Notes under the pieces: model-generated | What the model saw: the letters and a program-made list of their open reading frames with translations, nothing else | What the model was told of the DNA's origin: nothing | Database searches by the model: none | Shown: positions 1 to 64,000 of the stretch, one piece after another | Numbering within the stretch: the first letter of the stretch is position 1 | Layout: every line of letters begins with the position of its first letter | Made by a program: the position numbers and the translations under genes | Source of the DNA: Streptomyces sp. ISL-96 | GTDB lineage: Bacteria; Actinomycetota; Actinomycetes; Streptomycetales; Streptomycetaceae | DNA: 64,000 bases | NCBI RefSeq assembly: GCF_018614035.1 | Contig: NZ_JAGGPA010000020.1 | Span: 186,001 to 250,000, forward strand | Direction of reading: 5' to 3'

Positions 1-177
1 ATCCAGGCAGGCCGCGTCTGGACGAACTGCTACCACGCGTACCCGGCGCACGCGGCCTTCGGCGGCTACAAGCAGTCAGGCATTGGCCGCGAGAACCACA
101 AGATGATGCTGGAGCACTACCAGCAGACGAAAAACCTGTTGGTGTCGTACTCCCCGAAGAAGCTCGGCTTCTTCTAG
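1..177 (+). CDS. Aldehyde dehydrogenase, C-terminal end (5' partial)
   Basis: Only the last 58 codons are in the window. They contain the [12 protein letters not shown] signature and the [20 protein letters not shown] tail typical of NAD-dependent aldehyde dehydrogenases of the ExaC/AldB type in Streptomyces. The family oxidises aliphatic aldehydes to acids in the cytosol. The stop codon is TAG at 175-177 and a strong hairpin follows. A near-identical 3' end reappears at 15339-15413, so this end of the gene may be an attachment site that was rebuilt by an integrating element. The family assignment is firm; the exact substrate cannot be told from this fragment. Confidence 0.9.
148..175 (+). 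repeat. 28-bp direct repeat, left copy (candidate attL)
   Basis: These 28 bases, from the TAC codon to the first base of the stop codon of the aldehyde dehydrogenase gene, are repeated exactly at 15384-15411. Outside this core the two copies differ mostly at synonymous positions (AAA/AAG, TTG/CTG, TCG/AGC). That pattern fits an integrative element that carries its own functional 3' end of the target gene. Confidence 0.6.
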
Positions 178-187
178 AGGCACGAAA

Positions 188-227
188 GAAGGCGCCTGAC
201 CTGGACGTTTGCCCGTCAGGCGCCTTC
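188..227 (+). terminator. Hairpin terminator after aldehyde dehydrogenase
   Basis: GAAGGCGCCTGAC (188-200) pairs perfectly with GTCAGGCGCCTTC (215-227) across a 14-nt loop, 11 nt after the stop codon. There is no U tract, which is usual for Streptomyces. The 3' flank of the left arm (CTGACCTGGAC) is shared with the terminator at 60066-60113. Confidence 0.8.
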
Positions 228-337
228 GGCTCGCCCCGCTCAGAGCAGGGCCCCGTTTACGTTGTCTCCCAGTTCCTCCCACCGCCATCCCGCTTCTGAC
301 CAGCGCTTCCGGACCAGTCACGGACCAAAACCCCTAC

Positions 338-1072
338 TTACCCCGCAGGCGCCGCGTCCTGGCTGACGCGGTCCCACTCCTGCATGGACTGCTCGATGAG
401 GCGGTTGGCCTGCTCCCGGACGCCGTCCAGGAACTTGGCGTAGTGGCGAAAGAGAAGATTGATGCTCTGGCCCGCTCGGCGAGCGCATTCGGCCGGGTCC
501 ACACCGGAGTACACCCAGAACGAGATCCCGGCGTGCCGGAGATCGTAGGGCCGCTTGGCCAGCCCGGAGGCGAGTTCCGTGCGGGTCAGGACGTGCTTCC
601 GTGCCCGCGCCCATGTCGTGCCATACGCAGCTCCGTCCGGCCGTCCGGCGCCACGCCGAACCGTTCGATGTGTGCACGGAGGATGCATACGAACTGCGGC
701 GGGACGGGCACAGGCCGGGTCGCGGAGCCGCGCGGCGCTTGAGCGAGTGCACCTCGTACACCGCGCCGTCGTCCGTCCACCTTGCCTGCGGTGACGACAC
801 CGCCCGACAGGTTGAGCATCCCCCACCCGGTCTTGGGCAGATGGCACTGATCGAGCCGGAGGTGAATGACCTCCGTCGGCCGCATGGCCGCGTAGTACAT
901 ACAGCCGAAGAACGCCTCAAGGTGAGGACCGCGCCCACGTTGCTGGGCAACCGCCGCGAGCAGCCGGGCGACCTGGGCCGGATTGGGAACGGCAGCCGGG
1001 TTCACTTCCTCGTTGACCGCCGGAGCGTTCCACCTGAGCCCGTTGAGAGGATTCTCCGCGAGTGTGGATGAC
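338..1072 (-). pseudogene. Tyrosine recombinase/integrase remnant, frameshifted and N-truncated
   Basis: The minus strand encodes pieces of a phage-type integrase in more than one frame. The N-proximal piece (about 1070-790) carries the AAMRPTEVIHLRLDQC segment, which holds the first catalytic Arg. The C-terminal piece (about 600-340) carries the KRPYDLRHAGISFW block with the R-x-x-H box and the NLLFRHYAKFLDG block with the catalytic Tyr. Frame changes near 780 and 610 break the gene, and the SAM-like core-binding N-terminus is missing. It lies right beside the putative left attachment site, pointing at it, as integrases of integrated elements usually do. It should be inactive as read. Confidence 0.8.
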
Positions 1073-1091
1073 ATGCGGACGCGTGTGTCAC

Positions 1092-1108
1092 TCCGGATCG
1101 TTCCGGAT
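1092..1108 (+). promoter_or_regulatory. Direct repeat TCCGGAT upstream of the SARP gene
   Basis: TCCGGAT occurs at 1092-1098 and 1102-1108, a 10-bp period, 77 nt before the ATG of the SARP gene. The 6-mer TCCGGA is itself palindromic. It could be a regulator site in the SARP promoter. Its sequence and period differ from the ATCGG-type repeats in front of the hydrolase genes. Confidence 0.35.
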
Positions 1109-1185
1109 GCCAGGCCCGGCGCTCCCCCCACTACCTTGTCGACGGCGCCCGCAAGACCGACCCGTCCGGAGCCCGGGGAGCTGCG

Positions 1186-2268
1186 ATGCCGACCACCACC
1201 ACCGACCGCCCTACCGCCGCCGTGCTCAGGCATCAGGAACGCCGAGTGCTCTCCGCGGTGGGCTGCGGCCTGCGGGACGACGAGATCGCCGCCGCGCTCG
1301 CCCTCTCCGAGGACGCCGTGGCCGAGCACCTCGCGCGCATCCTGGTGAAGCTCGGTCTGCGCGACCGGGCCGCCGCCATCGTGCACGCCTTCGACTGCGG
1401 TCTGGCCGCCCCCGGACGCGGCCCCCGCACACGGTCGGTGAGACCGGTTCCACGGGCCATCGCCGTGCGAGCGGCGGGACCGAAGGTGCAGGTCTCCCTG
1501 CTCGGGCCGCTGCAGGCGGGGCGGGACGGGCAGTCCCTCAACCTGGGGCACCTGCGCCAGCAGGCCGTCCTGGCGGCCCTGGCACTGGGCGCGGGGCGGT
1601 CCCTCAGCCAGCAGGAACTACTCGATGACGTATGGGGAATGGAGCCTCCGGTCGCGAACGTGGTGCCGGTGTACATCTACCGGTTGCGCAAGGCCCTGCG
1701 CGCCGGGGACGGCCCGGACTCGGTCATCGCACGCGGTCTCCGCGGATACCAGCTGGTCCCCGGCGTGGTGGACGTGGACGTGGCACGCGTGGAGGAGCTG
1801 GTCACCCGTATCGGGAAGGCCGATCGGGCGGGCGAACCGCTTGAGGCGGTCCGTCTCTGCGCCCTGGCGCTGGGGCTGTTTCGCGGGGAGCCCCTGGCCG
1901 GTTTGCCAGGGCCGCTCGCCGAACTGGAAAGGCTGCGGCTGACCGAGCGCAGGATTGCCATCGTGCAGCGCAAGTTGCAGTGGCAGCTGCGCCTTGGCCA
2001 GGATGCGGAGGCGATCGCCGAGCTGTTCGCCCTGTCGGCGGCGCACCCCCTCAACGAGCCGTTGGCCGCGATGCTGATGCAGGCGCTGTACCGCAACGGA
2101 CGCCAGGCCGATGCCCTGACGGTGTTCGAGCGCGCCCGCCGCCGTCTCGCCGACGACCTCGGGGTTCTCCCGAGCCGGATGCTGCGGCGGGCGCACCAGA
2201 TGATTCTGTGCGGTGACGAAGCCGGCCTCGGCCTCAACCCCTGGGCCGGCTCCTCCACCGTCTCCTGA
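1186..2268 (+). CDS. LuxR-HTH/SARP hybrid transcriptional activator
   Basis: This 360-aa protein has an unusual order of domains. Residues ~13-65 form a LuxR/GerE-type helix-turn-helix. Residues ~100-175 match the winged-helix Trans_reg_C domain of SARP/AfsR regulators (LLGPLQAGRDGQSLNLG ... VPVYIYRLRKAL ... IARGLRGYQLV). Residues ~180-340 are a bacterial transcriptional activation domain. SARPs bind heptameric direct repeats and recruit RNA polymerase, and three such repeats sit in front of the neighbouring secreted-hydrolase genes. No ATPase domain is present, so this is a small SARP. The ATG at 1186 follows GGGGAGCTGCG, a good ribosome site. Its stop codon abuts that of the convergent cutinase-like gene with no bases between. 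Confidence 0.88.
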   Translation: MPTTTTDRPTAAVLRHQERRVLSAVGCGLRDDEIAAALALSEDAVAEHLARILVKLGLRDRAAAIVHAFDCGLAAPGRGPRTRSVRPVPRAIAVRAAGPKVQVSLLGPLQAGRDGQSLNLGHLRQQAVLAALALGAGRSLSQQELLDDVWGMEPPVANVVPVYIYRLRKALRAGDGPDSVIARGLRGYQLVPGVVDVDVARVEELVTRIGKADRAGEPLEAVRLCALALGLFRGEPLAGLPGPLAELERLRLTERRIAIVQRKLQWQLRLGQDAEAIAELFALSAAHPLNEPLAAMLMQALYRNGRQADALTVFERARRRLADDLGVLPSRMLRRAHQMILCGDEAGLGLNPWAGSSTVS

Positions 2269-2931
2269 TCACCAGGAGGCGGGATGCCAGGCGCCGTTGT
2301 ACCACTGTTCGTTGGCGCTGTCGTTGTGGTGATCCATGTTGAAGTCGTGGGGGTAGTTGTTCATGTGGTTGCCCGGGTACGTCCAGATGCCGGCGGACTC
2401 GTCGCAGACGTAGTCCCAGTGGCAGATCGTTTTGACCGGTACGTTGCCGAAGAACTTGTCGGCGCCGGCGAGCGGAGCGCCAATGATGCCGCCGAACGGC
2501 ACGGATCCCCCGTTGGCACCGGGTCCGGCCTGGCGCTTGGGATCCGCGATGAGAATGGCGTTGACGTTGTCGAAGGTCTGCCAGTTCTCGGTGACCCAGA
2601 TGTGCACCACCGCGGCGCCCAAGGAGTACCCACCCATCTTGACATGCTGGCCCGGGCACGCGGCGCGTTGGTCGCGCACCAGCCGGTTCAGCTCATTGAC
2701 GCCTGCCCGGGCGCTCGCGCCGTTGGGAATCTGGGTGGGGTACCCGACGTGCTGCTGGATGTTGCCGGTGAAGTTGTCGTTGTGCCACGAGCTTCCCGTG
2801 CCGCCGACGACGATCGTGTAGGTGCCCTCGCACGGAGCCGTGGCGGCTTGCGCCGTGGACGCCTGTGTCACCGACAGCCCTGCCGTCAGCAGAAGTCCGG
2901 CCAACGCGGCCGTCATCCTCTTCGCTCGCAT
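2269..2931 (-). CDS. Secreted cutinase/PE-PPE-like alpha/beta hydrolase
   Basis: The 220-aa protein starts with a clear signal peptide (cleavage near residues 29-31, AQA-ATA). The mature part resembles cutinase-like PE-PPE hydrolases. It has the nucleophile elbow GYSLG with Ser103, a likely acid at Asp177 (CDES) and a catalytic His at 189 or 195. Such enzymes cut ester bonds outside the cell (cutin, lipids, polyesters); the substrate here is unknown. Four Cys residues after the signal could form disulfides. It is divergent from the lysozyme-like gene at 3102, and the shared 170-bp region holds ATCGG-type repeats facing both genes. Confidence 0.8.
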
Positions 2932-2977
2932 TCGATCCTCCCCATGTGGTGTGCCTATGCGTCACGACACTGGCAGC

Positions 2978-2995
2978 GGCCGATGACATCCCGAT
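2978..2995 (-). promoter_or_regulatory. Putative SARP box of the cutinase-like gene
   Basis: On the minus strand this reads ATCGGGA-tgtc-ATCGGCC: two heptamers with a 4-nt spacer (11-bp period), the layout bound by SARP proteins. A third half-site, ATCGGGG, lies 8 nt further upstream (3004-3010). The box ends 47 nt before the start codon. Two similar boxes precede neighbouring secreted-enzyme genes. Confidence 0.6.
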
Positions 2996-3032
2996 GAAAC
3001 GCGCCCCGATGCAACGCGAGGGGTCCGATTCC

Positions 3033-3050
3033 ATCGGTATTTCATCGGTG
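3033..3050 (+). promoter_or_regulatory. Putative SARP box of the lysozyme-like PLL gene
   Basis: ATCGGTA-tttc-ATCGGTG: two heptamers differing only in the last base, with a 4-nt spacer, ending 51 nt before the ATG at 3102. It points in the direction of the downstream gene, opposite to the box at 2978-2995. Confidence 0.62.
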
Positions 3051-3101
3051 CCCTCCACTGTCGGCCGCCAACGACCGGAGTTCTCGACGGAGGGGCACAC
3101 T

Positions 3102-4763
3102 ATGGAAAGACCCGGTTTATACCGCGTATTGACCAGACTGGCCTGGGTGGCCGGTATCTGGGCGCTGGTCATCGGGATGACCGCCTCGGTCGCCGTCGCC
3201 CGACCCGGCCCTGATCCGCGGCCGGGCGACGACCGGTACGGCGTCTCCCGGTACTTCAGTGGTCCACAAGGCTTGGCCATTCCGACCGCCCCGTGTGATC
3301 CGGCCGGTCCCTCGGTCACCGACGGCATCATGGCCGACCAGCTCAACCCGCAGCTCAATGCGAAGATGGCCGGCTATCTCAACGCGTACAAGATGTCCTG
3401 CGCGCGGATGGTCACACAGGCGGTGAAGGACCGCGGGCTCAGCCCGAAGGCGGCGGCGATCGCCATCGCCACGATCATCGTGGAAACCAGTATGAACAAC
3501 TACTCCCAGGCCGTTGACCACACCAGCATCGGGCTGTTCCAGCAGCAGGGCTGGTGGGGCAGTCGCGAGCAGCGCCTGGACCCGGCCTACGCCACCAACG
3601 CCTTCTTCAACGCGGCGGACGAGGTGTATCCGGGCGGCTCGTGGAACCACGCGCCGATCGGCGAGGTGTGCTGGCGCGTGCAGCAACCGCGAGAGGACTT
3701 GCGCCACCTGTACGGGATCGAGGCGGGCGACGCCACACTGATCGCCAACGCCCTGTGGGCCGGTACGAGCAGCGGTCCCAAGCACCCGTACGGTTCCGGC
3801 CGGGTCGTGTCCGGGCGGTCCGCGGACGGACGCCTCGAGGCGTTCGCCGCCGGCTCCGACGGCGTGTACCACTCGTGGCAGACCGCGGTGAACGGCGCGT
3901 GGTCCCCGTGGCGGCTCGCGGGCGGTCCGCGCAACGCCCAGCTGGCGGTGGCGTCCAACGCGGACGGCCGACTGGAGGTGTTCGCGCTTTCGGACAGTAC
4001 GTTCGATCACATGTGGCAGACCGGGCCCAGTGCCGGGTGGTCCGCCTGGGAGAACTTCGGCACCGGGGGGCACCGACTGGCGGCGGGCAACAACGCCGAT
4101 GGCCGGATCGAAGTGTTCGCCTCCAACGCCGAAGGGGTGTTCCACCGCTGGCAGACCGCGCCCAGCGGCGGATGGGCGGGCTGGGAAGGCACCCGCGGCG
4201 GCCCGGTCAACGCGCGACTCGCCATGGAGAACGCGCCCGATGGACGGCTCGAGGTCTTCGCGCTGTCCGACTCGACGTTCGAGCACCTCAACCAGACCGG
4301 TGTCAACGGCGGTTGGTCCTCCTGGGAGAACTTCGGCACCGGAGGACGTGCCGTCACCGCCAGCTACAACCAGGACGGCAGACTCGAGGTGTTCGCCTCC
4401 AACGCCGAGGGAGTGTTCCATCGCTGGCAGACCAGCCCGACCTCATGGTCGGCGTGGGCCGACACCGGCGGGATCCCCCAGGCCGAGCTGGCCACGTCGC
4501 GGACGGTTGACGGGCGGGTGGAAGTGTTCGCGATCAACGGCACCACCGCGAGCCATGCCTGGCAGACCGGCCCGAACGCGGGGTTCTCGCAGTGGGAGAA
4601 CTTTGGTGGCGGCGGCACGTCGGTCGGGGCGAGCAACAACGCCGACGGCCGCATCGAAGTGTTCGGCACCAGCCACGCCGGTGTCTATCACCGATGGCAG
4701 ACCGGCTTCGCCATCTGGTCGGAATGGGCCTGGCTGAACGATGCCGGCCCCGCGATCACCTAG
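3102..4763 (+). CDS. Secreted lysozyme-like protein with PLL/DUF346 beta-propeller
   Basis: The 553-aa protein has an N-terminal signal/anchor (residues ~8-36). Residues ~70-220 are a transglycosylase/lysozyme-like domain with a candidate catalytic Glu in [14 protein letters not shown], followed by [12 protein letters not shown] as in SLT-type actinobacterial proteins. From residue ~228 to the end there are about 12 half-repeats of the PLL (Photorhabdus lectin)/DUF346 type: DGRLEVFA ... WQT ... GGWS.WENFG. These form a seven-bladed propeller that binds glycans. It is probably a secreted enzyme anchored to a sugar ligand. The ATG at 3102 is chosen for the GGAGGGG ribosome site 8 nt upstream; longer readings upstream lack one. 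Confidence 0.82.
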
Positions 4764-4815
4764 CCGTCGTCGTGGCTGGGGCCCCGATCCGGGAATGAAA
4801 GCTCCGGAACGCGCT

Positions 4816-4865
4816 CCCGCCGTCGTCCCGCAGACCGCGCCAGCGGCGGGCGGGACGACGGCGGG
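4816..4865. terminator. Bidirectional hairpin between convergent genes
   Basis: CCCGCCGTCGTCCCGC (4816-4831) pairs perfectly over 16 bp with 4850-4865 around an 18-nt loop. It lies between the stops of the PLL lysozyme-like gene (4763) and the convergent esterase gene (4875), so it can serve both. Confidence 0.8.
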
Positions 4866-4874
4866 CCCTTGCCG

Positions 4875-5960
4875 TCAGGCGGCGAATTCCCTTTCCAGCC
4901 TGGGGATCAGGTCCCGCAGGTCCTGTTCCCAGCAGCCTGCGTTGTGGCCGCCGTTGCACTGGGTGCCCCATCCGGCCCCGTCACCGTAGTTGACGTAGTA
5001 GTAGGACATGCGCAGAGCGTCCATGGCGGCCTTGACATTCTTGGCCGCGCCCGCGACCCAGAACTCCGGCTCGAGGGGCGAGCCGCCTCCGTCGCCCACG
5101 TAGACGGAGACCTTCACTCCGCCCTTGGCCAGTCTGTCCATGTGCTGTGACGGGTCGACCTCGTTCCAGCGCCAGTCCGCGTTGAACACCGGGTAGGGCG
5201 AACCGAACGCGGCGTCACTGTCCACAGCGGGCTTGTAGGAAGAGTTCTTGGGGTCGCAGAATCCGGACGCCGAGCCGCAGGCCGCGCCCTCCGCGTCGAT
5301 GAGGGTGGCGACGACGGCCAGCCGGAGGTCCATGGACCTGGCCGACATGTCGATGTCTCCTGACAGGGACGCGGTGTGGCTGAACAGGTCGGGACGGACC
5401 TGGGCGTAGCGGAAGGCGCCGAAGCCGCCCATGGAGATGCCGGCGATGGCCCTGGCCTTCTTGGTGGCGATGGTCCGCAGATTCGCGTCGATGAACGGAA
5501 CCACCTGCTTGAGGTGGAAGTTCTCCCAGTTCTGGGCACCGGCCGCGGTCTTCTGGTTGAGCCAGTTGGCGTACCAGCCCCGAGCGCCGCCGTCCGGGAT
5601 GACGGTGATCATCTGATCGGACATCGACAGCGCCGGATACGTCTGCTGAACCGGATCGTCAGGCGAACCGTGCAGGAAGTACAGCACCGGGTAGCGCCGG
5701 TCCGGAGCGTCGTAGTAGCCGCTCGGCAGAATTATCTTGATGTGTTGCTCCCCCGCGACCTCGGGTGTGGTCACGGTCAGGTAGAAGTTGGTGGCACTTC
5801 CTGTCGCCGCGCCGACCTGGGTCAGGCCGAAGCCGTTCGCCATCGGCGGCGGCCTGGTGTCTCCGTCGGCGGCCTGTACCGAACCCGTCGGCGCGACCAC
5901 GGCCACGGCGGCGAGCATCCACGCCACCGCCAGTCGGCGCCAATGTGCTCTTCTTGTCAC
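4875..5960 (-). CDS. Secreted Ag85/esterase-D-like esterase
   Basis: The 361-aa protein has a signal peptide ending near residue 31 (VQA-AD). The rest is an alpha/beta hydrolase of the antigen 85/esterase D group, with the nucleophile elbow GISMGG (Ser176), an oxyanion region at YFLHGSP and a C-terminal His in GGHNAG. Such enzymes act on acyl esters outside the cell. The GTG start at 5960 has AAAGGGG 6 nt upstream. Only 31 bp separate it from the upstream acylase gene, so the two probably form one transcript and may act on the same acylated compound. Confidence 0.82.
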   Translation of the reverse strand: MTRRAHWRRLAVAWMLAAVAVVAPTGSVQAADGDTRPPPMANGFGLTQVGAATGSATNFYLTVTTPEVAGEQHIKIILPSGYYDAPDRRYPVLYFLHGSPDDPVQQTYPALSMSDQMITVIPDGGARGWYANWLNQKTAAGAQNWENFHLKQVVPFIDANLRTIATKKARAIAGISMGGFGAFRYAQVRPDLFSHTASLSGDIDMSARSMDLRLAVVATLIDAEGAACGSASGFCDPKNSSYKPAVDSDAAFGSPYPVFNADWRWNEVDPSQHMDRLAKGGVKVSVYVGDGGGSPLEPEFWVAGAAKNVKAAMDALRMSYYYVNYGDGAGWGTQCNGGHNAGCWEQDLRDLIPRLEREFAA

Positions 5961-5991
5961 TGCGTTCCCCTTTGTGAGGTTGTCTGCATTC

Positions 5992-8454
5992 TCAGTTCAA
6001 AACCTTGGTCCGCAATTCCGGTGAAGCCGCGATCTGGTCCTCCGTGAACCGCTCGGTCACCCACGTGCCGGCCGAGAACAACTTGGTCTGGTCGGCGTAG
6101 TGCGGCGAATTCGGGTTGGCCGACTGGGAGTAGGCCATGACGGAGGACGCCTGCGGCGGACCGTCGGCGGTGAACCGCACCTGTTGGACGAAGCTGGATC
6201 CGTAGAGGATGTCCAGTTTTCCGTCGACCTGGCCGGGAGTGATCACGTTCAGCACACCGAGTTGGCTGATCGAGCCGTGGATCGGGATCTGCTCACCGCC
6301 GCGGATGACCTTCTGGATGTCCGACAGTGGGGCGTTGAGTGGAATGCCCGCCTTGCGCAGTGCCAGCACGGCTCGACCGAATGCCTCGCGGACGGCGGAG
6401 CTGCCGGAGTCGAGCGAATTGGGCGTGTGCACCGGGTCCTTGGCATCGAAAGGCACCCGCCACGGCAGCTTTTCCACCCCCTGGCCATTGAGCAGGAGGG
6501 ACCAATAGTTCGCAAAGAGCCAGGACCCCCGGCTGTCCGCCGTGTAGTCGTGGCTCTTCCAGGCCGCCAGGATCGGACATGCCTCGCTCACGTTGACCAG
6601 GTTGCCGTCCACCAGGATGAGCCCGAACGGAGCGTTCTGACACATCGTCACCGTGGCGTTGAGGGCCAGGTCGGCCGCCCTGCTGTTGTCGGCGAACAGC
6701 AATTTCCCCATGGTCTCCGGTGTGAAGCCCTTGCCCGGCAGACCGTCGGTGCCGCTGATGCGGTTCTGCGCGGTCAGGATGAGCTCCTGGGTACGCAGGG
6801 ACCGGGGCGCCGAGGCGTCACCCATCACCCGCGGGAAAGCCAGCGGCTGCTCGGGATTGGCCAGCCAGGCGCTGTCGTTGGCGTTGCCCACGAAGTCGGA
6901 CCGGATCAGGCGCGGTTGCTTGTGCGGGTCCAGCAGGCCAGGCGCGGCCGCGTTCGGGTCCTCGGGCCAGTCGCACGCGCTGCGTTTGCCGTCGAGGATG
7001 GAGATCGGTGGCACATTCGGCAGCCGCAGTGACTGGTTGAACAGCAGCTGACCGGTCTGCGTGAGACATGATCGCGCGTGCTCGTCGGTGATGTTCGGGG
7101 TGGCCTGGATGCCCGCGTACAGCGCGTTGCCCTTGCGGTCGGAGGCTACGGTGTTGAAGAAGGGGACGCCCTGCGTGGTCTCCAGGGTGTTCACCACGTC
7201 ATGGACGTCCGTGGCCTGGTTGAGCCGGAACCAGCTGTTCAGCGCTCGCAGGTTATCCATGTTCACATCGCGTACCGCGTGCGCGCTGACCACCCACGGC
7301 AGCGGGACGCCCTGCATCGATGTGGTGATCGGGCCGTAGCGGGTGGACCACAACGTCCGGGTGACCTTGGACAGGGAGCCGTCCGGCTGCCGTACGTCGA
7401 CCCCGACCCGCTGCGAGGACATCTGCTCCCAGGCGCCGTCCACCAGGTATTTGGTGGGGTTCAGCGGATCCACCTGTACGTCGAACAGCCCGAACGGGGC
7501 CACCGTGGCGATCGTATGGCTCCAGGCTACGTTCTCGTTGTAGCCGATGTTGACCGCGGGGAATCCCAGGAGACTGGCCCCGGAGACGTTGGTCTTGCCC
7601 GGGATCGTCAGCTGGCTCTGCCACATCCGGTTCTTGCCCTGCCATGGGAAGTGCGGGTTGGCCAGCAGCATGCTGGTGCCACCGGACACACCCTGTGAGC
7701 CGACCGCCAACGCGTTGCTGCCCATGCTCTGTTCACGGCTCACCGCCATCGCGTCGCGGATCTTCGCGGCGGTCTTCGCGGGTGAGGACGCCGGTTGCGC
7801 CGTGGGCGAGGCCCCCGGGGGTGCGGCGTTCACCTGGCCGTCCAGCAGCGCGTCGGCGCTGCCCATGATGATCTCGGCATGCGCGTGGCGGTAGACGTCC
7901 AGCTCCGTGATGGGCCGCACCCAGGCCGCACCGCGGCAGGCCGGGTCGGTGATGTTGTTCACGCCGGTCTCGGTCAGGTACCTGTTGTATCCCTGGACAT
8001 AGCCGCGAATGGCTTCCTTGACCTCCGGCTCCGGTCCGTCGGGAGCGGGCTTCTCGAGGAGCCGCTCCACCACCCCGTTGTCCTTGATGCGCTGGAAGTA
8101 CAGGTCGCTGTTGAGGTTGGTGGTGGTGTTCTGGTTCTGGCCGGGACTTGCCCTGCCGTCGGGCCCCAGGTGGCGGGACCTCTGGGCGGTGACCATCAGA
8201 TAGGTGTCGGCCAGGGTGCAGATGTTGTCCTTGGCCGCCGCGTATCCGTAGCCCGTTCCCAGCCCCTCCCAGTTCGAGGCGATGATGTGCGGAATTCCGT
8301 ACTCGGTGTAGCGGATCATCGGCTTGTCAGGGCCCGGTCCGTCGTCGGCGGCCACGCCTGTGGCCGCCGACCCGGTGGCCGCCAGCGAGCTCATCACCAC
8401 CACAGCGGCCATGACCGCCATCGGCAGCCTCGCTCTGTATCTCCTGCGTGCCAT
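5992..8454 (-). CDS. Secreted penicillin-acylase-family (aculeacin/AHL-type) acylase
   Basis: The 820-aa precursor belongs to the Ntn-hydrolase penicillin acylase family and closely resembles aculeacin A acylase, which removes long fatty acyl chains from cyclic lipopeptides and can open acyl-homoserine lactones. A signal peptide (about 1-36) is followed by the alpha chain, a linker and an autocleavage site at Gly245-Ser246 (MGSNALAVG), where Ser246 becomes the N-terminal nucleophile of the beta chain. ANPHFPW, GFPAVNIGYNENVAWSHT and NANDSAWLANP match conserved beta-chain blocks. The ATG at 8454 has GGGGGAAGGA upstream. It leads an operon with the esterase and has a SARP-type repeat 57 nt before its start. 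It could inactivate competitors' lipopeptides or signals; that role is inference. Confidence 0.9.
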   Translation of the reverse strand: MARRRYRARLPMAVMAAVVVMSSLAATGSAATGVAADDGPGPDKPMIRYTEYGIPHIIASNWEGLGTGYGYAAAKDNICTLADTYLMVTAQRSRHLGPDGRASPGQNQNTTTNLNSDLYFQRIKDNGVVERLLEKPAPDGPEPEVKEAIRGYVQGYNRYLTETGVNNITDPACRGAAWVRPITELDVYRHAHAEIIMGSADALLDGQVNAAPPGASPTAQPASSPAKTAAKIRDAMAVSREQSMGSNALAVGSQGVSGGTSMLLANPHFPWQGKNRMWQSQLTIPGKTNVSGASLLGFPAVNIGYNENVAWSHTIATVAPFGLFDVQVDPLNPTKYLVDGAWEQMSSQRVGVDVRQPDGSLSKVTRTLWSTRYGPITTSMQGVPLPWVVSAHAVRDVNMDNLRALNSWFRLNQATDVHDVVNTLETTQGVPFFNTVASDRKGNALYAGIQATPNITDEHARSCLTQTGQLLFNQSLRLPNVPPISILDGKRSACDWPEDPNAAAPGLLDPHKQPRLIRSDFVGNANDSAWLANPEQPLAFPRVMGDASAPRSLRTQELILTAQNRISGTDGLPGKGFTPETMGKLLFADNSRAADLALNATVTMCQNAPFGLILVDGNLVNVSEACPILAAWKSHDYTADSRGSWLFANYWSLLLNGQGVEKLPWRVPFDAKDPVHTPNSLDSGSSAVREAFGRAVLALRKAGIPLNAPLSDIQKVIRGGEQIPIHGSISQLGVLNVITPGQVDGKLDILYGSSFVQQVRFTADGPPQASSVMAYSQSANPNSPHYADQTKLFSAGTWVTERFTEDQIAASPELRTKVLN

Positions 8455-8510
8455 CGCAGTCCTTCCCCCTGTCGTACGGGCCGTCGTCTGAACGCGGCCA
8501 CGGTAAGGAG

Positions 8511-8528
8511 AACCGATGAAATCTCGAT
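8511..8528 (-). promoter_or_regulatory. Putative SARP box of the acylase-esterase operon
   Basis: On the minus strand this reads ATCGAGA-tttc-ATCGGTT: two heptamers with the same TTTC spacer as the box at 3033-3050, ending 57 nt before the acylase start. Spacing and orientation match the other two boxes. Confidence 0.6.
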
Positions 8529-8688
8529 GACCAGCGACAACGGGCGGCTAGTCAACGTGATCGCGCCTGTCAGTCCGTAACCTTCCGGGGTCTTTCGGGG
8601 CCGCGCTGTTGCTAGCTTCCGTACCGCCCGTCCGCACGACCCCAACCGTCCATCCCACTCACCCCGACTGCCAAGGGGAGGAGGACTC

Positions 8689-10212
8689 GTGCTTCCAGGG
8701 CTTTCCCGACACGCACTGACCTGGGTTCTCGCATTGACAGCCGCCCTGCTGCTACCGACGCTGCTGCCCGCGACTCCGGCCGCGGCCGCCCGGACCACCG
8801 CCGTCGCCGCCACCGCGGCCTGCCCGGCCACCGGTATGGTCTCCCAGCACTTCCACAGCCGCCACAACGGCGTCGACATCGCCAGCGCCGTCGGAACGCC
8901 GATCTACGCCGTCGGCGACGGCGAGGTGACCATCTCCGGGTACACCGGCGACTACGGCCAGTGGATCCGGATCCTGCACCCCGACGGGAGGATCTCCGAA
9001 TACGGGCACATGGTGCGGCGGGACGTCTCCGTCGGCGACCGCGTCGCGGCCGGCCAGCAGATCGCCCTGATGGGCTCCGAGGGGAACTCCACCGGCCCCC
9101 ACCTGCATCTGCGGATCTGGGGGGACCGGTCCACCTCCTACGGCATCGACCCCGAGGTCTACCTCGCGGAGCGCGGCGTGATCCTGCCCTGCACCCCGGG
9201 CACCGGCCCGCGGCCCAAACCGCCGGTGTATCCATCGGAGTCGGGCCGGGTCGTGTCGGCCCGGTCGGCGGACGGGCGTCTTGAGGTGTTCGCCGCCGCA
9301 GCCGACGGCATTCACCACGCCTGGCAGCAGGAGGTCAACGGGAACTGGTCGGAATGGGAATCGCTCGGCGGGCCCGGCAACGCCGAACTCGCCCTCGCGC
9401 CGAACGCCGACGGCCGCTTGGAACTGCTCGCCATCAACGGGAGCACCTTCCAGCACCGCTGGCAGTCGAGCCCGGCCGGCGGCTGGTCGGGATGGGAGTC
9501 CTTTGGCCTTGGCGGCCGGGACACCGCGGCCGGCGTCAACGCCGACGGCCGCATCGAGGTCTACGCCTCGGGCCCGGCCGGGCTCTTCCACCGGTATCAA
9601 GTCACCCCGAACGGCGGCTGGTCGGAATGGGAGTCCGCAGGCGGTGGCCCCGCCGACAGCCGGGTGGAGATGGGGAAGACACCCGACGGACGCCTGGAGG
9701 TCTTCGCTCTCAGCGGCGCCACCTTCCAGCACCGGTACCAGAGCGCCCCCAACGGCGGCTGGTCCTCGTGGACCGGATTCGGCGAAGGCGGCCGGGACCT
9801 AACGGTCGACCACAACGCCGACGGCCGCCTGGAGGTCTTCGCCTCCGGCCCGGTCGGCGTCTTCCACAGGTACCAAACCAGCCCGTCCAGTTGGTCGGAG
9901 TGGAAACCGGTGGGCGGCCCCGCCGACTCGCAGCTCACCAGTGAGCGCACCCCCGACGGCCGCGTCGAAGTCTTCGCCATGAACGGCACCACCGCCATGC
10001 ACATCTGGCAGACCGCCGTGAACGCCCCTTACAGCGACTGGGCGTCCTTCGGCACCGGCGGCACCGAGGTCACCACCGCCGCCAACGCCGACGGCCGCAT
10101 CGAGGTCTTCGGTACCAGCAACACCGGCACCTTCCACAAATGGCAGACCGGCTTCGCCACCTGGTCCGGCTGGATCTGGCTCAACAACTCCGCCGGCCCC
10201 GCGGTCGACTGA
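8689..10212 (+). CDS. Secreted M23 metallopeptidase with PLL/DUF346 repeats
   Basis: The 507-aa protein has a signal peptide (residues ~1-35, AAA-ART). Residues ~45-165 are a peptidase M23/LytM domain with HNGVDIAS (His, Asp of HxxxD) and GPHLHLRIW (the HxH zinc/catalytic pair), so it is probably a cell-wall endopeptidase. Residues ~185-500 are PLL-type repeats (DGRLEVFA ... HRWQS ... GGWSGWE) like those in the proteins at 3102 and 10230. The GTG at 8689 follows GGGGAGGAGG. The next gene begins 17 nt after its stop and carries the same repeat, so they form an operon. Repeat units are closely alike within the protein. Confidence 0.85.
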   Translation: MLPGLSRHALTWVLALTAALLLPTLLPATPAAAARTTAVAATAACPATGMVSQHFHSRHNGVDIASAVGTPIYAVGDGEVTISGYTGDYGQWIRILHPDGRISEYGHMVRRDVSVGDRVAAGQQIALMGSEGNSTGPHLHLRIWGDRSTSYGIDPEVYLAERGVILPCTPGTGPRPKPPVYPSESGRVVSARSADGRLEVFAAAADGIHHAWQQEVNGNWSEWESLGGPGNAELALAPNADGRLELLAINGSTFQHRWQSSPAGGWSGWESFGLGGRDTAAGVNADGRIEVYASGPAGLFHRYQVTPNGGWSEWESAGGGPADSRVEMGKTPDGRLEVFALSGATFQHRYQSAPNGGWSSWTGFGEGGRDLTVDHNADGRLEVFASGPVGVFHRYQTSPSSWSEWKPVGGPADSQLTSERTPDGRVEVFAMNGTTAMHIWQTAVNAPYSDWASFGTGGTEVTTAANADGRIEVFGTSNTGTFHKWQTGFATWSGWIWLNNSAGPAVD

Positions 10213-10229
10213 CCCCTGTGAAGGAACTC

Positions 10230-12260
10230 ATGCTTCCGATCAGCAGACGGAGCCTGCTGCGCGGTGCGGCCGCCGCCGGCGCCCTCCCGTTCCTGGGCGC
10301 CGGCCCGGCCGGCGCCGCGGCCCCCGAGGACGCCCCGCCCCCTCAACGGGTCGGCGCGGGACCCTTCACGTACGTCTACGACCCGTCCACCTCCGCGGGC
10401 CCCCGCTATCTCAACGACCACACGCTGATCGAGGCGCAGGGCCGTTGGCACCTGTTCGGCATCGTCGGCAACAGCGCGCCGCGCGGCGAATCCCCGGACA
10501 GCGCGGAGGAGATCTCCTTCGCCCACGCCTCCGCGCCGAGCCCGCACGGGCCGTGGACCAGCCATCCCGACGCCCTCACCGTCGACCCGTCCTACTTCGG
10601 TGAGGAACACCTGTGGGCGCCCCACGTCGTCGAGGCGGGCGGCAGGTTCTGGATGTTCTACGCCGCGGGCGGCGCGAAGGGCGCGGCAGTCAACCTCGCC
10701 ACGTCGACCGACCTGTTCACCTGGACCCGCGAGCCGTCCGGCCCGCTGTTCCGGGGCCTCGCGGCGCGTGACCCGATGGTGCTGCGATCCGGCGGCGAGT
10801 GGGTCATGTACTACACCGAACTCTCTGGCCGGGGCGGCCACCATGTCGTGGCCTGCCGGCGTTCCGCCGACCTGCTGCACTGGAGCGACCCGGGCGTCGC
10901 GTTCACCGACGCGAGCACGGACGCGACCGTCTCGGTCACCGAGTCGCCGTACGTCGTCGAACGAGACGGCTGGTACTACCTGTTCATCGGCCCGCGCAAC
11001 GGCTACGAGGGCACCGACGTCCTCGCGTCGCGGGACCCGTTCCGTTTCGAGCTCGCCGGATACGCGGGGCATGTGCCCGGTCACGCCGTCGAGGTGGTCC
11101 ACGACGGGGAGAGCTGGTACGCCAGCGCCGCGGGCTGGTTCCGCAACGGGCTGTACATGGCGCCCCTGACCTGGCAGGACACGCCACCGCCGTGGCAGAG
11201 CCCCGACAACCCGGTGGCCGGTCTCGACGTGGACGACCGCTTGACAGTGTTCGCACTCGACGCCACCGACCGCGCGATGCTGCGGCGTGTCCAGATCGAC
11301 CCGCACACGGACAGCTGGTCGGAGTGGGAGCCCTTCGGGGGGCCCGCCGGTGCGGTTCCCACGCTCGGCCACACCACCGACAACAGGCTCGAGGTGTTCT
11401 CGCTCGCCCCGGGCGGCGTCAACCTGCACCACCGGGTGCAGCGGCCGGACGGAGGCTGGTACGACTGGGAGGAGTTCGGCGGCCCGGCCGGTGCCGCCCC
11501 CGCCGTCGCCCGCGACGCCAAAGGCCGGCTGGAGGTCTTCGCTCTGAGCCCCGGTGGCGCCTCCGTCGCGCGGCGACGGCAGAGGTCGGCCGGATCCCGG
11601 GCCTGGGACTCGTGGGAGCCTGGATTCGGCGGGGCGGCGGGCGCGCCACCGGTGGTCGCGGCGAACGCCGACGGCCGGCTGGAGGTCTTCACCCTCGCCC
11701 CCGGCGGCTCGGGCATCGACCACCGCTGGCAGGAAGCGCCGGGCGGCCCCTGGACCGCGTCATGGCACCGGTTCGGCACCGCGGCCGGCGCCGCGCCCCG
11801 GGTGGCCAGGGACGGCAGCGGCCGGCTCACCGTCGCCGCGATCGGACCGTCGGGCGTGGGCACCTTCGTCCGGCGGCAGACCGTGCCGAGCGGCGGCTGG
11901 GGCGAGTGGCTGCCGCTGTTCGGCTGGAGCGCCGCCGCCCCGGCGTTCGCCGTCAACGCCGACGGCCGGCTGGAGGCGTTCTCCCTGACACCCGGCGGCG
12001 CCCGGCTCGGCCACCGCTGGCAGGTCGCCCCCGGCGGGGACACGCACCCCGGCGCGGAGTCCGGCGAGCCCGGCGTCCGGCTCGTCGCCACGCCCACGGC
12101 GGCGCCCGACGCCGCCGGGCGGCTGCACGTTTTCGCGGTCACCGCCGCGGGCCGGATGCGAACCCGCGTCCAGGCCCGGCCCAATGGCGGGTGGCAGCCG
12201 TGGACGGCCTTCGGAGACCGCACGGTCGCGCCCCTGGTGTCGGGAAGCCCCACCCTGTGA
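10230..12260 (+). CDS. Secreted GH43/GH32-like five-bladed propeller with PLL repeats
   Basis: The 676-aa protein begins with a twin-arginine-like leader (SRRSLLRGAAAAGALPFLG), so it is probably exported by Tat. Residues ~35-320 look like a glycosidase five-bladed propeller of the GH43/32/68 fold: LNDHTLIEAQGRWHLF, EEHLWAPHVVEAGGRFWMFY, RDPMVL. Catalytic acids cannot be assigned with certainty, so activity is open. Residues ~325-670 hold PLL/DUF346 repeats (DGRLEVFTLAPGG ... HRWQ), a slightly divergent subgroup with LxPGG. ATG 10230 has AAGGAA close by; an in-frame GTG at 10218 is an alternative. It follows the M23 gene in one operon. Confidence 0.75.
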   Translation: MLPISRRSLLRGAAAAGALPFLGAGPAGAAAPEDAPPPQRVGAGPFTYVYDPSTSAGPRYLNDHTLIEAQGRWHLFGIVGNSAPRGESPDSAEEISFAHASAPSPHGPWTSHPDALTVDPSYFGEEHLWAPHVVEAGGRFWMFYAAGGAKGAAVNLATSTDLFTWTREPSGPLFRGLAARDPMVLRSGGEWVMYYTELSGRGGHHVVACRRSADLLHWSDPGVAFTDASTDATVSVTESPYVVERDGWYYLFIGPRNGYEGTDVLASRDPFRFELAGYAGHVPGHAVEVVHDGESWYASAAGWFRNGLYMAPLTWQDTPPPWQSPDNPVAGLDVDDRLTVFALDATDRAMLRRVQIDPHTDSWSEWEPFGGPAGAVPTLGHTTDNRLEVFSLAPGGVNLHHRVQRPDGGWYDWEEFGGPAGAAPAVARDAKGRLEVFALSPGGASVARRRQRSAGSRAWDSWEPGFGGAAGAPPVVAANADGRLEVFTLAPGGSGIDHRWQEAPGGPWTASWHRFGTAAGAAPRVARDGSGRLTVAAIGPSGVGTFVRRQTVPSGGWGEWLPLFGWSAAAPAFAVNADGRLEAFSLTPGGARLGHRWQVAPGGDTHPGAESGEPGVRLVATPTAAPDAAGRLHVFAVTAAGRMRTRVQARPNGGWQPWTAFGDRTVAPLVSGSPTL

Positions 12261-12454
12261 GCAGAGCGTGCGAATCTCGCCAAGTGCACGGGGCTTCGGC
12301 GGTTCATCAGCGCCGCCGCTCCCCCTGACCGGCGCTCCTGCCCTCCCCGTTCCGTGACTTTCCCCACTGTGCGCGGTCGGGAACGAGGTATCCACGGCCC
12401 CGGGCGGCCGACTGCGGTGATTGGCCGAAGTACGCCGGTGAATGCCCCTCAGAG

Positions 12455-13315
12455 ATGAGTATCGTTCCGCTGGTCGAACAAGCGACGCGGGGAACGGGGG
12501 CAGCGGTGAGCGGCGTAATCGTCCATCTGCCACAGGGAAGCGGTGGCGCCGATGGCGGCGAACCGCACGATGACGCGGTGACGTTGAGGCTGGGCCCCGG
12601 CGAGAGCGCCCGCTTCGGACGGGGTTCCACAGCGATTCCCGTCGAACTGCGCCTCGACGACCCGGCGATCTCCCGGCTCGCCGGGGAGATCCGGGTGACC
12701 GAGGACCACTGGCAGCTGACCAACCACAGCACCACCCACAGCTATCTCGTGGAGAACCCGGAGGGAGCGGGGGAATACCTGAGGGTTCCGCCGCGACGGG
12801 TCGGGGCGTCGATCCCGTTCGAGTTCTCACGCGTCGTGCTGCCCACACGCGGAGAGGTCACGATCTCCTTCCAGGTGTTCGCTCCCGACCACGTCTACCT
12901 GGACCCGGAGGCCATGGGTGCCCCCTGGGGCAGCAACACGGTCACCGCGTACTCCTTGGACGAGACCGCCACGTACTTCCTCGTCCTGGTCGCGCTCTGC
13001 GAACCGCGCCTGCGCGACCAGTCGCGCGTGGCGGTCCCCACCACTCCCCAGATCGTCGAGCGGCTCAGGGGGCACCTCGCCTGTGGCGAGCTGACCGCTC
13101 GCGCGGTCAGCTCCCACATCGACTACCTCGCCGAGGAGAAGCTGCGCATCGGCGTCCCGGACGCCCACGAACCCGGCAAGGGCGACCGCCGCAACGGCAA
13201 GCGGGAGGAGATCGTCGGGCTGGCGCTGCGGTTCGGACTCGTACGGGAGGAGCACCTCGCGCTGTTGCCGCCCCTGGCAGGGGCCGGCGGGCGGAAGCGG
13301 CAGACCGCACGATGA
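12455..13315 (+). CDS. FHA-domain protein paired with a Ser/Thr kinase
   Basis: In the 286-aa protein, residues ~40-115 resemble an FHA phosphothreonine-binding domain (RFGRGSTAIPVELRLDDPAISRLAGEI ... NHST). The C-terminal part (about 175-275) is helical with an HTH-like look (PQIVERLRGHLACGELTARAVSSHIDYLAEEKL). It overlaps the kinase gene by 4 nt (ATGA), so the two are translated together, and the FHA protein is probably a substrate or adaptor of that kinase. No signal or membrane segment is seen, so it is cytosolic. A GTG at 12506, preceded by a G-rich stretch, is a plausible alternative start. Confidence 0.75.
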   Translation: MSIVPLVEQATRGTGAAVSGVIVHLPQGSGGADGGEPHDDAVTLRLGPGESARFGRGSTAIPVELRLDDPAISRLAGEIRVTEDHWQLTNHSTTHSYLVENPEGAGEYLRVPPRRVGASIPFEFSRVVLPTRGEVTISFQVFAPDHVYLDPEAMGAPWGSNTVTAYSLDETATYFLVLVALCEPRLRDQSRVAVPTTPQIVERLRGHLACGELTARAVSSHIDYLAEEKLRIGVPDAHEPGKGDRRNGKREEIVGLALRFGLVREEHLALLPPLAGAGGRKRQTAR

Positions 13316-14715
13316 GACCGCCGCACGGCCTGGGGGGCACCACGGAATGCGACCGGACGGACCTGCTCCCACCCGGCTATCAGGTCGGAAAATGGGTGGT
13401 CACCCAGCTGATCGGTGCCGGGGGGTGGTCCACGGTGTACGCGGCGCGGCCCGCCGGCGGACACCCGGACCAGACCGGCGGGACCACCAAGCCCCCGGGC
13501 CCCACCGACGTCGCGCTCAAAATCATGCCGACCGCCGGGCTCGCGCCGCGCCAGGCGCGCAGGATCGTGGAATCCGCCCACCGCGAGGTCGAACTCGGGC
13601 GCAGGGCCGGCCATCCCCGACTGATCGACCTGCTGGAGTCGTTCGTTCTCGCCGCACCCGACCGCCCCGCCCTGGATGGCGCGATCGTGCTGATCATGGA
13701 ACGGGCCGTCGGCAGCCTGCGAGAATTGATCGACGCGGGGGTGCCCGACGCCGATCGCGGCCGGCTGATCGCGGGCATCTGCGAGGGACTCGCCCATCTC
13801 CACCGGACGGGTTGGGTCCACGCGGACCTCAAGCCGGAGAACGTCCTGTTGGGCAGCGACCGCTCCGTGAAGCTCTCGGACTTCGGTCTGGCCACCGAGC
13901 TGACGGGGACACACGGGTACGCGCCTCCCATGGGCACCCTGGACTACTTCCCGCCCGAGCGTTGGAGGGCGCCCCTCGGCGAACTCGGCGTGCGGGTCCG
14001 GCCGACTGCGGACATCTGGGCGCTGGGCATCGTCATCCACGAGGTGTTCGCGTCCGGCGGCTCACCGTTCGCCGGGGCCACACCCGTTGCGCGGGGCGCC
14101 GCAGTCCAGGAGTACGGCGAGGGGCGTGCGCCGCTGCGCATGGACCACGCCGTACCGCCGTTCTGGCGCGCGCTGGCCGCCGACTGCCTCGCCCCGACCC
14201 ACGAGACCCGCGCGCCCCACACCGCCGAGAGCCTGCTCGCCCGCATCGCCGCTCACCAGGAGACACCCGATGCGGGGGCGGGACGGCTGGGTGGCCGGGC
14301 CCGCGCCGCCGTCCTGGCCACCGCGCTGTGCGGGATCGTCGGCGCGGCCCTGTGCTCAGACGCGGTACGGGCGACCCCGGGTGCGGGCGCCACGACGCCC
14401 CGCACGATCCGGGTGTACAACGCGGAGCGGGGCTGCCAGGAGCGGGCCGACCGGGACCCGCGGTGCAGCTTGGGTCTGGCGGTCGATCCCGTGCAGCCCT
14501 ACACCGCCGAGAACGTCGTACCGACCAGGGTGTGGCACGGCGACGTTCTCACCGCCGACTGCCAGGCGCCCGACGGGGAGCCCATCATCGACGAGGAGGA
14601 CCGGCGGTCCACCCGCTGGTTCCGCGTCCGCCTCCCGGCCGGCTCCAAGCCCCCCACGGCCTGGCTCCCCGCCGTACGCACCAAGGAACGCCCGGCGCTG
14701 CCGGAGTGCCTCTAG
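13312..14715 (+). CDS. Membrane Ser/Thr protein kinase (PknB-type)
   Basis: The 467-aa protein has a eukaryotic-like kinase domain at residues ~22-315: glycine loop IGAGGWSTVY, ATP-binding Lys70 (VALK), catalytic loop HADLKPEN with Asp172, and DFG with Asp190. HAD replaces the usual HRD, so it is a non-RD-type loop. One membrane segment follows (about 332-349), then a ~115-aa extracellular domain with Cys residues and no PASTA repeat that I can see. It is coupled to the FHA gene upstream. It may sense a wall or extracellular signal connected with the secreted wall-active enzymes nearby; that link is inference. Confidence 0.88.
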   Translation: MRPPHGLGGTTECDRTDLLPPGYQVGKWVVTQLIGAGGWSTVYAARPAGGHPDQTGGTTKPPGPTDVALKIMPTAGLAPRQARRIVESAHREVELGRRAGHPRLIDLLESFVLAAPDRPALDGAIVLIMERAVGSLRELIDAGVPDADRGRLIAGICEGLAHLHRTGWVHADLKPENVLLGSDRSVKLSDFGLATELTGTHGYAPPMGTLDYFPPERWRAPLGELGVRVRPTADIWALGIVIHEVFASGGSPFAGATPVARGAAVQEYGEGRAPLRMDHAVPPFWRALAADCLAPTHETRAPHTAESLLARIAAHQETPDAGAGRLGGRARAAVLATALCGIVGAALCSDAVRATPGAGATTPRTIRVYNAERGCQERADRDPRCSLGLAVDPVQPYTAENVVPTRVWHGDVLTADCQAPDGEPIIDEEDRRSTRWFRVRLPAGSKPPTAWLPAVRTKERPALPECL

Positions 14716-14766
14716 TCCCGTACTTCGCGGGTCGTTGATTCGTATGGCGTTGGTCCGGTTGTGTCG

Positions 14767-15001
14767 ATGACTTCCCGGCCCCCGCGGCAACGCTCCCAGC
14801 GCCGGCGTCCTGAGTGCACGGTGACGTCAGTGGTGGAGAAGCGTCCGGGCGCTCTGCCTGTCGCTGCCGGGTTTCTGCGCCGGCTGGATGTGGCTGGGGT
14901 CGTTGACGTCTCCCGGCTGCACTGGGACATGACCAGCATGTCCGCCCGTGGCGCCTTCCCTGTCGAGGACCAGGACGAGCAGTACCCGTTCATCGGCCCG
15001 A
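14767..15001 (+). pseudogene. IS1634-family transposase remnant
   Basis: The frame from ATG 14767 contains VVEKRPGALPVAAGFLRRLD, typical of the N-terminus of IS1634/DUF4277-type transposases. It then jumps directly to VSRLHWDMTSMSARGAFPVE and DEQYPFIG, which in complete proteins lie much further downstream. A large internal deletion has therefore occurred and the DDE core is missing. The fragment runs straight into a piece of an unrelated HNH gene. Confidence 0.65.
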
Positions 15002-15242
15002 CCTCACCGAGAACTTGCTGTGCCTCTGCCCGAACTGCCACGTCCGCTTCGACGGCGGAGCATACGTCCTGACCGAGGACCTCACGATCGTCGACACCGT
15101 CAAGGACTGCCTTGGAGCCGAGCTCAAACGCCATCAGTGGCACTACATAAATTCCGACCACGTTCGCCACCACCGCCACCACTGGACCAGCCGCAACCCC
15201 GCACCTCTCACGGCCCTGCCCTCGGAACAGCAAAGCAACTGA
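14994..15242 (+). pseudogene. HNH endonuclease C-terminal fragment
   Basis: This frame reads RPDLTENLLCLCPNCHVRFD, the second half of an HNH motif (C-P-N-C-H), and continues to KRHQWHYINSDHVRHHR. That matches the C-terminal end of restriction-type (SRA/YDG-linked) HNH endonucleases. The N-terminal part, including the first zinc Cys pair, is absent and there is no proper start. It is fused to the transposase remnant upstream. Confidence 0.6.
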
Positions 15243-15338
15243 GACCGCTGGTCGGGTCCCCCTCCCAAGATTCGGACCATACCCGGGCCATCTCCTGCCC
15301 GTATCCCTCCACACAGCGCATTTGTACTGGTCAGAGCG

Positions 15339-15413
15339 ATGCAGACGGTGTACCACCAGCAGACGAAGAACCTGCTGGTGAGCTACTCCCCGAAGAAGCT
15401 CGGCTTCTTCTGA
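15339..15413 (+). pseudogene. Duplicated 3' end of the aldehyde dehydrogenase gene
   Basis: The bases encode [18 protein letters not shown] and a TGA stop, the same C-terminus as the gene at 1-177. By chance an ATG at 15339 gives a 24-codon reading frame. Differences from the left copy are mainly synonymous. A decayed hairpin (AAGGGCGCC near 15426 and GGTGCCCTT near 15458) follows, matching the position of the terminator at 188-227. It is best explained as the displaced original 3' end of the target gene at the right edge of an integrated element. Confidence 0.8.
15384..15411 (+). repeat. 28-bp direct repeat, right copy (candidate attR)
   Basis: Exact copy of 148-175, in the same orientation, 15,236 bp away. 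Together the copies bracket the integrase remnant, the SARP, the secreted hydrolases and the kinase pair. Confidence 0.6.
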
Positions 15414-15491
15414 GAGGCGGCGGAGAAGGGCGCCTGACTTGGGCCGATGCCGGTCTGGTGCCCTTGCCGGCCAGGCGGCTGCGGCGCCCCG

Positions 15492-16493
15492 TCAGCGGGG
15501 GTGGGTGTCGGCAGTCCGGGAACCGACCGGCGGCTCGTCGGAGTCGAGCATGTCCTGGCCGTAGAGGGCCTGCAGCCAGTTGCTCTGGTAGATGGTGTCG
15601 AGGTATCGCTCCCCCAGGTCGGGGGCGATGGCCACCGCGGTGAGGTCACGGGTGTCGTGCTGGTTCAGCCACCCCATCGCGCCGCTGACCACCGTGCCGG
15701 TGGAGCCGCCGAACAGGAATCCGTGTCTGGCCAGACGACGGCAGGCGCGGATGGTGTTCACCTCTTCGACATGGATGACCTCGTCCACGTAGGACTCGTC
15801 GAGCAGCGGTGGACGCATGCTCATGCCCAGTCCGGGGATCATCCGGCGGCCGGGGGGACCGCCGAAGGACACGGAGCCGGCACTGTCGAGTGCGACGATC
15901 CGCACTGGACGGTGCCACTCCCGGAAGTAACGGGCGCAGCCCATCAGGGTGCCCGTGGTGCCGGCCCCGACGAACAGTACGTCCAGACGCGGGAATGCGC
16001 GGGCGATCTCCGGTGCCGTCCTGCGGTAGTGCGCCTTCCAGTTGCTCGGATTGGTGTACTGGCTGAGCCACACGTACCGCTCGTCGGAGTCGCACAGCGC
16101 CCGGACGTAGTCGATCCGCGCGCCGAGGAAGCCGCCGTGGGGGTTCTGGGTGGAGATGATGTGGACCTGGCTGCCCAGCGCTTCCATCATCAGTCTCGTC
16201 GCCAGGTTGCAGCGGGAGTCAGTCACGCACAGAAACCGGTAGCCCTTGCTCGCGGCGATAACGCTCAGCGCCACGCCCAGGTTCCCGGACGAAGATTCGA
16301 CGATGATGGACTCGGGCGTCAGGACGCCGTCCCATTCGGCGGTCTCGACCATCTCGATCGCGGTCTTCAGTTTGATCGAGCCGGCGAAGTTGAAGCCCTC
16401 GCACTTCAGGAAGAGCGAGGTCCTGAAGATCGGCCGGAGGTCGACGTAGAGGTCCTCTTCATTGAAGGCCTGGGGAACGGATATGACTGGCAC
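15492..16493 (-). CDS. sbnA: 2,3-diaminopropionate biosynthesis protein SbnA
   Basis: The 333-aa protein is a PLP fold-type II enzyme of the cysteine synthase group. The SbnA subgroup condenses O-phospho-L-serine with L-glutamate to give N-(1-amino-1-carboxyl-2-ethyl)-glutamate. The PLP Lys is Lys41 in FNFAGSIKLK, the phosphate-binding loop is GAGTTGTLMG, and VESSSGNLGVALS is the substrate loop. SbnB is encoded upstream in the same direction, which fixes the pathway: together they make L-2,3-diaminopropionate. The 147-bp gap to sbnB is longer than other gaps in the cluster, so it may have its own promoter. The cysteine synthase role is unlikely given the partner. Confidence 0.92.
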   Translation of the reverse strand: MPVISVPQAFNEEDLYVDLRPIFRTSLFLKCEGFNFAGSIKLKTAIEMVETAEWDGVLTPESIIVESSSGNLGVALSVIAASKGYRFLCVTDSRCNLATRLMMEALGSQVHIISTQNPHGGFLGARIDYVRALCDSDERYVWLSQYTNPSNWKAHYRRTAPEIARAFPRLDVLFVGAGTTGTLMGCARYFREWHRPVRIVALDSAGSVSFGGPPGRRMIPGLGMSMRPPLLDESYVDEVIHVEEVNTIRACRRLARHGFLFGGSTGTVVSGAMGWLNQHDTRDLTAVAIAPDLGERYLDTIYQSNWLQALYGQDMLDSDEPPVGSRTADTHPR

Positions 16494-16640
16494 GATGGCC
16501 TCCTGATCTGCGGCGGAGCAGTCTTGGCCGCCTGTTGGTGGCAGTCCTGCGGCTCCGTGACCGACGGGCTTGTCGGGGACCGGTGGTTCATGGGATTCCT
16601 CTTGGTGCGCCAGGGCTGGGAAGAAGGGGCGCTCGGCTGC

Positions 16641-17711
16641 TCATCCGTAACGCCGCAGTTCGTGGAAGAAGTCGTCGACGACGTGCAGCGCTCCCGAGCG
16701 GGCCACCTCGTCGTAGACGCACTTGCCCAGCGCCAGATCGAGAATCCCGAGGCCGAAGGGCGAGAACACGACCGGCTGGTCCCTCGGGACCGTCACCCGT
16801 CCGGCCATCACGTCGTCCAGCGTGCCGTGCAGGAAGTTCCGGTTGCCCGTGAGCTGCTCGGCCAGGTGGGGTGAGGTGTTGGCCTTGAGACAGTGCTCGA
16901 CGTCGTCGACGATGTTGAATGAGGCGAGGATGATCTCCGGTGCCAGGTCGCGCAGCGACACGTGCAGCACCAACGGGTTGTGCTCGAACCACGCCAGGTC
17001 GCTGACGTGCGGCTGCGAGGCGACGGTGGCGAAGACCACCAGGTCGCTGTAGCGGATCAGCTCTTCGGCGCTGTCGTGCACGGTGATGCGGCCGGTGGTC
17101 TGCGACTGCTCCAGGTAGCAGCGGAGTCCGGCCGCGCTGTCGGCCGACACGTCGTACACACCGACCTCGTCCAACGACCAGCCGGTGGCCGCGAGGAAGT
17201 CGTAGATGTAGCGGGCGATAAGGCCCGCCCCCACGAACCCGACGCGGGTCGGACGCGGTCGGCCGGTGCTGAGCCACTGGGCCGCCAGGGCCGCCGAGGA
17301 GGCCGTTCTGGTGGCACTGATGATGGAGCCTTCCAGGCAGGCGAAGGGGTAGCCGGTGGCAGGGTCGTTGAGGATCAGCACCGCCGAGGCCCTCGGGATG
17401 CCGGCCGCCACGTTCTCCGGGAAGCTGGAGATCCACTTCAGGCCGTCCACCCGCATCGGCTCCCCGATCGAGGCGGGCAGCGCGATGATCCGGGAGGACG
17501 GGCGGTCGGGGAACCGCAGAAAGTAGGACGGCGGGTTCACGCACTCACCGGCGCTGTGCAGCCGGTACGTGGCCTCCACCAGCTCCACGATCTGTTTCTC
17601 GCGCCCCCGCAGCACGCCCTCGACCTGGGCACCGGAGATGACGGCGAACGTCGGCGCGCCGACCGGCTCGCGGGGGATCAATTCCATCGCGGGGGAACGC
17701 CTGGCAGTCAT
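16641..17711 (-). CDS. sbnB: 2,3-diaminopropionate biosynthesis protein SbnB
   Basis: The 356-aa protein belongs to the ornithine cyclodeaminase/mu-crystallin family. In the SbnB group it oxidises the SbnA product with NAD+ and hydrolyses it to L-2,3-diaminopropionate plus 2-oxoglutarate. Visible features are GLKWISSFPEN (substrate site Lys) and the Rossmann loop GFVGAGLIARYIYDFL (about 157-172). The ATG overlaps the stop of the dioxygenase gene by 4 nt (ATGA). The 2-oxoglutarate released is the co-substrate of that dioxygenase. An internal ATG at residue 9 is a weaker alternative start. Confidence 0.92.
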   Translation of the reverse strand: MTARRSPAMELIPREPVGAPTFAVISGAQVEGVLRGREKQIVELVEATYRLHSAGECVNPPSYFLRFPDRPSSRIIALPASIGEPMRVDGLKWISSFPENVAAGIPRASAVLILNDPATGYPFACLEGSIISATRTASSAALAAQWLSTGRPRPTRVGFVGAGLIARYIYDFLAATGWSLDEVGVYDVSADSAAGLRCYLEQSQTTGRITVHDSAEELIRYSDLVVFATVASQPHVSDLAWFEHNPLVLHVSLRDLAPEIILASFNIVDDVEHCLKANTSPHLAEQLTGNRNFLHGTLDDVMAGRVTVPRDQPVVFSPFGLGILDLALGKCVYDEVARSGALHVVDDFFHELRRYG

Positions 17712-18712
17712 CGCGTGGTCACCTCCACGGTCGGCGAGCAGTCGGCCAGGCGCACCGGGTCGGCCATCCCGACGAGCACCTCGCGGGGTCCCTCGTAGGC
17801 CTCCCTGCTGTGCGCGGTGCGGACGTTGTCGACGAGCATCAGATCGCCGGCCTGCCACGGCTCGCGTACGGTGTTGTCCTCGTAGATCTTGTTGAGCAGT
17901 TGCACGACGGCTTCGCCGATGGGATCTCCGCCGCCGAACCGGGTGTTGAACGGCAGACCGTCGGCGCCGTAGACGTCCACCAGGTACTCGCGCACCTCGG
18001 GGGCCATCGTCCACTCGTTGAGGAACGCGATCTGGTTGAACCAGCAGCGTGCGCCGGTGACCGGGTGGCGCACCACAGCGCTGCGGCGCTGCCTGGTGTG
18101 CAGGGCCCCGTCCGGCTGCCAGTCGAACTCGATCGCGTTGGCGCGGCAGTAGCTCTCGACGGCGCCGCGGTCCTCGGTGCCGAACGCCTCGGCCACGGAT
18201 GCCCCGATCTCGTCGTTGTAGCTGCGGGTGAGCAGCCAGCCCTCCCGCTCGAACCGCTTGGTCAGCTCGCCGGGCAGCGACTGCAGTACGGCCGACGAGT
18301 CGGCCACCGCGGTCGCCCCGCCCTCGGTGGGCGCGCCGAGGCACGCGAACAGCATCAGGCCGGGGAACTCGAGGGCGTAGCTCAGTTCGTGGTGCATGCA
18401 CATCGGCTGGTTCGGCGGCCACTTGGCCGAGGAGTACACGCCGGGCGCGTAGTTCCGCCGGGGCGCGAAGGCCTCCTTCTCGGGCATCAGGCCCTTGGCC
18501 AGCCGTCGGAAGACTGTGCCGGTCCCGTCCGCGTCGCGCAGCCCGAGGCCGCGTACCAGGACCGCACCGTGCTCGGCGACGGAGGCGTGCAGGGCGTCCC
18601 CGTGTTCGGCCGCCCAGTGGGCCGGGTCGCCCACGGTCCCGGTCCTCAGCAGCGGGGGTCTGCCGGGGCCCAGGTCGAGCGCGAGCGGTGACGCCGGGAA
18701 TGAGATCGACAT
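17708..18712 (-). CDS. SyrP/TauD-like Fe(II)/2-oxoglutarate dioxygenase
   Basis: The 334-aa protein has the clavaminate synthase-like fold. The iron ligands are H107-x-E109 (MHHELSY), with Glu in place of the Asp of TauD as in SyrP and clavaminate synthase, and a distal His in DNVRTAHSREAYEGPRE, where the Arg binds 2-oxoglutarate. Members often beta-hydroxylate an amino acid, sometimes while it is bound to an NRPS carrier protein; SyrP acts on Asp. Here the substrate may be Dap or the tethered product. ATG 18712 has AAAGGAG 7 nt upstream and is preferred over an in-frame GTG ten codons earlier. It lies between NRPS and sbnB in one operon. Confidence 0.85.
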   Translation of the reverse strand: MSISFPASPLALDLGPGRPPLLRTGTVGDPAHWAAEHGDALHASVAEHGAVLVRGLGLRDADGTGTVFRRLAKGLMPEKEAFAPRRNYAPGVYSSAKWPPNQPMCMHHELSYALEFPGLMLFACLGAPTEGGATAVADSSAVLQSLPGELTKRFEREGWLLTRSYNDEIGASVAEAFGTEDRGAVESYCRANAIEFDWQPDGALHTRQRRSAVVRHPVTGARCWFNQIAFLNEWTMAPEVREYLVDVYGADGLPFNTRFGGGDPIGEAVVQLLNKIYEDNTVREPWQAGDLMLVDNVRTAHSREAYEGPREVLVGMADPVRLADCSPTVEVTTR

Positions 18713-18738
18713 CTCGTTCTCCTTTCGACTCGCGTCGG

Positions 18739-21700
18739 TCACATACAGGAAGTCGGTTGTTCGGCGGCGCGCAGCACGGCCTTCGCCGCTTCCGCCGGGC
18801 GAGTGCGCGGAAAGTGGTGACCGCCGTTGGCGAGCTCGTGCAGTTCGACGTGGTCGGCCAGCAGTTGCCAGTCGAGGTACCGCTCCCGGAAGCCCGCGGT
18901 GATCGGGTCGTCGGCGGCCACGACCACCGTGACCGGTGCGGACAGTTTCACCGCCGGCGGGCTGTCCAGGGCGTCCGCGAAATAGCGGTGGGCGGAAACA
19001 ACGTCGTGCCGGTAGGCGGCGGCGACGCGCTCGGCCTGCCCGGCATCAAGCCCACCGAGCCCGGGGTAGCGGCTGTCCGCGCTCAGCTCGGCGGCGATCC
19101 GGTTGTCGCTCCGCCCGGTCAGCTCGGTTACGGCCGCACGCCGGGCGGCCGCGTCACCGAGCAGCTGCGCCGCGACGAACACCCGCTGGACGCCGGCCCC
19201 GCGCTCCTCAAGCCTCTTCGCCGTCTCCAAAGCCGGCGCGGCACCCGAGGACTGGCCCCACAGCAGGATCTCTGTGAGGCCGAGGCGGGCGATCTCGGCG
19301 CTGACCTCCTCGACCAGTTGCGCCTGCGATGCGAAGGGTCCGCCGTCGGCGGTCACGTCGTGACCCGGCGGCTCGACGGCGTACACCGCCGGTCCGCTGC
19401 CCTGCAGGGCCCTGGCCATCGGCTCGAAGCTCACCGCGCCGCCGCCGGCGTCGGGGAAGCAGACGAGGGCGCCGGTCCGGGCACCGTCCGGTTCCGACAG
19501 GGGCTGCAGGAGCCCGGAGGACCGCTCGCATCCGCCGTCGAGCAGCCGGGCCAGGTCGGCGAGCACCGGGTGTCGTGCGACGTCCTTGAGGGACACCGCA
19601 CGGTCCAGGGCGACTGCCAGCTTCACCGCCGACAACGATGTGCCGCCCAGGTCGAAGAAGTGGTCCAGCCGTCCGATCCGGTGCTGCGGGATGCCGAGCA
19701 CCTTCGCCCAGGCGGCCGCCAGCCGCTGTTCGGCCGGCGTCATCGGCTCGGCCGTGGTCATCGGCGCACCACGGTCCTCGCCGGCTGTGTCGAGTTCGGC
19801 GGCCAGCGCCGTCAGGGTCTTCCGGTCGGTCTTGCCGTTGGCGGTCACCGGCAGGTCTTCCCGCCAGTGGACGGCCGACGGGACCATGTACGCGGGCAGC
19901 GACTCGCCCAGCCGGTCCAGCAGGACGCCGGTGTCGAGCGGCCGCGGGCCGGTGCAGAAGGCCACCAGGTGCGTGCTGCGGTCGGGCCGCTCGGCGACGA
20001 CCACCGCACCGTCGCGGACACCGGGCACCCGCAGCAGGGTGTTCTCGATCTCGCCGATCTCGATCCGGAAGCCGCGGATCTTGACCTGGCTGTCCCGGCG
20101 GCCGAGGAAGTCCAGTTTGCCGCCGGGCAGCCAGCGGCCGTAGTCGCCGCCCCGGTAGAGGCGCCGACCGGCGCCGTGCGGATCGGTCATGAAGGCCTGC
20201 CGGGTGCGCTCGGGGTCGTTGACGTACCCGCGGCCGACGCAGACGCCGGAGAAGACGATCGCGCCGGGGGCGCCGAGCGGCACCGGTGACAGGTGCTCGT
20301 CGACGACGTAGACACGCACGTTGTTGACGCACCGGCCGAGCGGCACCCGCTCGGTGTCCGGAACCCGGTCCATGACCTCGTGGTTGGTGTCGTCCGAGGT
20401 TTCGGTCAGCCCGTAGGCGTTGACCAGCCGGATCCCCGGTGCGGCAGCGAACCAGCGCTGCGCGAGCGGCTTCTTGAGCGCCTCGCCGGTGGCCGATACG
20501 TATCGCAGGTCCGGCAGTTCCCGGGGGCGCTGCTCCAGGCAGGACAGTACGACGTCGAGGTAGGACGGCACGACCTGAAGGACCGTGACCCGGCCGTCGG
20601 CGATCCTGTCCACGAACCGCTGGACGTCCAGGATCACCTCCTGCTCGACCAGCAGGGTCCGCCCTCCCACCACGAGCGCGGAGAGCAGCTGCCACAGCGA
20701 TATGTCGAAGCACTGGGGTGCGGTCTGGGCGACCACCTGGCCCTCGCCGATCTCCAGGTCGTCGATCTTGGCGTAGAGGTGGTTGAGCATGCCGGCGTGT
20801 TCGCACATCGCGCCCTTGGGCTCGCCGGTGGAGCCTGAGGTGAAGTAGATGTACGCCGCCTGGTCCGCTGCCACGCGGACGCCGAGGTCGGCGCCGGCAT
20901 GGGCCTCGGCGTAGACCTCGTCGACGTAGAGCTTCCGCACTCCGGGCGGCGAGCCGGGGGACGGCGAGCCCAAGGACGGCCGGCGGAGGGCCTGGTCGAG
21001 CGTGGCGGTGCTGCCGCGTTCGGTCAGCACGAGCGCGCATCCGGCGCGGGACAGTGTGGCCGCGATGCGCTCGGCCGGGAAGTGCGGCTCGATGGGCAGG
21101 TACACCCCGCCGGCCTTGAGGACGGCGAGGACGGCGGCCAGCCAGTCCAGGTTGCGCTCGGTCACCACGGCGACGACACCTTCGCGGCGCAACCCCCTGG
21201 CCAGCAGGGCCCGTCCGAGCCGGTTGGCTCGTTCGTTGAGCTCCCGGTACGTCCACTGGCGCTCGCCGTGCATGGCCGCGACGGCCTGCGGGTGGGCCCG
21301 TACCCGCTCCTCGAACAGTTCGTGAATCCTGCGGTCCGGCAGGTCCCGGTGCGGCCCGGCCAGTCCTTCGGTCTGGAACCGGAGCTCCTCGGCGGAGAGC
21401 AGGCTCTGCCGCCGGTGCCCCGCGTCCGGATCGGCGGCGATCAACGCGAGCGCGGTGAGGTGGTAGCCGGCGATCCGGCCGGCGGTGTCCGCGTCCAGCG
21501 CGTCGGTGCGGTACCGCAACCGCAGTGCGAGCCTCTCGCCGTCTCGCGACACCCCCAGCCCCAGTACGACGTCTCCGGGCAGGTCGCCGTCGCCGTCGAC
21601 CGGATCGAACACCGCCTCGGTCGACGGTCCTGCCAGGCGCAGCTCGTGCCTGAGGTCGTCGACCGGGAAGTCCTTGTGCGCCAGCATGTGCGACTCGGCC

Positions 21701-22038
21701 CGGCGGGTCCGTACCAGCAGTTCCCGCCACGAGTCCGGTGCGGTCGTGAGCCGGCAGGGCAGCGGCGGGGCGCCCCCGACGGCGACGTAGCCCGTGCTGA
21801 CCTCGAGGTCGCCGGACAGCGCCGCGAGCACCTTGGCGTGCGCGGCGAGCACCACCGAGGTGACCGGCATCGCCAGATCCTCGGCGAGCCGGTGCAACGC
21901 CGCCGCGACGTCGTCCGGGACCGTCGTCTCGTACGTGGCGATCCCCGGCACCGGATCCGGCGCCCAACGCGGGAGCGCGGTGGATCCACCGGCGGTGAGC
22001 ACACCGCTCCAGAAATTCCGGCCGGCCTCGGTCCGCAT
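18739..22038 (-). CDS. NRPS: half condensation domain, adenylation, PCP, thioesterase
   Basis: In this 1099-aa protein, residues ~1-230 match only the second half of a condensation domain and lack HHxxxDG. Residues ~235-735 are an adenylation domain (YIYFTSGSTGEPKG, NAYGLTET, GRRDSQVKIRGFRIE, ANGKTDRK). The PCP is at ~765-835 with Ser801 (GGTSLSAV). A type I thioesterase has Ser931 (GQSSGAA) and a C-terminal GGHHF His. By-eye alignment to GrsA gives a pocket D-I-W-Q-S-T-A-D-D-K; two acidic residues at 330/331 suit a basic side chain such as Dap. ATG 22038 has GGAGGGAG 8 nt upstream. It probably activates Dap and releases or cyclises the product; substrate and product are inference. Confidence 0.88.
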   Translation of the reverse strand: MRTEAGRNFWSGVLTAGGSTALPRWAPDPVPGIATYETTVPDDVAAALHRLAEDLAMPVTSVVLAAHAKVLAALSGDLEVSTGYVAVGGAPPLPCRLTTAPDSWRELLVRTRRAESHMLAHKDFPVDDLRHELRLAGPSTEAVFDPVDGDGDLPGDVVLGLGVSRDGERLALRLRYRTDALDADTAGRIAGYHLTALALIAADPDAGHRRQSLLSAEELRFQTEGLAGPHRDLPDRRIHELFEERVRAHPQAVAAMHGERQWTYRELNERANRLGRALLARGLRREGVVAVVTERNLDWLAAVLAVLKAGGVYLPIEPHFPAERIAATLSRAGCALVLTERGSTATLDQALRRPSLGSPSPGSPPGVRKLYVDEVYAEAHAGADLGVRVAADQAAYIYFTSGSTGEPKGAMCEHAGMLNHLYAKIDDLEIGEGQVVAQTAPQCFDISLWQLLSALVVGGRTLLVEQEVILDVQRFVDRIADGRVTVLQVVPSYLDVVLSCLEQRPRELPDLRYVSATGEALKKPLAQRWFAAAPGIRLVNAYGLTETSDDTNHEVMDRVPDTERVPLGRCVNNVRVYVVDEHLSPVPLGAPGAIVFSGVCVGRGYVNDPERTRQAFMTDPHGAGRRLYRGGDYGRWLPGGKLDFLGRRDSQVKIRGFRIEIGEIENTLLRVPGVRDGAVVVAERPDRSTHLVAFCTGPRPLDTGVLLDRLGESLPAYMVPSAVHWREDLPVTANGKTDRKTLTALAAELDTAGEDRGAPMTTAEPMTPAEQRLAAAWAKVLGIPQHRIGRLDHFFDLGGTSLSAVKLAVALDRAVSLKDVARHPVLADLARLLDGGCERSSGLLQPLSEPDGARTGALVCFPDAGGGAVSFEPMARALQGSGPAVYAVEPPGHDVTADGGPFASQAQLVEEVSAEIARLGLTEILLWGQSSGAAPALETAKRLEERGAGVQRVFVAAQLLGDAAARRAAVTELTGRSDNRIAAELSADSRYPGLGGLDAGQAERVAAAYRHDVVSAHRYFADALDSPPAVKLSAPVTVVVAADDPITAGFRERYLDWQLLADHVELHELANGGHHFPRTRPAEAAKAVLRAAEQPTSCM

Positions 22039-22055
22039 GCCCGTTCTCCCTCCGC

Positions 22056-24584
22056 TCACCGTCGCCGCGTCGCGGGATCGTCGTGGCCATCGCGCGACTC
22101 CACGGCGGGATTTCCGCTCCACCGAGCGTGTCGCGGCACGTCCTCGCCCTTCATCAGGAAGGAGTCGGCGGCGAGCACCGCGCCGTCGCCCATCGTCACG
22201 CCGTAGTGGACGAGGGCACCGACACCGACGGTGCAGCCCGCGCCGACCGCGCTGTGGTCGGACTTGAAGGTGCCGTCCTCCTGCGAATGGCACTGGATTT
22301 TGCTCCCGGCGTTGAGCGTGCAGTCGCTTCCGATGGTGGTGAGCGTCCGCTCCGTCACATAACAGCCGTCGTCGAACACCCTGTTGCCGATCCGTACTCC
22401 GAGCGACCGCCAGATCACGTTCTTGAAGGGGGTTCCGTTGAATATGTTCAGGTAGTGGTCGGGAACCTTCCACAGGCGTTCGTGCCACCAGAAGTAAGGG
22501 TCGTAGATCGAGCACAACCGGGGTTTCAGCGGGCGGAATCCGGTGATGGCGCGCTCCAGCAGGATGAAGTAGGCCGCGGTGGACAGGAGGCCGAGGACCA
22601 GCGACACGGCTATCACCAGCTGCCCGAATACGCCGTACAGGTCGACGGCGGCGAGACCGATCAACGTGAGGAAGAAGAAGTGAAGCCACCGTATGAAGAG
22701 GCCCAAGCCCATGGTGCGGATGTTGTAGCGGTTCTTCGCGGCGAGGTTCCGGCGCAGGTTTTCTCCGGTCCGCAGATGGTCGAACCGGGAATCGCGTTCC
22801 ACCGAGCGGGGAATTTCGAAGCTCGGGGAGCCGAGAAGTCCGACGCCTTCGCGGATTTCGCCGTCGAGAGGAACCATCACCTTCGTCCCGAGAAGGCAGT
22901 TGTCGCCGGTCCTCGCACCCGAGGGATAGGCGATGTGGTTTCCCAGGAAGTTGTGCGGACCGATCGACGCCCGGGACACGCGGAATGACGTGCTGGAGAA
23001 TTCCGCGTTCATGATGGAAAGCCCGTCGGCCACCATTGTTCCGCTGCCCACGGAGGCCAGATAGGGGGTCTCGTGGTGCACGTCCGAGCCGAAGTTCGAC
23101 CCGGTCTGCTCCACCCTCGACAGGTCGTACCCGAGACCGCGCAGATAGTCGACGACGTAGGAGCTGTCCCCGAAGAGCCAGAGGAAGAACTTCACGTTCG
23201 TCAGGCGTGTGATCGCCCTGTGCACCGAGTAATGGAGGCCGTACAGCGGATATATCCTGTCGGGCCTCATCACCAGGTTCAGCAGGCGCGGAACGGTGAG
23301 CAACGCGGCGAGGCCGACGACGACGAAGCCGAAGAACAGCACGAGGGAGACGATCAGCGCGTCGAGGTAGAGCGCCGGCGACGTGAAGCCCACGGTGCCG
23401 GGGGCGAGCACGTCGTCCAGCGCCGGGAGCTCGGTGAGCAACATGTACATGCCGCCAACCGTCAGTGGCACGTACAGCAGGAACAACTGGCCCACGGTGA
23501 GCAGGCCGAACCAGGCACGGCGCGCCGTGCCGCAGTGCGTGGGGGCGACCCGCACGTAGTCGACTTCGGTGCGCTGGGCGGGCGATCCGTGCCAGCGCTC
23601 GCCGTCCGGGACCCGCTGGCCGACGTACAGCGCCGACGTATGGCCCAGCTGCGCGCCGTCCCCCATTGACGTGTCGATGTCGAGGACGGTCTTCTCGCCG
23701 ACGAACACGTCCCGGCCCAGGGTGACTCCGCCGGTCTCGATACGTCCGGCGTGTGCGCGGTAGCACAGGAAGTGCGAGTCCTTGCGGATCACCGTACCGG
23801 CGCCGATGCTGAGCAGGTCGGTGCAGACCGGGACGGTGGGCGAAAGGATCGTGACGCGCTTGCCGATCCGGGCGCCGAGTGACCGCAGGTACAGCACGTA
23901 CAGGGGATTGCCGACGAAGAGGATCATCGGGTTGGCGTGGAGCAGAACCTTGACCGTCCAAAAGCGCAGATACGTCAGCCCCCAGACCGGGAATTCACAT
24001 GCTCTCCACCGGCCGACCAGGATCCATTTGGCGACGACCGGGAAGGCGCACAGGCCCACGAATGCGGCGCCGCCGAAGAGAAGCGAACGCAGGTAGATGC
24101 TGAGCGGTCCCGATCCGCCGGAGACCCATCCGTAACCCCGTGCGGTGACGATTCCCGCCAGGCACGAATAGCCGAGGAAAAGCAGCAACTGGGCCGTTCC
24201 GCAAAGGACGTACCGCAATGTCCCGGCCGGTTCCACCACCTGGGCCTGCGCCGGAATTGATGATTCCGAAGCGGCGGGGGCGGTTGCCTCAAGTGCCACC
24301 GCGAGACTTCGGATCGTCGGGCTCCGGTAAATGTCCTTCATCGAGACCGACGGAAGGTCCGCGCGCTTCCTGACCTTCGCGCAGAAATGAGCCATGACGA
24401 GGGAATTTGCCCCCAGGTCGTCGAAGAAGTGGCTGTCTACCGACACCCGTTCGACGCGCACAACCTCCGCCAGCACTTCGGCGAAGTTTTTCTCGGTGTC
24501 GGTTACTGGGCCGGCGTATCCGCGCTCGGCACATGCGGATTCATCCGGTGCGGGCGTCAGAACCTCGACAGATTCTTCTTCCAT
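22056..24584 (-). CDS. PCP fused to Pls/PosA-type membrane terminal domain
   Basis: The 842-aa protein starts with a carrier domain (about 28-105, Ser61 in DDLGANSLVM). The rest matches the NRPS terminal domain found in epsilon-poly-L-lysine synthetase-like Pls/PosA proteins: about six membrane segments between three soluble blocks with left-handed beta-helix hexapeptide repeats (IGAGTVIRKDSHFLCYRA, VTLGRDVFVGEKTV, IGSDCTLNAGSKIQCHS, VGAGCTVGVGALVHYG). In Pls these domains build and export an amino-acid polymer. Here the A domain is on the separate NRPS encoded 17 nt downstream, so the system is split and this PCP must be loaded in trans. ATG 24584 has AGGGG upstream. Confidence 0.85.
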   Translation of the reverse strand: MEEESVEVLTPAPDESACAERGYAGPVTDTEKNFAEVLAEVVRVERVSVDSHFFDDLGANSLVMAHFCAKVRKRADLPSVSMKDIYRSPTIRSLAVALEATAPAASESSIPAQAQVVEPAGTLRYVLCGTAQLLLFLGYSCLAGIVTARGYGWVSGGSGPLSIYLRSLLFGGAAFVGLCAFPVVAKWILVGRWRACEFPVWGLTYLRFWTVKVLLHANPMILFVGNPLYVLYLRSLGARIGKRVTILSPTVPVCTDLLSIGAGTVIRKDSHFLCYRAHAGRIETGGVTLGRDVFVGEKTVLDIDTSMGDGAQLGHTSALYVGQRVPDGERWHGSPAQRTEVDYVRVAPTHCGTARRAWFGLLTVGQLFLLYVPLTVGGMYMLLTELPALDDVLAPGTVGFTSPALYLDALIVSLVLFFGFVVVGLAALLTVPRLLNLVMRPDRIYPLYGLHYSVHRAITRLTNVKFFLWLFGDSSYVVDYLRGLGYDLSRVEQTGSNFGSDVHHETPYLASVGSGTMVADGLSIMNAEFSSTSFRVSRASIGPHNFLGNHIAYPSGARTGDNCLLGTKVMVPLDGEIREGVGLLGSPSFEIPRSVERDSRFDHLRTGENLRRNLAAKNRYNIRTMGLGLFIRWLHFFFLTLIGLAAVDLYGVFGQLVIAVSLVLGLLSTAAYFILLERAITGFRPLKPRLCSIYDPYFWWHERLWKVPDHYLNIFNGTPFKNVIWRSLGVRIGNRVFDDGCYVTERTLTTIGSDCTLNAGSKIQCHSQEDGTFKSDHSAVGAGCTVGVGALVHYGVTMGDGAVLAADSFLMKGEDVPRHARWSGNPAVESRDGHDDPATRRR

Positions 24585-24723
24585 GCGAACCCCTGAAGAG
24601 AATTCCTCCGGTCGCGAATCATCATCTCCGAGTCTCCGCCATCCACTGCCGGGCTGCCACTCGAAGCCGATTAACCGTCAAACTCCTTTGCCTACGGAGA
24701 GTTGATGAGCGATCAGAGGAGAG

Positions 24724-26244
24724 TCACGCCGTCAGGGGCCGGTCTGCCGGGAAGACCGGGGCCGGGAGCACCGTGGAGCCGGTCAGGTAGTGGTCGGTGG
24801 CCGCCGCCGCGGCCCGCCCCTCCGCGATGGCCCACACCACCAGCGACTGGCCGCGTCCCGCGTCCCCCGCGATGAACACTCCCTTCGCATCGGTGCGCCC
24901 GGTCCGCTTGTGCTGCTCCTTGTGCTGCTCCGCCGACGCGGCAGCGAAGGCGGTGTCCCGGGCGAAGTTCCCCCGGCCGTCCAGTGCGAGCCCGAGCTGC
25001 TCCATCAGGCCGCTGTCCCGCTCGGGGCCGCGGAACCCGAGGGCGAGCAGCACCAGCTCGGCCGGTATCGTCCGCTCGGTGCCCGGCAGCGGTCTTCTGG
25101 ACGCCGACTCCACCTCGGTCAGGTGCACCGCGCACACGTGGCCCGCCGATTCCCCTTCGAAACTCAAGGTGGCGCAGGAGAAGACTCTCGGATCCGTGCC
25201 GTGGCGCTCCCGGGCCTCGTGATGGGCGTGGGAGATCCGGTGGACCTTCGGGTACACGGGCCACGGCTCGGTCTCGGGCCGGGTGTCGCCCGGCACGGGG
25301 TTGATGTCCAGTTGCGTCACGGAGGCCGCACCCTGGCGCAGTGCGGTGCCCAGGCAATCCGATCCGGTGTCCCCGCCGCCGACGATCACCACGTGCCTCC
25401 CCTCGGCGGTGAGGGGAGGCGAGGTGCAGCCGCTCTGCCTGGTCCGGTTGGACAGGGTGAGGTAGTCCATCGCCTGATGAATGCCGCGCAGTTCGCGGCC
25501 GGGAACAGGCAGTTCTCGCCGCTCCGTTGCGCCGACGGCGACGATCACCGCGTCATGACACGTCCACAGCTCGGTGGCGTCCAGGTCACTGCCGACCCGA
25601 ACGCCGGTGTGGAACTTCGTGCCCTCGGCCCTCATTTGCTTGATACGGCGGTCCAGCTGCCACTTCTCCATCTTGAAATCGGGAATGCCGTAGCGCAACA
25701 GCCCGCCGATGCGGTCTGCGCGCTCGTACACGGCAACGGTGTGGCCGGCCCGGGTGAGCTGCTGAGCTGCCGCCAGTCCGGCCGGTCCCGACCCGATGAC
25801 GGCCACGACTTTCCCGCTCAGCCGCGGCGGCGGCCGTGGTGGTACGTACCCCCGCTCCCAGGCGTGGTCGGCGATGGCTTGTTCGACGTTCTTGATCGTG
25901 ACTGGATCGGCGTTGACGGCCAGTACACAAGCGTCCTCGCACGGTGCCGGGCACAGCCGCCCGGTGAACTCGGGAAAGTTGTTGGTCGCATGCAGCCGCT
26001 CGGCCGCGGCTCGCCAGTCGCCACGCGCCGCGTACGCGTTCCACTCCGGGATGAGATTCCCCAGCGGGCAGCCGCTGTGACAGAAGGGTATGCCGCAGTC
26101 CATACAGCGCCCTGCCTGCTGGGACACGAGAGGGAGCAACGGCTGCCCTGCGTGGACCTCGTTCCAGTCGTTCAGTCGTTCCTCGACGGGGCGTGCCCCG
26201 CTGGGCCTGCGCGGGGTCCTGAGGAAGCCGTAAGGATCTGTCAT
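24724..26244 (-). CDS. gltD: Glutamate synthase small subunit-like protein GltD
   Basis: The 506-aa protein is a typical NADPH-dependent GltD. Its N-terminal 4Fe-4S motifs are CMDCGIPFCHSGCP (about 48-61) and CPAPCEDAC (about 98-106), with FAD-binding GSGPAGLAAA and NADPH-binding GGGDTGSDC. It passes electrons from NADPH to the large subunit GltB, which turns 2-oxoglutarate and glutamine into glutamate. No gltB is present here, so it is an extra copy that may work with the chromosomal GltB or another partner. Its place at the head of the Dap cluster suggests glutamate supply for SbnA. ATG 26244 has GGAGG 9 nt upstream. Confidence 0.9.
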   Translation of the reverse strand: MTDPYGFLRTPRRPSGARPVEERLNDWNEVHAGQPLLPLVSQQAGRCMDCGIPFCHSGCPLGNLIPEWNAYAARGDWRAAAERLHATNNFPEFTGRLCPAPCEDACVLAVNADPVTIKNVEQAIADHAWERGYVPPRPPPRLSGKVVAVIGSGPAGLAAAQQLTRAGHTVAVYERADRIGGLLRYGIPDFKMEKWQLDRRIKQMRAEGTKFHTGVRVGSDLDATELWTCHDAVIVAVGATERRELPVPGRELRGIHQAMDYLTLSNRTRQSGCTSPPLTAEGRHVVIVGGGDTGSDCLGTALRQGAASVTQLDINPVPGDTRPETEPWPVYPKVHRISHAHHEARERHGTDPRVFSCATLSFEGESAGHVCAVHLTEVESASRRPLPGTERTIPAELVLLALGFRGPERDSGLMEQLGLALDGRGNFARDTAFAAASAEQHKEQHKRTGRTDAKGVFIAGDAGRGQSLVVWAIAEGRAAAAATDHYLTGSTVLPAPVFPADRPLTA

Positions 26245-26548
26245 GTGCGCCGCCTCCAGCGCGGTCCGCGATGCGTTACGGCACTTTCACCATTTTACGC
26301 GCCCTTCATGGCATCTTCACTCGGTGAGGGGCTGTGAGTTGCATGCAGGGGGCACGTTCCTGTGGCTTTACGAGGGCGGCTAGGACCGAAGCGGAAATAT
26401 GGGGCGTGGACGGCGGCCGACTGCCAGCCGAAGCCGGCCTGTTACCCCACGTGTGCGCTGTCCCCGCCGACGCGGGGCCGAGGCCGCTTCATCGCCGACG
26501 GAACCCTCGCTCTGTGGGGTGGGGCCACGGAGTCGTTCTCGTTCTGCG
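26245..26548. other. Intergenic region, no gene seen
   Basis: These 304 bp lie between two minus-strand genes. They include a locally AT-richer stretch (about 26278-26340) upstream of gltD, a reasonable place for the promoter of the minus-strand biosynthetic operon. I see no clear -35/-10 pair, operator or RNA, and no ATCGG-type SARP box. Confidence 0.5.
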
Positions 26549-27292
26549 TCAGGACGAGAGGTGGCCGGGCGAACGGATGGCGAATGCCGCGACGTAGCCC
26601 GCCGGCATCGCCACGTCGCCGAGGGTCCATCCCTGCGGCCCGGGCAGGGGCCCAGCACCAACGTAGTCGAGGGCGGGGCTGCGCGAGAGACCGGTTCCGA
26701 TCCCCTTGAGGTACGACTCTTTGCGCACCCACATCCGGGCGAACGCCAGTGACCTACCGGCGTAAGGCTCAGCCGCCAGCTCCGCGACTTCCACCGCGTG
26801 CAGTGAAGGCGAGACCTCCGCGACGACGTCCGCTCGGGCCACTCGCTCCACGTCCACGCCCACCGGCGCTTCGGCGGTCCCGATCAGCACCAGGTCGCCG
26901 CTGTGGGACAGTGAGAAGTGCACCCCTCCGCCGTCCACCGCGGGGCGGCCGTGCGCGTCACCGCAAGACGGGCAGTCCTCCCGGATCAGTCGTACCGCAC
27001 CGGGCGTGATTCCCAGATGGGCGCCGAGCAGCACTCGCAGCGCCACATGGGCCACGACGTAGCACCGGCGATCCGCGCTCCGGCGGAAGCGCGCCGCACG
27101 TCGACTCTCTTCTGCGTCAAGGACGTCGGAAGCGAGACGCGCGGCGTCGTCCCACTGACTCAGCGCGTCCACTCTCCACAGAGAGAGCATGCCACCGTGC
27201 GCGTCGAGGAGCGCCTGGAGCCTCGATTCCTCGGACCCCATCCCGAAAACAAACCTGGCCGCCGGTGTCATGGTCGCGAACGGCTTGACCAC
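26549..27292 (-). CDS. Sfp-type 4'-phosphopantetheinyl transferase
   Basis: The 247-aa protein shows the Sfp-family motifs: VHFSLSHSGD (about 126-135), VGVDVERV with the Mg-binding acid pair (about 144-151) and WVRKESYLKGIGTGL (about 190-204). It transfers phosphopantetheine from CoA to carrier proteins. Both PCPs of the Dap cluster and the ACP at 38578 are candidate substrates. The reading frame opens with GTG at 27292; ATG 27271 (MTPAARF) is an alternative and no strong ribosome site separates them. It is in the same direction as the NRPS operon but 304 bp upstream, so it may be a separate unit. Confidence 0.9.
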   Translation of the reverse strand: MVKPFATMTPAARFVFGMGSEESRLQALLDAHGGMLSLWRVDALSQWDDAARLASDVLDAEESRRAARFRRSADRRCYVVAHVALRVLLGAHLGITPGAVRLIREDCPSCGDAHGRPAVDGGGVHFSLSHSGDLVLIGTAEAPVGVDVERVARADVVAEVSPSLHAVEVAELAAEPYAGRSLAFARMWVRKESYLKGIGTGLSRSPALDYVGAGPLPGPQGWTLGDVAMPAGYVAAFAIRSPGHLSS

Positions 27293-27544
27293 CCACCCAG
27301 CCTAACGTCTCCACCGAGGGACGTGCGGGAGCCCGTTGCCGGGCCACGTACTCACCGTTGGTCCGGTGCCACATCCTTGCACCGGACCAATCAGCGCACG
27401 GACGCCTGAAAGAGCAGCGTCGACCGCAAGCGTCCTGTTCCGCCGCGCGATCCGGGAACCTGCCAGCAGACCTTGCGAGCAGAGGAGAAGCCAGCGGCAC
27501 GATGACAGTCCGATCACTTGGTCAGACGCTACTAGGGCCCGGGC

Positions 27545-28468
27545 TCAGAAGTGCTCGCCGCGGGAGGGGTGTGTCGGCAGCCCCAGCCCGGTGAGCCACA
27601 GGTCACCGTGGTCCCCCGCACTGATGTCATGAGCCCGCAGCTCGTCCGGACAGGTGGCCTTGCGGGCACGACACTCTGCGATGGTGAGCTCAGCGATCCG
27701 CCGGGGCGCGTCAGGATCGGTCTCCGGCAAGTCGGTACGCCAATACTGGTGTTCATCCAGGGTCTGCCAGCCGCGTTCGCGCATCTGTGCCTGTCGCTCC
27801 TGGGTCTGCTCGGTGCCCCGGTCGTGGATACCGACGGCCAGTTCGTGCCCGTGGTCGCCGGGCGTGTACGACACGATCATGTCGCGGCCCCAGTCGCGAG
27901 CGGTCCACAGGTTGAAACCGATCCAGTCACCCGGGGCCTGTACGGGGTACTGCTCCACCCACGCGGCGAGCATGAGCTCCAGACCCGTGACCGCATGATC
28001 CCAATCTCCCGCGACGATAACCCCGTTGTACGTCCACGACGAAGCTGTACCAGGACCTTCGCGGTCGAGCTGCCATATGTAGGGCAGCTTGTCGAAGTGG
28101 TGAGACTCCCCGGGGAAAAGGCCGGGGTGAGTGCGGTCAAAGACCTTCCATTCCTCATCCTCGAACGCGCCGGCGTCGTGCGCCGACAGCTCGGCACGAG
28201 TATGGTCGCCGGACAGCAGCAGGACCCGTTCACGAGTGCACCAGCGCACGCTCGGCCCCGCGACGCTGCCGCCGAGCAGGGTGGGGGCGCCGATACGCGC
28301 CACGATCGCCTCGTACACGGGACGGAAAGCCTCGCGGCGGGCGAGGCGATCCGCTCCGGCCAGGTAGGCCAGGACGGACACAGACGCCGCACCGACACCT
28401 CCCGAGAGGTTGAAGAGCCCTTCCGCTATGTCAGCGGCTTGAGTTGCGGTGTCGCTTGTGCTGGTCAT
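27545..28468 (-). CDS. Uncharacterised protein, 307 aa
   Basis: I do not recognise this protein. It has no signal peptide or membrane segment, is rich in Trp and acidic residues, and has a helical N-terminus (TQAADIAEGLFNLSGGVGAASVSVLAYLAG). A GDWDHAVTGLELMLAAWVEQYP segment and a GTEQTQERQAQMRERGWQ segment stand out. Codon use is less GC-extreme than its neighbours, which hints at horizontal origin. The start is uncertain: ATG 28468 and ATG 28477 are both possible and neither has a good ribosome site. It stands alone between the PPTase and the sugar transferase. Confidence 0.6.
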   Translation of the reverse strand: MTSTSDTATQAADIAEGLFNLSGGVGAASVSVLAYLAGADRLARREAFRPVYEAIVARIGAPTLLGGSVAGPSVRWCTRERVLLLSGDHTRAELSAHDAGAFEDEEWKVFDRTHPGLFPGESHHFDKLPYIWQLDREGPGTASSWTYNGVIVAGDWDHAVTGLELMLAAWVEQYPVQAPGDWIGFNLWTARDWGRDMIVSYTPGDHGHELAVGIHDRGTEQTQERQAQMRERGWQTLDEHQYWRTDLPETDPDAPRRIAELTIAECRARKATCPDELRAHDISAGDHGDLWLTGLGLPTHPSRGEHF

Positions 28469-28653
28469 GCGAAGCATCGTTGCAGGCATCACTGACATCC
28501 ACCCCAGCCCCCGCCAGCAGGCCCAATTGAGGCCACGACGGAGGATCACGGTCCTGACCGCAACAGAGCTCGGAACGACCCGCTAAGCCTGCGACCGGCG
28601 CTCCAAGTAGCGGCGTCGTCGCTGGGCGTATCTGGGTATCCCGCCGCGAAAAA

Positions 28654-29505
28654 TTGGGTCCGATTACCGATGATCCTGCCTCGGCGCCACCGCAGACTGC
28701 TTGCGTGCCCCCCGAACCCGACCAAACCAGCCCAGAGGGTCCGTCCTGTTCGCTAGATGTTCGCACGCAGCCCCACTTGGACACTCGTCAGGACTCCGCT
28801 GCCCCCGATCAAGTCTCTGACGTACGGGTCCACTCGGGGGCCGCCTCGATCGCAGATGCCGATATCCCGCCACGTCTCGACTGCGGCCTTCTTACAGCAA
28901 GCAGCCGCCAACTGCTCGGGAAGCGTGTTCTTGACATTGTTGTCGCCCTGCTGGCACTGATCCTGCTGTCGCCGATCGTGCTGGTGGCAGCATGCGCGAT
29001 CAAGCTGTCTTCCGCGGGGCCGGTCTTTTACCTGCAAGAGCGAGCCGGCCGCGACGGGAAGCCTTTCAGGATGTTCAAGTTTCGTTCGATGTGTCTGGAT
29101 GCGGAGCGTCAGCGGTCGGCGTATCTGGAACTGAACGAATGCGCCGGTCCCATCTTCAAGATTCGTCACGATCCGAGGGTCACGCCGGTGGGACGCGTTC
29201 TTCGCAGGTGGAGCATCGACGAGCTGCCACAATTGCTGAACGTCATACACGGCGAGATGAGTCTCGTCGGCCCGCGCCCTCCTCTTCCGGAGGAGTGTGA
29301 GCATTATGGTCCGCGAGGGCGGCAGCGATTGCTTGTGAAGCCCGGTATCACATGCATCTGGCAAGTCAGCGGCCGCTCCGATGTCGAGTTCGCTGAACAG
29401 GTGCGGATGGATCTGGACTACATCGCCAACTGGGGCCTCGCGATGGACATCATGCTCCTGGTCAGGACGGTACCGGCCGTGCTCGAGCGCCGAGGCGCCT
29501 ACTGA
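28654..29505 (+). CDS. Undecaprenyl-phosphate sugar phosphotransferase (WbaP/WcaJ-like)
   Basis: The 283-aa reading frame contains a bacterial sugar transferase domain: [18 protein letters not shown] membrane segment (about 90-112), [42 protein letters not shown] and [14 protein letters not shown]. Such enzymes start polysaccharide repeat units by moving a sugar-1-phosphate onto undecaprenyl phosphate at the membrane. The N-terminal ~75 residues are low-complexity and the first codon is TTG without a ribosome site, so the true start may be further in. The large N-terminal membrane region of long WcaJ proteins is absent, as in short PglC/WecP-like forms. It belongs to a decayed polysaccharide locus. 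Confidence 0.8.
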
Positions 29506-29570
29506 GGTTTTCTCAGCAGGCGGGCAATGGGGGCCGGCCGAGGGAACGCCGTCGGCGACATGCGCCGAGC

Positions 29571-30698
29571 TCACACCAACAACTCCCAGACGACTGCGGT
29601 CAGGGGGACCTGATCGTCGCTGCGGGAGCGAAGGACCAGCGCCTGATGGGCGAACATCGCACACCAGACGTTGGCGATGTCCTGATCGCCTGAGAAGAGA
29701 ACTCCTCCGTCCGGTCGGACGAAGCCGAGCAGCGCCCGCGTCAGCTCCTCCAGACGTCCGGCCCAGTGGTCCCCCTGCAGGTATCCAAGGCCGCGCAGCA
29801 GGAGGCCGATGCGCAAGGCCTGGGCGAGAACATCGGAACGCACGATCCCCCCTCCCACGGTCTCCGCGAGGGTTCCGTCAGCGGCTTGCAGTGCCATGAG
29901 GCGGGCGTAGAGCCTCTCGACGACCTCCAGCGCCTCGCCTTCCGTATGGAGCGCCCCGATGAGCAGGCCCTCGATCCCGTAGAGGAGCGGGTGCAACTCG
30001 CGGCACGGCCAGGCTTCCTGCAACATCGCCTCCCCGTGATCGCAGGTCCGGTGGCAGACCCGTCTGAGAGGTGTCCTGAGTACGCCATCAGGCATCCGGA
30101 GCAAGGCCGCAGCCGCTTTCAGGTGGTGCGGACCCGGTTGCGTCGACCAACGGTCGGGAAGTGGCGCGCCGGCGACCGCGTCGTGGGACCGCAGGACGGA
30201 CGCTCCCGAACACATGCTTTCGATGATGGCGCAGAGGCCGGCGGCAGGCTTCTGCCATGCGCCGTGCCGGGCGACGTCCCCGAAGCATGCGACTCCCCGC
30301 GCTGCCATCGCCAGGTCAAACGTGAACACGCCGCTGTTCCGCCAATCGGAGCGACCGGCCGACAGGTACAGCCGCGTCGGCGGAACTCCCTGTTCCGACA
30401 AGGTGCGGGTGATCCAGTCCAACGCCTGCCGACCGTGCTCATGTGCATCCGCGGCACGGTCCGGAGAGCTCGCCGCGCCCGACGCCAACCAGGCCATCGC
30501 GTTCAGGTAGTAGCCGGTGATCTCGAGGTAGACGAACTCTGGATTCCCTTCCCGGTCCAGCCATCCGGCGACCGCTCCGCGCTGGGGGCCCTCCTCGATC
30601 TGAACCCCGCTCTGCAGTAACCATCGCTCGATGCACCGGGCAGCCTCTGCTGTCTCGGCAGACAACCCGGTACCAGTGATCGAGGACGCCCCCGTCAT
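29571..30698 (-). CDS. Predicted alpha/alpha-toroid protein of unknown function
   Basis: The 375-aa protein is mostly helical, with repeated segments such as FVYLEITGYYLNAMAWLAS, GVFTFDLAMAARGV, LHPLLYGIEGLLIGAL and SDVLAQALRIGLLLRGLGY. These resemble the (alpha/alpha)6 toroid of six-hairpin glycosidase or terpenoid-cyclase-like folds. I see no decisive catalytic motif. Its ATG overlaps the stop of the epimerase gene by 4 nt (ATGA), so it was translated with a UDP-sugar enzyme and probably had a role in surface-polysaccharide synthesis or modification. No signal peptide is visible. Confidence 0.65.
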   Translation of the reverse strand: MTGASSITGTGLSAETAEAARCIERWLLQSGVQIEEGPQRGAVAGWLDREGNPEFVYLEITGYYLNAMAWLASGAASSPDRAADAHEHGRQALDWITRTLSEQGVPPTRLYLSAGRSDWRNSGVFTFDLAMAARGVACFGDVARHGAWQKPAAGLCAIIESMCSGASVLRSHDAVAGAPLPDRWSTQPGPHHLKAAAALLRMPDGVLRTPLRRVCHRTCDHGEAMLQEAWPCRELHPLLYGIEGLLIGALHTEGEALEVVERLYARLMALQAADGTLAETVGGGIVRSDVLAQALRIGLLLRGLGYLQGDHWAGRLEELTRALLGFVRPDGGVLFSGDQDIANVWCAMFAHQALVLRSRSDDQVPLTAVVWELLV

Positions 30699-31494
30699 CG
30701 CCGGAACTCCGTCCCCACCGATGGCGCCATCACCTCGCCGAGGACCTTCACGATCCGCTCACCGGCGAGGCCATCCCCATAAGGGTCATGGCGATTGGCC
30801 ATGTGCGCATAGTGGACGGGGTCCTCGAGCAGGGCGGCCACCGCTGCGACGATGTCGTTCTGATCGGTTCCGACGAGGTTGGATGTCCCAGCCCTGAGGG
30901 GCTCCTCGCGTTCCGTGCGACGGTTGACCACGAGAAGCGGTTTTCCCAAGGCTGGTGCTTCCTCCTGGATGCCGCCCGAATCCGTCACTATCAAATACGA
31001 GTCGGCGAGCATATGCGTGAACGGGATGTAGCTGCATGGCGCCAGCACCTCGACGTTCCGGGGACGGGTCCCGTTCAGGGTCTGCTGGATCATCCGGATG
31101 ACTGGCGGAGAAGGGTGACGCACCAATTGGAATTGCACGTCAGGGTAGAGACTCGCCAGCTGCCGGACAGCGTTGAAGATGGATCCAATCCCGTCGGGTA
31201 TGCTCTCGCGCCGGTGCGTGGTGATCACAATTCGACGTTGCCCTTCGGGGGGCGCGGCCGTTTGACGCGGCTGCGAGCGGGCCCAGTAGAGCGCGTCGAT
31301 GCCGGTGTTCCCGGTGAGGAATATCCGGTCTGGTGCCACCCCCTCGCGTACGAGGTTGGCCGCGGCCATCTCGCTGGGGGCGAAGTGCAGATCCGCGATC
31401 GCGCCGACGATCCGCCGGTGACCCTCTTCAGGCCAAGGAGCCCTGTTGTCATAGGTCCGCAGTCCGGCTTCGACATGAGCCACTGGCGTGGAGG
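30695..31494 (-). pseudogene. UDP-N-acetylglucosamine 2-epimerase, N-truncated
   Basis: About 265 residues of a WecB-type non-hydrolysing epimerase remain, from PVAHVEAGLRTYDNRAPWPEE to the C-terminus. They include THRRES and TDSGGIQEEAPALGKP, the UDP-GlcNAc-binding blocks. The first ~95 residues of the usual ~370 are missing: at about 31495 the sequence switches to a plus-strand deacetylase fragment. There is no ribosome site at the break. The remainder is unlikely to fold into an active enzyme because half of the first Rossmann domain is gone. Confidence 0.82.
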
Positions 31495-31929
31495 AGTGAA
31501 AGGCCGCGACGCCGGCGCCCGCGTCAGGCTGTTCCGGCCCCCGTTCGGAGCACAGACAGTGCGGAGCTATCTCGGCGTACGGGACGTCGGCCTCGACTGT
31601 GTCGTCTGGGACCTGGACAGCCTCGACTGGTGCGGTGGAAACGAGCAGGACGTCGCGGACAGTGTCATCACCCAGGCCACCGAGGGAGCATCGTCCTTGC
31701 GCATGACGGCCGCGCGGGCATCGACGAGGGTGCGAGTCCCAACCCTCCGTTCGACCGCGCCAGGATGACGGAACTCCTCATCGGCGGACTGGCGCGGCGC
31801 GGACTGCGCAACATCACCGTGTCGGACCTGCTCGCCATCGGAGACGTGCACCGCACGGTCTGGTTCTCCCACTACATACCCCCCGAGCACGACAGGTCGC
31901 GCCGCGATGTGGCTGTGGACGACCGCTGA
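31495..31929 (+). pseudogene. Polysaccharide deacetylase C-terminal fragment, frameshifted
   Basis: The fragment starts mid-gene with LFRPPFGAQTVRSY, the NodB motif around the catalytic Arg-Pro-Pro-(Phe/Tyr)-Gly, and runs to DSVITQATEGA. Near 31685 the frame changes and continues as GSIVLAHDGRAGIDEGASPN (containing the LxHD motif) to SHYIPPEHDR. The N-terminal metal-binding part is absent. It has been joined tail-in to the epimerase remnant by a rearrangement. Confidence 0.75.
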
Positions 31930-31957
31930 ACATACACATACCGGGAAGGCGGACGTG

Positions 31958-32940
31958 ATGGCGGACATGCAGGGATCAGTGCGAGCCGGCGAGCTGGACG
32001 TCGTCATCGCGACACGTGACCGCCCGGCCCACAAGCTGGCGGCCTGTCTCGGCGCGCTCTGGCGCCAGAGTTTCGAGCACTTCGGTGTGATCCTGGTCGA
32101 TGACGGCGGCCGGGACCCGGTGGCGCCTCGCGTCGAGGCGTCCCACCCCACCCGCCCGATCCGGGTCATCCGCAATGCGGAGTCGGTGGGGCCTACAGCG
32201 AGCCGCAACAAGGGTGTGGCCCTGTCGGACGCACCGTACGTGCTGTTCATCGACGACGACTGCATCTCCCATCCCGAGCTGGTCGCCCGGCACCACGCCG
32301 CACTGGCCCGTGCCGCCGGACCCGTGGTGTCCCTCGGCCCGATCCTTTCCCCGCCCGGGCGGCGCCTTCCGCCCTGGACACACTGGGACGCCGATCGTCT
32401 GGGAGGGAATACGCTCGGCTGGGCCGCGGCGAGAGCACCCCGACGTGGACCCACTGCTACACCGGCAACCTCGCGGTCCGTCGCGCGGACTTCCGTGCCG
32501 TCGGCGGCTTCGACGAACGTCTGGCCAGACAGGAGGACATCGAACTCGGCTTCCGGCTCTTCCGACTGGGCTGCCGGCTCGCATTCGACCCTGTCGCCGT
32601 CGTCTGGCACGACAGCGATCGCACCCTCCGGACATGGACCCGCGTCCCAGCCCTCAGCGCACTTTTCGACGTTCTCATCGATCAGCTCGTGCCCGATTCC
32701 GGGCGGCTGTCGTCGGTGCGCGAGGACCTGCGTCATCGGCACTGGCTGCTGCGCCTCGCCCGTCGGGTCTGCCGGACGCCGGCGGCTCGCCGGTGCGCCG
32801 TCACCGGCGCGATCGGAGCAGGATGCCTGCTCCACGTCCTACACGCCGATCGACCGTCGCTGGCGGCCTTCAGCCTGGTCTGGGATCTCGAATACACCCG
32901 CGCCCTGGCAGAGGCGACATCCGCCTCCCTGGTCTTCTGA
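31958..32940 (+). pseudogene. Family 2 glycosyltransferase with a single frameshift
   Basis: The first frame (31958 to about 32425) gives a GT-A start: LDVVIATRDRPAHKLAACLGAL, DDGGRDPV and the DxD-type motif FIDDDC. The sequence then continues in another frame as CYTGNLAVRRADFRAVGGFDERL, EDIELGFRLFRLGCRL and ends at 32940. One base change in the GGCCGCGGCGAG stretch near 32425 would restore a ~327-aa protein. It may be a sequencing error or a recent mutation. The ATG at 31958 has GGGAAGG upstream. Its job would be to extend a surface glycan. Confidence 0.78.
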
Positions 32941-33039
32941 GTCAGGAGCGGGCCGGACTTGAGGGGTGGGTGCGGCGTCGTTGCGCACCGCAGGCGTGGG
33001 CCTTGCGATGTCGGATCATCCCGGCCTGCGCTGGTGGTG

Positions 33040-33293
33040 CGTCGAACAAGGACGAAACTGCTCAACTCGGTTCCACACAAGGTCCACGACGTCGAGGGCC
33101 TCTACCCGGAGAAGTGGTTGCTGGGCCACCCCCGGTTCCACCTGCACTTCACACCGACCGGCTCGTCATGACTGAACCTTGTCGAGCGATGGTTCGCCGA
33201 GCTGACCAACAAACAGATACGACGAGGCGTCCACAAGTCCGTCCAGGCCCTGGAGAAGGACATCCGCAACTCAGAAGACCAGGGCGTGTTGCG
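33040..33293 (+). pseudogene. IS630-family transposase remnant
   Basis: In one frame the sequence reads KVHDVEGLYPEKW and then WLLGHPRFHLHFTPTGSS, a TGA where the conserved Trp should be, and LNLVERWFAELTNKQIRRG ... ALEKDIRN. These are separate parts of an IS630 transposase joined by an internal deletion that removes most of the DDE core. It is inactive. Confidence 0.75.
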
Positions 33294-33372
33294 AAAGTGC
33301 GTGCGGCGACGGACGTGCCGTAGTACTCCTGGGGAGACATAGAGACACGTTCGTTCTCACTTGGAGTCGTCG

Positions 33373-33720
33373 ATGGCCGTTCGTCGTGTTGTGCCCAACA
33401 TCCAGTCGGAGGCCGCGCAGGAGAGCCGGGAGTTCTATGGCCTGCTGGGCTTCGAGGAAGTCATGAACCACGGCTGGATCATGACGCTCGCCTCCCCGTC
33501 CAGCCCGGCAGCGCAGATCAGCGTCATGACCAGCGACAAGACCGCGCCTGTCACCTCCGACATGAGCGTCGAGGTGGACGACGTGGACGCGGCTTATGCG
33601 GTCATGCGGGAGAGCGGTGCGGAGATCATTCACCCCTTGCAGGACGAGGAGTGGGGCGTGCGGCGGTTCTTCGTCCGCGACCCCAGCGGACGGGTAGTCA
33701 ACGTGCTTGGCCACCGCTGA
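33373..33720 (+). CDS. VOC-family (glyoxalase-like) protein
   Basis: The 115-aa protein has the vicinal-oxygen-chelate fold pattern: VVPNIQSEAAQESREFYGLLGFEE, the middle MSVEVDDVDAAYAVMRESGAEI and the end WGVRRFFVRDPSGRVVNVLGH. It may be a small metal enzyme or a drug-binding (bleomycin-resistance-like) protein; the substrate is unknown. ATG 33373 has GGAG 6 nt upstream and is preferred over the in-frame TTG at 33361. It is an intact gene lodged between two transposase remnants, so it may have travelled with them. Confidence 0.82.
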   Translation: MAVRRVVPNIQSEAAQESREFYGLLGFEEVMNHGWIMTLASPSSPAAQISVMTSDKTAPVTSDMSVEVDDVDAAYAVMRESGAEIIHPLQDEEWGVRRFFVRDPSGRVVNVLGHR

Positions 33721-34054
33721 CGGCCTGGAACTTCGGCGGACGGCCGCCGCGGGCGCCGGACTTCCTGCGGTTGCGGACGTGATCGCCTTGTCCGGGATGG
33801 TGCAGCGGATCCCGCGTCATCGCAGGTAAGCACGGTTCTTGCGGGAGGCGTAGGCTTTGTCGGCCAGCACGCGATCGGGGCGAGTGCGTGAGATCCCGCC
33901 ACGGCGCCCCGGTCCGCGTCCGCCACCGTATGGCGTCGATCAGCTGTCGCCTGGTCCGTATCGGAGGGCGTCCCGGCTTCTTGGCCGTCGGCAACGACGG
34001 CTCCAGGCGGGCCCACTGCGCATCGATGGTAGCGGCCTCGGGCCGGAACAACAC
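33698..34054 (-). pseudogene. IS5-family transposase remnant
   Basis: The minus strand starts as a normal IS5-type transposase (AQWARLEPSLP, RRQLIDAIRWRTRTGAPWRD). After a deletion of the central part it resumes in another frame with RVLADKAYASRKNRAYLR, a stop, and then RGIRCTIPDKADHVRNRR and ARGGRPPKF. The DDE catalytic region is largely gone. Its end reaches into the VOC gene on the other strand. Confidence 0.78.
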
Positions 34055-34123
34055 CAGTCAACTGGCAGTTCCGCAGCGGCACAAGGCTGGCGCCGCGGCT
34101 GCCTGTGTGCAACGCTGACGGCC

Positions 34124-34426
34124 GTGATCGTCAGGGTGAGTGAGGCACGCGTACGTCCTGAACGCTTCGAAGCGTTCCACGACTGGATCGTCTCCGCGGT
34201 GCGCGAGTTTCCCGGTCAGTATTCAGGGCTGGTCGACCACGAGGTGCTGCTCGCGCCGCCCGGCTCACTGCTGTACGTCAGTCGCTGGCGCAGCGAGGAG
34301 GACTTGGTCGGCTTCGCCGGTGAGCAGTGGCGTGACCAGCCTGTGGTTCTGCCGGGCGAGGACGAGTACCTCGTGGCGCCACTTGAGGTGCGGCACTTCG
34401 CGATCGCATCTCTGAGTGGGCGTTGA
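34124..34426 (+). CDS. Antibiotic biosynthesis monooxygenase (ABM) domain protein
   Basis: The 100-aa protein has the ABM-type dimeric ferredoxin-like fold: VRVSEARVRPERFEAFHDW, then a core strand SLLYVSRWRSEEDLVGFAG and a C-terminal strand. Members include cofactor-free oxygenases (ActVA-Orf6 type) and heme-degrading or unknown proteins. The GTG at 34124 is the best start within the conserved region. It is flanked by transposase debris on both sides and has no obvious partner gene. Confidence 0.75.
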   Translation: MIVRVSEARVRPERFEAFHDWIVSAVREFPGQYSGLVDHEVLLAPPGSLLYVSRWRSEEDLVGFAGEQWRDQPVVLPGEDEYLVAPLEVRHFAIASLSGR

Positions 34427-34840
34427 TCGAGCCGCTGATCACGGCCTGGAAACAGGACCGGGTGGCGTGGTCAGCGACCGGGGACCCCGGGTCCTGTGAC
34501 CTCCGGGAGGTCGTGAACGCGATCTTCTTTTTATCAGAACCGGACAGATTGTCAGTGGCGCTTTCTGCCTCATGACTTCCCGGCCTGGTCGGCGGTGTTC
34601 TACTGCTTCGGCCTGTGGCGCGAGGACGGGCTCGACCAACGGATCCAGGAACTCCTTCGCTGCCAAGTCAGGGAAGGGGCGCCGATTAGAGGACCCGTCC
34701 CTTGTGATCACCGACACCCAGTCCGTACACGCAGCCCGGCACTGCCCTGCTCGACCAGGCGGCCGAATGGTGCAGGGAACCGCCTGGAGAAGGCCCTGGT
34801 GGACCGGGACTTCAAGGGCTGGCCGCGGCCACCGGCACGA
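34420..34840 (+). pseudogene. Second IS5-like transposase remnant
   Basis: Pieces in three frames match one transposase: LIEPLITAWKQDRVAWSATG and LREVVNAIF, then LPHDFPAWSAVFYCFGLWRED and LDQRIQELLRCQVRE, then RRLEDPSLVITDTQSVHAA, and finally TALLDQAAEWC and NRLEKALVDRDFKGW. Small indels and a missing middle make it inactive. It is a different element from the one at 33698-34054. Confidence 0.75.
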
Positions 34841-35005
34841 AGACCGTACAGGCCAGGGCTGCGTCCCGCGCACAGAGTGCGGCCCCGCCTCGCAACCACG
34901 GGGGTAAGCCGGACCCCGGGCACCGCAACCGAGGGGGTAGCGCAAGTGTCCTCCGAGGGCCGTCGCCCCTGCGCCCGCCGCCGGCCGCCGGCCGACGATG
35001 AACGC

Positions 35006-35422
35006 ATGAACACAGACACCCGCCCGGGCCTCCTCCGGCGCCTGCGCGCCCTGGACCTGCGCCTGGCGGCCTGCTGCGACCGCTGTTCTCCGTCGTCGGC
35101 CTCAGCGAGTCACTGGGCAAGCCCCTTACGCCGCTGCTGCTCACCCTGGGCATCTCACTGGTGTGGGTTCTTGCCACCGCGCGCAGGCGGGTCACCGACC
35201 CGCTGCTGACCCTTGTCACCACCGGCGTTGCCTACGCGTCGGCCACACTGGTCCTGAGCGCGGTGCTCTCGCCGATACTCAGCGGTGAGATCCAGGGACC
35301 TCTCGCCCAGCCGCAGGCGATCGTCCCGCTCTTCGCCGTCAATGCCCTCTGGGGGGGCCGCGTGCGGGGCCTGCGCGATCGGTCTGCGCGCGGCACGCGG
35401 CATCCGAAAGGCCAGCTCATGA
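35006..35422 (+). pseudogene. Small membrane protein gene with two frameshifts
   Basis: The start MNTDTRPGLLRRLRALDLRL is in one frame. From about 35090 the frame changes to LFSVVGLSESLGKPLTPLLL ... LGISLVWVLATARRRVTDPL ... GVAYASATLVLSAVLSPIL ... AIVPLFAVNALWG, with about three hydrophobic segments. At a run of seven G (about 35350) the frame shifts again to GAACGACAIGLRAARGIRKA and a TGA at 35420-35422. It is a Streptomyces-type hypothetical membrane protein of unknown function. Two shifts at GC runs may be sequence errors. Confidence 0.5.
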
Positions 35423-35483
35423 CCGTTGCCCGGCTCCAGATGGCCCGGGCTCGGCGGCCTGCTGTCGGCGATCCGTTCCCGCT

Positions 35484-36521
35484 TCACGGCCGGGCCGACG
35501 CGGCAGTCGCAAGCGTGGCGGCAATTCCCTCGGCCAGTGGGATCGACGGAACGAACCCGAGGTCCGTGCGGGCTCGTTCGGTTGAGCACGTCCATGCCGC
35601 GCAGCGCAGTTCCCGGGTCTTGTCCCGGTTGAGGGGTGGTACGAAACCACGCAGCCGCCCCAGTGCTTCCGCACACTCGGCGACCCCTCGCGTCACGGTG
35701 TGCGGGACGGGGAGCACCAGCGGGGGCCGGCGGCCCAGCACGTCGGCCACTGTCCGGCAGATCCCCTGCCAGGTGTGTTCCGTGCCGTCCGAGACCGTGT
35801 AGACACCCGAGTCCGGGACGTCGGGACACATCGTTCTGCCCCGGGTCGCAGCCGCGAGCAACGCCGTGCACAGGTCGTCGACGTGGATGACGGAGTAATG
35901 CCTCGGCCCGAAACCGCTTTTGAGGACGAGCCCACTGCGGATCATCGGCAGCAGTGACGGCAGGAACGCCGGGTCGCCCGGCCCGTACACGATGGGCGGC
36001 CGGATCGCGACCACTGTCAGGAGGCCGGCCAGTTCCCGGACAGCAAGCTCTCCGGCGAGCTTGCTGCGCCCGTAGTGGGATACGGGGGCGGCAGGCTCGT
36101 CCTCGGTCCGCGGCTGCCACGGTCGGGCAGGGCCGGCGGCGGCGAGCGAGGAGCATACGACCAAGCGCGGCGGGGACGGCAGCGAGGCCAGCACCTCGGC
36201 GAGTCGCCCGGAGCCCGCTGCGTTGCAGTGCCAATAGCCCTCGGCGGAGCGGGACTTGACCACTGCGGCGAGATGGAAGACACAGTCCGCACCGTCGGCC
36301 GCCTCGCGGACCGCCTCGGCACCCTCCGTGCTGGTGAGATCGCCCACGATCAGCCGCGCGTCGGAGGGGAGGCCGGACCGGACGGAGGTTTCTCGCACCA
36401 GGGCCGTGACCCGGGCGCCCTGTGCGGTGAGTCGGGCACACAGGCGTCGCCCGACGAAGCCAGTGGCACCGGTGACCAGAAACCTCTGTCCGGCGAGATC
36501 GTCGAAGCTGTAGCGGGTCAC
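35484..36521 (-). CDS. Extended SDR, candidate 3-keto-ceramide reductase (CerR-like)
   Basis: The 345-aa protein is an NAD(P)-dependent epimerase/dehydratase-type SDR: cofactor loop GATGFVG (residues 18-24), Ser125 and the Y150-x-x-x-K154 pair, then IRPPIVYGPGDPAFLP and HVDDLCTALLAA. In the bacterial ceramide pathway an SDR of this kind (CerR) reduces the keto group formed by the SPT-like enzyme. Here it is divergently placed 193 bp from the acyl ligase/ACP/SPT-like operon. The GTG at 36521 has AAGGAG 8 nt upstream and removes an implausible 31-residue Arg-rich extension. The general SDR call is firm; the ceramide role is inferred from context. Confidence 0.82.
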   Translation of the reverse strand: MTRYSFDDLAGQRFLVTGATGFVGRRLCARLTAQGARVTALVRETSVRSGLPSDARLIVGDLTSTEGAEAVREAADGADCVFHLAAVVKSRSAEGYWHCNAAGSGRLAEVLASLPSPPRLVVCSSLAAAGPARPWQPRTEDEPAAPVSHYGRSKLAGELAVRELAGLLTVVAIRPPIVYGPGDPAFLPSLLPMIRSGLVLKSGFGPRHYSVIHVDDLCTALLAAATRGRTMCPDVPDSGVYTVSDGTEHTWQGICRTVADVLGRRPPLVLPVPHTVTRGVAECAEALGRLRGFVPPLNRDKTRELRCAAWTCSTERARTDLGFVPSIPLAEGIAATLATAASARP

Positions 36522-36629
36522 CGTACGACTCCTTGCTCGTCCCCGGTGCGACCGGCTCGAGGGCGCGCAGGGCACATCGGTCTTGTGTATGGGAGGCATC
36601 GCCGGGAGCGGCACCGTACCACTCTAAGT

Positions 36630-36640
36630 ACGTGACGTAT
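36630..36640. promoter_or_regulatory. Inverted repeat in the divergent promoter region
   Basis: TACGTGACGTA is an 11-bp inverted repeat in the 193-bp region between the divergent SDR and acyl ligase genes, in a locally AT-rich stretch. It could be part of an operator, but no regulator gene is adjacent. Confidence 0.3.
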
Positions 36641-36714
36641 TCAGTCAGTTACTCGTAGCGCCTTTGCTCGTTGAGGAGAAGCAGTCCTGAAAGCGGGTCG
36701 AGGAGGAACAGTTG

Positions 36715-38487
36715 GTGGCGTACGACGGGGACCTTGCGCGGTCGTGTGCGACGTTGACCGAGGTTCTCCGCACGCACGCTCGCTCGGGGGTGTCGGCCAC
36801 TGTGGGGGTGGCCGGGGACGCGGAGTTGACCTATCCCGAGTTCTGGGCGCGCGTCGTGGAACGCGCCGCATGGTTCACCGGGCATGGGGTGAAACGGGGC
36901 GACGCCGTCGCACTTGAGATGGACAGCACCACGGTGGCGATGGTGGCGTCCTTGGCGATCCCGCTCTGCGGGGCTGTCCTGGTGCCGACCGGTGTGCCGA
37001 GAGGGCTCGGCGCCAATACCCAGGAACGGTTCCGGGCGCTGGCCGCGCTGCGGGTCGGCGGAGCGCGCTGGTACGTGTCGGACGGCGCACCGGTGATCGG
37101 CCCGGAGGAGACTCGCGCCGCCGGACTGACGGTGGCGCATCTGTCTCTGGCAGACGTACCGGAGCGGGTCGCCGCCCATGTGGCGGAAGCGCCCGCACCC
37201 ACGCCCGATCCGGACGACGTCGCCATGGTCCAGTTCAGTTCGGGCAGTCTGGCCGCCCCCAGAGGAATCGTTCTCACCCACCGCAACCTGGCCGTGAACC
37301 TGCACGCCATCACCGAACGCATCGGGCTCATGGCAGCCGGGCGCTCGGTGTCGTGGCTCCCGCTCTCCCACGACATGGGCCTGATCGGAAGCTTCTGGGC
37401 CAGTCTGTACGCGGGATTCGCCTTCCGGGCGCTGCCACCGGGTTCGTTCGTACGTGATCTGCTGCGCTGGATCGAGCAGTTGGGCGACTTTGGCGCCACG
37501 CACACCACCGGACCTCCCTTCGCCTACGAGATGGCTGCCCGCGCCGCGGGGCGTGCGCCCGCCCGGCTGGCCGGCGTCGACCTGTCCGCGCTGAGTGTCG
37601 CCGTCATCGGCGCGGAGCGTGTCGCGCCGCGGCTTTGCGAGCGGTTCGAGGAGACGTTCGCCGGGCACGGGATGCGCCGCCATGTGCTTCTGCCGGCTTA
37701 CGGGTTGGCGGAGAACTGTGTCGCGGTCGCCTGCCGGGCCCCGCTGGTCGGCTCGGCGGTGCGCCGATTCGACACGGCCGAGCTGGAGCGCGGACGACTG
37801 GTTCCGCTGCCTCGGCCCCGATCCTCGTCGGAGTCGGCCGACGACAGCGGCGGCGTGCGGGAACTCATCGGGCACGGCGCCCCGCTGCCGGGCACCGAGG
37901 TGCGGATCGTAGCCCCGGACGGGCGGGAACTGCCCGAAGGACGAGTCGGCGAGATCCGGATCGGTGGAGAATCGGCGGCCCGTTGGACGATCGGCCCCGA
38001 CGGTGTACGACGTCCGGCGGCCGGGGACGACGGCCTCGTCCCCACCGGGGACCTCGGTGCGCTGGCCGGCGGCGAGCTCTATGTGATCGGGCGCTCGAAG
38101 GAAGCCGTGAAGTACGCGGGACGGCTGCTGGCCCCCACAGACATCGAGCAGACGGTTCTCGATGCCTCGCCGGAGCACCTCGGAGCTGTTGCCGCGGTCG
38201 CCGTGGCACGGGAAACAGCGGCAACTGAGGACCTCGTGCTGTTCCTGGAACTGGCGGATGCCCGGAGGACAGCCACCGGGATGGTGGACGAGGCCGCTCT
38301 GGTGAGCAGCGCCCGGCTGACCGTACTCCGTGAGTTCCGGGTGCCGGTGAGTGATGTCTACATCGCACGGCGAGGCGCGCTGCCGCGGACGGCCAGCGGC
38401 AAGGTGCGACGGCTCAGCCTGGGTGCCGCCGCCATGGCCGGTGAGCTCCCTCCCGGAGTGAGACCGGCCGCGTCGGCGGAGTCCTGA
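36715..38487 (+). CDS. Fatty acyl-AMP ligase-like acyl-ACP synthetase
   Basis: The 590-aa adenylate-forming enzyme has features of fatty acyl-AMP ligases: P-loop QFSSGSLAAPRG (Leu replaces the usual Thr), WLPLSHDMGLIGSFWASLY, PAYGLAENCVAVACRAPL, TGDLGALAGGELYVIGRSKE and PRTASGKVRR with the C-terminal catalytic Lys. It would activate a fatty acid as acyl-AMP and load it onto the ACP encoded next to it, as AasR does in bacterial ceramide synthesis. The start is GTG 36715, 8 nt after AGGAGG; a TTG one codon upstream is also possible. It is the first gene of the lipid operon. Confidence 0.85.
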   Translation: MAYDGDLARSCATLTEVLRTHARSGVSATVGVAGDAELTYPEFWARVVERAAWFTGHGVKRGDAVALEMDSTTVAMVASLAIPLCGAVLVPTGVPRGLGANTQERFRALAALRVGGARWYVSDGAPVIGPEETRAAGLTVAHLSLADVPERVAAHVAEAPAPTPDPDDVAMVQFSSGSLAAPRGIVLTHRNLAVNLHAITERIGLMAAGRSVSWLPLSHDMGLIGSFWASLYAGFAFRALPPGSFVRDLLRWIEQLGDFGATHTTGPPFAYEMAARAAGRAPARLAGVDLSALSVAVIGAERVAPRLCERFEETFAGHGMRRHVLLPAYGLAENCVAVACRAPLVGSAVRRFDTAELERGRLVPLPRPRSSSESADDSGGVRELIGHGAPLPGTEVRIVAPDGRELPEGRVGEIRIGGESAARWTIGPDGVRRPAAGDDGLVPTGDLGALAGGELYVIGRSKEAVKYAGRLLAPTDIEQTVLDASPEHLGAVAAVAVARETAATEDLVLFLELADARRTATGMVDEAALVSSARLTVLREFRVPVSDVYIARRGALPRTASGKVRRLSLGAAAMAGELPPGVRPAASAES

Positions 38488-38577
38488 ACATTCGGCGTCC
38501 TGGCCACGTGGCCTGACAGGCACGGATTCCCGAGTGACAACGCGAAGACCGAAACAAGGCAGAGGAAGAGGACACCC

Positions 38578-38883
38578 GTGGAAACAGCGCCGACGTCGAC
38601 CGAGGCCGCCCGTCAGGTACCGGACCGGGAGGACCTCAAACGACGTCTGGCCGCTCGGCTGCGTGTCGGCACGGAGGCGCTTTCCGATAAGGCCACGCTT
38701 GATCAACTCGGGCTCGATTCACTGCTGCTGGCGGAGATGGTGGCCGACGTCGAGACCCGCTACCACGTGGAGTTCGACATGGCGGTGTTCGCCGAGAACG
38801 TCGTCCCCACCCTCCCTCTCGGCGCGTTCCTCGACCTGCTGGGCGAGGGGACGAGCCGGGGTTCCTCCCATGCCGACGCCTGA
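38578..38883 (+). CDS. Acyl carrier protein
   Basis: The 101-aa protein is a stand-alone carrier with the phosphopantetheine site at Ser48 in LGLDSLLLAEM. It has an N-terminal extension of ~18 residues and a C-terminal tail that overlaps the next gene by 14 nt. It probably receives a fatty acyl group from the upstream ligase and presents it to the dehydrogenase-like proteins and the alpha-oxoamine synthase. GTG start at 38578 with GAGGAAGAGG upstream. The Sfp-type PPTase at 26549 could activate it. Confidence 0.88.
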   Translation: METAPTSTEAARQVPDREDLKRRLAARLRVGTEALSDKATLDQLGLDSLLLAEMVADVETRYHVEFDMAVFAENVVPTLPLGAFLDLLGEGTSRGSSHADA

Positions 38884-39820
38884 CCGGGGTGACGACGCGG
38901 GGCTGGGCGGGGCCGTGCTCGGGACCGTTTGCGGGCGGCTGACCCTGCCGCTGCTCGACCGTTTGGCACCGGGTTCCTCGGTACGGCCGGACCGGGTGAG
39001 TACCGCACTGAGCCACGCGACCACCCACGGTCTGCTGGGAACCCGCTGCGACATCGCACTGCACGGGCCACCGGGTCGCCTGGAGGCACAGGGACACGCC
39101 GACCATGTTCTCGGTCTGCCCGACGCACGGGCGGTGCTCGCCGAAGGCATTCGCCGATATGACGGTCGACAGGTACTGCTTCTGCTGCCCCTCGGCACGG
39201 CGCACACGCACGTACGGGAACAGCGATTCGGCGCTTTGGCCGGTGCGCGGTTCGCCAGGCTGGAGGTGACCGCGCTTCCCGTGCCCGACCACGCGCTGCT
39301 GGGCACCGTGACGCAGCATGCTCCGCTCCTTGGCGACGCCGTGGCGGCCACTCGGCTGAGCCTCGCCCGGCTGCTGACCGACCTGGGCCAGCAGTCCGTC
39401 TCGGATGTTCTCGGGTATGCGAGCCGCAGGCCGTTTCAGGACGGCGCCCTGACGGACCGCCAGGCGTTTCTGCACGCCTTGACCGAAGCCACCGCGGAGG
39501 TCCGGATGTGCCACGCGGTGACGCGGCGGGCCGCCGCCGCAGGCGGACCCGCCCGGTGGGACCGTGCTGTGCGGGCTGGGGTGTTCGTCTCCCGGGCGGT
39601 ACCCAAGTCGGTGGGCACCGCATGTCGGCTCTTCGGCGGCCAGGGGTTCATGGACGGGCATCCGATCGCCGCGGCCTATCGCGAAGCGGTCTTCGCCCCG
39701 GTACTGCTCGGCGGGCAGCGGCGGCTGGTCGACAGCATGCGCGAACGGCTGGCGGGCCACGCGCCCTCCCCGCGGACGGCCGGGCGGGCCGGGCAACCGG
39801 CGTCGGCGAGCCTGCGGTGA
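38870..39820 (+). CDS. Acyl-CoA dehydrogenase-like protein, short
   Basis: The 316-aa protein resembles the C-terminal helical half of acyl-CoA dehydrogenases (RRPFQDGALTDRQAFLHALTEA, KSVGTACRLFGGQGFMDGHP, YREAVFAPVLLGG). The N-terminal helical domain is shortened. FAD binding and the catalytic base cannot be confirmed by eye, so it may be a non-catalytic partner of the full-length dehydrogenase encoded next. ATG 38870 lies inside the end of the ACP gene, which indicates translational coupling. It probably acts on the ACP-bound acyl chain. Confidence 0.75.
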   Translation: MPTPDRGDDAGLGGAVLGTVCGRLTLPLLDRLAPGSSVRPDRVSTALSHATTHGLLGTRCDIALHGPPGRLEAQGHADHVLGLPDARAVLAEGIRRYDGRQVLLLLPLGTAHTHVREQRFGALAGARFARLEVTALPVPDHALLGTVTQHAPLLGDAVAATRLSLARLLTDLGQQSVSDVLGYASRRPFQDGALTDRQAFLHALTEATAEVRMCHAVTRRAAAAGGPARWDRAVRAGVFVSRAVPKSVGTACRLFGGQGFMDGHPIAAAYREAVFAPVLLGGQRRLVDSMRERLAGHAPSPRTAGRAGQPASASLR

Positions 39821-40980
39821 GGCGGGCCACGCCGCCGGGCACTGCGAGGATGCTCGATCCAAGCTCTCCCGCAGCGTTTCGCGAGTCGGCGCGCGTCCTG
39901 GTCGACGCCGAGATCACACCCCATCTGGCGCACTGGGAGCGGCAGGGGACGGTGCCGCGGTCGCTGTTCGAAACCATGGGCCGAGCCGGGGTGTTCGGCA
40001 TCGGCGTACCCGTGGACCAGGGGGGACTGGGGCTGGACCTCGCTCACGGCATCGCATTCGGCCGCGCCGTGATGCGTGAGTCGGCCGCCGGAGTGTGCAC
40101 CAGTCTTTTGGTGCTGACGCACTTGGTCGCCCCTCTGCTGGCCCGCCACGGCACCCCCGGGCAACGGGACAGGTGGCTGCGCCCGATCCTTGTCGGCGAG
40201 ACCGTCGCCTCGGTCGCGTTGACCGAGCCCGCCGGCGGCTCCGATCTGGTCCGCTCCGTTGCCGCCACGGCCCGGTCCGAACCGGACGGGTGGGTCCTGC
40301 GGGGCGAGAAGACATTCATCACCAACGCGCCCCTCGCCGACGTCCTGGTCGTCCTCGCCCGCACCACCCCCGGCACCTCCGCCCTGGGCCTGACCCTGTT
40401 CCTCGTACCCGCAGATCTGCCCGGGGTCGTTGTCACGCAGCTCACGACGGCGGGGCTGCACGCCTCCCCGACCGGACGGGTGAGTTTTGAGGACTGCCGA
40501 CTGCCCCGCGAAGCCGTGCTCGGACGCCCCGGACTCGCCATGGCCCTCCTGGCGAGAATCCTCCCGGAGGAGCGTCTGGCGATCGCGGCGGGAGCCCTGG
40601 CCTGCGCTCGCTGGGCACTGGAGCGAACGGTACGTCTGGTGGGTCCGACAGACCCGGCCATGCCCGAACTCGCTTGGTGGGAGGCCGAATTGGAGGCGGC
40701 CGAGAGCTACGTCGACGCCACTGCGGAACGGATCGGCGGCGCCGACGATCAGCTGGACGCCGCGTTGGCCAAGACGGCCAGTGCCCGGCTGGCGCAGCGG
40801 GTCGTACAGGAATGCGCACGGCTGTCGGGCCCCTGCGCCTTCCGGGATGACGAGTCCGTTCCCGGCATGCTGACCGCGCTGCGCGATGTCCGTGTCTTCA
40901 GCGTGTACGGCGGCAGCTGCGAGACGGTCCGGGACACGGCCGCCGCAGAGATTCTTCGCGGCGTACGCACCACCGCGTAA
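39817..40980 (+). CDS. Acyl-CoA (acyl-ACP) dehydrogenase
   Basis: The 387-aa protein is a full-length acyl-CoA dehydrogenase: LGLDLAHGIAFGRAVMRESA, SVALTEPAGGSDL (FAD/substrate loop), LRGEKTFITNAPLAD and the C-terminal VFSVYGGSCETVRD with the Glu near the usual catalytic position. It would insert a double bond into an acyl chain, here probably carried on the ACP. The GTG at 39817 overlaps the previous stop by 4 nt (GTGA); ATG 39850 is an alternative. Paired dehydrogenases suggest a heterodimer and an unsaturated fatty chain or long-chain base. Confidence 0.86.
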   Translation: MRRATPPGTARMLDPSSPAAFRESARVLVDAEITPHLAHWERQGTVPRSLFETMGRAGVFGIGVPVDQGGLGLDLAHGIAFGRAVMRESAAGVCTSLLVLTHLVAPLLARHGTPGQRDRWLRPILVGETVASVALTEPAGGSDLVRSVAATARSEPDGWVLRGEKTFITNAPLADVLVVLARTTPGTSALGLTLFLVPADLPGVVVTQLTTAGLHASPTGRVSFEDCRLPREAVLGRPGLAMALLARILPEERLAIAAGALACARWALERTVRLVGPTDPAMPELAWWEAELEAAESYVDATAERIGGADDQLDAALAKTASARLAQRVVQECARLSGPCAFRDDESVPGMLTALRDVRVFSVYGGSCETVRDTAAAEILRGVRTTA

Positions 40981-41024
40981 GCCCGCACCACGCACAGGAG
41001 CGAGAAAGGGAGGTGAGACCACCG

Positions 41025-42287
41025 ATGGAATTCGGGCCCGCGCACAGCAGCATGCTCGACCTGGTGGACCGCTGGCAGCAGGAGGGCACGTATCCGCTGT
41101 TTCCACTGATCACGGAGGCCGCGACGACTCGGGCCCGGATCGGGGTGCCCCATGCCCGCCCCGGTTCGGGGAACGCCCCCGACCGGGCGGTCACCGTCTT
41201 CGGATCCGCCGACTATCTCGGGCTTGCCCGGCATCCGGAGGTGCTGGAAGGCGCGCTCGCCGCCACCCGCCGGTTCGGCACAGGCACGTACGGGACCCAG
41301 GCGGTCGGCGGATACACCCAGCTGCACCAGGAGTTGGAAGCCGCCGTGGCCGCCTGGTCGGGGCACCCGGCCGCGCTGCTCTTCCCAACCGGGATGCAGG
41401 CCAACCTGGGCATACTCGGCACCCTGGCCGGACCGTGCGACCATGTCTTCGCCGACCGCTTCAACCATCAGTCGATCACCATGGGGATCCGGCTGTCCGG
41501 AGCCACCACGCACGTCTTCCGGCACAACGACACCGAGCATCTGGCGGAGTTGCTCCGTGCGGCGAGCCGGCCGGAACGGTCGGGGCGGCGGCTGATCGTC
41601 GTGGACGGACTGTTCAGCGCCGACGGTGACCTCGCCCCGCTGGCGGAGATCGCCGATCTGGCCGAACAGTACGACGCCCTGCTCATGGTGGATGAGGCGC
41701 ACAGCGCGGGCACGCTCGGTCCTCAGGGGCGGGGTGTGGCCGAGTTGTGCGGTGTGCTGGACCGGGTCAACGTCGTGACGGGTACGTTCAGCAAGGCGTT
41801 CGCCTCCACCGGAGGATTCGTCTGCGCCGACACCGACGTGGTGACGCTGCTCAGGCACTCGGCGGACGCCTATCTGCTGTCCCTGGGCCTGCCGCCCGGC
41901 ACCGTCGGGGCAGCACTGGCGGCGTTCTCGGTGCTGGCGGAAGAAGGCGCCGAGCGGCGGCGCAGGCTCCAGGACAACGCGCGTACGCTGCGCGCCCGGC
42001 TGCACGCCGTCGGCGTCGGCACGGCAGACTCCGCCGCCCACGTGGTCGTGGTGCCGGTGGGCACCATGGACCGCACCGCGCGCGTCACCCGGCGGCTGGC
42101 CGAACGCGGCCTGCTGGTCTGCCCCTTGTTCCCTCCGGCCGTGCCGATCGGCGGAGCCCGGCTACGACTCGGCGTCTGTTCGGAGCACACCGAGGAGGAC
42201 ATCGACTACGCAGTCGGCCTGATCGCCGCCGCCCTTGCCGAGGACGAGGAGGCCCGCGGCGCGGAGCCGGTGAAGGGGACGGCGTGA
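41025..42287 (+). CDS. Alpha-oxoamine synthase, serine palmitoyltransferase-like
   Basis: The 420-aa PLP enzyme belongs to the SPT/KBL/BioF family: VFGSADYLGLARHPEV, GTYGTQAVGGYTQLHQELE, DEAHSAGTLG (Asp223, His226) and the PLP Lys257 in TGTFSKAFASTGG. Such enzymes condense an acyl thioester with an amino acid and release CO2 (serine gives 3-ketosphinganine). With an adjacent ACP, acyl-ACP synthetase, SDR and N-acyltransferase it fits the bacterial ceramide pathway. The ATG at 41025 lies downstream of an AAGGGAGGTGA ribosome site. The amino acid used (Ser, Ala, Gly or other) cannot be read from the sequence. Confidence 0.87.
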   Translation: MEFGPAHSSMLDLVDRWQQEGTYPLFPLITEAATTRARIGVPHARPGSGNAPDRAVTVFGSADYLGLARHPEVLEGALAATRRFGTGTYGTQAVGGYTQLHQELEAAVAAWSGHPAALLFPTGMQANLGILGTLAGPCDHVFADRFNHQSITMGIRLSGATTHVFRHNDTEHLAELLRAASRPERSGRRLIVVDGLFSADGDLAPLAEIADLAEQYDALLMVDEAHSAGTLGPQGRGVAELCGVLDRVNVVTGTFSKAFASTGGFVCADTDVVTLLRHSADAYLLSLGLPPGTVGAALAAFSVLAEEGAERRRRLQDNARTLRARLHAVGVGTADSAAHVVVVPVGTMDRTARVTRRLAERGLLVCPLFPPAVPIGGARLRLGVCSEHTEEDIDYAVGLIAAALAEDEEARGAEPVKGTA

Positions 42288-43438
42288 CGGCCATGTCGCG
42301 TGCCCTGGCCGAGCCACCCCGTGTCACGGCGGTGCGCGGCGCCGCGCGGCGCCGGGAGTTCATCCGGCTGCCGTACCGGCTGTACCGGGGCGACCCCTGC
42401 TGGGTGCCGCCTCTGGAGAGCGAGCGCAAGGCGTTCCTCAACCCGCGGAAGAACCCGTTCTTCGAGTTCGGCGACGCCGAGCTGTTCCTCGCTCATCGGG
42501 GAGACCGGGCCGTCGGACGCGTCGCCGCCGTCCACAACCCCCGGCACAACACCCACCATGGTGGCAGCGACGGATTCTTCGGGCTCTTCGAGTGTGCGGA
42601 CGATCCCGGCGCGGCCCAGGCGCTGTTCGAGGCCGTCGGGGACTGGCTGCGCGTCCGCGGGCTCACCTCGTCGGTGGGGCCGGTGAGCTTCTCGACCAAC
42701 AGCGAATGCGGCACGCTCGTGGAGGGTTTCTCCTCATCGCCGGCTGTCCTGATGCCGTACAACCCGCCCCATCACGAAAAGTTGCTGCTGTCCTGCGGAT
42801 TCGCCAAGGCCAAGGATCTGTGGGCCTGGGAGTGGACCACACAAGCGCCGGTGGACGACGCCGTCACGCAGCTCGCGCAATGGGCGGAAGGGCGCGGTGG
42901 CGTTCGCGTACGGCCGCTCGACCTGAGCGACTTCGACGGCGAGGAGCGGCGGCTGCGGGACATCTACACCAACGCCTGGGAACGGAACTGGGGCTTCGTA
43001 CCCCCCACGGAGCGGGAGTTCCGCCACCTCACGGCGCAGCTTCGGCGCATTGTCCGGCCCGAACTGGTTCTGGTCGCGGAGGTGGACGGGGACCCGGCGG
43101 CATTCTGTCTAGCCGTCCCCGACGCCAATCAGGCGCTGAAGGCGGCCGGTGGTCGGCTGACCCGATACGGGCTGCCCATCGGCCTGATCCGGGCCACCAG
43201 AGCCGCCCGGAGAATCGACCGGTGCCGACTGATCGCCCTGGGAGTGAAGGCGGAATACCGGCACCGAGGCCTCGACGCACTGCTGTACACGCGCCTTGCA
43301 CAGGCCGGACGCCAACTCGGCTACAGAGGCGGCGAGTTGTCGTGGGTCCTGGAGGACAACTACGCCATGAACCAGGCCATCGCGCGGATGGGAGCACAGC
43401 GGTCCAAGACGTACCGGATCTATCAGCGGCCCCTGTGA
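42284..43438 (+). CDS. GNAT-fold N-acyltransferase, candidate bacterial ceramide synthase
   Basis: The 384-aa protein starts with FIRLPYRLYRGDPCWVPPL and NPFFEFGDAELFLAHRGDRAVGRVAA. It has a central SSVGPVSFSTNSECGTLVEGF block and a C-terminal GNAT-like half (DRCRLIALGVKAEYRHRGLDALLY ... GGELSWVLEDNYAMNQAI). This is the pattern of the GNAT-like proteins that serve as ceramide synthase in bacterial sphingolipid makers, adding a second fatty acyl chain to the amine. The GTG start overlaps the SPT-like stop by 4 nt (GTGA), the tightest coupling in the operon. The family match is from memory of the pattern, so the specific role is moderately sure. Confidence 0.72.
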   Translation: MTAMSRALAEPPRVTAVRGAARRREFIRLPYRLYRGDPCWVPPLESERKAFLNPRKNPFFEFGDAELFLAHRGDRAVGRVAAVHNPRHNTHHGGSDGFFGLFECADDPGAAQALFEAVGDWLRVRGLTSSVGPVSFSTNSECGTLVEGFSSSPAVLMPYNPPHHEKLLLSCGFAKAKDLWAWEWTTQAPVDDAVTQLAQWAEGRGGVRVRPLDLSDFDGEERRLRDIYTNAWERNWGFVPPTEREFRHLTAQLRRIVRPELVLVAEVDGDPAAFCLAVPDANQALKAAGGRLTRYGLPIGLIRATRAARRIDRCRLIALGVKAEYRHRGLDALLYTRLAQAGRQLGYRGGELSWVLEDNYAMNQAIARMGAQRSKTYRIYQRPL

Positions 43439-43471
43439 TCAGAGGGCTGAGGAACACGGAGGCGAGACGCG

Positions 43472-44110
43472 ATGACAGCGAATGAGTCACTGCGGTCCGA
43501 CGAGAGCGCCGGGCGGGCGGACCAACTGCGAGCGTCTCCGCCGATGTTCCGCTCGCGGTTCCTCGACCGCTTCACTCGTGTGCATCCCGCCGTGCCCCCG
43601 TTGCTGCACGGGCCGGTCGTACTTCTGCTGCTCGCCTGGGCGGTCCGGCACAACGAGGCGCTCCCACTCCTGGCGTACTGTCTGCTCGGCTACGCAGTAT
43701 GGACGCTGACCGAGTACTGGGTGCACCGGGCTCTGTTCCACTTCACCCCGCGCAGCGCGTGGGGGCGCCGGGCGCACTGGATGGTGCACGGGGTCCACCA
43801 CGATCACCCCAACGATCCCCGGCGGCTGGTGATGCCTCCCTCGGTCAGCATTCCCGGCGCATACGGTGCCTACGAGCTGTTTCACCTGCTGGCGGGAGCG
43901 GGGCCGGGCGCCGCCCTGACCGGCGGATTCATCGCGGGCTATGTCGTGTACGACGTCCTGCATTTCCACATGCACCACCACCGCCCGTCCACGGCCCTGG
44001 GACGGCGCCTGCGCAACCGACATCTGCGCCATCACTTCCAGGACGAACGGCGCGGCTTCGGCGTGAGCTGCCCCTACTGGGACCACGTCTTCGGTACCGC
44101 CTCGCGCTGA
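43472..44110 (+). CDS. Fatty acid hydroxylase, FA2H/sterol-desaturase family
   Basis: The 212-aa integral membrane protein has hydrophobic segments at ~48-90 and ~130-160 and the His clusters of the di-iron membrane hydroxylases: HRALFH, HGVHHDHPND, HFHMHHHRP and RHLRHHFQDE. The order and spacing resemble fatty acid 2-hydroxylase (Scs7/FA2H), which hydroxylates C2 of the ceramide fatty acid. That fits its place directly after the N-acyltransferase gene. No cytochrome b5 domain is fused. ATG 43472 has GGAGGCGAGA upstream. The gene end overlaps the convergent MMPL gene by 37 nt. Confidence 0.85.
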   Translation: MTANESLRSDESAGRADQLRASPPMFRSRFLDRFTRVHPAVPPLLHGPVVLLLLAWAVRHNEALPLLAYCLLGYAVWTLTEYWVHRALFHFTPRSAWGRRAHWMVHGVHHDHPNDPRRLVMPPSVSIPGAYGAYELFHLLAGAGPGAALTGGFIAGYVVYDVLHFHMHHHRPSTALGRRLRNRHLRHHFQDERRGFGVSCPYWDHVFGTASR

Positions 44111-46323
44111 CGGGCTCCCCGCCAGGCCGGCAGCCACCAGTTCACCCGGCCCGCGAGTTGCATCACGGCGGGTACGAGCAGTGCGCGTACCACCGTGCAG
44201 TCCACCAGAACGGCCAACGCGAGGCCGACGCCCACCACGCGTAGGTGCAACAGCCCGGACAGTGCCAAAGAGGACATGGATACGGCGAAGACCAGTGCGG
44301 CGGAGGTGAAGAGCCGGCCTGTCTGCTGGAGACCGGTGGCCACGGCGAGCGGGGTGGGGCTGCCGCGCCGGTGTTCCTCAAGGATCCGCGAGAGCAGGAA
44401 GACCTCGTAGTCCATGGAAAGGCCGAAAGCGACCGCGAACATCAGGGGGATGAGCACATCGGTGATGCCCGCAGGAGACACACCGGGAAACCAGCCCTCC
44501 TGGAATACGGCGACCAGGATGCCGAAGGTGGCGGCCAGGCTCAGCATGTTCAGCAGCACAGCCTTCACCGGCACGAGCAGACTGCGCGTGTAGACCAGCA
44601 GCAGGAGGAAGGTCCCACCGCAGGCGAGTACGGCCACGAGCGGCAGCCGCTCTGTCATCACCTTCTCGGTGTCCGCCAGCCGGGCACCCGGACCACCGAC
44701 GAGAGCCGGAACCGGTGCGGGAACCCCACGGAGCCGTTCCACCAGCCGGCTCCCCTCAGGAGTGAGCGGCGCGCGGGCGTACGTCTGAGGGGTCACGGCC
44801 AGCCGACTGGCCGATCCGGCGCTGAATGACGCCGCCCGGACTGCCGGGAGCGGTGACCGATTTCCGGCGCGGTAGATCCCGGTCGCGGTGTCCACCCGGG
44901 CCACTCCCGGGACGTGGGACAGTCTGCGGGCGTATCCGTCGAGCGCCGCCCGGGCGCGCGGGTCCGCCGTGGCGTTCAGGCCGGGCAGCACGACGGAGGG
45001 GGCGCCCGACGAGGCGGCGCCGAATTCTGTGCGGAGGATCCGGGCGGTCGAGGCGACCGGCGAGGACTCCGGGAGCGTCGCGTCGGCGTACACCCCGAAC
45101 CGCACCCCAAGCGCCGGTACGGCAAGGAGGATCAGGAAGGTGAAGCCGGCGAGCGCGACGGCCGTCGGCCTTCTCACCACCCAGTGCGCCAGCCGGGCCC
45201 AGGTGTCGCCCTCCCGGCGACTGCCGCGCGGTCGGCGCAGTCGGGCGAAGACGTCCCCGCTGTCGATACGGGCTCCGAGTACCACGAGCAGCGCAGGCAC
45301 GACGGCCAACGCCCCTACGGCGGAGGTGATGACGATCGCGGTGCCGCCGAAGGCGAGGGATCGCAGCAGCGGCAGCGGGACGACGAGCAGAGTGCACAGA
45401 GCCGCCACCACGGTGGCGGCGGAGAACGCCACGGCGCGTCCGGCAGTTCGCAGCGTGACCTGCACCGCCGCGTCCGGGGTGTTACCTGCCGCGACCTCCT
45501 CCCGGTAGCGGGAGACGAGCAGCAGGCTGTAGTCCACGGCCAGCCCGAAACCCAAGGCGGTGGTGACACTGACGCTGAAGGCCGACACCGGCACCACACC
45601 GTCCAGCAACCGCAGGCATGCCCCAGCGGTTACCACGGCGAACGCGCCCACCACGACCGGAAGCAGCGCGGCCACGGCGCTGGAGAACACCCACAGCAGG
45701 ATCAGCAGGATCACGGGAGCCGCGATGAGCTCGGCCAGGAGCAGACCGCGTTCGCTGAGGTGTTCGCTTTCGGAGAGGACCGCGTCCTCGCCCCCGGCGG
45801 AGACTCGCAGTGCCTCATCGGGCCCGGTCTTCCCGGTGTAGCGGTCCATCGCGTCATTCGCGGCCGCACGCACGGCTTGCTCGTCTCCGTGGAAGCGCAC
45901 CAGTACCAGCGCGCGACTGCCGTCGGCCGTACGGAACTCGGGGACCCGGAGCGGCCAGTACCCTCGGACCCACTCGGTGCGGGGATCGGCGGCGAGACTG
46001 TCGAGCAGTTTCTGCCCGGCCCGCGTGGCGCGCGGGCTGTCGACCGACCCGGAAGAGGTGGCCACCAGCGCCAGATGCGGTTCACCGGTGCTGAACCGGG
46101 AGGCCAAGAACTCGTCGGCACGCAGGGACTCGGCGGTGGGCGGCGTCCAGCTCTCGGGGGAGGGCCGGCTGCCGACTCCGAGGAGGACCCAGACCGCGCC
46201 GCAGGCGGCCAGACAGGCGAGGACGAGCACCCGAGCCGCACGGCGTCTCGCAAGCTGTGCGGGGACCGGCGGTTCACCGAGCTGCCGGATTGTCGTGTGC
46301 CCCTTCTGGGAGGCGGTCTTCAT
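44074..46323 (-). CDS. MMPL-family lipid exporter
   Basis: The 749-aa RND-type protein has two halves of about six membrane segments, each with a large external loop. The proton-relay motifs are visible as GLAVDYSLLLVSRYREE in the first half and GLSMDYEVFLLSRILEEH in the second. MMPL proteins move lipids across the inner membrane. Here it is convergent with the ceramide-type operon and is the likely exporter of its product. ATG 46323 is chosen; a TTG 30 nt upstream extends the frame but is a poor start. No strong ribosome site is visible. An efflux role for another compound is possible. Confidence 0.85.
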   Translation of the reverse strand: MKTASQKGHTTIRQLGEPPVPAQLARRRAARVLVLACLAACGAVWVLLGVGSRPSPESWTPPTAESLRADEFLASRFSTGEPHLALVATSSGSVDSPRATRAGQKLLDSLAADPRTEWVRGYWPLRVPEFRTADGSRALVLVRFHGDEQAVRAAANDAMDRYTGKTGPDEALRVSAGGEDAVLSESEHLSERGLLLAELIAAPVILLILLWVFSSAVAALLPVVVGAFAVVTAGACLRLLDGVVPVSAFSVSVTTALGFGLAVDYSLLLVSRYREEVAAGNTPDAAVQVTLRTAGRAVAFSAATVVAALCTLLVVPLPLLRSLAFGGTAIVITSAVGALAVVPALLVVLGARIDSGDVFARLRRPRGSRREGDTWARLAHWVVRRPTAVALAGFTFLILLAVPALGVRFGVYADATLPESSPVASTARILRTEFGAASSGAPSVVLPGLNATADPRARAALDGYARRLSHVPGVARVDTATGIYRAGNRSPLPAVRAASFSAGSASRLAVTPQTYARAPLTPEGSRLVERLRGVPAPVPALVGGPGARLADTEKVMTERLPLVAVLACGGTFLLLLVYTRSLLVPVKAVLLNMLSLAATFGILVAVFQEGWFPGVSPAGITDVLIPLMFAVAFGLSMDYEVFLLSRILEEHRRGSPTPLAVATGLQQTGRLFTSAALVFAVSMSSLALSGLLHLRVVGVGLALAVLVDCTVVRALLVPAVMQLAGRVNWWLPAWRGARQREAVPKTWSQ

Positions 46324-46556
46324 CACGCCCGGGGCAACGACGCCACGGACCAACCGTCACCGGGCTGGTCATAATTGATGAGGACGTTTCCCAACTCCGT
46401 ACAGCCGACGTGGACGGTCGCGTGTGAGTGGGGCGCGTCCATACGGAACGGCATCGCCGCTCGCCGCCACGTGCCCGGCAACCCGTGTCCGCGCGGAGGA
46501 CGCATGACGGGAACCAGCCCAGTCCAGACGCCCTTCGTCCTCCAACTCACGCTGGG

Positions 46557-47167
46557 TCATGTCGGCTGACGGAGGGCGCGGTCGAGCGTGGCTCTGCTGG
46601 CCGCACCCGCCCACAACTCGTCGCAGAGGAAAGTAGCGGCAGGATAGCTTTGCAAGGCGCAGTGGTAGTGGGTGTGCCAGGCGTCGTGGAGCAGGACGAC
46701 GGTCTGCGGCCCCAGTCGCTCGGCCGCCGCGAGCAGGCACCGCCGCCGCATCCGCCCGTCCACGATGACGATGTCGTATTCCATGCCTGTCGTGTGCGGG
46801 TATGCCACGTATGCGGACAGGTCGGCGGTGCGGTCTTGGATGTGGTCGGGCAGGAAGGGTCACAGTCCGCGCGTCGCAGCAGCTGCGGGGCGACTCGGGT
46901 GTCGAAGAAGGAGCGATCGTACTCCAGGGAGACCCAGCGAAACGGCGCGTCCTGCTGTTCGGTGAGGGTGCGGGTGCGGGTGCGGGTGCGGGTGAACTCT
47001 AAGGTGCTGCGGCCGGATCCCCATTCGAGTACGCGCAGGCGTCCCTCGGCATGCGCGGCCGCGCGTAGCAGGATCGCGCGGATCAACTCGCCGTCCCGCA
47101 CGCTCATCCACGCATAGGGGCTCTCGGCCAGCTTCCACGCACCGGGGCGCAGGTCTTCGACGTTCAT
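46557..47167 (-). pseudogene. SAM-dependent methyltransferase-like gene, frameshifted
   Basis: The N-terminal frame from ATG 47167 (GAGGAGA upstream) contains RLRVLEWGSGRSTLEF, like SAM-binding motif I, then a Thr-Arg repeat and PFRWVSLEYDRSFFD. Near 46858 the frame is lost and resumes as PFLPDHIQDRTADLSAYVAY, GMEYDIVIVDGRMRR and VVLLHDAWHTHY, ending at 46557. With one base corrected the protein would have about 202 residues. The reaction is unknown. The (Thr-Arg)n stretch is encoded by a 6-bp tandem repeat. Confidence 0.65.
46966..46995. repeat. Hexanucleotide tandem repeat (GGGTGC)4-GGGTGA
   Basis: Four exact copies of GGGTGC plus a fifth with A in place of C. The unit keeps the reading frame, so changes in copy number would only lengthen or shorten the Thr-Arg tract of the methyltransferase-like protein. 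Confidence 0.9.
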
Positions 47168-47422
47168 AGGTGGGGTCTCCTCGCAAATGAGCCACCCCAG
47201 CCATTCCCCACCGGCCACCTGTATTCGGCCAATAATGCGGAACAGATTCTCTGATACCCAGCGTCCTGCTCGCCGCTGAACAAGGGGGCCTGCGAATTTA
47301 TGGACCCGAACGCGGGACCGGATGGGGCTACCCGATCCGCCAGGACGGCGTGTACAGCCGTTGACGCGCCGAGCCGTGATTACAGTGCCCAGCCAGGCTG
47401 GAACGGCAGAGAGGGGCATCCT

Positions 47423-48460
47423 GTGCAGTGGGCGTACATCGGCTCGTTCACCTCGGGGGGCGGCCGCGGCATCACGGTCGCGGCCGTTGACGCGGCGACC
47501 GGGGCGCTGACCCCGCGCACGAGCGTCGACGCCGTCGTCAACCCCTCGTGTCTCGCCCTCGCCGCGGAGACCGGGGTCCTCTACGCGGTGAGCGATACGG
47601 ATCCGGGCGCGGTCGCGGCCTTCCGCACCGGGGCGGACGGGAGCCTCAGCGCGCTCGGCCCGGCAGTGGGGGTGGGCGGCTCCGGCCCCACCCATCTCAG
47701 CGTGGCCGGGAGCCGACTGTTCACCGCCAACTACGGCTCGGGCAGCGTCAGCAGCTTCGCGACGGGACCCGATGGGAGCGTTTCGGGTCCCCCCATCGTG
47801 CTTGCGCACCACGGCTCGGGGCCCGACGGCGAGCGGCAGAGGGGACCACACGCCCACCAGGTGCTGCCGGATCCCGGCGGGCGATGGGTGCTCAGCGTGG
47901 ACCTGGGAACCGATTCGGTAAGGGTGTGCGCGCTCGACCAGGTCACCGGAGAGCTCCGGGTGCACACCGAGACGGTGCTCCGCGCCGGGTCGGGACCGCG
48001 TCACCTCGCCTTTCACCCGGACGGCGAGGTCGTGTACGTACTGCACGAGCTGGAGCCGCAGATGACGGTCTGTCGTTGGGATCCGGCGTGCGGGCGCCTG
48101 GAACCGCTGGCGGAGGCGGCGATCGATCCCGAAGGTGCCCCGGAGGGAGAGCAGGTCTACCCCTCCGTGGTCTCCGTCTCGCCCGACGGCCGCTTCGTCC
48201 GCGCCGCAGTGCGGGGCAGCAACAGGATCCTGACGTTCTCCCTCGCCGACGGGGCCGAGAAGCCACAGCTCACGAGCGGCGTGGACTGCGGCGGGAGCTG
48301 GCCGCGCGACTTGGTGGCCGACCCTTCTGGACGCCGGTTGTACGTCGTCAACGAGTGGTCAAGGGACGTCACCTGGTTCGACGTGGACGCGGAGAGCGGT
48401 CAACTGCACCGCGGCGGCGCGCTGGAGGTTCCGGCCGCCGCTTGCGTGGTCTTGTCGTGA
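47423..48460 (+). CDS. Lactonase family protein (YbhE/Pgl-type seven-bladed propeller)
   Basis: The 345-aa protein has the repeated blades of the bacterial 6-phosphogluconolactonase/YbhE family: YIGSFTSGGGRGITVAAVD, NPSCLALAAETGVLYAVSD, GPHAHQVLPDPGGRWVLSVDLG, GSGPRHLAFHPDGEVVYVLHE and WPRDLVADPSGRRLYVVNE. The GPHAHQV segment contributes to the conserved centre. It may hydrolyse sugar lactones in the cytosol. GTG 47423 with GAGAGGGG upstream is chosen; the 41 codons before it look non-coding. It is a stand-alone gene. Confidence 0.85.
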   Translation: MQWAYIGSFTSGGGRGITVAAVDAATGALTPRTSVDAVVNPSCLALAAETGVLYAVSDTDPGAVAAFRTGADGSLSALGPAVGVGGSGPTHLSVAGSRLFTANYGSGSVSSFATGPDGSVSGPPIVLAHHGSGPDGERQRGPHAHQVLPDPGGRWVLSVDLGTDSVRVCALDQVTGELRVHTETVLRAGSGPRHLAFHPDGEVVYVLHELEPQMTVCRWDPACGRLEPLAEAAIDPEGAPEGEQVYPSVVSVSPDGRFVRAAVRGSNRILTFSLADGAEKPQLTSGVDCGGSWPRDLVADPSGRRLYVVNEWSRDVTWFDVDAESGQLHRGGALEVPAAACVVLS

Positions 48461-48648
48461 TCGAGACGCCCCGCATCCGCCGTACCCGCGCTGTACAGCC
48501 TCCCCGTCGGGGGCCGGCGCCGCCACGATGAGCGCCACAGAGGTGCCCAGTTCGTCGCTGTTCAGAGGGAGACGACTCGCAGCGGTCCGATCTGCTTGGG
48601 CAGCGGCCGCAGGACGACGCGGCGACTGAGAGCAGTAGGCTGCGTGTC

Positions 48649-49176
48649 ATGGCGCGATTCGATGAGGTCATGGCCACGTTCTGGGGTGACGGCGATTACG
48701 GCGTCCAGCAGACCCTGACGGACGAGATGGTGCGGGAAGCCGAGCGGGCGCTCGGCGTGACGCTGCCCTCGGCCCTGCTTGACCTTCTGCGGATTCAGAA
48801 CGGCGGCATCGTGGCTGCTGATCACGATGCGTTCCCCACTGGCCGGCCGACGTCGTGGAGCGAGGACCACGTTCCCTTCGACTACCTGATGGGCATCGGG
48901 CGAGGCGACGGGATGAACTCGATGCTCGACACTCCGTACCTGGCTGAGGAGTGGGGCATGCCAGCACCACTTGTACTGCTTTCCTATGAGGCGCACTGCT
49001 GGATCGGGCTCGACTACCGCGCTTGCGGGCGGGATGGCGAACCCTCGGTCACATGGTTCGAGACCGACCTCGGCACGGAGCTCGTCCTAGCCGGTGACTT
49101 CCGCTCGTTCGTCGAGGGCCTCACTGCGGGCAGCACGTATGGTGAAGGCTCTGCTGGTGACCCCGTACCAGCTTGA
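48649..49176 (+). CDS. SMI1/KNR4-family protein
   Basis: The 175-aa protein matches the SMI1/KNR4 superfamily: LTDEMVREAERALGVTLPSA, LLDLLRIQNGGIV, then PFDYLMGIGRG and PAPLVLLSYEAHCWIGLDYR. In bacteria such proteins often act as immunity proteins against contact-dependent toxins, but many are orphans. No toxin gene is adjacent here, so the role is open. It has no signal peptide. The ATG at 48649 has no strong ribosome site, but the family N-terminus fits. Confidence 0.82.
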   Translation: MARFDEVMATFWGDGDYGVQQTLTDEMVREAERALGVTLPSALLDLLRIQNGGIVAADHDAFPTGRPTSWSEDHVPFDYLMGIGRGDGMNSMLDTPYLAEEWGMPAPLVLLSYEAHCWIGLDYRACGRDGEPSVTWFETDLGTELVLAGDFRSFVEGLTAGSTYGEGSAGDPVPA

Positions 49177-49569
49177 TGACCGGGGCGTCTTCCAGGCCAA
49201 GGAAGTCAACATGAGCTGGCCGGCAATTCTTTGACGACTGACCCGTGCGGTCCTGCGCCCGCTCCCGCACTACCCCAAGGCGGTGCTGCCGCAGCATCGA
49301 CAAGGACAGGCACGCCGAGGCCGATGAGTTGGGGACGACCATCGGTCGGCACGCGCTTGCGGAAGGCTCAGGGTCCACGGCGTACGTCCCCGGCTCCATG
49401 AGCACTGGGAGCAGCGCTCCGTTTCCCCACTTCTGACGAGCATGGACGGGAAGCGCAACCTGCGACAGCGGGGCACTCAGCACGGCGTGCATCCCGCACA
49501 CGCGAACACCGTCATGCGCTCAGACCACCGCCGCGACGCCGACCCTTCGTGGTCTGCGCCGCTGTGGTT
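49177..49569. other. Intergenic region, no convincing gene
   Basis: In this 393-bp stretch I find no protein family in any frame, no hairpin and no repeat. Short open frames are present but lack ribosome sites and codon bias. It probably consists of decayed sequence. Confidence 0.5.
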
Positions 49570-50535
49570 TCAGCGCAGCTTGCTGAAGAACTCCCGTACG
49601 TCGCCGACGAGCAGGTCCGGGGCCTCCATAGCGGCGAAGTGGCCGCCGCGGCCGAATTCGGACCAGTGCACGACAGTGTGTTCGAGCTCGACCGTGCGCC
49701 GGATCGACACGTCCAGGGGGAACACAGCCACCCCGGTCGGCACTACAGATCGCTCGCTCGCGCCCCAGGCTCCGGCATGCGCGGTCTCGTAGTAGCTGTT
49801 GGCGGAGGACCCGGCGGTGCCGGTCATCCAATAGAGCATCACGTTGGTGAGCAGCAGATCCCGGTCCACCGCGTCCTCGGGCAGTTCGGCGGCCGGATCG
49901 GTCCACTCCTTGAACTTCTCCACGATCCAGGCCAACTGCCCGACCGGCGAGTCGTGCAGTCCGTGCGCCAGGGTCTGCGGCCGGCTGATCTGGATCATCA
50001 CGTAGCCGGACTGCTCGGTGCTCAGGTACTCCACGTGCTCCAGCCGTGCCCGCTCGGCCTCGGTCAGCTCCCCCACCTCGTCCGGGTTGACCTCGGTGAA
50101 CGCGGCGAGCCCGTTCGCGTGTACGTCGACGACCTTGTCGGGGTTGAGCCGGCCGAGCCCCGGGGAGATGACCGCGCCGGTGTCGCCGCCCTGTGCGCCG
50201 TAGCGGTCGTAACCGAGCCGGTTCATCAGCTCGGCGAACGCCCTGGTCACCCGGTTGGTGTCCCAGCTGGCCTCGTCGGTCGGCCCGGAAAAACCGCTGC
50301 CGGGGATCGACGGGACCAGGTGGAACGCGTCCGCCGGGTCGCCGCCGTGGGCCCTGGGGTCGGTCAGCGGGCCGATGACGTTCAGGAACTCAACGATCGA
50401 GCCGGGCCAGCCGTGGGTCATGATCAGCGGCAGCGCGTCCGGCTCGGGCGAGCGCACGTGCAGGAAATGGATGTTCTGCCCGTCGATCTCGGTGGTGAAC
50501 TGCGGGTAGTTGTTCAGCTCCCGCTCGTAGACGCG
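49570..50535 (-). pseudogene. Epoxide hydrolase, N-truncated
   Basis: About 320 residues of an EHN-type epoxide hydrolase remain: LNNYPQFTTEIDGQNIHFLHV, LIMTHGWPGSIVEFLNVI (oxyanion HGWP), LVPSIPGSGFSGPT, YGAQGGDTGAVI with the nucleophile Asp, and the C-terminal GGHFAAMEAPDLL with the catalytic His. The first ~65 residues of the N-terminal helical domain are missing, and the sequence switches at ~50535 into a plus-strand WYL regulator that lacks its own start. The catalytic core is intact, but there is no start codon with a ribosome site. Confidence 0.8.
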
Positions 50536-51398
50536 CCCGTCGCCGAGCTGGCCGAGCGGCTGGAGATCACTCCGCGCACCGTGCGCCGCGATATCGACCG
50601 GCTGCGCGGCCTCGGCTACCCCGTGCTGGCCACCGCGGGCACCGCCGGCTACCGGCTGGGTGCCGGCGCGGACCTGCCGCCGCTGCTGCTCGACGACGAC
50701 GAAGCCGTCGCGATCGCGATGGGCCTGCGCACGGCCGCTGGCGGTTCGATCACCGGTATCGAGGAGACCTCGGTGCGGGCCCTGACCAAGCTCGAACAGG
50801 TACTGCCGTCCCGGCTGCGCCACCGGATCAACGCCCTGCAGTCGGTGACGGTGCCGATGGCCAACACCGGCCCCACCGTCGACCCGAGCACCCTCACCGC
50901 CGTCGCCGCCGCCTGTCGCGACTCGCTGCGCCTGCGCTTCGAATACCGCTCCCACGACGGAACCAGCAGCAGCCGTACGACCGAGCCGCACCGGCTGGTG
51001 CACACGGGGCGGCGCTGGTACTAGGTACGCCAGTCCTGGCGGTCGGCGTCCCAGACCCGCGCACCCCGCCGGACCCCGATATCAGCGGCTAAACCTCGCG
51101 AGCGGTCTCCACGTCGGCGTACCGCTACCCGGCCCGGTTCACCCTGTACGTCAGCGCCGAGACCGCGGCGGAGCGGATCGCCCCCACCACCGGAGCGCTG
51201 GAGCCTATCGACGAGCACAGCTGCACGCTGCGGGCCGGGTCCGACTCGCTGGACGAGTTGGCCATCTACGTGACAACCAAAGGACTCGATTTCCAGGTGC
51301 ACGAACCCCCGGAGCTCGTCGAGCACGTCAGAATGCTGGCAGCCGCACTGAGCCCCATCGCCCGCTCACCGCACTCCGCACCTCAGCCGCCGATGTAA
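50536..51398 (+). pseudogene. WYL-domain (DeoR-like) transcriptional regulator, truncated and broken
   Basis: The frame starts inside the HTH (VAELAERLEITPRTVRRDIDRLRGLGYPV), missing about 20 N-terminal residues. It continues through LLLDDDEAVAIAMGLRTAAGG to EPHRLVHTGRRWY, where a TAG stop (51022-51024) interrupts just at the WYL motif. The C-terminal part reappears in another frame from ~51108 (YRYPARFTLYVSAETAAERI ... ELVEHVRMLAAALSPIA) and ends at 51398. These regulators usually sit next to the gene they control, which may have been the epoxide hydrolase. Confidence 0.8.
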
Positions 51399-51952
51399 TC
51401 GAGGGCCACTCGGGCGAATCCGGCGATGTTGCGTGGACAGCGCCACCGCTCCAGCAGTTCCGGGCAGATCAGAGCGCTCTCGTCGTTCCGACGGTCGTCG
51501 TCCTCGTCATCAAGGTCAAGGTCAAGGTTTCCGAACCTCACCGTGTCGGGATTGCTCAGAACCTCCAGCGCGCCGGGAAGCCGGTCGAGATACAGGTCCA
51601 TGTCGTCTTCAAACGGCTCGAAGGGATGCCCTCCGTGCCCGCATACGTGTCCTTCGTGCGCGCGTGCCACCGCTGAGAGCACTGCCACCACCGGTGCCTC
51701 AACACCAGGCCCCGGGCTGCCCCAGCCGACGTACGGGGACAGGACGACCAGCCCGAGCGTCCACAAGAGCGAGTGGGGGCCTGTCACCTCCGCGCGAAGG
51801 TGACGGACGCACCGGAAGACCGCCTCGTCCTTGTCGCCGAGGTAGGACCCGTGCCGGAGAGAGTCCCAGTCGGCCACCAGGGCATACCACTCGTCAGGGG
51901 TGGCGGGATGGGTGGCTGGGGCCAACGGGGTCTGTGAGGTGTTGCTTTCCAT
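51383..51952 (-). CDS. Uncharacterised acidic protein, 189 aa
   Basis: I do not recognise the family. It has no signal peptide. The middle is moderately hydrophobic (PHSLLWTLGLVVLSPYVGWG) and near the C-terminus there is a very acidic run (LDLDLDDEDDDRRNDE), followed by CPELLERWRCPRNIAGFARVALDY. ATG 51952 is chosen because the upstream extension is Arg-rich and looks non-coding. The 3' end overlaps the last codons of the broken WYL gene on the other strand by 16 nt. Confidence 0.6.
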   Translation of the reverse strand: MESNTSQTPLAPATHPATPDEWYALVADWDSLRHGSYLGDKDEAVFRCVRHLRAEVTGPHSLLWTLGLVVLSPYVGWGSPGPGVEAPVVAVLSAVARAHEGHVCGHGGHPFEPFEDDMDLYLDRLPGALEVLSNPDTVRFGNLDLDLDDEDDDRRNDESALICPELLERWRCPRNIAGFARVALDYIGG

Positions 51953-52126
51953 GCCCTGTACGACGGCGCGGCAAGGACCCCGGTTCCTCACACGTGTCGC
52001 GGTCGTCGTGGCGCAGACGAGGGGGCCGCGAGCGTGGTCGGCCAAGTTTCGCCTTGAGCGGCGCCTACCTTGCAGAATGGGGATGAGCGCCAATTCCGGC
52101 GTCACCTCCGGTCGAGGGGGTTCCTT

Positions 52127-52471
52127 ATGTCCGCTGCCCCGTACGGGACGGATCTCGGTTCTTCAGCTCACGTACGTCTGAAGTCTGTGGACGCAGGCCG
52201 TGCCGAGCTCGCGCTCAGCGGTGAGGTGACCGGGAATGCCGCCCTGGAGATCGAGGAATGCCTTTCCCATAAGTCCTTGCGCGGCGTTTGCGAGTGGGTG
52301 CTGGATCTCAGCGAGGTCGAGTACCTGGATGCTACTTGTGCGTACGCGCTGATGAGGCCGTTGGTCGAGGGCTCACCGCCGCCCGTGGTGATCGTCCGGG
52401 GCGCGCGGAGACGCGTGCGGAGAACCCTGCACGAGACCGGCGCCGAAAAGCTTCTGCATATCGAGGATTGA
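52127..52471 (+). CDS. STAS-domain anti-sigma factor antagonist-like protein
   Basis: The 114-aa protein has a STAS fold: VRLKSVDAGRAELALSGEVT, then LDLSEVEYLDATCAYALMRPL, in which the phosphorylated Ser of SpoIIAA-like proteins (D-S/T-S/T) corresponds to DATC with Thr. It may bind an anti-sigma kinase, but none is encoded nearby. GTTCCTT-ATG 52127 follows GAGGGGG. Other STAS roles, such as sensing, are possible. Confidence 0.78.
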   Translation: MSAAPYGTDLGSSAHVRLKSVDAGRAELALSGEVTGNAALEIEECLSHKSLRGVCEWVLDLSEVEYLDATCAYALMRPLVEGSPPPVVIVRGARRRVRRTLHETGAEKLLHIED

Positions 52472-52593
52472 CCTGCGCCGGAGCGGTCACGGGCCTTCCC
52501 GAGTCCGGCGGGCCTCCGGGAGCTGCCTGGCGCGCGCCCAGGTCGTCGGAGCACGCGGAGACTACGAAAGGGTCCCTTGCCGTACGACCGGGC

Positions 52594-52701
52594 GGGCGTA
52601 ACCACCACCTGACCCACGTCTACGCGAAGCCCGGCATCCACTCCCGGAGCGAACTCGCCGCACGATTCCGGGAAGCCGCGGACACCAACGCATCCGGGTG
52701 A
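52594..52701 (+). pseudogene. LuxR-type HTH C-terminal relic
   Basis: About 35 codons read NHHLTHVYAKPGIHSRSELAARF, the last two helices of a LuxR/GerE HTH (usually VKHHLTHVYAKLGIRSRSELA). A Pro replaces Leu within the recognition region and nothing of the rest of the regulator is left. Confidence 0.7.
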
Positions 52702-52911
52702 CCGCGCTGTCCGAGGGCGATCACGGGTGGTGGTTTGGCGCGCCGCGAGGGTCCGTTCGCCTCCTTTTCTTGACGCACTCCCCCAATAATGACAACACTG
52801 TAACCGTTATGACGCGGCCCTCAACCGTGAGGCTGCCGCCACCCGACACGAGCCGCGGCGGCGGCAACGACGCCACTGGCAAGGAGCTTCGAGATGCGGG
52901 AAGACGGTCGC

Positions 52912-53076
52912 ATGAGCCGCACACTGCTACGTGGGGCGCGGGTGATCACCATGGCGCCCGGGCGGCCAGACGCGGAGCGCCTGGACATTCTTGTCGAGGA
53001 AGACCGCGTCGCTGAGACGGGCGATCACCTGGACGTTTCCGATGCCGAGACCATCGACGTCTCTGGGCCGCGCTGA
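52912..53076 (+). pseudogene. Amidohydrolase N-terminal fragment
   Basis: The 54 codons from ATG 52912 read LLRGARVITMAPGRPDAERL and DILVEEDRVAETGDHLDV, the start of an amidohydrolase (small beta-sandwich before the TIM barrel), then stop at TGA 53074. The catalytic barrel is absent. An in-frame ATG 18 nt upstream also exists. Confidence 0.7.
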
Positions 53077-53079
53077 GCG

Positions 53080-53140
53080 CTGAGCCGGGGGCAGATCGTC
53101 CAGGCCGCCATCGGACTGCTGGATACCGAGGGGGCGCCCG
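53080..53140 (+). pseudogene. TetR N-terminal fragment
   Basis: Right after the amidohydrolase relic, in the same frame, the sequence reads LSRGQIVQAAIGLLDTEGA, like the first helix of a TetR regulator, and then loses similarity. It has no start codon and is a relic. Confidence 0.45.
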
Positions 53141-53352
53141 CACGAGCAGGGCGCGCGAACGTCGCTCACGCTGCCATCACCGACGGTAGGTTCGAGGTCT
53201 TCATCGCCTGGTCGAAGATTCGGCCGGCAGGCAACGGCCCGGCCTCTGGGGGGCCGCGTCGGGGTTGTTAACGGATACTGTGGGGCCGAAAGGTACTTTG
53301 TCTCGACGCATGCATGCGGAGATCGGCCGGCCGCTGAAAGGAGGACCGCTTC

Positions 53353-54102
53353 ATGGCTTCGGAGATTCCGCCGGTGCCGGGCAGTCCTGCCTGGTGGGCG
53401 AGCCGGAAACCGGCCCCTGCGTACCGGCGCGGACGCCCTCCGATGGACGTCGGCCGGATCGTCGAGACCGCGCTGAAGCTCATCGACGAAGTCGGGATCC
53501 AGGCCCTGACCCTGCGTATGCTCGCCAACGCACTGGACTCCGGCACGGCAACGCTCTATCGCCACTTCAACGGCAAGGACGAACTCCTCGCCCTCGTCGC
53601 CGACAGAATCCTGGGCGAGGTCGGCGTCGCGCCCGAAAAGTTGGACGGTCTGACCTGGCGGGAAGCCGTGACCGCCGCCGCGGAGACCCTCTACGACACC
53701 CTTCGCCGACACCCCCATGCGTTGCCCTTGCTGGCGGCCAAGGTTCCCGTGGGCCCCAACGGCCTCCGCGCCAGGGAACGGCTCATCAGGCTGCTCCTGC
53801 GCCACGGTTTTTCGGTCGGTCTGGCCGCCCGCGCCTTCACCGCCATCGGCCACTACGTGGTCGGCTTCGCCATCCAGCAGCACGGCCCCGGAACACCACG
53901 CCCCGAAGACCAGGCACAGCTGCGGGACTACTACCACTCTCTGGACCCCGCCACCTATCCGGCCACGACGGCCGCAGCCGACGAGCTGACCTCCGTGCCG
54001 CTGCACGAGGAGTTCCGGTTCGGACTGGACCTGCTCGTCGACGGTTTGGAACAGGCCAGGCGCAAAGACGCTCAGGCGCCTGGCGATTCCAGCGGGCCCT
54101 GA
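53353..54102 (+). CDS. TetR-family regulator (TetR_C_1 type)
   Basis: The 249-aa protein has an Arg-rich N-terminal extension, then the TetR HTH at ~34-80 (RIVETALKLIDEVGIQALTLRMLANALDSGTATLYRHFNGKDELL) and a C-terminal ligand/dimer domain with HPHALPLLAAK and RLIRLLLRHGFSVGLAARAF, as in TetR_C_1 proteins. ATG 53353 has AAAGGAGG 9 nt upstream. It lies directly upstream of the hydrolase/monooxygenase operon, in the same direction, with a palindrome and direct repeats in the gap. It is probably a repressor of that operon responding to an aromatic or drug-like ligand; that ligand is a guess. Confidence 0.87.
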   Translation: MASEIPPVPGSPAWWASRKPAPAYRRGRPPMDVGRIVETALKLIDEVGIQALTLRMLANALDSGTATLYRHFNGKDELLALVADRILGEVGVAPEKLDGLTWREAVTAAAETLYDTLRRHPHALPLLAAKVPVGPNGLRARERLIRLLLRHGFSVGLAARAFTAIGHYVVGFAIQQHGPGTPRPEDQAQLRDYYHSLDPATYPATTAAADELTSVPLHEEFRFGLDLLVDGLEQARRKDAQAPGDSSGP

Positions 54103-54288
54103 CTCCGGCAGCTCACTAGTGCGTAGCGACCCCCGTCCCTCATAGGCGCAGGCGTCACGCTTTCGGCCCGTGCCGCGCCAGTCGACTGACACGTGCCCCG
54201 CCAGGCCAATTCCACTTCTCCGCACGTGGCGCCGCCACCGCCCTGCCCGACCCTCGTCCGCACTTGGCTGCCCCTTTCAAAAATATAT

Positions 54289-54326
54289 GGCTACTCTGTA
54301 TCCGAAAACGATACGGCTACATCGTA
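54289..54326. promoter_or_regulatory. Putative TetR operator before the hydrolase operon
   Basis: GTATC (54298-54302) and GATAC (54310-54314) form an inverted repeat with a 7-nt spacer. Overlapping it, GGCTACtctGTAtCC and GGCTACatcGTAaCC are direct repeats 26 bp apart. The stretch is strikingly AT-rich for this genome and lies 20-57 nt before the ATG at 54346, where a repressor could block the promoter. Confidence 0.5.
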
Positions 54327-54345
54327 ACCAATACCTGGGGGCGAG

Positions 54346-55153
54346 ATGAAGAACAGCCTCACGGAGGGATCGTCATTCACGTCGGTCGACGGAATGCGCG
54401 TGCGCTTCGTGCGGGAGGGCCGAGGGCCGGCGGTGCTGCTGCACGGCTCCGGCTCCTCCCTGGACGCCTTCGAGCAGATCGCGGCCCGGCTACGCCCGGC
54501 CTACGAGGTGATTCGGCTGGACCTGCCGGGCTTCGGACTGACCGGGCCCCGCCCGGACCGGGACTACCGCATCGAGTCGTACGTCGCCTTCGTCGACCGC
54601 TTCCTCGACCGGCAGTCCGTGGACACCTGCACGGTCGCCGGCCACTCTCTCGGCGGGAACATCGCGTGGAACTTCGCACTCACCCACCCCGAGCGGGTAC
54701 ACCGCCTGGTGCTCATGAACGCGACCGGGTACGCCGGCAAGTCGCTGCCCGTCGCGATGCGCCTCGCCCGCAACCCGCTCACCCGCCCGCTGCTGCGCCG
54801 TGCGGGCTCGCGAGGCATGGTCGCCCGGAGCGTACGCGGCATGGTGGGGCCCGGTTTCACCGTGCCGGAAGCCATGGTCGACCGCATGCACTCCATGATG
54901 AGCGGGGCGGGGAACCGTGCCGCCTTCATCGACCTCGCCAGGACCGACCAGGCCGACCGGACGCCTGAACTCCGGCGGCTGCGCGTGCGCTCGCTGATCC
55001 TGCGCGGCGACCGCATCGACGGCCAGCACTTCGCCAGGGACATTCCTGACAGCCGGGACGTCGTACTCCCCGGTGTCGGTCACCTGATACCGGAGGAAGC
55101 ACCCGCCGAAGTGGCCCGACGCCCTTCTCGAATTCCTCGGAGACCCGTCATGA
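54346..55153 (+). pseudogene. Alpha/beta hydrolase 1, frameshifted at its 3' end
   Basis: The protein has the alpha/beta hydrolase marks: VLLHGSGSSLDAFEQIAARL (oxyanion), AGHSLGGNIAWNFAL (nucleophile Ser), LRGDRIDG (acid) and GVGHLIPEEAP (His). In the sequence as given, the frame runs on into the next hydrolase, making a 564-aa fusion. If one C of the CCC at 55115-55117 is removed, it ends as EVADALLEFLGDPS with a TGA at 55151-55153 that overlaps the next ATG (ATGA). So this is most likely a separate ~268-aa enzyme with a one-base insertion or sequence error. Confidence 0.8.
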
Positions 55154-56040
55154 GCCGCGCCTACGTCGCCAAGGGCGAAGACCGAATCCTGGACGAGAAC
55201 GCCCGGGCGGCCGCCCAAGGGTCCTTCGTCCCGCTGTCCGACGGGGTGACCCACTACCAGCTGGCCGGGCCGGACACGGGTCCGCTCGTGCTGCTGGCGC
55301 CCGGGCTGACGACTCCGCTCGGCTACTGGGACGCGGTCGCCGCCAACCTGCACACCCGCGGCCTGCGCACGCTGGCGTACAGCACGTACGGCCGCGGATG
55401 GTCCGACCGCGTCGAAGCCCGCTACGACCAGGCCCTGTTCCTCCGTCAGCTGAGCGAACTCCTCGACACCGTCGCCCCCGAGGAGCGCGTCCACGTGGTC
55501 GGGACGTCCATGGGCGGCCTCATCGCCCAGGCCTACGCCACCCAGCCCGGCGTTCCCACGCCGTTGTCGCTGACCCTGATCGGTCCGGCGGGCCTGGCCG
55601 GGCAGCCCCATCCCCTCACCCGCCTGCTGGCCGTCGATCCGCTGGCCCGGCGCCTGGGCAGGCTCTTCGGCCACCGTTTCCTCAGCAGCCATGTGGGAAA
55701 CGAGGTGCGGTCGAGCGATGACATCGCGCGGCTCCACCGCCTGGTCGACGAGCCCTACCGCTTCCACGGCTCGATCTACGCCACGCTGTCCACGGTCAGG
55801 GATTTCCCGCTCAGCGCACAGCACGACCTCTACCGACGGGCCGGCCGACTGCCCGTACCGAAGCTGCTGTTGTGGGGCAAACACGACCAGGTCACCCCCA
55901 TAGACCAGCTCGACGCCGTCCGGGACCTCTTCCAGCCGGACGACTCGCACGTGTTCGACCACTGCGGACACATGGTCCCGTTCGAGGATCCGCACGGCAC
56001 CGCACGGCTGCTCGCCACCTTCTTCGAAAAGATCAATTGA
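55150..56040 (+). CDS. Alpha/beta hydrolase 2
   Basis: The 296-aa protein is an MhpC-like alpha/beta hydrolase: LVLLAPGLTTPLGYWDAVA, VVGTSMGGLIAQAYA with the nucleophile Ser, LLLWGKHDQVTPI with the acid and FDHCGHMVPFEDP with the catalytic His. ATG 55150 overlaps the repaired stop of hydrolase 1. In the given sequence the two genes read as one frame because of a one-base shift near 55115. The FAD monooxygenase gene follows 17 nt downstream. The set looks like a degradation or detoxification route for an aromatic or ester compound. Confidence 0.85.
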   Translation: MSRAYVAKGEDRILDENARAAAQGSFVPLSDGVTHYQLAGPDTGPLVLLAPGLTTPLGYWDAVAANLHTRGLRTLAYSTYGRGWSDRVEARYDQALFLRQLSELLDTVAPEERVHVVGTSMGGLIAQAYATQPGVPTPLSLTLIGPAGLAGQPHPLTRLLAVDPLARRLGRLFGHRFLSSHVGNEVRSSDDIARLHRLVDEPYRFHGSIYATLSTVRDFPLSAQHDLYRRAGRLPVPKLLLWGKHDQVTPIDQLDAVRDLFQPDDSHVFDHCGHMVPFEDPHGTARLLATFFEKIN

Positions 56041-56057
56041 GGCAGAGGCCCATCTCC

Positions 56058-57599
56058 ATGAACGATCACCACGACGTCGACGTACTCATCGCCGGAGCCG
56101 GCCCGACAGGCTCCACCCTGGCGGCCGACCTGCTGCGGCGCGGCCTGCGCGTCCGCCTGATCGACAAGGCACCGCACGCCTCCAAGGGCTCCCGCGCCAA
56201 AGGCGTGCAGCCACGCACACAGGAGGTCTTCGAAGACCTCGGCGTACTGCACGAGGCACACGCGGAAGGCGGCCCCTACCCACTCGCGGGCATCCACCTC
56301 GGACCGCTCACCGCGCCATGGAAAATGCAGCAGCGCAACCGGCCGACCCCGGACGTGCCGTACCCGAACATCCTGCTCCTGCCCCAGCACCGCACCGACG
56401 CCATCCTGCACCGCCTGCTCAACCGGCTTGGACTGCCCATCGAATACGGCACCGCACTGGAGGACTTCGAACAGGACGCCACCGGCGTCACGGCCACACT
56501 CGCATCCGGCGAGAAGGTACGCAGCACGTACCTCGTCGGCGCCGACGGCGGCGCCAGCGCCGTCCGCAAGGCCACCGGTCTCGGCTTCGCGGGCGAGACC
56601 GACGCCTCCGACCGTACGCTCGTCATCGACGGCACGATCGACGGACTCTCCCGCGACCGGTGGCACATCTGGCCCCGCGCCTCCACGGGAGCGTGCCCGC
56701 TGCCGCACTCCGACCAGTTCCAGGTGATGATCCGGCTGAAGCCGGACGACACACCGGATCTCGACGAAGCCGCGCTGGCCGCCCGGTTCCAGAAGCTGAC
56801 CGGTCTGCGGCTGCGTGACATGACCTGGAGCTCGGTGTTCCGGCCCAACGTCCGGCTCGTCGAGCACTACCGCGCAGGCCGGGTTTTCCTGGCCGGTGAC
56901 GCCGCCCACGTGCACACCCCGGCCGGCGCCCAAGGACTCAACACCGGCGTACAGGACGCCTACAACCTCGGCTGGAAACTCGCCCAAGTCATCGCCGGCG
57001 CACCCGACAGCCTCCTCGACACCTACGAGGCCGAGCGGCAGCCGATCGCCGCACGCGTTCTGGGTAAGTCCAGCGAGCTGTACGCCAACCTCAGCCGGCA
57101 CCGTGTCTCCGGCCTCAAGCGCGGAGACGAAGAACGCCAACTCGATCTCTCCTACCGCGGCGGCCCACTCGCCCCCGGCCACTCTCCGGCCACCAAGACA
57201 CTGCACGTGGGCGACCGCGCACCGGACGCGCCGTGCTCCGCGCGCGATGCCCGACGCCTGTTCGACGTCTTCCGGGGACCGCACTTCACACTCCTGGCCT
57301 TCGGCCCGGACGCCACCGAGGCGCTGCACAAGCTGACCTGGCCCACCGACGGCACCGAACTGCGCCGCTACGCCGTCCGCACCGGACGCCCCATCGACGA
57401 CGGCGTCCTCGCCGACACCACCGGTCAACTGAACAGCGTCTACGGAATCACCGGCGACACGCTCATCCTCATCCGCCCGGACGGATACATCGCAAGCATC
57501 GTCACGTCCGACTGGACGACGGCTTTTACCGCCGCGGCCAAGGCGTTCACGCCGACGCCGCCCCGACCGGATCCCGAAGGGGTCCGGGTCGGCCGATGA
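56058..57599 (+). CDS. FAD-dependent aromatic monooxygenase
   Basis: The 513-aa protein is a class A flavin monooxygenase of the phenol/rifampicin hydroxylase type: dinucleotide-binding AGAGPTGSTLAADLL (residues ~13-27), the DG motif YLVGADGGASAVRKATG and the GD motif VFLAGDAAHVHTPAGAQGLNTG, with a C-terminal thioredoxin-like domain (about 400-510). It hydroxylates aromatic substrates with NAD(P)H and oxygen in the cytosol. It forms an operon with the two hydrolases under the TetR gene. Its ATG has a weak GGCAGAGG ribosome site. The stop codon lies inside the terminator hairpin. Confidence 0.9.
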   Translation: MNDHHDVDVLIAGAGPTGSTLAADLLRRGLRVRLIDKAPHASKGSRAKGVQPRTQEVFEDLGVLHEAHAEGGPYPLAGIHLGPLTAPWKMQQRNRPTPDVPYPNILLLPQHRTDAILHRLLNRLGLPIEYGTALEDFEQDATGVTATLASGEKVRSTYLVGADGGASAVRKATGLGFAGETDASDRTLVIDGTIDGLSRDRWHIWPRASTGACPLPHSDQFQVMIRLKPDDTPDLDEAALAARFQKLTGLRLRDMTWSSVFRPNVRLVEHYRAGRVFLAGDAAHVHTPAGAQGLNTGVQDAYNLGWKLAQVIAGAPDSLLDTYEAERQPIAARVLGKSSELYANLSRHRVSGLKRGDEERQLDLSYRGGPLAPGHSPATKTLHVGDRAPDAPCSARDARRLFDVFRGPHFTLLAFGPDATEALHKLTWPTDGTELRRYAVRTGRPIDDGVLADTTGQLNSVYGITGDTLILIRPDGYIASIVTSDWTTAFTAAAKAFTPTPPRPDPEGVRVGR

Positions 57600-57614
57600 G
57601 CGGCCGACCCGGAC
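57582..57614. terminator. Bidirectional hairpin between monooxygenase and katG
   Basis: GTCCGGGTCGGCCG (57582-57595) pairs perfectly over 14 bp with 57601-57614 around a 5-nt loop. The loop contains the TGA stop of the monooxygenase gene. It can also stop transcripts from the convergent katG, whose stop codon is at 57622. Confidence 0.8.
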
Positions 57615-57621
57615 ATCGGGC

Positions 57622-62816
<5,195 letters not shown>

Positions 62817-62894
62817 GCCGGGTCCTCCAGCGGGGAGTAGGGAGGTGCGCGGGGCCTGAGACATGGGCAGTTACGTGTGCGGTGGAAGTAGCTT

Positions 62895-62908
62895 TGGGAG
62901 CGCTCCCA
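62895..62908. promoter_or_regulatory. CebR operator (cellobiose-responsive)
   Basis: TGGGAGCGCTCCCA is a perfect 14-bp palindrome, identical to the known CebR binding site of Streptomyces. CebR represses cellulase and cebEFG genes until cellobiose or cellotriose is present. The site lies 79 nt upstream of the GH9 start and 150 nt upstream of the divergent ATPase gene. Confidence 0.93.
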
Positions 62909-63058
62909 ATGTGCGAGGTCGCAGATGCCGCGTCAAGACGTCGGACGTGAATCTTTCGGTCCAGACCATTCCCGACTCCCCAGTAACCAGCTACGTTGCG
63001 TGCCCAGTTGTCACTTCTGGCCGCAGCCGTCGCGCTGATTTGCCCTGGGCGGAACCCC

Positions 63059-64000
63059 ATGTCTGGCTCAATCTCCCTGCACAGCGTTTCCAAGACGTAC
63101 GACCGGGCCGTTCGCGCCGTCGACCGCGTCTCCCTCGACATCGCCCCTGGCGAGTTCCTCGTGCTGCTCGGCCCTTCCGGATGCGGTAAATCAACTGTCC
63201 TTCGCATGATCGCCGGACTTGAGGACATCACCGCGGGCGATCTGTTCCTCGACGGCGAGTACGCCAACCACCTGGCGCCGGGGCAGCGCGGCATGGCCAT
63301 GGTCTTCCAGAACTTCGCCCTCTATCCGAACATGACCAGCCGCGGCAACATCGGCTTCCCCCTGCGTTTCGAGGCCCCCGGAGAGGACTCCGGCCCACGC
63401 GTCGAGGCCACCGCCCGGATGCTCGGCATCGAGGACATCCTCGACCGCTACCCCGCGCAGCTCTCCGGCGGTGAGCGGCAGCGCGTCGCCATGGGACGGG
63501 CCATCTCCCGGCGGCCCTCCGTCTTCCTGATGGACGAGCCGCTGTCCAATCTCGACGCCAAACTGCGCAGCCATCTGCGCTCCGAGATCGCGCACCTCAC
63601 CCGCGAACTGGGCGTAACCACCGTGTACGTCACCCACGATCAGTCCGAGGCCATGTCACTCGGCGACCGGGTCGCGGTCATGCGCGGCGGCGTGCTCCAG
63701 CAGCTCAGCCGCCCCCGGGACGCCTACGGGCTGCCGGAGAACATCTTCGTCGCCGCGTTCATCGGCACCCCGCGCATCAACCTGCTCCAGGCCGTCGTGC
63801 ACGCGCCGCTGGAGGGCGCGATGTGGATCGCTCTCGGCGCGCAGCGGCTGCGCCTTCCCGAGCCCCTCAGCCCCGACCACCAGTTGCTCCGCATCCAGCA
63901 GGGCAGACAGCTCGTCGTCGGGCTGCGCTCGGAGGCCGTACGGATCGCCACGCCCGGTGAGGCCCGCCCCGGTGAGGTCGCGATCAGTGGTCTGGTCGAG
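63059..64000 (+). CDS. MsiK-like sugar ABC transporter ATPase (3' partial)
   Basis: The frame stays open to the window end, giving 314 codons. It is an ABC ATPase of the MalK/UgpC/MsiK type: Walker A GPSGCGKST, Q-loop MVFQNFALYPNMT, signature LSGGERQRVAMGRA, Walker B VFLMDEPLSNLDAKLR and switch VTHDQSEAM, followed by the start of the C-terminal OB-like regulatory domain (FIGTPRINLL). MsiK powers several sugar importers, including the cellobiose system. The divergent GH9 gene and CebR box fit a cello-oligosaccharide role. It could equally be a paralogue for another sugar, because typical MsiK starts MATVTYD and this one starts MSGSISL. ATG 63059 is the only good start. Confidence 0.88.
   Translation, partial: MSGSISLHSVSKTYDRAVRAVDRVSLDIAPGEFLVLLGPSGCGKSTVLRMIAGLEDITAGDLFLDGEYANHLAPGQRGMAMVFQNFALYPNMTSRGNIGFPLRFEAPGEDSGPRVEATARMLGIEDILDRYPAQLSGGERQRVAMGRAISRRPSVFLMDEPLSNLDAKLRSHLRSEIAHLTRELGVTTVYVTHDQSEAMSLGDRVAVMRGGVLQQLSRPRDAYGLPENIFVAAFIGTPRINLLQAVVHAPLEGAMWIALGAQRLRLPEPLSPDHQLLRIQQGRQLVVGLRSEAVRIATPGEARPGEVAISGLVE

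Follow-up and report, generated by a model that had tools for sequence, protein, structure and literature searches.

A 10.9-kb gene block in the soil bacterium Streptomyces sp. ISL-96 probably encodes a self-contained pathway, with an exchanged front half, to a ceramide-type N-acylated amino-alcohol lipid. Of the possible readings of the block, a ceramide-type pathway fits best, yet not in its canonical form. The gene content, protein families, catalytic residues, linkage and tree positions discussed below are direct observations. Every gene of the cluster lies in this single block of the window, by which we mean the whole 64,000-nt stretch of DNA analyzed, and all coordinates are positions within it (Table 1). 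The initial annotation had described a complete ceramide gene cluster at 35484–46323; the open reading frames it named are all present, and all score above their Pfam cut-offs, the GNAT modestly so (26.8 vs 20.7 bits). Its gene list was short of two acyl-CoA dehydrogenase-like genes, which are the most unusual part of the cluster. For the ligase, the mechanical open reading frame opens with TTG at 36712, and GTG at 36715 follows.

Table 1. Genes of the ceramide-type block, with positions in the 64,000-nt window
Feature	Coordinates	Strand	Family evidence
Extended SDR/epimerase, CerR-like	35484..36614	-	PF01370, E 1.6e-34; motifs GATGFVG, YGRSK
FAAL-like ligase	36715..38487	+	PF00501
ACP, GLDSL serine site	38578..38883	+	PF00550, E 3.3e-10
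ACADb, shortened acyl-CoA dehydrogenase-like	38870..39820	+	PF00441 only
ACADa, full-length acyl-CoA dehydrogenase	39850..40980	+	PF02771, PF02770, PF00441
Alpha-oxoamine synthase (AOS)	41025..42287	+	PF00155
Tandem-GNAT N-acyltransferase, CerS-like (bacterial ceramide synthase-like)	42284..43438	+	PF00583, E 6.7e-6
Fatty-acid/sterol hydroxylase family protein	43472..44110	+	PF04116, E 2e-17; boxes HRALFH, HGVHH, HLRHH
MMPL-family exporter candidate	44074..46353	-	PF03176, E 1.6e-81

This gene set is no chance neighbourhood, as evidenced by S. europaeiscabiei DNA that aligns to 35512–46383 in one unbroken piece at 90% identity, and by the presence of an AOS gene within 3 kb of the GNAT gene in 26 of 27 Streptomycetaceae loci, the window itself excluded. 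The single miss (L148) carries a partial GNAT, and AOS and SDR both occur in the stretch in 24 of the 27 loci; a match in G278, close to the OV320 locus, was not counted twice, and L175 lies outside the loci examined. The flanks of the S. europaeiscabiei locus (3.2 and 7.1 kb) hold no match longer than 150 columns among those listed. The scattered occurrence of the cluster and the one-piece alignment suggest that block 35484–46353 is probably moving horizontally. In an empty-site test, the right-flank gene (47302–48460) was found in G598 and G604, where the surrounding 19.9 kb contains no further window match longer than 200 columns.

The window GNAT belongs to the same alignment family as the GNATs of spt-type loci. 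Its AlphaFold model (pLDDT 82) matches tandem-GNAT structures with Z up to 23.3 in a fold comparison, and a PDB search with its sequence returned nothing below E 0.07. In the trees, the GNAT is nested within the AOS-linked GNAT clade of Streptomycetaceae and the SDR within the corresponding SDR clade (support 100/98), so that both share their clades with the AOS-GNAT-SDR triads of this family; the nearest triads differ, being 18 triads for the GNAT versus L144–L147 for the SDR. The SDR of L136, which lies in pieces in different frames of a draft assembly, was omitted from the SDR tree, and sequences under the length or score limits were excluded from all trees. By family, fold and tree, the GNAT is consistent with a CerS-type N-acyltransferase of the Caulobacter-type pathway, the comparison being with alphaproteobacterial rather than Caulobacter sequences. 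The SDR likewise fits a CerR-type reductase, given its AOS- and GNAT-linked homologs in Streptomycetaceae and Alphaproteobacteria, again compared without Caulobacter sequences.

Both families also surround SPT-type synthases in Alphaproteobacteria, where 20 neighbourhoods out of 43 GNAT matches were sampled. Ligase, SDR and AOS occur together in 7 of these 20, the hydroxylase family lies near the GNAT in 13, and an ACP gene sits between SDR and AOS in all eight gaps examined. Two alphaproteobacterial AOS were scored with SPT model NF047599, and both pass its cut-off of 500 (559.6 and 600.1). As described in PMC11324152, the ceramide genes of Caulobacter crescentus are aasR, cerR, acpR, spt and cerS, and the order aasR-cerR-acpR-spt given there is the one seen in the alphaproteobacterial loci; the window contains equivalent activities and shares its GNAT and SDR families with loci of this order. 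The GNAT-SDR pair is also found without any AOS, in divergent loci with an SDR in 5/5, a FAAL in 4/5 and an AOS in 0/5, and the two genes are therefore no proof of ceramides. Streptomycetaceae appear to have several architectures around the pair, with KS, P450 or FAAL neighbours. None of the 22 Streptomycetaceae triad stretches holds a FAAL or the dehydrogenases; an MMPL gene is present in four of them and a hydroxylase in four, and in some a KS or P450 gene lies nearby.

The synthase is where the block departs from these loci. The initial annotation had called it SPT-like, a description left unsupported on two counts: the window AOS falls below the cut-offs of all three curated SPT models in NCBIfam (303/500, 297/640 and 236/670 bits), and an AU test rejects a joint clade with the 22 synthases of the triads (p = 0.006). 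The AOS of the triads belong to another lineage. The same annotation had regarded closer similarity to KBL/BioF as contrary to its reading, and this is in part what we see, as the top NCBIfam model is BioF (346 of 426 bits). The PLP residues are conserved, with K257, H148, D223, H226 and R381 corresponding to K236, H133, D204, H207 and R361 of E. coli BioF in an alignment that also included Kbl. Of the 43 other synthases with GNAT linkage, 40 fall into an SPT-like clade in the tree, and the window AOS lies outside it. The remaining three (L021, L022 and L023) lie outside it as well, so this position is not unique to the window cluster. With BioF as the best score, values below the SPT cut-offs and a position outside the SPT-like clade, the use of serine is without family support.

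These trees are compatible with a group made up of the window-type AOS and the full set of 40 SPT-like rows, to the exclusion of the remaining sequences, at low support (60/62; 93/83 on a smaller set), and the AOS may thus be an SPT-like enzyme that has diverged fast. The mean identity of window-type AOS is 40.1% to triad AOS and 35.4% to alphaproteobacterial AOS, a difference that tempers the claim of synthase replacement. Beyond its own group, six synthases of the family sample match the AOS at E ≤ 1e-76, with 40–45% identity. For one tree, six added synthases were trimmed to the 355 residues surrounding the PLP lysine. Separately, loss of the asparagine at the position of BioF N47, which we take to have a functional role, was considered as a mark of a substrate switch and dropped, as 9 of 47 other synthases also have no Asn there.

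The ligase and ACP of the window parallel AasR/AcpR, and the ACP (PF00550, GLDSL site) adjoins the ligase, as expected of a dedicated ACP of the AcpR kind. Of 18 PDB matches to the ligase at E ≤ 1e-25, seven are named FAAL or FadD23/28/32, and the others are named acyl-CoA synthase, polyketide synthase, adenylation-domain protein and the like. Among its best 25 NCBIfam models, all under their cut-offs, PRK07768, named a CoA ligase, comes first (276/572), followed by FAAL models. In the ligase tree, the window-type ligase, the AasR-like ligases and the other FAALs form separate groups, and the window ligase is no closer to the second than to the third. The claim of a complete Caulobacter-type set is supported by the GNAT and SDR families and by the ligase/ACP parallel, and lacks support for the synthase as an SPT and for the ligase as an AasR ortholog.

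The start of ACADb overlaps the stop of the ACP gene. ACADa has a Glu in [EQ]ERLAI, which we assign to the LCAD/IVD-type site; this residue is invariant in 3/3 aligned sequences and also conserved in L136. ACADb has no catalytic glutamate at either of what we take to be the known positions, and it may be a partner subunit of ACADa; a structure model of ACADb built from three sequences (pLDDT 42, pTM 0.33) was too poor and was discarded. For ACADa, the top NCBIfam model is RedW (150 of 650) and for the SDR it is OleD (90 of 580 bits); among the best 25 per protein, no curated model passes its cut-off for the ligase, the SDR or the dehydrogenases. ACADb is present in 2 of 295 genomes of the genus, in both cases within a cluster of the window type. 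The dehydrogenase pair is retained in four of five clusters of this type, as are the hydroxylase and exporter families, and the MMPL gene is conserved in L017, L018 and L019. Dehydrogenases are missing from the S. griseocarneus cluster, and the hydroxylase and MMPL genes are absent from the fetched stretch of L136; these steps are thus not fixed.

One alternative is a canonical Caulobacter-type dihydroceramide pathway, with AasR/AcpR and a diverged serine palmitoyltransferase, the dehydrogenases being incidental or recycling acyl chains. The five activities are the same, the GNAT and SDR families recur in alphaproteobacterial loci, where both AOS that were scored pass an SPT cut-off, the S. 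griseocarneus version does without dehydrogenases, and the window-type AOS is nearer to the triad AOS than to the alphaproteobacterial ones. The AOS under all SPT cut-offs and grouped away from the SPT-like clade, a ligase no closer to AasR-like ligases than to other FAALs, and a dehydrogenase pair retained in most clusters of the window type nevertheless make this pathway unlikely. The window further differs from Caulobacter in adding the dehydrogenase pair and the MMPL exporter, all in one block.

In gene content, the front half resembles a desaturating starter unit: a FAAL, a free-standing ACP and ACAD genes lie side by side in 36715–40980. The MbtM-MbtL-MbtN proteins of mycobactin form a comparable set of ligase, carrier and dehydrogenase. 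In lipopeptide clusters of actinomycetes, FAAL-ACP-ACAD sets are described as desaturating acyl chains (PMC9113097, PMC8552735), with starter units in laspartomycin, taromycin and malacidin (PMC9113097) and in rotihibin (PMC8552735); according to PMC9113097, no mechanistic studies of lipopeptide ACADs had been reported. As in the window, the ligase is accompanied there by a carrier protein and one or more acyl dehydrogenases. The ACAD genes stand between FAAL and ACP in the clusters described in PMC9113097, whereas in the window they follow the ACP; the starter units serve a peptide synthetase or the acylation of lysine, whereas the window genes sit upstream of an AOS.

For our preferred reading, a ceramide-type pathway with an exchanged front half, we infer every reaction, its substrates and the order of steps from the genes. 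The FAAL-like ligase would activate a fatty acid as acyl-AMP and transfer it to the dedicated ACP. There ACADa would convert the bound chain to 2-enoyl-ACP, perhaps assisted by ACADb in a non-catalytic role. Condensation of this product with an amino acid by the divergent AOS would yield a 3-oxo base carrying a double bond at 4,5. Serine is assumed by default to be the amino acid, and alanine or glycine are also possible. The GNAT would then N-acylate the base, the SDR reduce the 3-oxo group, the hydroxylase place a hydroxyl on the acyl chain or the base, and the MMPL protein export the lipid. Granted a ceramide-type pathway with an exchanged front half, the chances for and against the desaturation step are about equal. 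The window GNAT and SDR would derive from the ceramide-type triads of Streptomycetaceae, with the front half as a replacement.

Another account, which we also consider improbable, has the AOS convert another amino acid to an amino-ketone. The amide made by the GNAT would then be a secondary metabolite of the acyl amino-alcohol or amino-ketone kind, not a membrane ceramide. The two neighbourhoods inspected by eye among the six closest outside synthases both adjoin KS/ACP polyketide-like genes, FAAL-ACP-ACAD sets serve as starter units of natural products (PMC9113097), and AOS-free GNAT-SDR pairs lie beside PKS-like genes. A precedent for making a sphingoid base in secondary metabolism is PfSgaAB of Pseudomonas fluorescens, for which PKS/AOS synthesis of sphinganine is described (PMC12134224); there, too, the AOS is part of a biosynthetic cluster, and the chain is made by the PKS, whereas in the window the ligase would load a preformed fatty acid. 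Against this account stand the nesting of GNAT and SDR in AOS-linked triad clades and the hydroxylase and exporter families retained in most clusters of the window type.

The rarity of sphingolipids in Gram-positive bacteria, from which the initial annotation drew its interest, is a weaker argument than it seemed, as ceramides have been reported from S. aurantiacus (PMC11743623, citing Stankeviciute 2022). With Streptomyces ceramides already in print, what is new is the rewired front end. Bacterial dihydroceramide has been contrasted with eukaryotic ceramide in a review (PMC10191378). It is conceivable, though doubtful, that this bacterium makes true 4,5-unsaturated (sphingosine-like, not dihydro-) ceramide-type lipids by dehydrogenating the ACP-bound chain before condensation, a FAAL-ACP-ACAD unit and a non-SPT synthase having been grafted onto a Streptomyces ceramide triad. 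Ceramides from bacteria usually have no such double bond. If the 4,5 double bond is set on the acyl-ACP in this way, sphingosine-type lipids would have an independent route of synthesis, one whose chemistry is not that of the eukaryotic dihydroceramide desaturase. The cluster would also exemplify a ceramide pathway in which the condensing enzyme is exchangeable while the N-acyltransferase and reductase stay, and the GNAT-SDR architectures of Streptomycetaceae are candidate sphingolipid-like clusters.

The genes named in the initial annotation are present in the window, which forms part of contig C16 of an 8.0 Mb genome in 101 contigs, and their order and Pfam families confirm that observation. 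Missing from its gene list were two acyl-CoA dehydrogenase-like (ACAD) genes, ACADb and ACADa. Because ACADb starts inside the ACP gene and the GNAT start overlaps the stop of the alpha-oxoamine synthase (AOS) gene, the plus-strand genes of the cluster look like a single operon. Elsewhere in the window (15492-21951, minus strand), cysteine-synthase-like and SbnB-like genes, recognized by eye, adjoin a large condensation-domain-like protein, perhaps a peptide cluster that uses diaminopropionate.

Genes of the cluster in their order along the window, with the boundaries at which they overlap
Gene	Strand	Start or stop	Pfam
SDR	-		PF01370
Ligase	+		PF00501
ACP	+	stop 38881-38883	PF00550
ACADb	+	start (ATG) 38870	PF00441, C-terminal domain only
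ACADa	+		all three ACAD domains
AOS	+	stop 42285-42287	PF00155
GNAT	+	start 42284	PF00583, 26.8 bits (cut-off 20.7)
Hydroxylase	+		PF04116
MMPL	-		PF03176

An AOS lies within 3 kb of the GNAT in 26 of 27 Streptomycetaceae loci, and 24 of the 27 GNAT stretches contain both AOS and SDR; among 12 loci from the phylum outside this family, the corresponding counts are eight and three. The GNATs of the five window-type clusters seen (the window, L017, L018, L019 and L136) form a group (branch supports 100/95) within a clade (96/90) holding 18 triads, that is, Streptomycetaceae AOS-GNAT-SDR loci. The window-type SDRs (100/98), nearest to L144-L147, likewise fall inside the AOS-linked Streptomycetaceae clade. 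Judged by gene linkage and tree position, the cluster GNAT and SDR are of the ceramide type. A GNAT model built from nine sequences (pLDDT 82, pTM 0.81) has a tandem GNAT fold. Structures most similar to the model are also tandem GNATs, 7q3a among them (Z 23.3, rmsd 3.8, 303 aligned); FemX and N-myristoyltransferase rank lower. The modeled fold is consistent with acyl transfer to an amine and is silent on the substrate.

The locus had been described as an apparently complete Caulobacter-type ceramide cluster with a serine palmitoyltransferase (SPT)-like synthase. The placement of the GNAT and SDR in AOS-linked ceramide-type clades agrees with this, but the synthase does not, as it falls below every SPT model cut-off (303/500, 297/640 and 236/670 bits) and outside a clade of 40 other GNAT-linked AOSs (100/98, 100/99), from which all five window-type AOSs stand apart. 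Its top NCBIfam model is BioF, at 346 bits against a cut-off of 426, and BioF also comes first for the L019 and L136 homologs. For the three triad AOSs scored, an SPT model is top in two, below cut-off, and BioF is just ahead of an SPT model in L144. Three more GNAT-linked AOSs (L021-L023) likewise lie outside the 40-member clade. In the L021 genome (Candidatus Aminicenantes), five GNATs of the cluster family occur, with an AOS 6.5 kb from one of them.

A clade uniting the window-type AOSs with 22 triad AOSs was rejected (AU p 0.006). We favor replacement as the origin of the window-type AOS, but the trees contain long branches and their deep branching order is weak, so rapid divergence is a possible alternative. 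Alignment shows the catalytic residues of the window AOS to be intact (K257, H148, D223, H226 and R381). At positions 92 (Q), 153 (M), 199 (A) and 285 (L), all five window-type AOSs differ from the commonest residues, which are R, D, M and F, respectively. The genome encodes two other AOSs at E<=0.001, one KBL-like and one divergent and without a settled place in the tree.

The ligase scores highest against an NCBIfam subfamily model labeled long-chain-fatty-acid--CoA ligase (276 of 572 bits), with fatty acyl-AMP ligase (FAAL) models next, and none of the best 25 models listed exceeds its cut-off. At E<=1e-25 it has 18 PDB matches, seven of which bear the names FAAL or FadD23/28/32 and the remainder other names; the ligase likely belongs to the FAAL class. 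In alignments, ACADa keeps the invariant Glu, which we take to be the LCAD/IVD-type site, but its YEGT-type Glu is gone; ACADb has Glu at neither site. Reaction chemistry predicts a 4,5 double bond in the base if the AOS uses a 2-enoyl-ACP, since condensation links C1 of the acyl chain to the carbon of the amino acid. FAALs are described as loading ACP and rejecting CoA (PMC8460268). ACAD genes accompanied by FAAL and ACP in actinomycete lipopeptide clusters insert 2-, cis-3- or 2,4-double bonds according to PMC9113097, which notes that the role of LipB in friulimicin was established through gene disruption and states that mechanistic studies of these ACADs have not been reported. The rotihibin cluster is described with a FAAL, two ACADs and one ACP (PMC8552735).

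The cluster behaves as a discrete block. Window DNA 35512-46383 aligns in one piece with Streptomyces europaeiscabiei (L017) at 90%, and piecewise with OV320 (L018), S. griseocarneus (L019) and L136; among the DNA matches listed, none of more than 150 columns lies outside the block in the flanks compared at these loci. The L019 version is rearranged and without dehydrogenases. L136, from the same genus, has a different gene arrangement with a split SDR, and its stretch lacks the hydroxylase and MMPL. Its genome, G698, holds this window-type locus, with FAAL and dehydrogenases, as well as a triad of the ordinary kind (L135), which is accompanied by MMPL and hydroxylase. The GNAT was found at E<=1e-20 in 13/297 family and 21/392 genus genomes sampled, and its profile at E<=1e-40 in 45/396 phylum genomes. 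ACADb (E<=1e-20) occurs in two of 295 sampled genus genomes, both times inside window-type clusters.

In Alphaproteobacteria, the class of genome G297, reached through Hyphomicrobiales locus L022, 41 of 289 sampled genomes carry the GNAT family at E<=1e-10. Twenty GNAT neighborhoods include AOS in 13, SDR in nine, a FAAL-like ligase in seven and the hydroxylase family in 13, and all eight SDR-AOS gaps examined contain ACPs. The order ligase-SDR-ACP-AOS is that described for Caulobacter aasR-cerR-acpR-spt (PMC11324152), a likeness of gene order; C. vibrioides figured in the analysis only as a control tally. Both alphaproteobacterial AOSs scored pass SPT model NF047599 (559.6 and 600.1 versus 500) and fail the other two SPT models.

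Other architectures surround this GNAT. In a divergent clade (L037, L038, L149, L150 and L151), an SDR lies alongside in 5/5 and a FAAL in 4/5, AOS is absent from all five stretches, and ACP and PKS-like genes adjoin the GNAT-SDR set, by eye, in L037, L038 and L149; the gene content of these loci marks them as a related, AOS-free acylation pathway. A protein family in 8/26 Streptomycetaceae stretches (L036, L136, L138, L141, L144 and three more) proved to be beta-ketoacyl synthases in all three members scanned (L036, L136 and L144), pointing to a dedicated chain-building step in some triads of Streptomyces; ACP genes are present, by eye, in L036 and L144. A group upstream of AOS was counted in 10/26 stretches (L030, L031, L033 and others). 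Its single scanned member, L033, is a cytochrome P450, and L030 and L031 are similar by eye; the L036 member is unlike P450, so the count is too high or mixed.

S. aurantiacus is said, in the discussion of PMC11743623, to make ceramides, and a passage of PMC10191378 sets dihydroceramide against eukaryotic ceramide. In a term search, the words sphingolipid and ceramide were absent from the main text of a FAAL review (PMC11837247), and a FAAL-ACP-ACAD-AOS cluster is undescribed among the matches listed from open-licence literature, for queries that never joined all four gene names. Taken together, the ceramide reading is partly supported, and the cluster probably joins an N-acyltransferase and a reductase of the ceramide type to an exchanged front half, possibly a desaturating one.
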